Assembly: GCF_012911005.2 (NCBI RefSeq)
Contig: NZ_WTVS01000061.1
Span: forward strand, 1-33,135
Origin: Aromatoleum toluolicum
Lineage (GTDB): Bacteria; Pseudomonadota; Gammaproteobacteria; Burkholderiales; Rhodocyclaceae
Length of the DNA stretch: 33,135 nucleotides
Direction: 5' to 3'
The notes beneath the pieces were generated by a model that was given only the letters and a program-made list of their open reading frames with translations, was not told the origin of the DNA and did not search any database. Of the stretch, positions 1-33,135 are shown piece after piece (the stretch's first letter is position 1; the number at the start of each line of letters is the position of its first letter). A program made the translations under genes and the position numbers.

Positions 1-737
1 AGCCCGGGCAGCTTGTCGATGATCGCGACGATGAAGGTCGCGCTGACCACGTAGCCGACGCCGGCACAGAAATACGCCGCCATGAACACGCGCAGGAAGC
101 CGGCCCCCGGCGGGTTGTCCTCCATCTTCTGTCCGCCGACCGTGAGGGACGTGCTGTCGGGCGGCGGCAGCCAGCGCCACGCCGGGATCAGCAGCAGCAC
201 GCCCAGGGCGCTGAACACGAACCACTGCGCGCGCCAGTCCAGCCACTGCGTCATCAGCGCCACCGCGGCCGCACAGCCCGCGATACCGAGGCCGATGCCG
301 GTGAAGTGGATCCCCAGCTCGGAGCGGTGTTGGTGGCGGATGAGCCAGTTCAGGATCAACCCGGTACCCAGCAGCATGCCCCCGGCGGTGCTCAGGCCGG
401 CAAGGAAGCGCGACACGGACCACCAGAAGACGTCCGTCGTGAGGCCCATCGCCACCGTGGTGATGACCGCGACGACCAGCGCGATACGGTAGAGACGATC
501 CTTGAGCACGAGGTCGCTGGTCATCGATGCGATCAGCGCACCGCTGAGGTAGCCCGCGTAGTTCCACGCCGCCAGCCAGCCGGCGTCGGCCACGCCGAGA
601 CCGGCCTGCTGCTGCATCAGCGGCAGGAGCGGTGTGTAGGCGAAGCGCGCGACGCCCATCACCAGAATCAGGCTCAGGATGCCCGCCCCGAGGACCTTCA
701 TCCGCTGCATCTGCTCTCTCATCGCGGCTGTTCCCAT
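1..737 (-). CDS. YbfB/YjiJ-family MFS transporter, 3' end cut off by window edge
   Basis: This is an open reverse frame running off the left edge, with about 245 N-terminal residues visible. It encodes a polytopic inner-membrane protein. The first hydrophobic segment is followed by GVARFAYTPLLPLMQ, which is characteristic of the YbfB/YjiJ (MFS_4) group of the major facilitator superfamily. Further hydrophobic helices and short charged loops continue to the edge, so roughly the first seven of an expected twelve helices are seen. The substrate is unknown for most members of this group. The start is uncertain: ATG codons at 737, 722, 710 and 701 are all in frame and none has a strong ribosome site. 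It is transcribed divergently from the dodecin gene across a 213-base region rich in inverted repeats. Confidence 0.85.
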   Translation of the reverse strand, partial: MGTAAMREQMQRMKVLGAGILSLILVMGVARFAYTPLLPLMQQQAGLGVADAGWLAAWNYAGYLSGALIASMTSDLVLKDRLYRIALVVAVITTVAMGLTTDVFWWSVSRFLAGLSTAGGMLLGTGLILNWLIRHQHRSELGIHFTGIGLGIAGCAAAVALMTQWLDWRAQWFVFSALGVLLLIPAWRWLPPPDSTSLTVGGQKMEDNPPGAGFLRVFMAAYFCAGVGYVVSATFIVAIIDKLPG

Positions 738-790
738 CGGTGGTCTCAATACGGTATGGTATGGAAAGCGGCGGCGCAAGCTATTCTGAT

Positions 791-821
791 TCCGACATGG
801 ATTTTCTCGGCACATGTCGGA
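791..821. repeat. 9-bp inverted repeat between MFS gene and dodecin
   Basis: TCCGACATG at 791-799 is matched by its exact reverse complement CATGTCGGA at 813-821, with a 13-base spacer. ATTCCG (789-794) and CGGAAT (822-827) overlap the two arms and form a further complementary pair. The position between divergent genes suggests a regulator-binding site, but no regulator gene is in the window. Confidence 0.5.
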
Positions 822-832
822 CGGAATACCGC

Positions 833-876
833 CCCTGCAGCGTGACGCACGCCACGCCGTGCAGGGATCGTCACGC
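833..876. repeat. Two interleaved inverted repeats upstream of dodecin
   Basis: CCCTGCA (833-839) pairs with TGCAGGG (860-866), and GCGTGACG (840-847) pairs with CGTCACGC (869-876). The order is A-B-A'-B', so the two hairpins cannot both form as simple stems. They are either alternative structures, overlapping operator sites, or a strained pseudoknot in RNA. The element lies 33 bases upstream of the candidate -10 box of the dodecin gene. Confidence 0.45.
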
Positions 877-908
877 ATCAGTGGTCGGGCAAGGCCGGAA
901 CGCTTCTC

Positions 909-914
909 TATACT
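909..914 (+). promoter_or_regulatory. Candidate -10 box for dodecin
   Basis: TATACT at 909-914 is close to the sigma-70 -10 consensus and sits 36 bases before the dodecin ATG. No convincing -35 hexamer is found 17 bases upstream, so the promoter may need an activator or may not be real. Confidence 0.35.
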
Positions 915-950
915 GGGAGCGCTGCCCGTTCAATCCTCGAGGAGACCGCG

Positions 951-1160
951 ATGTCCGCCCACACCTACAAACTCGTCGAAATCGTCGGTTCGTCCCCGGA
1001 CAGCGTCGATGCCGCGATCCGCAACGCGATCGAGACCGCCGGCAAGACGATCCGCCATCTCGACTGGTTCGAGGCGACCGAGATCCGCGGCCACATCACC
1101 GACGGCAAGGTCGCGCACTTCCAGGTCAAGCTGAAGGTGGGGTTCCGGCTGGAGGAGTGA
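951..1160 (+). CDS. Dodecin (flavin-binding storage/buffer protein)
   Basis: This 69-residue protein has the normal length and pattern of dodecin, a small cytoplasmic protein that assembles into a hollow dodecamer and binds FMN, riboflavin or lumichrome. Family hallmarks are the opening YKLVEIVGSS strand, the single amphipathic helix (about residues 17-31), the conserved flavin-stacking tryptophan W39 in HLDWFEA, and Q58 in the FQVKLKVGF strand. A GAGGAG ribosome site lies about 8 bases before the ATG. Dodecins buffer free flavins and limit their photoreactivity. It is monocistronic, and its last 35 bases overlap the end of the convergent GTPase gene on the other strand. Confidence 0.93.
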   Translation: MSAHTYKLVEIVGSSPDSVDAAIRNAIETAGKTIRHLDWFEATEIRGHITDGKVAHFQVKLKVGFRLEE

Positions 1161-2034
1161 GCCCGCGGCCGGCCTCGAGCATCGCGCGGCGGCTTTCCGG
1201 CGTCTCAAGGCTGATGCGCCCGAGGGCGCCGCTGCGGTAGTCGACCAGGAAGATCTGCGCGGCCTTTTCCAGGTCCGGCGCGCCGCCCTTGAGACGGCAG
1301 CCGCGGCGCGCCGCGACGATCTCGACCACACCGACGCCGTCGAGCACCTCCATGCGCTCCGGGGCAATCCCGTAGCGCTGCGCGACGAGCTCCGGATAGC
1401 GCTCCACCAGCACGTCGCCGAGGAAGGCGGCGACCTCCTCGTCGATCACCGCATTGCGGCCGATGGCGTGGCTCGCCGCGAGCATGAAGCCGTCCGAATC
1501 GTGGTCGATCTTCGGCCACATCAGGCCCGGCGTGTCGGTGATCGTCATGTGCGAGCCGAGATCGAAGGTCTGCTGCTGCTTGGTCACTGCCGGCTCGTCG
1601 CCCACCGCCGCGACGCGGCGTTTGAGCAGCGCGTTCATGAGCGTGGATTTGCCGACGTTGGGGATGCCCATGATCATGATGCGCAGCGGCCTCGTGCCGT
1701 CGGTGCGGTGCGGTGCCAGCGCCTGACACAGCCCGGGCACCCGCGCGACATCGCCCGGCTTCTTGCATGACAGCGCCACCGCCTTCACGCCTGCCTGTGC
1801 GTTGAAGAAATCCAGCCAAGCGCGGGTCGCGACGGGGTCCGCGAGATCCGCCTTGTTGAGCAGCTTGAGGCACGGACGCTGCCGGAACAGGCGCAATTCG
1901 CGAATCATCGGGTTGCTGCTCGCCTCGGGGATGCGGGCGTCGAGCACCTCGATCACGACGTCGGTCATTGCCATGGTCTCGGCCGCCTTCTTGCGCGCCG
2001 AGGTCATGTGACCGGGAAACCACTGGATGGACAT
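1126..2034 (-). CDS. ylqF: RbgA/YlqF-type circularly permuted GTPase
   Basis: This 302-residue cytoplasmic GTPase opens with IQWFPGHMTSARKKA, the usual start of the YlqF/RbgA family, which acts in assembly of the large ribosomal subunit. The motifs appear in circularly permuted order: the G4 motif NKADLADP near residue 60 comes before the P-loop GIPNVGKSTLMN near residue 123, and G3 is DTPGL near 166. The C-terminal region is short and basic, as in other family members. The gene is transcribed divergently from the DUF1415 gene and converges with dodecin, overlapping it by 35 bases. The family is clear; the ribosomal role in this organism is inferred by homology with the Bacillus protein. Confidence 0.92.
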   Translation of the reverse strand: MSIQWFPGHMTSARKKAAETMAMTDVVIEVLDARIPEASSNPMIRELRLFRQRPCLKLLNKADLADPVATRAWLDFFNAQAGVKAVALSCKKPGDVARVPGLCQALAPHRTDGTRPLRIMIMGIPNVGKSTLMNALLKRRVAAVGDEPAVTKQQQTFDLGSHMTITDTPGLMWPKIDHDSDGFMLAASHAIGRNAVIDEEVAAFLGDVLVERYPELVAQRYGIAPERMEVLDGVGVVEIVAARRGCRLKGGAPDLEKAAQIFLVDYRSGALGRISLETPESRRAMLEAGRGLTPPAGTPPSA

Positions 2035-2122
2035 CTGGACAGTAAGCGTTGGACAAGGCGCGCATTATCGCCTCCTTCGACCTGCGATTGGGGCAAAATG
2101 GCGGCCTTTCGAGGGGTAGTGC

Positions 2123-2683
2123 ATGAATCGTGACGAAGTGATCGCGGCGACGCGCCGGTGGATCGAGAAGGCGGTGATCGGGCTCAACCTGTGCCCGTTC
2201 GCCAAGTCGGTGTATGTGAAGAATCAGGTGCGCATCGTCGTCAGCGAGGCGAAGCATGTGGACGCCTTCCTCGAGGATCTCGACCGCGAGCTCGAATTCC
2301 TCGCTGCCGCCGACCCGCAGGAGGTCGACACGACCCTCCTCGTCCATCCGACCCTGTTTCCCGACTTCCTCGACTTCAACGAGATCGCCGGCATCGCCGA
2401 GGAAGCGGTCGAAGAGCACGAGCTCGAGGGCATCCTGCAGGTGGCGAGCTTCCACCCGCGCTTCCAGTTCGAGGACACGGCCGAGGACGACATCACGAAC
2501 TTCACCAACCGCTCGCCCTTCCCCACCCTGCATCTGCTGCGCGAGGAAAGCATCGAGCGCGCCGTCGCGGCCTACCCGGAAGCCGAGGAAATCTACGAGC
2601 GCAACATCGAGACGGTGACGAAGCTCGGGCTCGACGGCTGGAAGGCGCTCGGCATCCCCGGCATGGGGGGCGAGAAGAAGTGA
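2123..2683 (+). CDS. DUF1415 family protein
   Basis: This 186-residue soluble protein matches DUF1415, a family common in proteobacteria with no assigned function. Typical features are the N-terminal WIEKAVIGLNLCPFAK segment, with a cysteine-proline in a hydrophobic helix, and the later QVASFHPRFQF and NRSPFPTLHLLRE motifs, where histidines and arginines cluster. The protein is acidic. Its stop codon overlaps the GTG start of the following methyltransferase, so the two are probably translated together. No signal peptide or membrane segment is seen. Confidence 0.88.
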   Translation: MNRDEVIAATRRWIEKAVIGLNLCPFAKSVYVKNQVRIVVSEAKHVDAFLEDLDRELEFLAAADPQEVDTTLLVHPTLFPDFLDFNEIAGIAEEAVEEHELEGILQVASFHPRFQFEDTAEDDITNFTNRSPFPTLHLLREESIERAVAAYPEAEEIYERNIETVTKLGLDGWKALGIPGMGGEKK

Positions 2684-3573
2684 GCCGCGCGCGCCACAAG
2701 CCTGCGACGCCTGCGACCGAGCCCACGGCTCCCGCCGTGCCGCCCGCGATTCCGGACGTGCGGCCGGGACAGTCGGTCGAGCTTCTCAAGGAGCTCCACA
2801 TCCTTACGCGCGACGGCAAGCTCAACCAGGACAGCCGGCGCAAGCTGAAGCAGGTGTACCACCTCTACAACTTCATCGAGCCGCTGCTCGACGAAGTCAT
2901 GAACGCCCGCGGGGATCTCACGCTCGCGGACCATGGCGCCGGCAAGTCCTACCTCGGCTTCATCCTCTACGACCTGTTCCTGAAGGCGCGCGAGGGTGAC
3001 AAGACCGGTGGCCACATCTACGGCATCGAAACCCGCGAGGAACTCGTCGCCCGTTCGCGCGAACTCGCGGCCCGGCTCGGCTTCGGGCGCATGAGCTTCC
3101 TGAACCTCTCGGTCGAGGAATCCATCCGCTCGCCCGAGCTGCCCGAGCGCATCGACATCGTCACGGCCTTGCACGCCTGCAATACCGCCACCGACGACGC
3201 CATCCGCTTCGCGCTGGAGAAGCGCGCGCGCTTCATTGTGCTGGTGCCCTGCTGCCAGGCCGAAGTCGCGGCCACGCTGCGCAAGCACAAGAACGAATCC
3301 TTCGGCCGCACTCCGCTGTCCGAACTCTGGCGTCATCCCATCCACACGCGCGAATTCGGCAGCCAGCTCACCAACGTGTTGCGCTGCCTGCTGCTCGAGT
3401 CGCACGGCTACCAGCTCACGGTCACCGAACTCGTCGGCTGGGAGCATTCGATGAAGAACGAGCTCATCATCGCGCGCGCCACCGGCCAGCCTCGCGGCAA
3501 TGCGCGCGAGCGGCTGGAGAGCATCCTCACTGAACTGAACCTCGAAGAGCTGCGCGAACGCTTCGTGTACTGA
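2680..3573 (+). CDS. SAM-dependent methyltransferase (Methyltransf_32-like)
   Basis: This is a 297-residue protein starting at a GTG that overlaps the DUF1415 stop (GTGA), with a G-rich ribosome site about 10 bases upstream inside that gene. A proline/alanine-rich tail of about 28 residues precedes the fold. The SAM-binding loop is ADHGAGKSYLGFIL, followed by an acidic strand end GIETREEL, then VTALHACNTATDDAI and FIVLVPCCQAEVA. This pattern matches the Methyltransf_32 group, whose members include RNA and protein methyltransferases of mostly unknown target. The coupling to DUF1415 suggests a shared process. The substrate cannot be predicted from sequence. Confidence 0.82.
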   Translation: MSRARHKPATPATEPTAPAVPPAIPDVRPGQSVELLKELHILTRDGKLNQDSRRKLKQVYHLYNFIEPLLDEVMNARGDLTLADHGAGKSYLGFILYDLFLKAREGDKTGGHIYGIETREELVARSRELAARLGFGRMSFLNLSVEESIRSPELPERIDIVTALHACNTATDDAIRFALEKRARFIVLVPCCQAEVAATLRKHKNESFGRTPLSELWRHPIHTREFGSQLTNVLRCLLLESHGYQLTVTELVGWEHSMKNELIIARATGQPRGNARERLESILTELNLEELRERFVY

Positions 3574-3667
3574 TCCGCACGCGGGGCGTCAAACTTGATC
3601 GCGGTGAAGTACGCACGGCTTGTGCGCAGGTAAGCTGCTGGTTCACAAACTGCCCGCGGCGTACCCC

Positions 3668-3955
3668 ATGTCCGATGTCCCGTTCCCCGTCCTGGTCGCC
3701 GCCGTATTCCTGTTCGGCACCCTCGCCATACTCCACGTGTTCATGCGGCAGCAAGAGGCGCAGCGCAAGCTGCCCGAACGCGACCAATACCTCGCCACGC
3801 ACGGGCTCGATTCGGTGCTGTGCGCACACTGCCGCTCGATAGACACGCGCGAATTCGGGCTCAGCGATTCCGGCGACGACCGTCGCATTGTCGCCTGTTC
3901 TCAGTGCGACAAGCTCCTGTTCCGCTACACCCGGGCGGCGCCCGCTTCGCTTTAG
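3668..3955 (+). CDS. Small membrane protein with C-terminal zinc ribbon
   Basis: This 95-residue protein has one N-terminal transmembrane helix (about residues 5-24, VLVAAVFLFGTLAILHVF) followed by a soluble domain with two CxxC pairs, CAHC and CSQC, which probably bind one zinc ion. The topology suggests a membrane-tethered cytoplasmic zinc ribbon. I chose the ATG at 3668 because the membrane segment follows directly; an upstream ATG in frame would add 16 residues of no clear character. I do not recognise a named family. It stands alone between the methyltransferase and the aldehyde dehydrogenase, in the same orientation. Confidence 0.7.
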   Translation: MSDVPFPVLVAAVFLFGTLAILHVFMRQQEAQRKLPERDQYLATHGLDSVLCAHCRSIDTREFGLSDSGDDRRIVACSQCDKLLFRYTRAAPASL

Positions 3956-4008
3956 AACAATCCCGCGTTTGGACGGGTCAACGCGGCATCTGCTCCCGGA
4001 GGCCGATC

Positions 4009-5529
4009 ATGGAACTCGCATCCCTGACTTCCTCGCTGCTGACCTCGCTCGGTGTCGCGCAGGAGCGTTTCGATGGCGGCGATCTTGTTGTCCATAGCCC
4101 GATCGATGGCAGCCTGATCGGCCGGGTCGGAGCCGGCGACAAGGCCGCGACGGAGGCGGCCATCGCGCGCGCGCATGACGCCTTCCTCGCCTGGCGCAGC
4201 GTGCCCGCCCCGCGGCGCGGTGAACTCGTGCGGCGCTTCGGCAACCTCCTGCGTGATCACAAGACAGACCTCGGCACGCTCGTTACGATCGAAACGGGCA
4301 AGATCCGTCAGGAAGGCCTCGGCGAGGTACAGGAGATGATCGACATCTGCGACTTCGCCTGCGGCCTCTCGCGGCAGCTGTACGGACTCACGATCGCCAG
4401 CGAACGGCCGGGCCACCGCATGATGGAGCAATGGCACCCTGCGGGCGTCGTCGGCGTCGTGTCGGCCTTCAACTTCCCGGTCGCGGTATGGGCATGGAAT
4501 GCGATGCTGGCGTGGGTGTGCGGCGACAGCGTGGTGTGGAAGCCCTCGGAACGCACGCCCCTCACCGCGCTCGCCTGCAGAGCCCTGTTCGAACGCGCAT
4601 GCCGCGGTGTGAGCGAGGCCCCGGCGGGCCTGTTGGAAGTGCTGACCGGCGGCCGCGAGCACGCGGCCCTGCTCGCCGACGACCGCCGCATCGCGGTCTT
4701 GTCCGCGACCGGCTCCTGCGACATGGGGCGCGCGCTGGCGCCGCGCGTCGCAGCGCGCCTGGGACGCTCCATCCTCGAGCTGGGCGGGAACAATGCCGCA
4801 ATCGTGTGCCCCAGCGCCGATCTCGCGCTCACCGAGCGCGCGATCCTCTTTGCCGCGGCGGGCACGGCCGGACAGCGCTGCACCACGCTGCGCCGCCTGA
4901 TCGTGCATGAGTCGATTGCCGACACGCTGCTCGAGCGCCTGCGCGCGGCCTGGCGCCGCATTCCCGTCGGCAGCCCCCTCGACACCTCAACCCTTGTCGG
5001 CCCGCTGATCGACAGCGGTGCCGGGGCGGCGATGGATGCTGCCCTGGCCGAAGCGAAGGCAGCGGGCGGCAAGGTGTTCGGCGGCGAAACGGTGACGGTG
5101 CGCGGCTGCGAAGGCGGCTGCTACCGCCGTCCGGCGCTGGTCGAAATGCCCGCGCAGCACGACATCGTCCGCCGCGAGACCTTCGCCCCCATCCTCTACG
5201 CGATCCGCTATTCCAGCTTCGAAGAGGCGATCGTGCTGCACAACGACGTGCCGCAGGGGCTCGCGTCGTCGATCTTCACGCGGGATCTCGCCGAAGCCGA
5301 GCGCTTCCTGTCCGCTGCGGGAAGTGATTGCGGAATCGCCAACGTGAATATCGGCCCCTCGGGTGCCGAGATCGGCGGCGCGTTCGGCGGCGAAAAGGAT
5401 ACCGGGGGCGGACGCGAGTCGGGCTCCGATGCGTGGAAGGGGTACATGCGCCGCGCGACCTGCACGATCAACTATTCGGGCGCGCTGCCGCTCGCGCAGG
5501 GCATCCGCTTCGGGCTGGACGAAAGCTGA
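4009..5529 (+). CDS. amaB: ALDH7-type aldehyde dehydrogenase (alpha-aminoadipate semialdehyde / piperideine-6-carboxylate dehydrogenase)
   Basis: This 506-residue NAD(P)-dependent aldehyde dehydrogenase has full family length. Visible catalytic features are the oxyanion asparagine N155 in SAFNFP, the general base E257 in ILELGGNN, and the nucleophile C291 in GTAGQRCTT. The GTAGQRCTT and SGAEIGGAFGGEK signatures are typical of the ALDH7A1/AmaB branch, which oxidises alpha-aminoadipate semialdehyde in lysine and pipecolate catabolism. A GGAGG site lies 6 bases before the chosen ATG; the longer open frame upstream overlaps the previous gene and is not used. No other lysine-catabolic gene is nearby, so the substrate rests on family signature alone. 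Confidence 0.85.
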   Translation: MELASLTSSLLTSLGVAQERFDGGDLVVHSPIDGSLIGRVGAGDKAATEAAIARAHDAFLAWRSVPAPRRGELVRRFGNLLRDHKTDLGTLVTIETGKIRQEGLGEVQEMIDICDFACGLSRQLYGLTIASERPGHRMMEQWHPAGVVGVVSAFNFPVAVWAWNAMLAWVCGDSVVWKPSERTPLTALACRALFERACRGVSEAPAGLLEVLTGGREHAALLADDRRIAVLSATGSCDMGRALAPRVAARLGRSILELGGNNAAIVCPSADLALTERAILFAAAGTAGQRCTTLRRLIVHESIADTLLERLRAAWRRIPVGSPLDTSTLVGPLIDSGAGAAMDAALAEAKAAGGKVFGGETVTVRGCEGGCYRRPALVEMPAQHDIVRRETFAPILYAIRYSSFEEAIVLHNDVPQGLASSIFTRDLAEAERFLSAAGSDCGIANVNIGPSGAEIGGAFGGEKDTGGGRESGSDAWKGYMRRATCTINYSGALPLAQGIRFGLDES

Positions 5530-5544
5530 GCCGGGCGTGCGCCC

Positions 5545-6849
5545 CTAGCCCGCGGGGATCGCAGCAGATTCCCGCGTCACGAGCAGCTGGTCGATGCGGT
5601 AATTGTCGATGTCGACCACCTCGAACTTGTAGCCGCCGTAGCTCACCGAATCGGTGCGCTTGGGCACCTTACGCAGGGCATACATCATGAAGCCGGCGAG
5701 GGTCTCGTAGTTTTCGCTGCCTTCGAATTCGTCGATCTCCAATGCGTGCATCACGTCCTCGATCGGCGTGATGCCGTCGATCAGCCACGAATCGGCGTCG
5801 CGCTTGACGATGAGTTCCTCCTGCAGCGTGCTTCCCAGTTCGCCCATCACGGTGTTCATGACGTCCTGCAGGCTCAGCAGGCCGACGATCAGCGCATATT
5901 CATTGACGATCAGCGCGAAGTCCTCGCGCGCTGCACGGAAACGGTCCAGCGCTTCAAAAAGCGTGAGCGTGTCGGGAATGACGAGCACGCTGCGCACCAT
6001 CGGGTCCGCGCGCAGCGAGAGTTTTTGCCCGGACAGGATGCGCGTGAAGATGTCCTTCAGGTCCACATAGCCCACCACCGTGTCGATCGTGTTCTCGCAC
6101 ACCGGGAACTTGCCGTGCGGCTGGTCGGTGAGCTTCTTGCGGATGCTCTCCTCGGATTCGTTCAGCGTGAAGAAGACGATGTTCTCGCGGTTCGTCATCG
6201 CCGAGCCGACCGTCCGCGTATCGAGCTCGAACACGTTCATGATGAGCTCGCGCTCCTGGTTCAACAGGGTGCCGGTCAGGGCTCCTGCCTCGGCCATCGC
6301 AACGATGTCTGCCGAGGTGATGTCCTCGGTGCGCACGTTGGGCAGCTTGAACAGTGCGAACAGGCGGTTCGCAAGGCCATCGAAGAACCACACGGCAGGC
6401 GCGAACGCGATCATGAATACCTGGATCGGCTTCACCACCGCCACCGCGACGCGCTCCGGCGCGACCATCCCCAGCCGCCGCGGAATCAGATCGGCGAACA
6501 GGATGAACAGCGAGGTCACGACGATGAAGGACAGCACGAAGCTCAGCGTATCAAGCATCTGTCCGTCATAGACGAGCGCGATAACACCCGAAATCGCGGG
6601 CGACAGCGCCGATTCGCCGACGATGCCCCCCAGGATCGCGATCGCGTTCAGCCCGACCTGGACCACGGTGAAGAAATGGCCCGGGTTCTCCTGCAGCGCG
6701 AGAACCCGCGCCGCGGCCGCGTCGCCGCCTTCGGCCATCAGCCGCAGCTTGATCTTCCGCGACGCAGCGAGGGAAATCTCCGAAATCGAAAAGAACGCGC
6801 TCAAAGCGATGAGCGCGGCAATGACCAGCAACTGATTCGACAGACTCAC
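5545..6849 (-). CDS. CNNM/CorC-type membrane protein, PaeA (YtfL)-like
   Basis: This is an integral membrane protein of about 434 residues with an N-terminal DUF21 (CNNM) domain of three to four helices, a CBS pair in the middle (around the TMVG- and DPMVRSVLVIPD-like segments), and a C-terminal CorC_HlyC domain ending near the VVDIDNYRID segment. The opening LIALSAFFSISEISLAASRK is nearly diagnostic of YtfL, called PaeA in enterobacteria, where it is linked to cadaverine and putrescine tolerance. Other CNNM relatives handle Mg2+ or Co2+. I chose the GTG at 6849 because GGAG lies 7 bases upstream and the first helix follows; an ATG at 6894 would add 15 residues. It converges with the aldehyde dehydrogenase gene. 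Confidence 0.85.
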   Translation of the reverse strand: MSLSNQLLVIAALIALSAFFSISEISLAASRKIKLRLMAEGGDAAAARVLALQENPGHFFTVVQVGLNAIAILGGIVGESALSPAISGVIALVYDGQMLDTLSFVLSFIVVTSLFILFADLIPRRLGMVAPERVAVAVVKPIQVFMIAFAPAVWFFDGLANRLFALFKLPNVRTEDITSADIVAMAEAGALTGTLLNQERELIMNVFELDTRTVGSAMTNRENIVFFTLNESEESIRKKLTDQPHGKFPVCENTIDTVVGYVDLKDIFTRILSGQKLSLRADPMVRSVLVIPDTLTLFEALDRFRAAREDFALIVNEYALIVGLLSLQDVMNTVMGELGSTLQEELIVKRDADSWLIDGITPIEDVMHALEIDEFEGSENYETLAGFMMYALRKVPKRTDSVSYGGYKFEVVDIDNYRIDQLLVTRESAAIPAG

Positions 6850-6935
6850 GATAAAACTCCGCACTCCTCCGCAGCAGACGCCCGCGGCCGCCATGCGCCG
6901 CCGCGTGTCTGCAGCCGACGCGGGGCCTCACCGGG

Positions 6936-7889
6936 TCAGAAGAGGATCTCGAAGCCGACGCCCAGCGCCCAGCCGCGCCGGTCTTCGTCCTTCGCATCGC
7001 CCTGCGGCCAGAAGTGTCCCAGGCTAAGCTCGACCAGCGTCCAGTCCCGATACACCGGCTGCTTCCAGACCGCACGCACGCCGGTCTCGGAGACGTTGTC
7101 CGAACCCGCGGTCGCACCGCCGATGAGGGCTTCCAGCGACAAGGTATGCTGGTCGCCGAAGTTCTTGAAGATACCCATACTGTTCGCCCATGCCAAGCCG
7201 TCGGTCTCGTCCGAGATCGTTCCGGCTAGCTGCCAGCGAAACGCCAGGGTCCGCGTAAAACCGTGACCGAAGCTCAGCGCGGTCGTCGAACCGACACCGT
7301 CCTTGCGGTTCCAGAAGATCGTCTCGCGGAGGTCGATGCGGTCGTGCTCTCCCAGCGCCCAAGCTTTCTTGTAGCGCGCGTGGGCATAGGGTTTGATGCC
7401 GCTGCGCAGGCCTGCGCGGAAATCGATGTTGTCGCGGAGCGCATAGCCGACTCCGGCGAAAAAGGTCTGGTCCTGCCTGCGGTCCTCGGCGAGCAGCAGT
7501 TCGCGCCGGGTGAAGGGCTCGGGCTGGTCGATGAGGAGCTCCCGCTCGTTTTCCTGACCGAAGAACAGATAGGTCTTTTCCTTCACGTTCGGCATGTCGA
7601 GCTTTGCACCAAAGCGGAAGCTCGCGTCGGGGCTTTCGTGCTGCCGAGTAAGGAACTTGAAGCCGATGGAGCCCGACACCTTGCCGCCCTGCTCGAACGG
7701 TTTGTCGCCGAACCAGCCGTCGACGTGCCGTGCGACCCCCTCGGTGAAGTCATGCACCATCGCACGGCTGCGCTCGAGGATCAATATTCCCGATCCGGCC
7801 GGCTGCGGCGCACCCGGCTCGTCCGCACCTGCCGCCCATCCGCTCGCGAGATATCCGAGCAGCACGCAACTCGCCAAACCCCGTCTCAT
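6936..7889 (-). CDS. Predicted outer-membrane beta-barrel protein, unknown function
   Basis: This 317-residue protein has a Sec signal peptide (MRRG, hydrophobic core to about residue 20, cleavage after a GWAAG-like motif). The mature part is rich in alternating aromatic and polar strands and ends in a terminal phenylalanine (GVGFEILF), the usual sorting signal for outer-membrane barrels. Internal stretches such as SGSIGFKFL, FFAGVGYALRDNIDFRAGLRSG and TLSLEALIGG read as amphipathic beta strands. A G-rich ribosome site precedes the ATG at 7889. I do not recognise the family and cannot propose a substrate. It lies downstream of the yaeQ gene in the same direction, separated by 139 bases. Confidence 0.75.
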   Translation of the reverse strand: MRRGLASCVLLGYLASGWAAGADEPGAPQPAGSGILILERSRAMVHDFTEGVARHVDGWFGDKPFEQGGKVSGSIGFKFLTRQHESPDASFRFGAKLDMPNVKEKTYLFFGQENERELLIDQPEPFTRRELLLAEDRRQDQTFFAGVGYALRDNIDFRAGLRSGIKPYAHARYKKAWALGEHDRIDLRETIFWNRKDGVGSTTALSFGHGFTRTLAFRWQLAGTISDETDGLAWANSMGIFKNFGDQHTLSLEALIGGATAGSDNVSETGVRAVWKQPVYRDWTLVELSLGHFWPQGDAKDEDRRGWALGVGFEILF

Positions 7890-8028
7890 GCGCGAACCCC
7901 CCTGCAGCAATCGGAAAGCCGACATTTTTTCTAATTTACGGCGTCCGACCGAAAAAGGCGAACCTGCAACGACGAGCGGCGGGAATCCCGTCACGAATGC
8001 CGCATGGTTTTCCGCTGGAGGGAGGCGA

Positions 8029-8574
8029 TCAGCCGCGGGGCGCCATCAAGCGTTCCGGCTCGACCGACACCGTCTCGACCCCATCCGTGATCCACATCTG
8101 CCCGTCCTGAATCGTGCATTGCAGACGCATGCTGCGCGCGGTCAGCGCCGCCAGCGCGGGGGCGACATCCCCGGGCAGGTTCAGCACGGTGAGGTTCGTC
8201 AGCCGCGTAAGCTTGTCGCGGATGCCGTTCCACCAGACGTCCGCCGCTCGCCCGTAGCTCATGACGACGACTTCGCGGGCGCGGCCGCAGGCCTTGCGGA
8301 TCCACTTCTCGTCCGGCTGGCCGACGTCGATCCAGCGCTCGACGAGGCCGGTCAGGTCCTTCTGCCACAGGTCCGGTTCATCGTCGACGCACAAGCCCTT
8401 GGCGAAAGCGAGCGCGGGATCGGCGTACAGCGCAAACGCGAGGATGCGCACCATCATCCGTTCGTCGGTCTCCGACGGATGACGCGCGATCGTCAGGTTG
8501 TGGTCGCCGTAATAGTTGCGGTCCATGTCGGCGACCACAAGCTCGGCCTTGAAGATGGTTGCCTTGAGGGCCAT
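8029..8574 (-). CDS. yaeQ: YaeQ family protein
   Basis: This 181-residue cytoplasmic protein has the normal YaeQ length. Typical are the N-terminal MALKATIFKAELVVADMDRNYY, the HPSETDERMMVRILAFALYA segment, and the C-terminal half with LVERWIDVGQPDEKWIRKA. YaeQ has a compact fold related to PD-(D/E)XK nucleases; the visible acidic residues and the DVGQPDEK motif match that pattern. YaeQ was once linked to RfaH suppression, but its biological role is not settled. It follows a helical hypothetical gene in the same orientation with 54 bases between them. Confidence 0.92.
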   Translation of the reverse strand: MALKATIFKAELVVADMDRNYYGDHNLTIARHPSETDERMMVRILAFALYADPALAFAKGLCVDDEPDLWQKDLTGLVERWIDVGQPDEKWIRKACGRAREVVVMSYGRAADVWWNGIRDKLTRLTNLTVLNLPGDVAPALAALTARSMRLQCTIQDGQMWITDGVETVSVEPERLMAPRG

Positions 8575-8628
8575 GTCGTTCGATTCCCGCTGCGGCCTCG
8601 GGCCGCTGTTGATTGGTTGTGCCGCGCT

Positions 8629-9408
8629 TCAGTGCGTCGGGGTTCCGGCGGGGCGACGCGCCTGCTGCCACGCGAGCACCGCCTGCGTTGCGTACGCCAT
8701 CACACGGTCGCGGAACTGCGCAGGCAGCTCCTTCGACAAGGCACCGAACAGCGCCTCGTTCATCTCGCGCGCCAGCCCGTCGGCAGCCAGCCCTTCGGCC
8801 AGGCACTGGATCTGGATATGCGCGACCGCGTCGGCCACCAGGCGCCAGCCGAGCACCGGCATCAGCTCGGTCAGCGCGAACATCATCCCGCCGAGCCGGG
8901 TCAGGATTGCCGTCGCCTGCTCGCGCTCGTCGCTTGCGATCATCGCGTGCCACAGGGCGAGATGGATGCCGCGCCTGAGATCGATCTTGAAGTCGATCGC
9001 GTTGCCTTCGCCTTCGGCGATCGCGGCGAACTGGCGCTGGAACCGCGCCTCCTGCTCGGGCCCCAGCGCAGTGCGCAAGGCACCGAGGAGTTCCGACAGG
9101 CCGGGAATCGCGACCAGTCCGAAGGCCTGGCTGTACGCGAGCCCCCACTGGTCAAGGCCCGCAACGAGCATCGCCAGGCGCAGTGCCCGCGCGTCATCGT
9201 CGGCTGCCGCGCGGCTCCAGTTCCCCAGCGCTGCGGCGAGCGTCTCGACGCCGCGCGCACGGCCGGCATCATCCTCGTCCAACGTCAGGCGGAACACCTG
9301 AGCAAAGCTGTCCTGCGCCATGCGCGCAGCGAGCTTCTGCACATCGACCGCCGCCAGGGCGGCGAGCGAGTCGACCGGAATCGTCTCGGCGGATACGTCT
9401 TGCGTCAT
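8629..9408 (-). CDS. Conserved-looking helical hypothetical protein
   Basis: This protein of about 259 residues is mostly alpha-helical and alanine/leucine-rich, without signal peptide or clear transmembrane segment. I do not recognise a domain. The reading frame continues far upstream on this strand, but that part runs antisense to the kinase gene srkA and is not credible as coding; the ATG at 9408 is the first one clear of srkA. It sits upstream of yaeQ in the same direction, so the two may form an operon, and it is divergent from srkA. Start-site confidence is modest because no clear ribosome site is visible. Confidence 0.65.
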   Translation of the reverse strand: MTQDVSAETIPVDSLAALAAVDVQKLAARMAQDSFAQVFRLTLDEDDAGRARGVETLAAALGNWSRAAADDDARALRLAMLVAGLDQWGLAYSQAFGLVAIPGLSELLGALRTALGPEQEARFQRQFAAIAEGEGNAIDFKIDLRRGIHLALWHAMIASDEREQATAILTRLGGMMFALTELMPVLGWRLVADAVAHIQIQCLAEGLAADGLAREMNEALFGALSKELPAQFRDRVMAYATQAVLAWQQARRPAGTPTH

Positions 9409-9546
9409 GTCTGCGGTCCGGCAAAAGGGGCGTATTCTGAGCCCCGCGCGAGCGGACGGCAAATATCGCCCGACCTTGCTGCGGCCGGTCTTGTGCATTG
9501 CGCCATTCCTGACAGAATGCGCCCATCCTCTCCAATCCCGACGACC

Positions 9547-10539
9547 ATGTCCGACCTTCCCTTCGAATCGCTGACCCCCGATCTCCTTCTCGACGCACTC
9601 GAGAGTGTCGGCCTGCGCCCCGACGGTCGCATGCTGGCCCTGAACAGCTACGAGAACCGCGTCTATCAGGTCGGCATGGAGGACGCGCCGCCGCTGATCG
9701 TCAAGTTTTATCGCGCCGCACGCTGGAGCGACGAAGCCATCGCCGAGGAACACGCCTTCGTCACCGAACTCGCCGCGCGGGAGATTCCCGTCGTCGCTCC
9801 GCTCGCGATCACAGGCGCCACGCTGCACCATTTCGCCGACCAGCGCTTCGCGGTCTTCCCGCGTGCCGGCGGGCGCGCCCCCGAGCTGAACGACCCCGCG
9901 ACACTCGAATGGATGGGGCGCTTCATCGGCCGCATCCACGCGGTCGGAGCCCTGCAACCCTACCGGGAACGGCCGACGCTGGATATCGCGACCTTCGGCG
10001 TCGAGCCGAGACGCTACCTCCTCGACCACGACTTCATCCCCGCCGACCTGCTTGCCGCATGGACGAGCACCGTGGACCAGGCGCTCGACGGGGTGCGGCG
10101 CTGCTTCGAGCGCGCCGGGACCGTTGCACACATCCGGCTGCACGGCGACTGCCACGCCGGCAACGTGCTGTGGAGCGAATCTGCCGCTGCCCCGGGGCCG
10201 CAGTTCGTCGATTTCGACGACAGCCGCATGGGCCCGGCCGTACAGGATCTGTGGATGCTGCTGTCGGGCTCGCGCGACGAGATGAGCCGCCAGCTCGGCG
10301 ATGTACTGGCCGGGTACGAGGATTTCCACGAGTTTTCCCCGCGCGAGCTGCATCTGGTGGAGGCGCTGCGCACCCTGCGCCTCATCCACTACTCGGCGTG
10401 GATTGCCCGTCGCTGGGCCGATCCGGCCTTCCCGCGCGCCTTCCCGTGGTTCAACACTCAGCGCTACTGGCAGGACCGGGTGCTGGAGTTGCGCGAGCAG
10501 GTCGCCGCGATGGACGAACCGCCGCTCTGGTCGATTTGA
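9547..10539 (+). CDS. srkA: Stress response serine/threonine kinase SrkA (YihE)
   Basis: This 330-residue cytoplasmic kinase of the aminoglycoside-phosphotransferase/choline-kinase fold has the usual SrkA length. The nucleotide-binding region contains LNSYENRVYQVGMED and a lysine in LIVKFYRAARW. The catalytic loop is IRLHGDCHAGNVLW and the metal-binding aspartate lies in FVDFDDSRMGPAVQDLW. A late LRTLRLIHYSAWIARRW segment is also characteristic. In Escherichia coli the protein protects against stress-induced death linked to the MazEF pathway. The ATG at 9547 matches the usual SrkA N terminus; the very long open frame upstream is antisense to two other genes. It converges with the HAD gene, 9 bases apart. 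Confidence 0.93.
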   Translation: MSDLPFESLTPDLLLDALESVGLRPDGRMLALNSYENRVYQVGMEDAPPLIVKFYRAARWSDEAIAEEHAFVTELAAREIPVVAPLAITGATLHHFADQRFAVFPRAGGRAPELNDPATLEWMGRFIGRIHAVGALQPYRERPTLDIATFGVEPRRYLLDHDFIPADLLAAWTSTVDQALDGVRRCFERAGTVAHIRLHGDCHAGNVLWSESAAAPGPQFVDFDDSRMGPAVQDLWMLLSGSRDEMSRQLGDVLAGYEDFHEFSPRELHLVEALRTLRLIHYSAWIARRWADPAFPRAFPWFNTQRYWQDRVLELREQVAAMDEPPLWSI

Positions 10540-10548
10540 CCGTGCCCG

Positions 10549-11052
10549 TCAGGCTCGCCGCAGGAAGGAGGGCTCGCGCGACTTCGGCGGCTGCGCCGTG
10601 CCGGAACGGAAGCTGTCGAGCGTGCGCCGCAGGTGCGCGGCGTCCTCGTCGCCGAAACCGCGCTTGAAGTCGGTGAGCACCAGCCGCGAACGGGTCAGCC
10701 AGTTGCCGGGCGCGTCATCCACCGCGCACCACGACGCCGTCGACACGTCGGGCACGTGCTGCGCCAGCCACAGCATCGCCTCGCGCTCGCGCAAACCGTG
10801 CAGTTCGGCGCCGTTCTTGGGAATGACATGCGGCGTCGCGCCGCACACCCGCGGGCGGATGTCCTCGGCGAAGCGCCCCACCAGTTTGGACAGCGAAAAC
10901 AGCATTCGCCAGTCCGAAGTGATGACGATGCGAGCCTCTTCATAGTCGCGCACGACCGCCTCGATGTGCGGCAGGCAGCGAAAATCCTCGACCTCGCCCC
11001 ACGGGTGGGTAACGCCGTCGAAATCCATGAAAATATAGCTATGCCGAGTCAT
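10549..11052 (-). CDS. HAD-like phosphatase domain protein (HAD_SAK_2-like)
   Basis: This 167-residue protein opens with the HAD motif I, IFMDFDGVTHPWG, in which the first aspartate would be the nucleophile. Motif II is VITSDWR, and a later CAVDDAPGN gives the acidic metal-binding motif IV. The compact size and the ITSDWR and VDDAPGNW signatures match the HAD domains described from Swiss Army Knife RNA repair proteins, which also occur as stand-alone proteins. The substrate is unknown. It is divergent from fabI and its C-terminal end nearly touches srkA. Confidence 0.78.
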   Translation of the reverse strand: MTRHSYIFMDFDGVTHPWGEVEDFRCLPHIEAVVRDYEEARIVITSDWRMLFSLSKLVGRFAEDIRPRVCGATPHVIPKNGAELHGLREREAMLWLAQHVPDVSTASWCAVDDAPGNWLTRSRLVLTDFKRGFGDEDAAHLRRTLDSFRSGTAQPPKSREPSFLRRA

Positions 11053-11074
11053 TGATTGGTTGCCGATAGTAACG

Positions 11075-11086
11075 GCGCAATTGCGC
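11075..11086. promoter_or_regulatory. Perfect 12-bp palindrome upstream of fabI
   Basis: GCGCAATTGCGC at 11075-11086 is a perfect palindrome in the region between the divergent HAD and fabI genes. Related sequence recurs at 11107-11115 (ATTGCGCAA) and 11145-11152 (AATTGCGG), giving three similar sites in under 80 bases. This spacing would suit a regulator of fatty-acid synthesis, but the regulator is not identified. Confidence 0.45.
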
Positions 11087-11146
11087 ACTGAATGGTAGAA
11101 TGCTGCATTGCGCAAAATATCGCAAGTAGCCATCGGAAACGGCGAA

Positions 11147-11176
11147 TTGCGGGTTCCACCTATTTCTAAAGATATA
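11147..11176 (+). promoter_or_regulatory. Candidate sigma-70 promoter for fabI
   Basis: TTGCGG (11147-11152) and GATATA (11171-11176) are separated by 18 bases, in an AT-richer stretch about 60 bases before the fabI start. The match is approximate, and the -35 overlaps the third copy of the ATTGCG motif. Confidence 0.35.
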
Positions 11177-11236
11177 AGCGCGGCAGCACACTGCTGCGTC
11201 GCACCATTTTCATTCCAGTTTTCCAAGGATTTACCC

Positions 11237-12016
11237 ATGAAGTCGCTCGTCAATCTCGAAGGCAAGGTCGGCCTGATCACCGGCATCGCCAACGAAAAGT
11301 CCATTTCCACCGGCGTCGCCGAAGCGTGTGCGGAGGCAGGTGCGAAGCTCATCATCACGTACCAGAACGACAAGACACGCGCCTTCATCGAACCCGTCGT
11401 CAATCGCCTCGGCGTCGAAGACGTGTATCTCCTGGACGTGACGCGCCCCGAGACCCTCGCCGACGTGCAGGAGAAGATCGCCGCGCGCCACGGCAAGCTC
11501 GACTTCGCGATCCACAGCATGGCCTTCGCCAAGCGCGACGACCTGCACGGCCGCGTGGTCGACACCTCGCCGGACGGCTTTGCGATGGCGATGGACGTTT
11601 CGACGCATTCATTCGTGCGCCTCGCCAAGATGGTCGAGCCGCTGCTGGAGCGCGCCGGCGGCGGATCGCTGGTCACGATGACCTACCTCGGCAGCGAAAA
11701 GGTGATCCCCAACTACGGCGTGATGGGCCTGTGCAAGGCCGCGCTGGAAGCTGCGACCCGCTACATGGCGTTCGAACTCGGCGGCAAGAACATCCGCGTG
11801 AACGCCGTCTCCCCCGGCCCGCTGATGACGCGTGCCGCATCCGGTATCGCCGGCTTCGACGGCCTGATGGCGACCGCGGTCGAGCGCTCGCCGATGCACG
11901 CCCTCGTCACGCCGGAGGACATCGGCGCGCTGACGGCCTTCCTCGTCTCCGACGCCGGGCGGCTGGTCACCGGCGGGGTCCATTTCGTGGACGCCGGCTA
12001 CAACATCATGGCCTGA
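11237..12016 (+). CDS. fabI: Enoyl-[acyl-carrier-protein] reductase FabI
   Basis: This 259-residue SDR-fold enzyme carries out the last reduction of each cycle of type II fatty-acid synthesis, using NADH or NADPH. The nucleotide-binding segment is LITGIANEKSISTGVA, the modified glycine motif of FabI. The HSMAFA motif follows, and the catalytic tyrosine and lysine are in NYGVMGLCK (Tyr-x6-Lys), preceded by TYLGSEKV. The C terminus FVDAGYNIMA is typical. The chosen ATG at 11237 gives the standard FabI N terminus; a longer in-frame start at 11108 would add 43 residues of intergenic character. A kinase-like gene follows after 14 bases. Confidence 0.95.
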   Translation: MKSLVNLEGKVGLITGIANEKSISTGVAEACAEAGAKLIITYQNDKTRAFIEPVVNRLGVEDVYLLDVTRPETLADVQEKIAARHGKLDFAIHSMAFAKRDDLHGRVVDTSPDGFAMAMDVSTHSFVRLAKMVEPLLERAGGGSLVTMTYLGSEKVIPNYGVMGLCKAALEAATRYMAFELGGKNIRVNAVSPGPLMTRAASGIAGFDGLMATAVERSPMHALVTPEDIGALTAFLVSDAGRLVTGGVHFVDAGYNIMA

Positions 12017-12030
12017 GACGCGAGGCGGCG

Positions 12031-12627
12031 GTGATCGATCTCGCCGAAGCTCGCGCCCGACTCGGTCGTATCGGACTCCGCCTGCCCGATCCGATCCCCC
12101 CTCACGCCCTGCTCGAGGGCATGCGGGAGATCGGACGGGGCGAATACAGCATCGTGCTGCAACACCCCGATCCCGAGCGGGTCTATAAAGTCGTCAGTTC
12201 GCCCGCCGACCTGTTCCTCTACACGGCCGATGACCGCCCGTGCGGCCCGCACTTCCCGGTGGTCTACGCGCACCATGGGACGATCGGGCGCGCACAATCG
12301 GGCTACCCCTTCCATCTCCTCGAGATGGAACGTCTCTATCCGCTGCAGGACGGAACCCCGGCCGCCGAACAGGCCGCCCTGCTGATCGACGCCTACTGGG
12401 CGGCCTGCGTCGAACGCGCGCAACTGGGTGGGGACATGGGCAGGATCGCGCTATACCATGTGAGCCTCGCGCCGCCCGCGATAGGCGATTCGCTGACGCT
12501 CGCATTGAAGGCGCTGTCGGACTTCGTCGAGGAGTATCAGGTGCTGCCGGACATCCTCAACGCGGACAACATCATGATGCGCAAGGACGGCACGCTGGTA
12601 TTCTCCGACCCGGTATTCATCGCCTGA
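12031..12627 (+). CDS. Small protein-kinase-like protein, unknown target
   Basis: This 198-residue protein starts at GTG 12031, 14 bases after fabI, with a GAGG-type site upstream. It looks like a minimal protein-kinase fold: a glycine-loop-like GRGEYSIV (residues 35-42), an ATP-type lysine K53 in RVYKVV, a hinge-like LLEMERLYPL near 96-105, a catalytic-loop-like LPDILNADNIMM with D174 and N180, and a DFG-like FSDP with D193. The protein then ends within five residues, so there is almost no C-lobe after the metal-binding aspartate. I do not recognise a named family. Because key positions are present it may be active, but the substrate is unknown. Confidence 0.7.
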   Translation: MIDLAEARARLGRIGLRLPDPIPPHALLEGMREIGRGEYSIVLQHPDPERVYKVVSSPADLFLYTADDRPCGPHFPVVYAHHGTIGRAQSGYPFHLLEMERLYPLQDGTPAAEQAALLIDAYWAACVERAQLGGDMGRIALYHVSLAPPAIGDSLTLALKALSDFVEEYQVLPDILNADNIMMRKDGTLVFSDPVFIA

Positions 12628-12654
12628 ACGATTCCCCACGGTACAAGGGCCACG

Positions 12655-13296
12655 ATGAGCGACTTCGACGAGCACCACCCGCCCCACGCGCCGTGCACCG
12701 GCGTCGGCATACCGCGCAGCGGCGCATTCGACCCGGCCGCGTTCGAGCGTGCGGTCAACGACCTCCTGGCCGCCTGCGGCATCGCCCCCGACACCACCCA
12801 CATGGGCCGCACCGCGACGCGCGTGCGCGAACTGTGGCAGCGGCGCCTGCTCGGCGGATACGAGCTCGATCCCGCCGAAGCACTGGGTGACGGCTTCCCC
12901 GACGAGCGCTCGGACATGGTCGTGATTCGCGGCATCGCCGTGCACGGCGTGTGCCCGCACCACCTCGTGCCCTTCCGCGGCGTCGCGCACGTCGCCTACC
13001 TTCCCGGCGGACGCCTGCATGGCTTCGGACGCATTGCCCGCCTGGTCGACGCCATCGGGCACCGCTTCACCTACCAGGAATGGATGACGCGCGACATCGC
13101 CGATGCCCTGCTCCAGCATGGCCATGCGCGGGGCGCGGCGTGCATCATCGAGGCGGAGCAGCTGTGCCTGCTGCTGGGCGAGGACCGGCGCGGCGACGAG
13201 CGCGTGGTCACGCAGGCGTTCGCCGGCGAATTCGAGACGCGCGAGCACCTGCGCAGCGAGTTCTTGCACGTGGTCGCCGGGCGCGGCGTACGCTGA
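12655..13296 (+). CDS. folE: Divergent GTP cyclohydrolase I (FolE-like, altered active site)
   Basis: This is a 213-residue T-fold protein of the FolE family, which makes 7,8-dihydroneopterin triphosphate from GTP for folate and pterin synthesis. Zinc ligands C100, H103 and C171 are retained, with H102, in CPHHLVPF and EQLCLLL, and the GTP-binding Q141-E142 pair is present. Compared with E. coli FolE, several active-site positions differ: the SK of the SKIxR motif is GR here (G125, R126), the histidine of HxC is Q169, and the arginine four residues after that cysteine is G175. The end (REHLRSEFLHVV) aligns well. It may be a specialised or partial-reaction enzyme, so the symbol marks family, not proven function. 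Confidence 0.8.
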   Translation: MSDFDEHHPPHAPCTGVGIPRSGAFDPAAFERAVNDLLAACGIAPDTTHMGRTATRVRELWQRRLLGGYELDPAEALGDGFPDERSDMVVIRGIAVHGVCPHHLVPFRGVAHVAYLPGGRLHGFGRIARLVDAIGHRFTYQEWMTRDIADALLQHGHARGAACIIEAEQLCLLLGEDRRGDERVVTQAFAGEFETREHLRSEFLHVVAGRGVR

Positions 13297-13306
13297 CTCG
13301 TCGCGT

Positions 13307-13636
13307 TCAGTGAAGGGTAAAGGTCGGCACCCCCTGCGTGCCGATCTCGAGCATCACGACCTCTTTTCCGCGCAGCGTCACCGAACCGTGCACGCGGTCG
13401 TTGCCCGAAACCGAGTATTCGAACTCATAGACGCGCTGCGGACACAGCCGCCCGTCCTCGTCGCGGACGAAGCGCAACGAGCGGCTCGAGACGGTTTCGT
13501 CGAGGAACTGCACGCCTTCGCGGCGGCACGCCGCCCTCGCCGCCTGTACGCCAATTTCGCGCGTCCGGGCGCTATCCAGCCAGAACCAGCCGCACAGGCA
13601 CAGCAGCATCAGGGCCAGCAACTCGGAAAATGTCAT
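13307..13636 (-). CDS. DUF3301 family membrane-anchored protein
   Basis: This 109-residue protein has one N-terminal hydrophobic helix (about residues 4-19, ending GWFWLDSARTREIG) and a soluble domain carrying AARAACRREGVQFLDETV and an RVYEFEYSVSG strand. These are the marks of DUF3301, a proteobacterial family without assigned function. It lies 31 bases downstream of the phosphate transporter gene on the same strand and converges with the folE-like gene, with 10 bases between stops. No promoter of its own is apparent. Confidence 0.85.
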   Translation of the reverse strand: MTFSELLALMLLCLCGWFWLDSARTREIGVQAARAACRREGVQFLDETVSSRSLRFVRDEDGRLCPQRVYEFEYSVSGNDRVHGSVTLRGKEVVMLEIGTQGVPTFTLH

Positions 13637-13667
13637 TGTCGGTGAGTCCGCAAAACCGGATGCGCCA

Positions 13668-15251
13668 TCAGTCGAGCTCCATGCCGCGCATCACGAAGAA
13701 GAACAGGCCGCCGAGGAGTGCCGACAACGGCACTGTCAGCAGCCACGCAGCGAAGATGCGCAGCACCTGCGTGCGCGTGACCAGCTCCTTCCGATAAACC
13801 TCGCGCAACACCCTGCGCTCACGCTTCGAGAAGTTCGCCGGATCCGTCTTCTGTTTCGAACGCGCCTTCAGGTCAGCGAGCATCGCCTTCTTTTCCGGCA
13901 CGCCGGCACGCTCAAAACGGTCGAGAAACTGATCGATCGCCGCCTGATCGCCTGCCGGGTGGTGCGCCTTCATCTCCGCGACCATGCGCGCATGGCTGCC
14001 CTTGAGGTACTCGCGCAGGAACCCGACACCGATCACGGCGCCGACCGCGATGTGCGTCGAACTGACCGGCAGGCCCAGCACACTGGCGGCGATCACGGTC
14101 ACGGTCGCCGACAGGGCCACGCTGAACGCGCGCATCTGGTCCAGCTCCGTGATCTCCTCGCCCAAGGTACGGATCACTCGTGGTCCGAACAGCGCAAGCC
14201 CGAGCACCAGCCCAAGAGCCCCGGTCAGCAACACCCAGAACGGGACCGAGGTCTGACGTGCGACGGGTCCGTCGAGGTGCGCGAGCGAATCGACGATCGA
14301 CGCCAGCGGCCCCACCGCGTTCGCCACGTCGTTCGAGCCGTGCGCGAAGCACAGCAGCGCGGCGGCGAAGATCAGCGGCGGGTTGAACAGGCGGTTCACG
14401 CCCGACTTGGTGTTCGCGATGATGTAGTTCGGGTTCGCCACGGCGCGCCGCACATAGAGCCACGCGGCGCCCGCGGGGACGATGCCGCTGACGGCTGCCA
14501 CGCCGAAATCGGCCGTCCACAACCGCCCGAAGCCCTTCATCAGCAGATAGGTCCAGAATGACCACGCCATGAACGCCACGAGCCCGGGCAGCGTGCGCCG
14601 CGCCGCCGCGACCATGTCGACCTGATAGGTGATGAGGCGCTTGATCACGTAAAGAAACAGCGCCGCGAACAGCCCGGCCAGCACCGGCGAGATCACCCAG
14701 CTCGCCGCAATCGCACCGACGACCTTCCAGTTCACGACGTCCAGGCCCACCGCGGCGACGCCGGATCCCAGCACCGCGCCGACGATCGAATGCGTCGTCG
14801 ACACCGGCATGCCGAAAGCGGTCGCGACGTTGATCCAGAGGCCGCCGGCAAGGAGTGCGGCCATCATGACCCATACCATGGCCCAGGCGTCGCCGATATT
14901 CGCGGGATCGATGATGCCGCTGCGTATCGTCCGGATCACGTCGCCGCCGGCGATCAGGGCGCCCGCAGCCTCGAACACCACCGCGAGGGCGAGCGCGCCG
15001 GCGAGGGTCAGCGCCTGTGCGCCCACGGCAGGCCCGACGTTGTTCGCAACGTCGTTGGCACCGATGTTCATGGCCATGTACGCACCGAGCACGGCGCCGA
15101 CCACCACGAGCACCCCGCCCTCCGACCCGCCCTTCAGCGCCGCATACAGCATCACGCCTACGACGAAGAGCATGGTCGCCCCCAGGCGCAGCAGTTCGCC
15201 GTGCCCCTGGCGCGTGGCCTTGTCGATTTCGTCGATATGCTTGAGTTCCAA
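13668..15251 (-). CDS. PiT-family inorganic phosphate transporter
   Basis: This is a 527-residue inner-membrane protein of the PiT (PF01384) family, which imports metal-phosphate complexes by proton or sodium symport. Both inverted repeats carry the signature: GANDVANNVGPAVGA in the N-terminal half and AHGSNDVANAVGPLAS in the C-terminal half. Two further repeat motifs, MPVSTTHSIVGAVLGSG and LPVSSTHIAVGAVIGVG, complete the transport core. A charged cytoplasmic stretch (about residues 415-490) precedes the last helix, as in many long proteobacterial PiT proteins. No PhoU-like partner gene adjoins it, and it follows the MazG-like gene by 60 bases. Confidence 0.93.
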   Translation of the reverse strand: MELKHIDEIDKATRQGHGELLRLGATMLFVVGVMLYAALKGGSEGGVLVVVGAVLGAYMAMNIGANDVANNVGPAVGAQALTLAGALALAVVFEAAGALIAGGDVIRTIRSGIIDPANIGDAWAMVWVMMAALLAGGLWINVATAFGMPVSTTHSIVGAVLGSGVAAVGLDVVNWKVVGAIAASWVISPVLAGLFAALFLYVIKRLITYQVDMVAAARRTLPGLVAFMAWSFWTYLLMKGFGRLWTADFGVAAVSGIVPAGAAWLYVRRAVANPNYIIANTKSGVNRLFNPPLIFAAALLCFAHGSNDVANAVGPLASIVDSLAHLDGPVARQTSVPFWVLLTGALGLVLGLALFGPRVIRTLGEEITELDQMRAFSVALSATVTVIAASVLGLPVSSTHIAVGAVIGVGFLREYLKGSHARMVAEMKAHHPAGDQAAIDQFLDRFERAGVPEKKAMLADLKARSKQKTDPANFSKRERRVLREVYRKELVTRTQVLRIFAAWLLTVPLSALLGGLFFFVMRGMELD

Positions 15252-15311
15252 CTTTCAGCCGACCACTATGCGAACGCGGAATTGTTCATTCTCGCAGAAT
15301 CCGGCATCGCC

Positions 15312-15668
15312 TCAGAGGCGATCGTATTTGTCCGACCGTCCGCGGGCCTTGTCGACCGGATAGCGCTCGGCGTTGATGCGCATCTTCGTCCTCGCGGCGT
15401 CTGCCAGATCGACACCGAGAACGTCGGCCAGACGCACGAGGTACAGCAGCACATCGGCAAGCTCCAGCGCCACTTCCGCGCGCGCCGGCTCAGGCAGCGC
15501 GGCCGACTCGTCACCGCTCAGCCACTGGAAATGCTCGATCACCTCCCCGGCTTCGCCGGACAGGGCCATGGCAAGGTTCTTGGGCGTATGGAAGCGCTCC
15601 CAGTCGCGCTCCGCGGCAAATGCACGCAGCGCGTCGCGCAGGGCTTCGAGGCTGTCCTGCCCGCTCAT
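15312..15668 (-). CDS. MazG-like nucleotide pyrophosphohydrolase
   Basis: This is a 118-residue all-helical NTP pyrophosphatase of the compact MazG/dCTPP1-like group. The metal-binding signature is clear: SGEAGEVIEHFQWLSG gives the first acidic pair, and EVALELADVLLYLVRLAD gives the second ExxxD helix. Enzymes of this type hydrolyse modified or canonical dNTPs such as dCTP to the monophosphate and pyrophosphate, serving nucleotide-pool cleaning. The ATG at 15668 overlaps the rlmJ stop (ATGA), so translation is probably coupled to it. The exact nucleotide preference cannot be read. Confidence 0.88.
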   Translation of the reverse strand: MSGQDSLEALRDALRAFAAERDWERFHTPKNLAMALSGEAGEVIEHFQWLSGDESAALPEPARAEVALELADVLLYLVRLADVLGVDLADAARTKMRINAERYPVDKARGRSDKYDRL

Positions 15669-16510
15669 TCGATGTGATGCTCCAGGTCGAAACCCGCGCC
15701 CTCGTCCTCGCCGAGCACGCGCACCAGCCAGGGCATCACCGCCTCGAGCGTCTGCGGCAGCACCCACGGCGGATTGACGATGTAGAGGCCACTGCCGAAC
15801 ATCCCGATGCCGTCGCGCGTCGGTTTGCGCACCGCGAGACGCACGTCGAGCCAGCTCTCGGCACCGAGGTCGGCCAGACGCTCCGGCAGCTGCCGTGCTT
15901 CGGGCCTCGCAAGCATCGGGTACCACACCGCATACGTGCCGCCCGGAAAGCGCTTCATCGCGTCCGCGACGGTTTCCACCACGCGGCGGTAATCCTCCTT
16001 CACCTCGTACGGCGGATCGATCAGCGCCACGGCACGCCGCGCCGGCGGCGGCAGGAGCCCGCGCAACCCGCTAAACCCGTCGGCCTTGCGGATCAGCACG
16101 CGATCCGTGTCGCGCGCGAAGGTCTGTTCGAGCAGCGATACGTCGGCCGGATGCAGCTCGAACAGGCGCATGCGGTCCTGATCGCGCAGTTGCGTCATGG
16201 CCAGCGCGGGGGAGCCCGGGTAGAAGGTCAGGCGCCGGTGCGGATTGAACTGGGCGACCGCGTCGATGTAGGCGCGCAGCGCCTCCGGCAGATCGTCGCG
16301 TTCCCACAGGCGTCCGATCCCCCCGGCGAATTCCGCGGTCTTGCCGGCCTGTTCGCTGTCGAGCGCATAGCAACCCGCACCGGCATGCGTGTCGATGTAC
16401 CACCACGGCTTGTCCTTGCGGTTGAAATAGCGCAGCAGCTCGATCAGGACGAAGTGCTTGAGGACGTCGGCATGGTTGCCGGCATGGAAGGCGTGGCGGT
16501 AACTGAGCAT
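15665..16510 (-). CDS. rlmJ: 23S rRNA (adenine-2030-N6)-methyltransferase RlmJ
   Basis: This 281-residue SAM-dependent RNA methyltransferase modifies A2030 of 23S rRNA. The N terminus MLSYRHAFHAGNHADVLKH is diagnostic. The SAM region contains YIDTHAGAGCY, and the catalytic motif for N6-adenine methylation is DPPYE, within ALIDPPYEVKEDY. Length matches the family. It is the first gene of a leftward run (rlmJ, MazG-like, then PiT and DUF3301) and diverges from the gamma-carbonic anhydrase gene across 98 bases. Confidence 0.96.
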   Translation of the reverse strand: MLSYRHAFHAGNHADVLKHFVLIELLRYFNRKDKPWWYIDTHAGAGCYALDSEQAGKTAEFAGGIGRLWERDDLPEALRAYIDAVAQFNPHRRLTFYPGSPALAMTQLRDQDRMRLFELHPADVSLLEQTFARDTDRVLIRKADGFSGLRGLLPPPARRAVALIDPPYEVKEDYRRVVETVADAMKRFPGGTYAVWYPMLARPEARQLPERLADLGAESWLDVRLAVRKPTRDGIGMFGSGLYIVNPPWVLPQTLEAVMPWLVRVLGEDEGAGFDLEHHIE

Positions 16511-16608
16511 GGAGGATGCGGAACGGAGTCAGGCGCCGAATCCTAACACTGCCTGCTATCATTGCGGGCCGCTGGCGCGCAACGCCGGCTCCAACGGAGA
16601 CAAGAAAG

Positions 16609-17157
16609 ATGGCGATTTACGCCCTGGGCGAACATACCCCGAGCTTCGGCGAAGGGTGCTGGGTTGCGGACAACGCCACGGTGATCGGGCGTGTGGAAGC
16701 CGGATCCAACGTGAGCGTCTGGTACAACGTCGTGATCCGCGGCGATAACGATCCGATCACGATCGGCGACAACACCAACATCCAGGACGGCTCGGTCCTG
16801 CACACCGACGACGGCGTGCCGCTGAAGATCGGCTCCGGCGTCACCGTCGGGCACATGGTCATGCTGCACGGCTGCACGGTCGGCGACGACACGCTCATCG
16901 GCATCAATGCGGTCGTCCTCAACCACGCCGTGATCGGCAAGAACTGCATCATCGGCGCCAATGCGCTGATTCCGGAAGGCAAGGTCATCCCCGACCGCTC
17001 TCTGGTCGTCGGTTCGCCGGGGCGCATCATCCGCGAACTCACCGACGAGGACATCGCCGACCTGCGCCAGAATGCCCTGAACTATGTGCAGAACTCGCGC
17101 ATGTACGCCGCCGACCTGCGCCACATCACGCCCGACCTGCCCAAGCGCCGCGACTGA
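16609..17157 (+). CDS. Gamma-carbonic anhydrase family protein (YrdA-like)
   Basis: This 182-residue left-handed beta-helix protein is built from hexapeptide repeats, for example IGDNTNIQDGSVLH and IGINAVVLNHAVIGKNCIIG. Candidate zinc ligands are the histidine in SVLHTDD and two in GHMVMLHGC, the arrangement of gamma-class carbonic anhydrases and the YrdA/PaaY group. It would act as a trimer in the cytoplasm, but many members of this group have weak or no measured carbonic anhydrase activity. The ATG at 16609 follows a GGAGACAAG ribosome site; the upstream in-frame ATG at 16516 would fall in the intergenic region. Confidence 0.93.
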   Translation: MAIYALGEHTPSFGEGCWVADNATVIGRVEAGSNVSVWYNVVIRGDNDPITIGDNTNIQDGSVLHTDDGVPLKIGSGVTVGHMVMLHGCTVGDDTLIGINAVVLNHAVIGKNCIIGANALIPEGKVIPDRSLVVGSPGRIIRELTDEDIADLRQNALNYVQNSRMYAADLRHITPDLPKRRD

Positions 17158-17196
17158 GCGGGCCGCTGCGGGTTCCTGCCAAGCCCACGGGGAACG

Positions 17197-18093
17197 TCAT
17201 CCGCGTTCCACGTGCGCTTGTCCGGATGTCGCCGCCGGCGGATGTCGCGCGAGCCAGATCACCGCACCAAGGATCACCGCCCCGCCGAGCACCTGATTGG
17301 GATCGATCGCCTCGCCGAGGAAGATTGCCGCGAGCACGAAGGTGACGACCGGCTCGAGCGTCGACAAGCATGCGGCATCGGCCGCACCCAGTTTCTGCAG
17401 TCCTATGAAGAAGCTGACCATCGCAACCACGGTGGACACGACGGCGATCAGCAGCACGGCGACCCAGCCCATCGTCCCCTGCGGCCACGCGGCGCCGGAA
17501 ACTCCGATCAGGCCACCGAACACCACGGCCGCAGCCATCATCACCACGGTCGCGCTCGCCAGCGGCGCCTCCTGGCTCATCACGCGGTTGCCGACGAGGA
17601 TGTAGACGGAATAGATCAGGGCCGCGCTCACCCCGAGAACGACCCCCAACGGCCGTCCGCTGAGCTCGCCGCCGATCGTCAGCGCCGTTCCCGCCAACGC
17701 GGTCAGCACAGCCAGCACCCGCCCCGTCGTGAGCCGTTGCCGCAGGAACACCGCGCCGAGGACCGTCACGAGGACCGGGTAGAGATACAGCAGCAGCGCC
17801 ACCAAACCTGCCGAGGCGTAATTCAGCGCCTCGAAGAACGCGTACGACTGGGCGACGTATCCGATTCCGCCCATCGCCGCGAGAATCGCCGCATTCCGCA
17901 CGGAAGGCCAGCGGCGCCCCGTCGCAAGCATCACGGCGGCCATGAGCACGGCGGAAATCACGAAACGCAGGAACAAAACCGTCACGACGTCCGCACCGCT
18001 GTCGCGCGCGAAACGGGCAAAGATCGCCATCGCCCCGAAGGCCGATGCCGATAGTGCGACGTAAGCCGCGCCGACGAAGCGCTCGTTCTGCAT
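17197..18093 (-). CDS. EamA/DMT-family transporter
   Basis: This is a 298-residue inner-membrane protein with about ten helices arranged as two EamA repeats of the drug/metabolite transporter superfamily. The first repeat includes SAFGAMAIFARFARDSGADVV and the loop SYAFFEALNYASAGLVALLLYLYPVLVTVLGA; the second ends ACLSTLEPVVTFVLAAIFLGEAIDPNQVLGGAVILGAV, whose LEPV and LGE motifs are typical. It probably exports a small metabolite such as an amino acid or related compound, but the substrate is unknown. The ATG at 18093 is preceded by GAGAGGGCGG. It is divergent from the ABC-F gene across 259 bases. Confidence 0.88.
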   Translation of the reverse strand: MQNERFVGAAYVALSASAFGAMAIFARFARDSGADVVTVLFLRFVISAVLMAAVMLATGRRWPSVRNAAILAAMGGIGYVAQSYAFFEALNYASAGLVALLLYLYPVLVTVLGAVFLRQRLTTGRVLAVLTALAGTALTIGGELSGRPLGVVLGVSAALIYSVYILVGNRVMSQEAPLASATVVMMAAAVVFGGLIGVSGAAWPQGTMGWVAVLLIAVVSTVVAMVSFFIGLQKLGAADAACLSTLEPVVTFVLAAIFLGEAIDPNQVLGGAVILGAVIWLARHPPAATSGQAHVERG

Positions 18094-18352
18094 CCGCCCT
18101 CTCCGACAAAAACCGCGAAGCTTGCCGAAGCCGTGGGACGCGGTCAATGAAGTTTGGCTATCTGCGGCTTGGCCTGGCCCTGATACAGGGAGCGCTGGAA
18201 CCATAGCGCCTTCGCCTGCAGCACCAATACACCCCCAAAGCACGTATCCTTGCGTCCTTCCCGATTCGGTCGAGCTCCGCAGTGCGGTCCCGTGCGCGTT
18301 CGTTCCCCTATCCGCCTGCAACTGCAATCCCCAGACACCAGAGCCTTAATTC
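18094..18352. other. Intergenic region between EamA transporter and ABC-F genes
   Basis: No convincing gene is seen in these 259 bases. A short hairpin (GCGCT at 18192-18196, AGCGC at 18205-18209, 8-base loop) is present but is not followed by a T run. A reverse-strand frame of 64 codons is discussed under rejected items. Promoters for both divergent genes presumably lie here, without a clear consensus match. Confidence 0.4.
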
Positions 18353-20287
18353 ATGATCACCCTCAAGGACGTCACCCTGCGTCGTGGCGCCAAGGTGCTG
18401 CTCGACAACACCTCCGTCACCCTCAACCCCGGCGAAAAGGTCGGTCTGGTCGGGCGCAACGGCGCCGGCAAGTCCTCGCTGTTCGGCCTGCTCAACGGCA
18501 CGCTGCATGAAGACGCAGGCGACTTCACCATGCCGGCGGCTTGGCGCATGGCACAGGTCGCGCAGGACATGCCGGAGACCAGCCAGTCTGCGACCGACTT
18601 CGTGATCGAGGGCGATACCGCCCTGCTCGCTGCCCAGCAGGAAGTCGCCGCCGCAGAAGCCAGCGACGACGGCGAACGCATGGCCTACGCTTACATGGCC
18701 CTGCACGACGCGGGTGCGCACGACGCGCAGGCGCGTTCCCAGGCGCTGATCCTCGGGCTCGGTTTCAAGACCACCGAACTATGCAATCCGGTGAACAGCT
18801 TCTCCGGCGGCTGGCGCATGCGCCTGCAACTGGCCCGCGCGCTGATGTGCCCGTCCGACCTGCTGCTGCTCGACGAACCGACCAACCACCTCGACCTCGA
18901 CGCCCTCGTGTGGCTCGAAGCCTGGCTCAAGCGCTACACCGGCACGCTGGTCGTCATCAGCCACGACCGCGAGTTCCTCGACGCCATCACCGACGTCACT
19001 GTGCACATCGACAACCACAAGCTGACCCGCTATGGCGGCAACTACTCCACGTTCGAGGACACCCGCGCCCTGCAGCTCGAGCTGCAGCAGAACGCCTACG
19101 CCAAGCAGCAGGACAAGATCGCCCACCTGCAGAAGTTCATCGCCCGCTTCAAGGCCAAGGCCAGCAAGGCCAAGCAGGCCCAGAGCCGCGTCAAGGCGCT
19201 GGACCGCATGGACAAGCTCGCGCCGGTGCTCGCCAGTGCCGACTTCACCTTCGAGTTCAAGGAACCGCTCAACCTGCCCAACCCCATGCTGGCGATGGAG
19301 GAAGCCTGCTTCGGCTATCCGCCGCCCGACGACGCCCCCGCAGGCACGCCGCCGACGGTGATCGTGCGTGGAGTGAACAAGTCGGTGATGGCCGGCGAGC
19401 GCATCGGCATCCTCGGCGCCAACGGTCGCGGCAAGTCCACCCTGGTGAAGACCATCGCCCGCGACCTCGCCCCCACCAGCGGCGTCGTCACCGAGGGTAA
19501 GGGGCTGCGCATCGGCTATTTCGCGCAGCAGGAGCTGGACGTGCTACGCCCGCAGGACAACCCGCTCGAACACATGGTGCGCATGGCGCGCGAAGGGCTG
19601 CCGGCCGGCCAGAGCGGTCGCGAGCAGGACCTGCGCACCTTCCTTGGCACCTTCAACTTCAGTGGCGACATGGTGCAGCAGCCGGTGGGCACCATGAGCG
19701 GCGGCGAAAAGGCGCGGCTCGTGCTGTGCATGCTCGTATGGCAGCGCCCCAACCTGCTGTTGCTGGACGAACCGACCAACCACCTCGACCTCGCGACCCG
19801 CGAAGCGCTGGCGATGGCGCTCAACGAATTCGAGGGCACGGTGATGCTGGTCTCCCACGACCGCGCCCTGCTGCGCTCGGTGTGCGACGAGTTCTGGCTG
19901 GTGGCACGCGGCGGCGTCGAGCCTTTCGACGGCGATCTGGACGACTACCAGCAATACCTGCTCGACGAAGCCCGCCGCGCACGCGAAGAGCTCAAGGCCT
20001 CACTCAAGAGTCCGAAACACGAGCCCGCGCCGGCACCGGTCGCAGCCCACCGGGTCAGCCCGGAGAAGCTCAAGAGCCTCAAGCGCGACCTGGGCAAGCT
20101 TGAGCAGACGATCCTGGAAGTACAGGCGCGGAAGCACGCCACCGAAGCCCGGCTGGCCGGCTCGCCGTCGGTGCAGCTACTCGCCGAATTGGGCAAGGAG
20201 TTGCAGCAGATCGAGGAAACCCTGAACGCCCACGAGGACAGCTGGCTGCAGCTTTCCGAGGAAATCGAAGCGGCAAGCCGGGGCTAG
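18353..20287 (+). CDS. ABC-F family ATPase, YheS-like
   Basis: This 644-residue soluble protein has two ATP-binding cassettes in tandem and no membrane domain, the ABC-F plan of ribosome-associated translation factors. The N terminus ITLKDVTLRRGAKVLLDN resembles YheS. Walker A motifs are GRNGAGKSS (near residue 33) and GANGRGKST (near 355). ABC signatures are FSGGW (near 150) and MSGGEKAR (near 447). Both Walker B motifs read LLLLDEPTNHLD-like. The linker between cassettes is rich in lysine, glutamine and alanine, as expected for the P-site tRNA interaction motif. A C-terminal coiled coil (about residues 560-640) completes the protein. It probably resolves stalled ribosomes. Confidence 0.93.
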   Translation: MITLKDVTLRRGAKVLLDNTSVTLNPGEKVGLVGRNGAGKSSLFGLLNGTLHEDAGDFTMPAAWRMAQVAQDMPETSQSATDFVIEGDTALLAAQQEVAAAEASDDGERMAYAYMALHDAGAHDAQARSQALILGLGFKTTELCNPVNSFSGGWRMRLQLARALMCPSDLLLLDEPTNHLDLDALVWLEAWLKRYTGTLVVISHDREFLDAITDVTVHIDNHKLTRYGGNYSTFEDTRALQLELQQNAYAKQQDKIAHLQKFIARFKAKASKAKQAQSRVKALDRMDKLAPVLASADFTFEFKEPLNLPNPMLAMEEACFGYPPPDDAPAGTPPTVIVRGVNKSVMAGERIGILGANGRGKSTLVKTIARDLAPTSGVVTEGKGLRIGYFAQQELDVLRPQDNPLEHMVRMAREGLPAGQSGREQDLRTFLGTFNFSGDMVQQPVGTMSGGEKARLVLCMLVWQRPNLLLLDEPTNHLDLATREALAMALNEFEGTVMLVSHDRALLRSVCDEFWLVARGGVEPFDGDLDDYQQYLLDEARRAREELKASLKSPKHEPAPAPVAAHRVSPEKLKSLKRDLGKLEQTILEVQARKHATEARLAGSPSVQLLAELGKELQQIEETLNAHEDSWLQLSEEIEAASRG

Positions 20288-20406
20288 CCGCGATGCGGCA
20301 GTCATCGCGCTACGGTGCGCCGCTGCGAGAATCGGCCCCACCGCACAGGAACTCCTGTCGCCATCTCCCGTCCATCCCCTAAGCCACGCCACAAGCAGGA
20401 ACCCGC

Positions 20407-20751
20407 ATGCAACGCGATCCGAGACTCGACGCCCTGTTCAACAACCTGAAGCAGCCCCCGCCCAAGCCAGTCGGCCCGCTGCAGAAGATTGCCGCGATCG
20501 CCGCCACCGTGCTCGTGTTCGGCCTGGCGCTGACCTTCTCCATCCTGTTCTTTGCGGTAGTGGTGGCAGTGGGAGGGCTGATCTGGGGCTATATTTGGTG
20601 GAAGACCCGCAATCTGCGCAAGGTGATGCAGGAAGCGCAGGCGCAGGCCAGGGGACCCGCCCCGCGACGCCCGGCCGCCGACGGTACGGTGATCGAAGGC
20701 GAAGTGCTGCGCGAAATTCGGGAAGAGGGTCGTGAGGACCCACGCAACTGA
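20407..20751 (+). CDS. Small hypothetical membrane protein
   Basis: This 114-residue protein has a proline-rich N-terminal segment, one long or two closely spaced hydrophobic helices (about residues 27-60, including VLVFGLALTFSILFFAVVVAV and the aromatic LIWGYIWWKTR end), and a charged C-terminal tail. I do not recognise a named domain. It follows the ABC-F gene by 119 bases in the same orientation and converges with the RIO kinase gene. The tail is acidic and probably cytoplasmic. Confidence 0.7.
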   Translation: MQRDPRLDALFNNLKQPPPKPVGPLQKIAAIAATVLVFGLALTFSILFFAVVVAVGGLIWGYIWWKTRNLRKVMQEAQAQARGPAPRRPAADGTVIEGEVLREIREEGREDPRN

Positions 20752-20755
20752 CTCC

Positions 20756-20774
20756 GGCGGCAAGGTTTTCCGCC
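20756..20774. terminator. Possible bidirectional terminator hairpin between convergent genes
   Basis: GGCGG (20756-20760) and CCGCC (20770-20774) can form a 5-bp stem with a 9-base loop that contains TTTT, exactly between the convergent small membrane protein and RIO kinase genes. The stem is short and a downstream T run is missing, so this is weak. Confidence 0.3.
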
Positions 20775-20786
20775 TAATCTGTCCAG

Positions 20787-21635
20787 CTACATGGACTCGT
20801 CCATGCGCGCCCGCCGCGCGGCATCTTCGGCGCGCGCCGCCTCTATGACCTGCATGACTTCGTCGAGGTCGGCGAGGGTCTCGTCACGCTTGAATTGCCC
20901 GGTGAGTTCGACCTCCGGGTGCAGACTGCCGGCCTCGTAGAGCGACCAGATTTCCTTGCCGTAATCGGTCGTCAGTAGTTCCGGCGCGAACTGGCCGAAG
21001 TAGGCGGCGAGGTTGTCGACGTCCCGCTCCAGCATGCGGCTGGCGTTGTTGTTGGCTGCCGCGTCGATCGCCTGCGGCAGGTCGATGATCACCGGCCCAT
21101 CGGCATCGACCAGGATGTTGTATTCGGACAGGTCGCCATGCACGATGCCCGCACACAGCATGCGCACCACCTGCCGCACGAGAAAGGCGTGGTATCGCAG
21201 CGCGTCCTCTTCGCTCATCACGATGTCGTTGAGCCGCGGCGCCGGTTCACCGTTCTCGTCGGCCACCAGCTCCATCAGTAACACGCCTTCGTGGAAATTG
21301 TACGGTGTCGGCACGCGCACGCCGGCCGCGGCCAGGCGATACAGCGCATCGACCTCGGCGCTTTGCCAGGCGGCCTCCTGCTCCTGCCGCCCATAGCGCG
21401 AACCCTTTGCCATCGCGCGCGCCTGCCGGCTGTTCTTGACCTTGCGGCCTTCGGTGTAGTCGACCGCCTGACGGAAGGCGCGCTTGTTGGCCTCCTTGTA
21501 GACCTTGGCGCAGCGCACTTCATCGCCACACTCGACGACGAAGACCATCGCCTCCTTGCCGCTCATCAACTGGCGCGTGACGCGATCGACGAGGCCGTCG
21601 GTCACCAGTGGCTCGATTCTGCTTGGGGTTTTCAT
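20787..21635 (-). CDS. RIO-family serine/threonine kinase
   Basis: This 282-residue protein has the RIO kinase fold, known mainly from ribosome maturation in eukaryotes and archaea and present in a subset of bacteria. The RIO nucleotide loop appears as LMSGKEAMVFVV (near residues 23-34), the ATP lysine is K44 in RCAKVYKEANKRAFR, the catalytic loop is GIVHGDLSEYNILV, and the metal aspartate is in VIIDLPQAID. These match the RIO1-type motifs STGKEA, HxDxSExN and IDxxQ. The ATG at 21635 follows an AGGA site; an upstream ATG at 21671 is possible. The substrate in bacteria is not established. Confidence 0.88.
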   Translation of the reverse strand: MKTPSRIEPLVTDGLVDRVTRQLMSGKEAMVFVVECGDEVRCAKVYKEANKRAFRQAVDYTEGRKVKNSRQARAMAKGSRYGRQEQEAAWQSAEVDALYRLAAAGVRVPTPYNFHEGVLLMELVADENGEPAPRLNDIVMSEEDALRYHAFLVRQVVRMLCAGIVHGDLSEYNILVDADGPVIIDLPQAIDAAANNNASRMLERDVDNLAAYFGQFAPELLTTDYGKEIWSLYEAGSLHPEVELTGQFKRDETLADLDEVMQVIEAARAEDAARRARMDESM

Positions 21636-21738
21636 ACTTTGGTCCTGCTGAACTGCATGGAAATTGGGCAAAGCCGATTAGGTTACACCCTTACACCCTC
21701 ATCTCGGGGCACAACCGTCGTTCGGGTAGAATCTGCAC

Positions 21739-22242
21739 ATGACCTCAGATGCAATGAACGAAGCCGAAATGGACGACGGAGTCGTCCGCGTGAAAGAGCC
21801 GCGCCTGTGGCAGGACGACGGCTGGACCGCCCGCGTCATCAAGAACATGGACGACGATGGATGGGCGGTCGAAATGATCAAGGATGGCGAGCCCGAGCCC
21901 GCCTTGGTCGGCCCCTGGACAATGGGGCGCGACAAGAAGAACCCGAAGCCCCTTGACTCCTCTGCATTCAACACCCTGGTCAAGACCGCCTCGGAAGTCC
22001 TGCGCCGCCATGAGCAACAGCTGCATGCGACGCTTCACAAGAAGCTCACCGTGAACACCGACGCCGGCCCGGTCAGCGTCACACTCGACATCGTTGCCGA
22101 CGAATACGATCCCCATGCCCTGCTGGGGGCTTACGACGCTGCGGGCGAAGAACTGGCCCGACTGCGCGTGGATGCGGGATTCAAACTGACCACGGCCAGC
22201 GCGCAGGCGTGGCTCGAGGATGACTTCCGCAGGCCTGGCTGA
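21739..22242 (+). CDS. Hypothetical protein
   Basis: This 167-residue soluble protein has an acidic N-terminal segment with tryptophan-rich WQDDGWTARVIKNMDDDGWAV, which reads as two short beta hairpins, then a helical stretch and a C-terminal strand-rich part. I do not recognise a domain. Its ending FKLTTASAQAWLEDDFRRPG resembles the end of the decayed coding remnant that directly follows in another frame, suggesting an ancient duplication or gene fusion here. It is divergent from the RIO kinase gene across 103 bases. Confidence 0.65.
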   Translation: MTSDAMNEAEMDDGVVRVKEPRLWQDDGWTARVIKNMDDDGWAVEMIKDGEPEPALVGPWTMGRDKKNPKPLDSSAFNTLVKTASEVLRRHEQQLHATLHKKLTVNTDAGPVSVTLDIVADEYDPHALLGAYDAAGEELARLRVDAGFKLTTASAQAWLEDDFRRPG

Positions 22243-22418
22243 TCGCCATTTGCGGCGAACACGCGATTGTTGAGCTGGAACTCACCAAGGACACGGCGCC
22301 TGGCTACAAGGCCGGCTTACTCGATGAACTGACGAAGCTGGAGGTGTTCAACTACGCCCGTTACCGGTTGACGCTGAGCGCTACGCAAGCCTGGAATGAC
22401 GCCGGCCGCCCACAATGA
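22224..22418 (+). pseudogene. Decayed coding remnant with no start codon
   Basis: A frame different from that of the preceding gene stays open from just after a stop at 22221-22223 to a TGA at 22416-22418. It reads as natural protein: LIAICGEHAIVELELTKD, then LDELTKLEVFNYARYRLTL, then SATQAWNDAGRPQ. No ATG or GTG occurs early in the frame. Its end resembles the C terminus of the upstream gene (the SAQAW and SATQAW motifs and a following RP). This is best explained as the tail of a related gene that lost its front part by deletion, or as a frameshifted extension of the upstream gene. Confidence 0.5.
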
Positions 22419-22669
22419 GCGCGTAGTGGCGTCATCCGCTCTTCGACTACCGGGGGTAATTGTCTTCGAGGGGCTCGCGCGTCTGAACGAAGAGAACGTA
22501 GGTGTGCCGACGAACCCGCCAACTTCTCCCACAAGCTCTGCCGGCGAACTGCAGTGAGAGGCGGTCGATAAGATGCAGGGAGCCGGCGGGCAGGTGCGTG
22601 GCTGAGGGGACACGAGGATGCGCCTCACAATGGGGCTGCGCTCGGAAAGGCAAGGCTCCTCGACCAGCC
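22419..22669. other. Non-coding or degraded stretch downstream of the Fe-S oxidoreductase gene
   Basis: No supported gene is seen in these 251 bases. Short open stretches exist on both strands but lack starts and family resemblance. The position between a truncated coding remnant and the end of a catabolic operon would suit an old recombination boundary. Confidence 0.4.
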
Positions 22670-24643
22670 TCAGACCGTTTCCGCACGTGCCGGCAGCGAC
22701 TCTGCCACGAGCTCCGCGACATCGAATACCCGCCTCTCCTCCCCATGTTTGGAGGCGCTGGACGTAAGCATCAGCAGGCAGAACGAACACGAGGTCGCGA
22801 CCTTCGCGGCGCCAGTGTCGACAGCTTCCTGCATGCGCACGTCGTTGATGCGCGCAGTACCACCTTTCCCGCCCCAGTAGTTGCCGCCACCCGCGCCGCA
22901 GCAGAAGCTGTCCTTGCGGTTGCGCGGCATTTCGATGAGCTGGGCGACGGCGCCGAGGGCACGCCGGGGTTCGCTGAGGATGTCGTTGTGGCGGCCGAGG
23001 TAGCAGGGGTCGTGGAAGGTGATCTTCTCGGCGTCGTTGCGCACGACCTTCAGGCGGCCGTCCGTGATCAGCTGGTCGATCAGCACGGAGTGCGGGATGG
23101 TCTGCCAGTCGGCGCCGAGTTCGGGGTAGTAGCGGTCGAAGCTGTTGAAGCAGTGCGCGCACATCGTGATCACTTTCTGGATCTTGCGCTCGCGGAAGTC
23201 TTCGATGTTGGCCTGGGCGATTTCGACGAACTGCATCTCGTCGCCGGCCATCTTGGCCGGGTCGCCGGTGCAGCGCGACTCTGCGAGGATGCCGTAGGAC
23301 ACTCCGGCGGTCTCCAGGATGCGCACCATCGCGCGGGCGACTTCCTGGGCCCGCGGCTCGAAGGCGACGGAGCATCCGATCCAGAGCAGGTATTCGGTCT
23401 TGCCGGCCTCGAAGAAGGGCACATCCAGCCCCTTGCGCCAGTCGTCCGGGTTGGCCGCAGTGCCGACAAAGGGGTGCCCCCGCGATTCGAGGTTGCGGTT
23501 CGCGAGCGCGAGCGTGTCCGGCATTTCCGAGCGGTCCATGACGAAATGGCGGCGGAACTCGAGGATGGTCTCCGCGGGGCTGTTGCTCGCGGGACACTCT
23601 TCCACGCAGGCGGCGCAGGTGGTGCAGTCGAACACCGCCTGCAGACCGATCTCGTCGATCAGCGCGACGTCGTCGAGGCGCCCATTCTCAAGATACGTGG
23701 CGCACGTGGTCATGACCTTCTTCGGCGACAGCGCCTTGCCCGTCTGCGCAGCGGGGCACACTTCCTGGCAGCGGCCGCACCACAGGCAAGCGGAAAAATC
23801 GAGCAGCTTCTTGCGGTCTAGATCGGCGAGCTTGGCAGCACCGAAGGAAATTTCCTCGCCCTCGGGCGGATCGGCGTCGAAGTCGATCGGGGCGAGCGTG
23901 ATGCCGGAGCGCCGCCGCGCGAGCGCCGCGTTCGCGGGCGCAAGCAGCATGTGCGACAGGGGGGTGTGCGCGATCAGGCCGATGAAGGCGACGCCCAGCA
24001 AGGCGTGCAGCCACCACGCGAGATGCGTGGCGACGGCGTGCGGGCCGACGCCGATCTCGCGTAGCCCGCTTGCGAGCACAAGCCCGAGGAATTCACCGCG
24101 GCTCGCGTACTGCGGGTTGGCAAGCCGGAAGGCCTCCGCTGCGAAACCCGCGAGGATAGTGACGAGGAACAGCAGCTCCATCGCGACGAAGCCGCGCCGA
24201 AAGCCTCCGGTGTTGAGCCGTTCGATGCACATCAGGCGCCGCACGACGAAGAACGCGACGCCCGCGAACATCAGGATGCCCGCGAGTTCGCGCCCCAGTT
24301 CCATCACGAGGAAGCCGAAACGCCCCTCATACACGGGCACGCCGACGAAGCTTAGGGCGAAGCCGGCGTGGCCAAGGATTGCCACGACTGCGCCGCCGAA
24401 CATCACGCCGTGCGCGAGGCCCGCGACCGGGCGTTTCTTCAGCCGCGAGGTGAGCAGGCCGCGCGAGGCGAAGGCCCGCAGGTTGAAGCGCTCGCGCCAG
24501 CCGGCCGGCGCAGCGGCACCGGGCAGCGCCCTGCCCTCCGCGATTAGCGCCGCGCGCCGCTTAAGCCCGAGGAGCACGCTCGCCAGCGCGGCGGCCAGCA
24601 GGAGCGCCAGGATCGTGTAATCGAGCGCGGAGATCGCGGACAT
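22670..24643 (-). CDS. Membrane-bound Fe-S oxidoreductase, ETF:(mena)quinone type
   Basis: This 657-residue protein combines an N-terminal membrane domain of about five helices with histidines suitable for haem b (NarI-like), a bis-[4Fe-4S] ferredoxin domain (CLWCGRCQEVCP near residue 284 and CTTCAACVEECP near 343), and a C-terminal heterodisulfide-reductase-type region with CCG motifs (HDPCYLGRHND near 544, CCGAGGG near 581). This layout is that of the membrane Fe-S oxidoreductases found next to electron-transfer flavoprotein genes, thought to carry electrons from acyl-CoA dehydrogenases through ETF to menaquinone or ubiquinone. It is last in the leftward operon etfA, DUF35, thiolase-like and this gene, which supports that role. 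A GlcF-like role is less likely because of the membrane domain. Confidence 0.87.
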   Translation of the reverse strand: MSAISALDYTILALLLAAALASVLLGLKRRAALIAEGRALPGAAAPAGWRERFNLRAFASRGLLTSRLKKRPVAGLAHGVMFGGAVVAILGHAGFALSFVGVPVYEGRFGFLVMELGRELAGILMFAGVAFFVVRRLMCIERLNTGGFRRGFVAMELLFLVTILAGFAAEAFRLANPQYASRGEFLGLVLASGLREIGVGPHAVATHLAWWLHALLGVAFIGLIAHTPLSHMLLAPANAALARRRSGITLAPIDFDADPPEGEEISFGAAKLADLDRKKLLDFSACLWCGRCQEVCPAAQTGKALSPKKVMTTCATYLENGRLDDVALIDEIGLQAVFDCTTCAACVEECPASNSPAETILEFRRHFVMDRSEMPDTLALANRNLESRGHPFVGTAANPDDWRKGLDVPFFEAGKTEYLLWIGCSVAFEPRAQEVARAMVRILETAGVSYGILAESRCTGDPAKMAGDEMQFVEIAQANIEDFRERKIQKVITMCAHCFNSFDRYYPELGADWQTIPHSVLIDQLITDGRLKVVRNDAEKITFHDPCYLGRHNDILSEPRRALGAVAQLIEMPRNRKDSFCCGAGGGNYWGGKGGTARINDVRMQEAVDTGAAKVATSCSFCLLMLTSSASKHGEERRVFDVAELVAESLPARAETV

Positions 24644-24667
24644 GGTCGGGGCCCCGGTGAGTTTGGG

Positions 24668-25861
24668 TCAGCGCTTGAGGATTGCGGCGGTCGCGTTGCC
24701 GCCCAGGCCGTTGGTCTGGGCGAGCCCGACCTTCGCGTCCGGCACCTGCCGCCCGCCGGCCTGGCCGCGCAGCTGCCAGGTGAGTTCGGCGATCTGGAAG
24801 ACGCCCATCGCCGTCGTCGCCTCGCCGAAGGACACGAATCCGCCCGAGGGATTGATCGGCATTCTGCCGGTGGGGGCAGTCTCCCCCGCCTCCAGCAGGC
24901 GCTCGGCCTCGCCGGGTTCGCACAGCCCCCATTCCTCGGGGAAGGCGAGCTCGTAGTAGCAGGTGTTGTCCTGCAGCTCGGTGAAGCTGATGTCGCGGGG
25001 GCCGATGCCGGAGCGCTCGAAGGCCTTCATGACCGCGGACTTCGCCTCGGTGTGGAAGCTCGGGCCGGAGGGAACCGGGCCGGCGAGGCTGCGCGGCAGG
25101 GCGTCGTCGAAGCCAATGGTGGCGACGGCGCTTGTTGCGACCGTGATCGGTTTCGATGTGAAGCGGCGCGCCATCTCCTTCGAGCAGATCACCGCCGCGG
25201 CGGCGCCGTTCGACACCGGGCAGATCTCGAACAGGCGCAGCGGATTGCTGACGTAGGGCGACGCGAGCACCTCGTCGAGCGACACGGCCTTCTGGAAGCG
25301 CGCGAAGGGATTGCTCTCGGAGCACTTGCGGGCCTTCACGGTGACCTTGGCCATCTGTTCCTCGGTCGTGCCGAAATCGAACATGCGGCGGCGCGCGAGG
25401 GTCGCCCAGAAGGCGGGGCCGGGCATGCCGACGCAGCGCTGACGCAGATATTCGGGATCATTCGCGTCCTCGACGCCGGAGGTCTGGATCATGCCCTTCG
25501 GCATCACCTCGCCGCCGACCACCAGCACGACGTCGTGGATGCCACCGGCGACCAGCGAATAGCCGATGTTGAACGCATTGCCCCCGGCAGCGCAGCCGGC
25601 CGAGAGGTTGTACACGGGGATGCCGGTGCAGCCGAGGTCCTCGACGATGTCGTTGCCGTTGAGGCCCCAGCCCTTGCCGCCGGAAAAGCGCGAACTCGCC
25701 GCCGAAACGGCCTGCACCTGCTTCCACGACACGCCGGCGTCCTTCATCGCCATGTCGACCGCATGGCGGCACAGCTCGGTGACGGACTTCTCACCCACGA
25801 TCGCATCGCCGGTCTTGCCGAAACGATGCATCCCTACTCCCAGAACGACGACTTCCTGCAT
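24668..25861 (-). CDS. Thiolase-superfamily protein, SCPx/Ltp type, probable aldolase or altered thiolase
   Basis: This 397-residue protein has the thiolase fold and aligns with SCP2-thiolase/lipid-transfer proteins, for example in ELTWQLRGQAGGRQVP and MPINPSGG. The nucleophile-position cysteine C90 is kept in SAGCAAGGNAF. Other canonical residues are not: the histidine of the HDCF motif is Q297 (ELQDNTCYYEL), the GHP motif is GEA (346-348), and the C-terminal QHN before GLGG is AQT. Tyrosines Y302 and Y303 lie where the lost histidine motif was. Ltp2, the steroid side-chain aldolase, is a thiolase homologue repurposed in this way and needs a DUF35 partner; a DUF35 gene is directly upstream. 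The start at 25861 has a GGGGGAAAC site. Confidence 0.85.
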   Translation of the reverse strand: MQEVVVLGVGMHRFGKTGDAIVGEKSVTELCRHAVDMAMKDAGVSWKQVQAVSAASSRFSGGKGWGLNGNDIVEDLGCTGIPVYNLSAGCAAGGNAFNIGYSLVAGGIHDVVLVVGGEVMPKGMIQTSGVEDANDPEYLRQRCVGMPGPAFWATLARRRMFDFGTTEEQMAKVTVKARKCSESNPFARFQKAVSLDEVLASPYVSNPLRLFEICPVSNGAAAAVICSKEMARRFTSKPITVATSAVATIGFDDALPRSLAGPVPSGPSFHTEAKSAVMKAFERSGIGPRDISFTELQDNTCYYELAFPEEWGLCEPGEAERLLEAGETAPTGRMPINPSGGFVSFGEATTAMGVFQIAELTWQLRGQAGGRQVPDAKVGLAQTNGLGGNATAAILKR

Positions 25862-25875
25862 GTTTCCCCCGGGGC

Positions 25876-26325
25876 TCAGAGCAGTTTGAATTTCCACGAC
25901 GTGAAGGCCTTGCCGTCCTCGTGATGGATGGGTTCGATCACGAGCCGGACGCGCGCGCCGACCCGCATGACCTCGACGGGATCGACCATCTGCCCGACCA
26001 CCCGCAGGCCGCTGTCGAGATCCACGACCCCGATCGCGTACGGTACAAAGGGCTTGTCATAGCGGTGGGGCAGCGGCGGCGGGAAGTCCGCGACCGAATA
26101 GCTCCACAACCTGCCCTCGCCCCCGAAGGTGCAGGGCACGATCTTCGATTCCTCGCAGGCCGGATTGCGGCATGTGGCCACCCGCGGGAAGTAGGGTGTG
26201 TTGCAGCAGGTGCAGCGGGCGCCATGCAGGCGCGCGCCCTCCTCTTCCGAAAACAGCCCCGGGACGCAGGGTTCGCGCAGCGCGGCCGTGTTGGCAAGCT
26301 CATTCATCGTGTCGCGCTCCGTCAT
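25876..26325 (-). CDS. DUF35/OB-fold protein with zinc ribbon, partner of the thiolase-like protein
   Basis: This is a protein of about 149 residues with an N-terminal rubredoxin-like zinc ribbon (C38, C41, C52 and C57 in the CxxC and CxxxxC arrangement) and a C-terminal OB-fold (DUF35), seen in [14 protein letters not shown] and the [12 protein letters not shown] strand. Such proteins bind thiolase-superfamily enzymes; in the steroid pathway the same domain is fused to ChsH2 and is required by the Ltp2 aldolase. Here it is a separate gene 14 bases upstream of the thiolase-like gene. Its ATG at 26325 overlaps the etfA stop (ATGA); an in-frame ATG at 26307 with a GGAG site is also possible. 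Confidence 0.88.
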
Positions 26326-27278
26326 GCCTTCGCGGCCTTGATGAGTTCGGGCAGGATCTCCAGGCAGTCGCCCACGACCCCGTAATGCGCGTAGCGGAAG
26401 ATCGAGGCGTCGGCATCCTTGTTGATCGCGACGATGGTCTTCGCCGCGGAGCAGCCGGCCATGTGCTGGCTGGCGCCGGAGATGCCGACGGCGACATACA
26501 GCGCCGGGCGCGTGATCTTGCCTGTGAGGCCGACCTGGTGCGACGAGTCGATCCAGCCGTCATCGACGATGGCGCGCGAACCGCCCCACATGCCGCCGAG
26601 GGCTGCCGCCATATCCTTTACCATCTCGAAGTTCTCCTTGCTGCCGAGACCGCGACCGCCCGAGACGATGATCTGGGCATCCTCGAGGCGCGCTTCGGCA
26701 ACCTGCGGCGCGGAGATCACTTCGAAGCGCTCGGCGACGGCGCCCGTATTGAGCGCGACCGTGTACTGCACGACGGCCGTGGGTACGGCGGCAGGCGCTG
26801 CGACGATCGAGGTGGTCGTCACCGACAGCACTGCGACCGGCGCCGTCAGCGCGTAGACCGCATGCGTATCGCCACCGAAGGCCGTCGCCGTCACGTGCAG
26901 GCCGCTGCCGGCCGGCTCCGCGTCGAACACGTTGGCGACCACCGGCACACCCAGTCGGCCCGCGAGGCGCGCCGCGATGACGCGGGATTCAGCGCCCTGA
27001 TTGAACAGGACGATGCGCGGTGCGGTGCTGCTGCAGTAGGCGGCGAGGGTTGCGACCAGCGCATCCGGTCCGGACGGCGACGCAGCGACTCCCTCGATGC
27101 GGTCGAGGCGATTCACGCCGGAGCGGGCGGCCGCTTCGGTTGCCGCGCCCGCGGCGCCGCCGAGCACCAGCCAGCGCAATTCCACGCCGGTCGAGCCCGC
27201 CAGTTTGCGTGCGAGCGTCAGCGCCTCTTCGGTACCGCCGTCGATGGCATCACCCCAGGAACACAGCACAACGGCCAT
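26322..27278 (-). CDS. etfA: Electron transfer flavoprotein alpha subunit
   Basis: This is a 318-residue ETF alpha subunit, which binds FAD and passes electrons from acyl-CoA dehydrogenases to a membrane quinone reductase. The C-terminal FAD domain is typical: [12 protein letters not shown] (206-217), QVGLTGK (248-254), [11 protein letters not shown] (265-275), AINKD (284-288) and the closing [15 protein letters not shown]. The start at 27278 has an AAGGAG site 8 bases upstream. It is the first gene of the leftward operon. No etfB is visible beside it, which is unusual because the two subunits normally form a heterodimer and are encoded together. Confidence 0.93.
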
Positions 27279-27700
27279 AGCGAGTACTCCTTGTTCAGTG
27301 CGACGAATTGATCGAGCGGGCATCCGGCTGAGGCGGCAATTTCTCCGTGCGACCGCTTTGCGCCGAATTTACGACGCAGCCCGGATCCCGATTCCTGAAT
27401 CCAGTCTAATTGCCCCGCTTTTGTCGCACTGCGCCGCTTCGAATCAGAAGGGGACTTTGCCAATTCATTTCCGGCCAGCCCGAAACCCTTGTTCCGCAAG
27501 GCATTGCGCGACCGAAGAATGGGGCGTGGCGGGATGGCCGGCGCGGACATGGCCTTATCTGACATTCCTGCGGCCACTTCGGAACTGCCGCCGGACAACA
27601 CCGCCGGAAATCGGAATCTAGAATCGGCTCAACGATTCGCGGCATAGGGCAATTGCCGATTTGCCGGCCGTCTTGATTAATTCCTGATGCGGGGACAGAC
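27279..27700. promoter_or_regulatory. 422-base divergent control region of the acyl-CoA cluster
   Basis: This non-coding region drives etfA leftward and the acyl-CoA dehydrogenase 1 gene rightward. It is AT-richer than the flanking genes. It contains the inverted repeat GATTC-CT-GAATC (27390-27401), a direct GAATC-TA-GAATC pair near 27615-27626, and the perfect palindrome GGCAATTGCC (27648-27657), which lies about 43 bases before the dehydrogenase start and could overlap its promoter. The dehydrogenase has a GGGGA ribosome site. No regulator gene is in the window; a TetR-type repressor would be typical of such clusters, but that is a guess. Confidence 0.55.
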
Positions 27701-28882
27701 ATGGATTTTGAGTTTTCCGAAAAAGAATGCGAATTCCTGCGTGAAGTCGATCAATTTCTGAAGGAAAACCATGACCCGAAAGTCATGGACGTCACCCGCG
27801 AAAACATGGCGCAGGTGTGTGATACGCCGGAGCGCCGCGCCTTCATGAAGAAAGTGGCCAAAAAAGGCTGGCTCGGCATCACCTGGCCGAAGGAATATGG
27901 CGGGCAGGAAGGCGAAGGCTTTTTCGAATACCTGCTGAATGAAAAGCTCTCTTCAGTGGGTGCGCCGCAGATCGGCAAGGGCGTCGGCATCATCGGCAAG
28001 ACGCTGATCAACGTCGGCTCGGAAAAGCTGAAACGCGAATTCCTGCCGCAGATCCTCGACGCGAAGATCGAATTCGCCGTCGGTTATTCGGAACCCTCCG
28101 CCGGCTCCGACGCGGCGGCGATGCGCCTGAAGGCCGAGCGCAAGGGCGACGGCTGGCTGCTCAACGGCCAGAAGGTGTTCACCACCTCCGCGCACTTTGC
28201 CGACTGGTACTGGGTTGGCGCGCGCACCGATCCGGACGCCCCCAAGCACCACGGCATCAGCCTCTTCCTCGTGCGCATGGACGACCCGGGCCTCACCATC
28301 CACCCGATGTACACGATGGGCAACGAGCGCACCAATGCAGTGTTCTTCGACAACGTGTTCGTGCATGACGACTACCGTGTCGGCGAGCTCAACAAGGGCT
28401 TCCAGTACATCGCCGAGGCGCTCGACATCGAACGCTTCAGCATGTTCACGTTCGCGCCGATCCGGGGGCGCATGGAAGTGCTGGCCGACTACGTGAAGAC
28501 GGCGAAGCGCGACGGCAAGCCGCTCAAGGACGACGCGGTGGTGCGTCACAAGCTCGCCGAGCTGGCGACCGAGTGCGAGGTTGCGCGGGTGCTCGGCGTG
28601 AAGTTCGTCGATGCCGCGATCAACAGCAACAAGACGCCGACCGTCGAGGCCTCCCAATACAAACTGTACGCGACCGAGCTGTCGCGGCGCCTCGCCGATG
28701 CGACGATGGACATCGTCGGCCCCGGCGGGCAGCTCGCGCTACACACCGAGGACGCGCCCCTCAAGGGCCGCGGGGAGAGCTGCTACACCTACACGGTGAT
28801 CGACACCATCGGCGGCGGCTCGTCGCAGGTGCAGCGCAACATCATCGCCAAGCGCAAGCTCGACCTGCCGAAGAACTTCTGA
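27701..28882 (+). CDS. Acyl-CoA dehydrogenase, catalytic-type subunit of a probable heteromer
   Basis: This is a 393-residue acyl-CoA dehydrogenase. It keeps the FAD/substrate motif VGYSEPSAGSDAAAM (near residues 127-141), the catalytic-glutamate position E244 in EALDIERFSMF, and the C-terminal GGGSSQVQRNIIAKRKLDLP. It lacks the usual RxQFGxPIxxFQ segment, which reads DGKPLKDDAVVRHKLAEL instead. The second dehydrogenase gene of this operon has the opposite set of motifs, so the two probably form an alpha2-beta2 enzyme like ChsE1-ChsE2, oxidising an alpha-branched acyl-CoA. It is first in the rightward operon and is followed after 13 bases by the racemase-like gene. Confidence 0.9.
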   Translation: MDFEFSEKECEFLREVDQFLKENHDPKVMDVTRENMAQVCDTPERRAFMKKVAKKGWLGITWPKEYGGQEGEGFFEYLLNEKLSSVGAPQIGKGVGIIGKTLINVGSEKLKREFLPQILDAKIEFAVGYSEPSAGSDAAAMRLKAERKGDGWLLNGQKVFTTSAHFADWYWVGARTDPDAPKHHGISLFLVRMDDPGLTIHPMYTMGNERTNAVFFDNVFVHDDYRVGELNKGFQYIAEALDIERFSMFTFAPIRGRMEVLADYVKTAKRDGKPLKDDAVVRHKLAELATECEVARVLGVKFVDAAINSNKTPTVEASQYKLYATELSRRLADATMDIVGPGGQLALHTEDAPLKGRGESCYTYTVIDTIGGGSSQVQRNIIAKRKLDLPKNF

Positions 28883-28895
28883 CGGAACGGGCGCG

Positions 28896-30056
28896 ATGAA
28901 CCTCCTCGACGGTTACACCGTTCTCGATTTGGCCAGCGTCGGCCCGGCGGCGCGCGCCTCGCGCATCCTTGCGGACTTCGGCATGCGCATCATCAAGGTC
29001 GCGCCGGTCGCGGCCAAGGGCGCGAAGCAGGTCGATCCCGTCTTCCATGCGTACGGCGCCGGGCGCGGCACGCGCAAGATCCGCCTCGACCTCAAGTCCG
29101 ACGCCGGACGCGACACCCTGCTGCGTCTGGCCGAGCAGGCGGACGTGGTGATCGAAAGCTACCGTCCCGGCGTCGCGGCGCGGCTCGGCGTGGGTTATGC
29201 CGACATCGCCGCGCACAATCCGAAGATCATCTACTGCTCGACCAGCGGCTACGGCCAGGACGGCCCCTGCGCGCAGTGGGTCGGGCACGACATCAATTAC
29301 CTGGCGATGTCCGGTTTCCTCGCCTGCAGCGGGCGCGACGGCGAAGGCCGCCCTGCCCTGCCTGGCGCGACGCTCGCCGACGGCGCGGGCGGCGGCATGC
29401 ACGCGGCACAGTCCATCCTCGCGGCGCTGCTGCGCCGGGAGCGCACCGGCGAAGGCGCCTGCCTCGACGTGGCGATCACCGACGGCGTGCTGAACCTGAT
29501 GTCGCTGTACCTCGACCAGTACCTCGCGACCGGCGAAGGCACTGACCCCGGCTCGGGCGTGCTGACGGGCAAGTACGCCTGGTACGGCGTGTATGCGACG
29601 GGCGACGGGCGGCACATCGCGGTGGGCGCGATCGAAGGCCACTTCTTCCGCAACCTGTGCCGCCTGCTCGAACTCGAAGCCTTCGCCGACCACCAGTACG
29701 ACGAGGCGCAGCAGGACGCGATGCGCGCAGCCTTCGCGGCGCGCTTCCTCACCCGCAGCCGCGACGAATGGGTCGCGCTGCTGGCCGGGGCCGACACCTG
29801 CGTCGCGCCGGTGCTCGCGATTCCCGAAGTGGCCGCGCACCCGCAGTTCCGCGAGCGCAAGGCCTTCATGGCGGCCGAGCATCCGCGCCGCGGCGCCTTC
29901 GAACAGCTCGCGCCGGTGCTCGCGGGCGGCGAGCGCAAGCAGCCGGTCCACCACGTCGCAGCACCCGGCCATACCGACACCGACGCGATTCTCGCCGAAG
30001 CGGGCTTCCCCGCCGGCCAGATCGCCGAACTGCGCGCAGCGGGGTGCATCGAATGA
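28896..30056 (+). CDS. Alpha-methylacyl-CoA racemase-like protein (CaiB/BaiF superfamily)
   Basis: This 386-residue family III CoA-transferase-fold protein has racemase hallmarks: VGHDINYLAMSG with H131, ATLADGAGGG with D162, and AVGAIEGHFF with E247. These match in spacing and context the catalytic His, Asp and Glu of the mycobacterial racemase MCR (126, 156, 241). Alpha-methylacyl-CoA racemases convert (2R)- to (2S)-methyl-branched acyl-CoA so that stereospecific dehydrogenases can act, as in isoprenoid and sterol side-chain degradation. A CoA-transferase role cannot be excluded because the fold is shared and the same Asp can form the anhydride. The stop overlaps the next start (ATGA), indicating coupled translation. 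Confidence 0.85.
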   Translation: MNLLDGYTVLDLASVGPAARASRILADFGMRIIKVAPVAAKGAKQVDPVFHAYGAGRGTRKIRLDLKSDAGRDTLLRLAEQADVVIESYRPGVAARLGVGYADIAAHNPKIIYCSTSGYGQDGPCAQWVGHDINYLAMSGFLACSGRDGEGRPALPGATLADGAGGGMHAAQSILAALLRRERTGEGACLDVAITDGVLNLMSLYLDQYLATGEGTDPGSGVLTGKYAWYGVYATGDGRHIAVGAIEGHFFRNLCRLLELEAFADHQYDEAQQDAMRAAFAARFLTRSRDEWVALLAGADTCVAPVLAIPEVAAHPQFRERKAFMAAEHPRRGAFEQLAPVLAGGERKQPVHHVAAPGHTDTDAILAEAGFPAGQIAELRAAGCIE

Positions 30057-30598
30057 GTGCACGCGATCCGCAAGCCAGCCGCAACGCCACGGACCTGCCC
30101 GACGAGGCGCAGCGCATGATCGACACGCCGCTCTACGAAGAGCCCGGCGAGTTCCCGATCGAGATGGGCTACGTATACAACACCTGCGCGGCCGTGCAGA
30201 ACGGCAACCCGATCTTCTGGGATCCGGCCGTCGCCGAGGCCGTCACCGGCGGCCCGATCGCGCCGCCGACGATGATGTCGGTGTGGTTCCGCCCGCATTA
30301 CTGGGCGCCGGGGGCGACTGGCGAGCGCAAGGCGCTGCAGACGCATTTCGACCTCAAGCAGATCCTCGATTTGCCCGAGGCGGTCGTCGCCAGCAACGAA
30401 GCCGTGTTCGGCGAACCCGTCCGCCCCGGCGATCGCCTCACGACGCGCCAGATCGTGCGCAGCATCGGCCCCCTCAAACAGACGAAGCTGGGCATCGGGC
30501 GATTCTGGACAATCGACGTCGAAACCACCAACCAGCATGGCGAATGGGTCGGCACCGAGATCTACACCATGCTGGGCTACCGGAGGCCGGAGCAATGA
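30053..30598 (+). CDS. MaoC-fold hydratase subunit lacking catalytic residues (ChsH2-N-like)
   Basis: This 181-residue single hot-dog-domain protein of the FAS1-like dehydratase/MaoC N-terminal group carries the substrate-tunnel motif GGPIAPPTMM. At the place of the hydratase dyad (GDxNPxH) it reads QNGNPIFWD: the catalytic aspartate is replaced by N50 (or a neighbour) and the histidine by F55. In ChsH1-ChsH2, the steroid side-chain hydratase, one MaoC subunit supplies the catalytic dyad and the other does not. Here the next gene has the intact dyad, so the two probably form one enzyme. Both its start and stop overlap neighbouring genes by 4 bases. Confidence 0.85.
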   Translation: MSARDPQASRNATDLPDEAQRMIDTPLYEEPGEFPIEMGYVYNTCAAVQNGNPIFWDPAVAEAVTGGPIAPPTMMSVWFRPHYWAPGATGERKALQTHFDLKQILDLPEAVVASNEAVFGEPVRPGDRLTTRQIVRSIGPLKQTKLGIGRFWTIDVETTNQHGEWVGTEIYTMLGYRRPEQ

Positions 30599-31083
30599 GC
30601 GCGACTGAGGTGTGCGGCATCACTGCCGCCGACATCGCCGAAGGCCAGGAAATGCCCGCGCTGCGCCACCCCGTGAGCGTGACGACCATCGTGCTCGGTG
30701 CGCTGGCGAGCCGCGACTGGCGGCCGATGCACCATGACAAGGACTTCGCGGTCGAGCGCAACGGCGTGAAGAACATCTTCATCAACACGCCCAACAACGC
30801 CGCCTGGTTCGAGCGCTACATCACCGACTGGACCGGCCCGAAAGGCCGCCTCGGTCGCCTGCGCTTCGAGATGAAGAAATCCGTCTTCCCCGGCGACGAG
30901 ATGTGCTTTTCCGGGGTCGTGCGCAAGCTCGCCGCTGATGCCGCCGGATGCCACTGGGCCGACCTGGAGTTGACGATCTCCGTCGACGGCGAAGTGCGCA
31001 CAACCGGCCGCGCACGCGTCGCCATTCCCACCGACCCTGCCGACAACCCCTGGACCCGCAAGGGCGATCGCTGGCTGCCGTAA
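30595..31083 (+). CDS. MaoC-fold hydratase catalytic subunit (ChsH1-like)
   Basis: This 162-residue hot-dog-fold protein has the R-type enoyl-CoA hydratase dyad intact: ASRDWRPMHHDKDFA gives D41 and H46 in the D-x4-H spacing. The following NIFINTPNNAAWFERYITDWTGP and SVFPGDEM strands match ChsH1-type proteins. It would add water to an alpha,beta-unsaturated branched acyl-CoA together with the preceding subunit. Its ATG overlaps the previous stop (ATGA). The 56-base gap to the next gene shows no terminator. Confidence 0.87.
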   Translation: MSATEVCGITAADIAEGQEMPALRHPVSVTTIVLGALASRDWRPMHHDKDFAVERNGVKNIFINTPNNAAWFERYITDWTGPKGRLGRLRFEMKKSVFPGDEMCFSGVVRKLAADAAGCHWADLELTISVDGEVRTTGRARVAIPTDPADNPWTRKGDRWLP

Positions 31084-31139
31084 GGCACCTGCGCCATGAC
31101 CGCGACCTTTTCGCCCGCCACCCTTTCAAGAGGCTGCCA

Positions 31140-32303
31140 ATGGACCTGAAGTTCACCGACGAGCAGAACATGCTCCGCGACATGACCCGCAACCTGTGCG
31201 CCGACTTCAGCGGCACGGACGTCGTGCGCAAGATGGAAAACGACCCGATCGGCGTGCCCGCTGACCTGTGGCAGCAAATGCGCGAGACGGGCCTGCTCGG
31301 CATGGCGATCCGCGAGGAAGACGGCGGCATGGGATTGAGCATGCTCGACTGCGCGGCGATCTACGAGCAGCTCGGCCGTCACCTCGCGCCGGGGCCTTAC
31401 TTCCCCAGCACCGTCATGGTGGCCGGGGCGCTGCGTCATGCGGGCGAGGCCGCCGATCGGCGTCCGCTGCTCGGCGCGATCGCGGCCGGCGACACGGTCG
31501 CGGTGCCGGCGTGGCTGGAACCCGACGGCGGCTTCGGCCCTGCCGGGGTGCAGCTACGCGCCACGCGGAGTGGCGACGACTACATCCTCTCCGGCACCAA
31601 GCGGCACGTCCTCCACGCTGCCGCGGCGCAACAGCTCCTCGTGCTGGCGCGCACGGGCGAAGCCGCCGACGCCATCGACCTATTCCTCGTCGATACGAAG
31701 ACGCCCGGCGTCACGCTGACGCAGCAACATTCGATGGCCTCCGACACCCAGTACCGCGTCGACTTCGACGACGTCCGCGTGAGCACGGAGAACCACGTCG
31801 GCGCCGAGGGGCGCGGCTGGCAGGCGTGGGAAACCGCGATGTACGACGGCATCATCCTGCTCGCGGCGTGGGCCGCGGGCGGGGCCGAGCGCGCGCTCGA
31901 GATCACCGTCCAGTATTCGAAGGAACGCGAGCAGTTCGGCAAGCCGATCGGCGCCTTCCAGTCGCTCGCGCACTACATGGCCGACGCCAGCGCGGTGGTC
32001 GACGGCGCGAAGATGCTGGTGCTCGAAGCCGCCTGGGCGCACGCCGTGGGCAAGGACGTGAAGCGTCTCGCGGCAATGGCCAAGCTCTTCGCCTGCCGCG
32101 CCTTCCGCGAGGTCACGCACATGGCGCAACAGGTGCACGGCGGCATCGGCTTCACGCTCGACTACGACATCCAGCTCTTTTACCGCCGCGCCAAGCAGCT
32201 GCAGATGAACTGGTGGGACTCGTCCTACCTCGAGGAGCTGATCGCCGCCGACATCCTCGACCGCGACGGCGAGCGGACGATCCCCGATCCCTTCACCGTC
32301 TGA
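31140..32303 (+). CDS. Acyl-CoA dehydrogenase, non-catalytic partner subunit
   Basis: This 387-residue acyl-CoA dehydrogenase fold keeps the adenine/FAD-side motifs REQFGKPIGAFQSLAHYMAD and QQVHGGIGFTLDYD but lacks the catalytic base at both known positions. The LDLER-type site reads TAMYDGIILLAAW, and the IYEGTSE-type site reads MNWWDSSY. The SEPxAGSD motif is also degenerate (AWLEPDGGFG). These gaps are complementary to acyl-CoA dehydrogenase 1 of the same operon, so it is best read as the beta subunit of a heterotetramer with shared FAD sites, as shown for mycobacterial ChsE1-ChsE2. The ATG at 31140 gives the standard start MDLKFTDEQ; the ribosome site is weak (AGAGG). Confidence 0.9.
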   Translation: MDLKFTDEQNMLRDMTRNLCADFSGTDVVRKMENDPIGVPADLWQQMRETGLLGMAIREEDGGMGLSMLDCAAIYEQLGRHLAPGPYFPSTVMVAGALRHAGEAADRRPLLGAIAAGDTVAVPAWLEPDGGFGPAGVQLRATRSGDDYILSGTKRHVLHAAAAQQLLVLARTGEAADAIDLFLVDTKTPGVTLTQQHSMASDTQYRVDFDDVRVSTENHVGAEGRGWQAWETAMYDGIILLAAWAAGGAERALEITVQYSKEREQFGKPIGAFQSLAHYMADASAVVDGAKMLVLEAAWAHAVGKDVKRLAAMAKLFACRAFREVTHMAQQVHGGIGFTLDYDIQLFYRRAKQLQMNWWDSSYLEELIAADILDRDGERTIPDPFTV

Positions 32304-32339
32304 TCCGCCCACGGCCGACCGCCCGAACGAGGAACTCGC

Positions 32340-33113
32340 ATGGCACGCCCGAACCCGCATTACGGAATCGGCACCTTCCGCCGTCGCCTCCGCGTGAGCG
32401 CGGCGGCGGGCGAGGTGGCCGTCGAGCTGGAGGACTGCAACCACGGCTTCCGCCTGCGCCTGTGGCACGACGGCGAGCGCGTCACGACCGTCGAGGTCGA
32501 GCCGCTGCGCATCCCGTTCAACACCTGCGCCGAGGCGGTACGCCCGCTGCAGCGCGCCGTTGGCCACCGCCTGGACGAGGACGAGGCGACGCTGCGCAGC
32601 CGCCTCGTCCCTGGCGACAACTGCACGCACATGCACGACATGGCTATCCTCGCCGTCGCGCATGCCGCCGCGCACCGAGGCGAAGAACGTACGACGCGCC
32701 TCTACGACATGGCGGTGGACGACGAGCGCGACGGCATCACCCGCGCACGCGTCGCCTGCGACGGCGCGCCGGTCCACGACTGGCACATCGCCACTCCGCG
32801 TTCCCACGCCATCACCGCGCCTGCGGAACTCGCAGGCAAGCCCGTGATGCGCGGCTTCCATGCGTGGGCATCGCAAGCCTTCGACGGCATGCCGCGCGAA
32901 GCCGCCGTGGCGCTGCAGCGCGCGTATTTCGTCGCCCAGGCGCGGCGCCACAGCTTCGAACCGGTCGCAGCGCATCCGGGCATCTCCGACGGCATGCCGC
33001 AGGGCGCCTGCTACTCGTACAACACCGGCGCCGTCGAACGGGCCTTGCGTAGCGAAGGCACCGTCCGCGACTTCACGCATACGCCGGAACACCTGCTGAA
33101 GTTCCTGCCCTGA
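32340..33113 (+). CDS. DUF2889 family protein
   Basis: This is a 257-residue soluble protein matching DUF2889, a family without assigned function. Its most conserved part is the PGDNCTHMHDMAIL motif (C95, H97, H99, D100), which could bind a metal or act in catalysis. Other family-like segments are RIPFNTCAEAVRPL and the C-terminal TPEHLLKFLP. The start has a GAGGAAC site 7 bases upstream. Placement after the dehydrogenase and hydratase genes, in the same direction and with a short gap, ties it to the acyl-CoA pathway, but its reaction is unknown. Confidence 0.88.
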   Translation: MARPNPHYGIGTFRRRLRVSAAAGEVAVELEDCNHGFRLRLWHDGERVTTVEVEPLRIPFNTCAEAVRPLQRAVGHRLDEDEATLRSRLVPGDNCTHMHDMAILAVAHAAAHRGEERTTRLYDMAVDDERDGITRARVACDGAPVHDWHIATPRSHAITAPAELAGKPVMRGFHAWASQAFDGMPREAAVALQRAYFVAQARRHSFEPVAAHPGISDGMPQGACYSYNTGAVERALRSEGTVRDFTHTPEHLLKFLP

Positions 33114-33129
33114 ACCACGCGGAGGCCCC

Positions 33130-33135
33130 ATGACC
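33130..33135 (+). CDS. Start of a further gene in the rightward operon (cut by window edge)
   Basis: An ATG at 33130 follows a GGAGG site at 33121-33125 and lies 16 bases after the DUF2889 stop, the same spacing style as the rest of the operon. Only two codons are visible, so the product cannot be named. Confidence 0.5.

Follow-up and report, generated by a model that had tools for sequence, protein, structure and literature searches.

The right-hand part of the window, by which we mean the whole stretch of 33,135 nucleotides of Aromatoleum toluolicum DNA that was analysed, holds two divergent operons with the following genes and features.

22670–24643, minus strand: Fe-S protein with a 4Fe-4S dicluster and two CCG cysteine-rich stretches (Pfam)
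24668–25897, minus strand: Thl1, thiolase-like, 397 aa from the probable ATG at 25861 inside this frame; active-site columns C90/Q297/N299/E347
25876–26325, minus strand: stand-alone DUF35 protein (OB_ChsH2_C; Pfam) with CxxC...CxxxxC, predicted partner of Thl1
26322–27323, minus strand: EtfA, probable start 27278 (Pfam, profile match)
27279–27700, no strand: divergent intergenic gap between the two operons
27701–28882, plus strand: ACAD1, a Tcur3483/ChsE4-like subunit with a conserved, predicted catalytic Glu in DIERF
28896–30056, plus strand: racemase, a family III protein of the alpha-methylacyl-CoA racemase type (GHD, AD)
30053–30598, plus strand: MaoC1 (FAS1_DH region), which lacks His at the catalytic position and is the predicted inert partner
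30595–31083, plus strand: MaoC2, predicted catalytic hydratase subunit (RDWRPMHHD)
31140–32303, plus strand: ACAD2, a Tcur3481/ChsE5-like partner; FAD-binding-type motifs kept, YEGT Glu absent
32340–33113, plus strand: DUF2889 protein, accessory (Pfam)

Every part that the first-pass annotation had named in the two divergent operons is an open frame where it had been placed, and DUF35 is, as described there, a gene of its own (separate frame, Pfam). The Fe-S gene of its parts list is real, but lies outside the interval then drawn, on the same strand as Thl1 and 24 bases from it, and the DUF2889 gene of the plus-strand operon had gone unmentioned. As for the postulated shared promoter, a divergent gap does exist and spans about 420 bases, but a scan of it for sigma-70-like promoters found 0 against 0.1 expected; at L046, L047 and L059 both operons lie on one strand. 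The statement that no 3-hydroxyacyl-CoA dehydrogenase is present holds for the module (Pfam). The sole SDR among the 24 Pfam-scanned frames of the window, a set from which some of the left part's smaller or doubtful frames are missing, is at 11108–12013, far from the module; in Thauera terpenica an SDR gene lies about 1.1 kb past the Fe-S gene in the same orientation, with another called frame between. No etfB is found among the scanned frames. At L047 a gene with an ETF domain is found upstream of EtfA, separated from it by one CoxG-family gene, and the same three gene families stand ahead of EtfA at L050 and L053. The contig ends 22 bases past DUF2889; in Azoarcus sp. Aa7 and T. terpenica two CoA-transferases III come after this gene, and the counterpart of the first in the A. 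toluolicum genome begins at base 3 of contig C62.

The module is not a chance arrangement: Thl1 is encoded at 31 loci with 71–98% identity, and a DUF35 frame adjoins it at 31 of 31. EtfA is present at 29 of these loci, the Fe-S gene at 26 and DUF2889 at 10; the ACAD, MaoC and racemase genes are found at 14, and the other loci end early or carry them elsewhere. No relative was found on viral contigs, and a PF02551 search of the A. toluolicum genome gave no match. For the DUF2889 protein (model mean pLDDT 72), fold relatives were set aside, the MHC-like and other matches being treated as meaningless with a query-normalised TM of at most 0.26 among the 50 matches listed; in print this family is mentioned once in each of two papers.

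The residue signatures agree with the earlier proposal of a heteromeric dehydrogenase, suggesting two subunits with complementary losses. ACAD1 has the DIERF Glu, and GGG[SA]S at the YEGT place, in 15 of 17 rows (the 15 that cover these segments), whereas ACAD2 has RxQFxKP in 15/15 rows, HGGxG in 14/15 and WWD at the YEGT place in 14/15, with one gap in each of the latter two. The best PDB matches of ACAD1 are Tcur3483 and the ChsE4-type chain of 4x28, which we take to be side-chain enzymes. The MaoC proteins likewise appear to be the predicted heteromeric pair, with one catalytic-type and one inert-type subunit. MaoC2 keeps RDWRPMHHD in 15/15 rows and matches the 127–129-residue chain of 4w78/4wnb, presumably ChsH1, at E 3e-13. 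In MaoC1, 15/15 rows show NxN and lack the catalytic His (one of them has a His elsewhere in the segment), and the protein matches the 178–187-residue chain at E 9e-5; chain labels are opposite in the two entries. The racemase named in the first-pass annotation is of the AMACR type: it shares with MCR/AMACR the GHD and the Asp of the racemase pair, whose His and Asp we take to be active-site residues, in 15/15 rows, and it matches MCR (1x74) at 2e-60 over residues 4–328 of 386, versus 1e-40 for the best CoA-transferase. Fe-S and CCG domains are found in the Fe-S protein, with cysteine motifs largely kept over 27 rows. By analogy it is presumably an ETF:quinone oxidoreductase of the EMO/EtfD/DgcB type, and the suggested electron path to quinone through EtfA and this protein is likely on the same footing.

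The description of the thiolase as Ltp-like does not hold for Thl1, which falls outside the Sal/Ltp2 clade (grouping with it is rejected, AU p 0.001) and has neither the Tyr residues of Sal and Ltp2 nor the Gly by which these two replace the thiolase Cys; it carries C/Q/N/E where Ltp2 carries G/Y/H/Y. The thiolase Cys is kept in 30/32 rows, both thiolase His are gone, and the C/Q/N/E active site is conserved; the DUF35 cysteine motif is also present in 30/32 rows. In the active-site counts L047 (frame misread) and L063 and L061 (partial) are scored as misses. The Ltp2 profile PRK07855 gives Thl1 141 bits, against 685 for the Ltp2 of the same genome and a cut-off of 469. Forcing all Glu-type rows together with the aldolases gives a tree that the test does not reject (p 0.10). 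The best NCBIfam model for Thl1 is the 'lipid-transfer protein' family PRK06059 (NF004715), at 393 bits and below the curated cut-off of 424, which is passed by Nonomuraea (689), G414 (491) and FD7 (460). Thl1 and the PRK06059 members form one clade (support 99/97) with Cys and Glu at the same positions, although two active-site columns have Gln/Asn in Thl1 and Tyr/Leu in the actinobacterial member. This family is, we presume, probably that of Ltp3. Ltp3-Ltp4 is given as an aldol-lyase in the extract of a review. Foldseek places SCP2-thiolase first for Thl1, then Pyrococcus thiolase and BbsB, with Ltp2 30th and Sal 49th. Benzoylsuccinyl-CoA thiolase BbsAB resembles the Thl1-DUF35 pair in its stand-alone DUF35 and thiolase subunits, its Cys and its fold (high similarity), but BbsB has HDAF and the GHP histidine where Thl1 has QDNT and GEA; of the SCP2/BbsB thiolase residues, Thl1 thus has the Cys and neither the HDxF nor the GHP His. 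Stand-alone DUF35 subunits are already described in the excerpted literature (BbsA, PhlB and others). Of the 12 Thiolase_C_1 proteins of the genome, ten were placed in the tree, all but the C224 protein and the copy at 83 kb on C234, and they were rejected as parts of the same system, only a distant C234 paralogue among the ten having the Glu type. Thl2, a second thiolase-like protein of the same cluster, has Gly and YDCF and lies inside the Sal/Ltp2 group.

Denitrifiers of anoxic sludge and sediment break down sterols, bile acids and androgens. A steroid context, one of those first suggested for the module, is supported by its linkage to and co-occurrence with AtcABC-like genes. Synteny assigns the module to a cluster spanning about 34 kb, with these genes roughly 15 kb from the module, and the Thl1-AtcA distance is 15.0–15.2 kb in six genomes. 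With a query from L041, an AtcA-like Mo subunit is found at E <= 1e-150 in 20/20 Thl1-bearing genomes (A. toluolicum and 19 of the genomes of the 31 loci) among 24 searched; of the other four, two have none and two a 40% match only. In Thauera, Thl1 occurs in 5/29 genomes and an AtcA-like protein (70–73%) in the same five, and one further genome has a 38% match only. We infer that these genes are AtcABC, which marks the 2,3-seco route of anaerobic steroid degradation found in Sterolibacterium, Steroidobacter, Thauera and Azoarcus Aa7; the assignment draws on their family, the set of subunits and a published list of genomes, not on comparison with a named AtcA sequence. According to the extracts, atcABC occurs in 3/26 Thauera (GDN1, T. 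butanivorans NBRC 103042 and T. terpenica 58Eu) and also in Azoarcus and Aromatoleum; the T. butanivorans and T. terpenica type strains, Azoarcus and Aromatoleum are all among the Thl1 loci. Azoarcus sp. Aa7, described in excerpt as an anaerobic bile acid degrader with AtcABC homologues in its cluster, has the module linked to tesG/tesF-like genes, and four contigs of the A. toluolicum genome match most of its 34-kb stretch. The module itself is not named in the portions of the literature drawn on, which include PMC12329534, PMC12502768, PMC11321319, PMC9980454, PMC5554518, PMC3691188 and PMC12507874.

These genes form part of a conserved cluster with a probable role in anaerobic steroid-ring breakdown in denitrifying bacteria. 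We consider it likely that the module acts on a 2,3-seco-steroid acyl-CoA by dehydrogenation, hydration and C-C cleavage, with release of acetyl-CoA from 2,3-seco-androstanoyl-CoA the foremost candidate and a later B-ring step the other. AtcABC and hydrolysis would open ring A, and the seco-acid would be converted to its CoA ester. ACAD1/ACAD2 would desaturate the seco-acyl-CoA, and the electrons would reach quinone by way of EtfA, paired with an EtfB encoded elsewhere, and the Fe-S protein. MaoC1/MaoC2 would hydrate the double bond to a tertiary beta-hydroxyacyl-CoA, and Thl1 with its DUF35 partner would cleave this to a short acyl-CoA and a ketone. The published 2,3-seco chemistry, as excerpted, comprises CoA activation, a double bond, hydration and a retro-aldol step releasing acetyl-CoA, and is impaired by ACAD inhibitors. 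The review sections used give no gene assignment or candidates for these steps (PMC8399759, PMC6678751, PMC6208644), and the module offers a compact, conserved set of candidates for the steps that lead from ring-A cleavage to HIP; it brings electron-transfer proteins of its own, and one of its active sites is unusual. Retro-aldol cleavage, proposed for the module from the outset, is still the leading reading, with chemistry already put forward for this pathway; here it is predicted from sequence. The alpha-methyl-branched substrate proposed with it is suggested only by the racemase and does not match the published substrate.

Several observations stand against the acetyl-CoA-releasing reading: a substrate whose alpha carbon is unbranched offers the racemase no obvious task, Thl1 retains a cysteine and has none of the known aldolase residues, Thl2 has the better aldolase signature and might do the cleavage instead, the ACAD, MaoC and racemase genes are found in the DNA of only 14 of the 31 loci, and some carriers (Halieaceae) are aerobes. 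The AtcABC surroundings of Sterolibacterium denitrificans, in the gene list excerpted from a review, comprise EtfB and several unknown proteins, with no ACAD, MaoC or thiolase. Set against the aerobic carriers, the extracts report for Sterolibacterium an oxygenase-independent pathway under oxic conditions.

A later step is a less probable but substantial alternative. With ring B open, an alpha-methyl-branched acyl-CoA on C9 (C9-C10(C19)-C1) would first be racemised and desaturated; after addition of water at C9, cleavage would yield propionyl-CoA and leave the C9 ketone of HIP, in effect the igr reaction moved from C17 to C9. This would explain the racemase, whose AMACR signature recurs in the operon at those 14 of 31 loci, and it suits the ChsH1/ChsH2-like hydratase pair; HIP requires a C9 ketone, and the review sections give no mechanism for B-ring cleavage. 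Such a CoA ester, however, is not named in the literature extracts, and the route needs a methyl ketone to lose C2, a step with no recognised gene in the cluster.

We regard as unlikely that Thl1 is a cysteine-dependent enzyme, thiolase- or PhlC-like, acting for example on the 1,5-diketone of 2,5-SDAT with CoA, while Thl2 carries out the retro-aldol cleavage on what the ACAD and MaoC pairs produce. The conserved nucleophile Cys, the position on the thiolase side of the tree, the Foldseek ranking and the Gly and YDCF of Thl2 favour such a division of labour; the loss of both thiolase His (to Gln and Glu), the presumed Ltp3 kinship of the best profile, with Ltp3-Ltp4 given as an aldol-lyase, and the non-rejection of the tree holding Glu-type rows with the aldolases count against it. 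Similarly speculative is the view that Thl1-DUF35 represents a new catalytic type in the DUF35-thiolase family (Cys/Glu with Gln and Asn) for ring A/B C-C cleavage which, together with the racemase and the igr-like pairs, installs the C9 ketone of HIP from water; if true, the module achieves without oxygen what in the aerobic route begins with the oxygenase KshAB.

It is improbable that the module is an additional igr/acd system degrading a sterol or bile-acid side chain. It resembles the igr set ChsE1E2-ChsH1H2-Ltp2 (ORF40-44 in C. testosteroni) in its heteromeric ACAD and MaoC pairs, its DUF35 and thiolase-like C-C cleaving proteins and the absence of a hydroxyacyl-CoA dehydrogenase, and both the PDB matches of ACAD1 and a racemase suited to C25 or C20 are consistent with such a role. 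It differs in its separate DUF35, in a thiolase-like protein outside the Ltp2 clade and in the added racemase, EtfA and Fe-S protein, and a true igr set coexists with it: contig C261 carries a canonical Ltp2 operon in which DUF35 is fused to the MaoC alpha subunit, a fusion absent from the module. The igr role first given to the module is already filled by that operon, on which ground igr orthology was rejected, and a Sal-like gene also lies elsewhere in the genome. The module tracks AtcA, and 2/3 Ltp2-positive genomes in a 300-genome draw are absent from the Thl1 (E <= 1e-60) and AtcA-like matches. Igr-like gene content by itself does not equal side-chain degradation.

A role on a terpenoid or alicyclic acid unrelated to steroids, also raised in the first-pass annotation, is very improbable: the monoterpene degrader T. 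terpenica 58Eu is among the carriers, but the AtcABC-like linkage and the tesG/tesF-like genes in Aa7 disfavour it, and Thl1 is absent from 24/29 Thauera genomes. The Thauera and Aromatoleum hosts also brought a terpene or aromatic-acid role into consideration, which the same linkage disfavours. Strain 58Eu is mentioned alongside eucalyptol in the extracts, which also report induction of atcA and kshA of Thauera GDN1 by steroids. In Azoarcus sp. Aa7, the gene at 28488 encodes an amidohydrolase.

The contig, C247, spans 33,135 bases of the 6.16 Mb draft genome. Pfam searches give the following content.

Catabolic cluster (22,670 to 33,113), minus strand: Fe-S protein, thiolase-like protein (Thl1), stand-alone DUF35 protein, EtfA
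Catabolic cluster, plus strand: acyl-CoA dehydrogenase ACAD1, racemase of CoA-transferase family III, two MaoC proteins (MaoC1, MaoC2), ACAD2, DUF2889
Left 22 kb (14 frames scanned, resembling housekeeping genes): ribosome-binding GTPase, DUF1415, aldehyde dehydrogenase, CorC-type transporter, APH-family kinase, SDR, GTP cyclohydrolase I, phosphate permease, RlmJ, hexapeptide protein, ABC-F protein, RIO kinase, others
22244-22669: transition from housekeeping genes (RIO kinase, ABC-F) to the catabolic cluster

A blastn comparison with the contig of Azoarcus sp. Aa7 gave no match left of window position 22492. The first-pass annotation had listed the module genes correctly, the Fe-S gene sitting just beyond its interval (24668..33113), and had read them as an igr-like (ChsE1E2-ChsH1H2-Ltp2) steroid side-chain module. 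That reading is disfavoured, as contig C261 of the same genome already encodes the igr set. This comprises an ACAD pair, a ChsH1-like MaoC, a protein fusing MaoC, zinc ribbon and DUF35, and a thiolase-like protein with YDHF whose match to TcLtp2 has E 2e-164. The window module comes on top of this set, and its DUF35 is a separate gene, whereas that on C261 is fused to MaoC. A Sal-like protein is encoded on contig C228.

The Ltp-like protein of the same annotation fared no better in profile searches, since Thl1 scores only 141 bits on PRK07855 against 685 for the genome's own Ltp2. Among NCBIfam models, PRK06059 'lipid-transfer protein' fits Thl1 best, though its 393 bits fall short of the cut-off of 424. 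Among 32 rows (the window and 31 relatives), SAGCAAG is seen in 30 (misses L047, L063), QDN in 31 (miss L047) and GEATTAMG in 30 (misses L047, L061); L047 is a misread frame extraction, and L063 and L061 are partial sequences. The resulting active-site residues are C90, Q297, N299 and E347 in ATG numbering. The same columns read C/H/C/H in SCP2-thiolase and C/H/A/H in BbsB, which share the Cys with Thl1 but have His where Thl1 has Gln and Glu (columns 2 and 4). In Ltp2 (G/Y/H/Y) and Sal (G/Y/C/Q) the columns differ further, and the thiolase Cys position is Gly in both but Cys in Thl1. A catalytic Tyr and Cys are reported for Sal and Ltp2 in PMC12329534.

In a 29-row tree, the window clade falls in a supported group (99/97) of 13 members, all with Glu replacing the GHP histidine, and Sal, Ltp2 and Thl2, the second thiolase-like protein of the same gene cluster, form a separate one (100/99). 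A constraint placing the window clade with the aldolases is rejected (p 0.001), but one uniting them with the entire Glu group is not rejected (p 0.10). The AlphaFold model of Thl1 (mean pLDDT 84.9) finds SCP2-thiolase, a Pyrococcus thiolase and BbsB as nearest folds, with Ltp2 at rank 30 and Sal at rank 49. In a review, Ltp3-Ltp4 is described as an aldol-lyase acting on branched sterol side chains. PRK06059 is presumably the Ltp3 family, so an aldolase within Thl1's Glu-type clade is possible. The Cys and Glu of Thl1 could serve as an acid/base pair or as a thiolase-like pair. A four-gene run of MaoC, hypothetical protein, DUF35 and a Glu-type thiolase (active site C/A/N/E) occurs on plasmid pSFD01 of Sphingopyxis sp. 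FD7 (L068 13453-16209), close to a Tn3 transposase.

The heteromeric ACAD and MaoC pairs of the first-pass annotation agree with the sequence signatures. ACAD1 has its best PDB matches in Tcur3483 (E 9e-60) and chain A of 4x28, the ChsE4-ChsE5 structure (E 1e-57); ACAD2 matches Tcur3481 at E 5e-40, with four acyl-CoA dehydrogenases scoring above it. The DIERF Glu, the predicted catalytic residue, is kept in ACAD1 in 15/17 rows (all rows covering the site), and in these rows GGG[SA]S stands at the place of YEGT, the motif of homotetrameric acyl-CoA dehydrogenases. ACAD2 shows RxQFxKP in 15/15 rows, HGGxG in 14/15, and WWD at the YEGT place in 14/15, the remaining row being cut off there. These complementary losses fit a predicted heteromeric pair, as in ChsE4-ChsE5. 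Similarly, in the ChsH1-ChsH2 crystal structures the shorter chain is the match for MaoC2 (E 3e-13), which keeps RDWRPMHHD in 15/15 rows; for MaoC1 it is the longer chain, at a weak E 9e-5, and MaoC1 lacks the His at the catalytic place in 15/15 rows. The racemase is assigned as such because MCR/AMACR (E 2e-60) outscores the best CoA-transferase (E 1e-40) and GHD plus Asp are conserved in 15/15 rows. On contig C234, at about 20.9-22.9 kb (L024 10956-12893), a distant paralogue set places DUF35, a Glu-type thiolase and DUF2889 close together, which suggests that DUF2889 is functionally tied to the Glu-type thiolase.

Searching genome contigs with Thl1 yielded 31 loci (71-98% identity) from Azoarcus, Aromatoleum, Thauera, Sterolibacterium, Steroidobacteraceae, Halieaceae and others, two being labelled deltaproteobacterial. 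With our own gene calls, DUF35 adjoins Thl1 in 31/31, EtfA is present in 29/31, the Fe-S protein in 26/31, ACAD1 in 16/31 (two partial), racemase, MaoC1, MaoC2 and ACAD2 in 14/31 each, and DUF2889 in 10/31, several loci stopping at contig edges. An Ltp2 homologue was found in 9/9 Thl1-bearing isolate genomes tried (87-98% in seven, about 50% in two Halieaceae), together with a second match at 40-44%, taken as Thl2; matches occurred in 11/12 genomes of that search, and Thl2 residues were read in Aa7 and the source genome only. A deltaproteobacterial MAG (L061) carries two DUF35-Thl1 copies (593-2332 and 9533-10927; about 70% identity, one cut short) flanking an AtcA-like gene, a distribution broader than denitrifying beta- and gammaproteobacteria.

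A xanthine-dehydrogenase-type Mo subunit lies close to the module in L041, L042, L046, L047 and L061, with an FAD-subunit-family gene in the first four (that of L046 is 65% identical to the Aa7 one); in six genomes, Thl1 and the Mo-subunit gene are 15.0-15.2 kb apart. The L041 Mo subunit as query matched at E <= 1e-150 in 20/20 Thl1-bearing genomes (the source genome plus 19 from the 31 loci, the query's own included); four other genomes gave none (two) or only 40% matches (two). Of 29 Thauera genomes, the 5 with Thl1 are also the 5 with the Mo protein at 70-73%, and a sixth genome has no more than a 38% match; the chance of this overlap is 8e-6 assuming independent genomes, a figure that kinship weakens. 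A draw of 300 genomes from the order gave the Mo protein at E <= 1e-200 in the source genome only and Ltp2 at E <= 1e-110 in three; two of these three are missing from the nine genomes matched by Thl1 at E <= 1e-60. PMC9980454 reports atcABC, the marker of the anaerobic 2,3-seco pathway, in 3/26 Thauera genomes (GDN1, T. butanivorans NBRC 103042, T. terpenica 58Eu), a different genome set from ours, and also in Azoarcus and Aromatoleum; the latter two Thauera strains are our loci L049 and L038. From family, subunit set, location and this genome list, we infer that the neighboring genes are AtcABC. A review legend lists EtfB and unknown proteins around AtcABC of Sterolibacterium denitrificans and does not include the module; parts of the cluster may already be annotated in the original cluster papers.

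The cluster of Aa7, an anaerobic bile-acid degrader, is said to include AtcABC homologues (PMC8399759), and we read its order as follows.

Fe-S, Thl1, DUF35, EtfA, then divide, ACAD1, racemase, MaoC1, MaoC2, ACAD2, DUF2889
Two CoA-transferases, F420-type LLM protein, SnoaL-like protein
FAD subunit, 2Fe-2S subunit, Mo subunit, CoA-transferase
OYE/BaiCD-like reductase, F420H2-quinone-reductase-family protein, MFS, EthD, amidohydrolase
Enoyl-CoA hydratase, DUF35, Thl2, MenB/BadI-like hydratase, CoA-transferases, MFS
4-Hydroxy-2-oxovalerate aldolase, acetaldehyde dehydrogenase

For the last CoA-transferase, homology to T. terpenica is the sole basis of the assignment. Four contigs of the source genome align by blastn to Aa7 positions 2,659-36,985, C247 at 85-92% nucleotide identity and C62, C43 and C284 at 91-93%. 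On Aa7, C247 abuts C62 end to end and C43 likewise abuts C284; the comparison covered all but about 0.75 kb between C62 and C43, and three short gaps are unaligned.

In the pathway set out in PMC6678751, with which PMC6208644 and PMC8399759 agree, the seco-acid is proposed to undergo CoA-ester formation, desaturation, hydration and retro-aldol cleavage to acetyl-CoA and a 2,5-seco-3,4-dinor compound. The same text reports that ACAD inhibitors impair this step, calls the A-ring hydrolase unidentified, and names no candidate for B-ring cleavage as found in Sterolibacterium. To these steps the module would contribute a dehydrogenase, a hydratase and a C-C cleaving protein, together with an electron path. 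By our own chemical reasoning, C5 would be tertiary after hydration, so it could not be oxidised to a ketone and the chain would have to be split by aldol cleavage. The racemase would suit an alpha-methyl substrate, for example the C9-C10(C19)-C1 unit left once ring B is open. Thl2 carries the signature of known aldolases and could catalyse the cleavage at one of these two steps. Bearing on the earlier claim that no hydroxyacyl-CoA dehydrogenase lies nearby, T. terpenica has an SDR gene (L124 643-1464) that lies beyond the Fe-S gene and shares its orientation; no such gene was seen there in the window or in the Aa7 stretch read.

Adjoining Thl2 is the MenB/BadI-like hydratase (L128 12037-12999, Aa7 contig 32.0-33.0 kb; own copy L030), a candidate for ring-A 1,3-dione hydrolysis. 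The OYE-type reductase (L128 3860-5890, Aa7 contig 23.9-25.9 kb; own copy L030), which hits the models for mycofactocin OYE and for bile-acid BaiCD with scores under their cut-offs, is a candidate for the delta-4 reduction of the 2,3-seco pathway. Directly past the Aa7 cluster are the tesG/tesF-like aldolase and dehydrogenase genes (L128 16987-19027), and aerobic and anaerobic steroid genes thus adjoin. Finally, F420-type genes in or near the cluster (L127 15884-16807, L128 5921-6439, L052 6014-6988) belong to the LLM oxidoreductase TIGR03619, F420H2 quinone reductase and CofD families, the Aa7 quinone-reductase-family protein being 76% identical to one scanned in L052; these genes are a hint that F420 chemistry takes part in steroid breakdown without oxygen.
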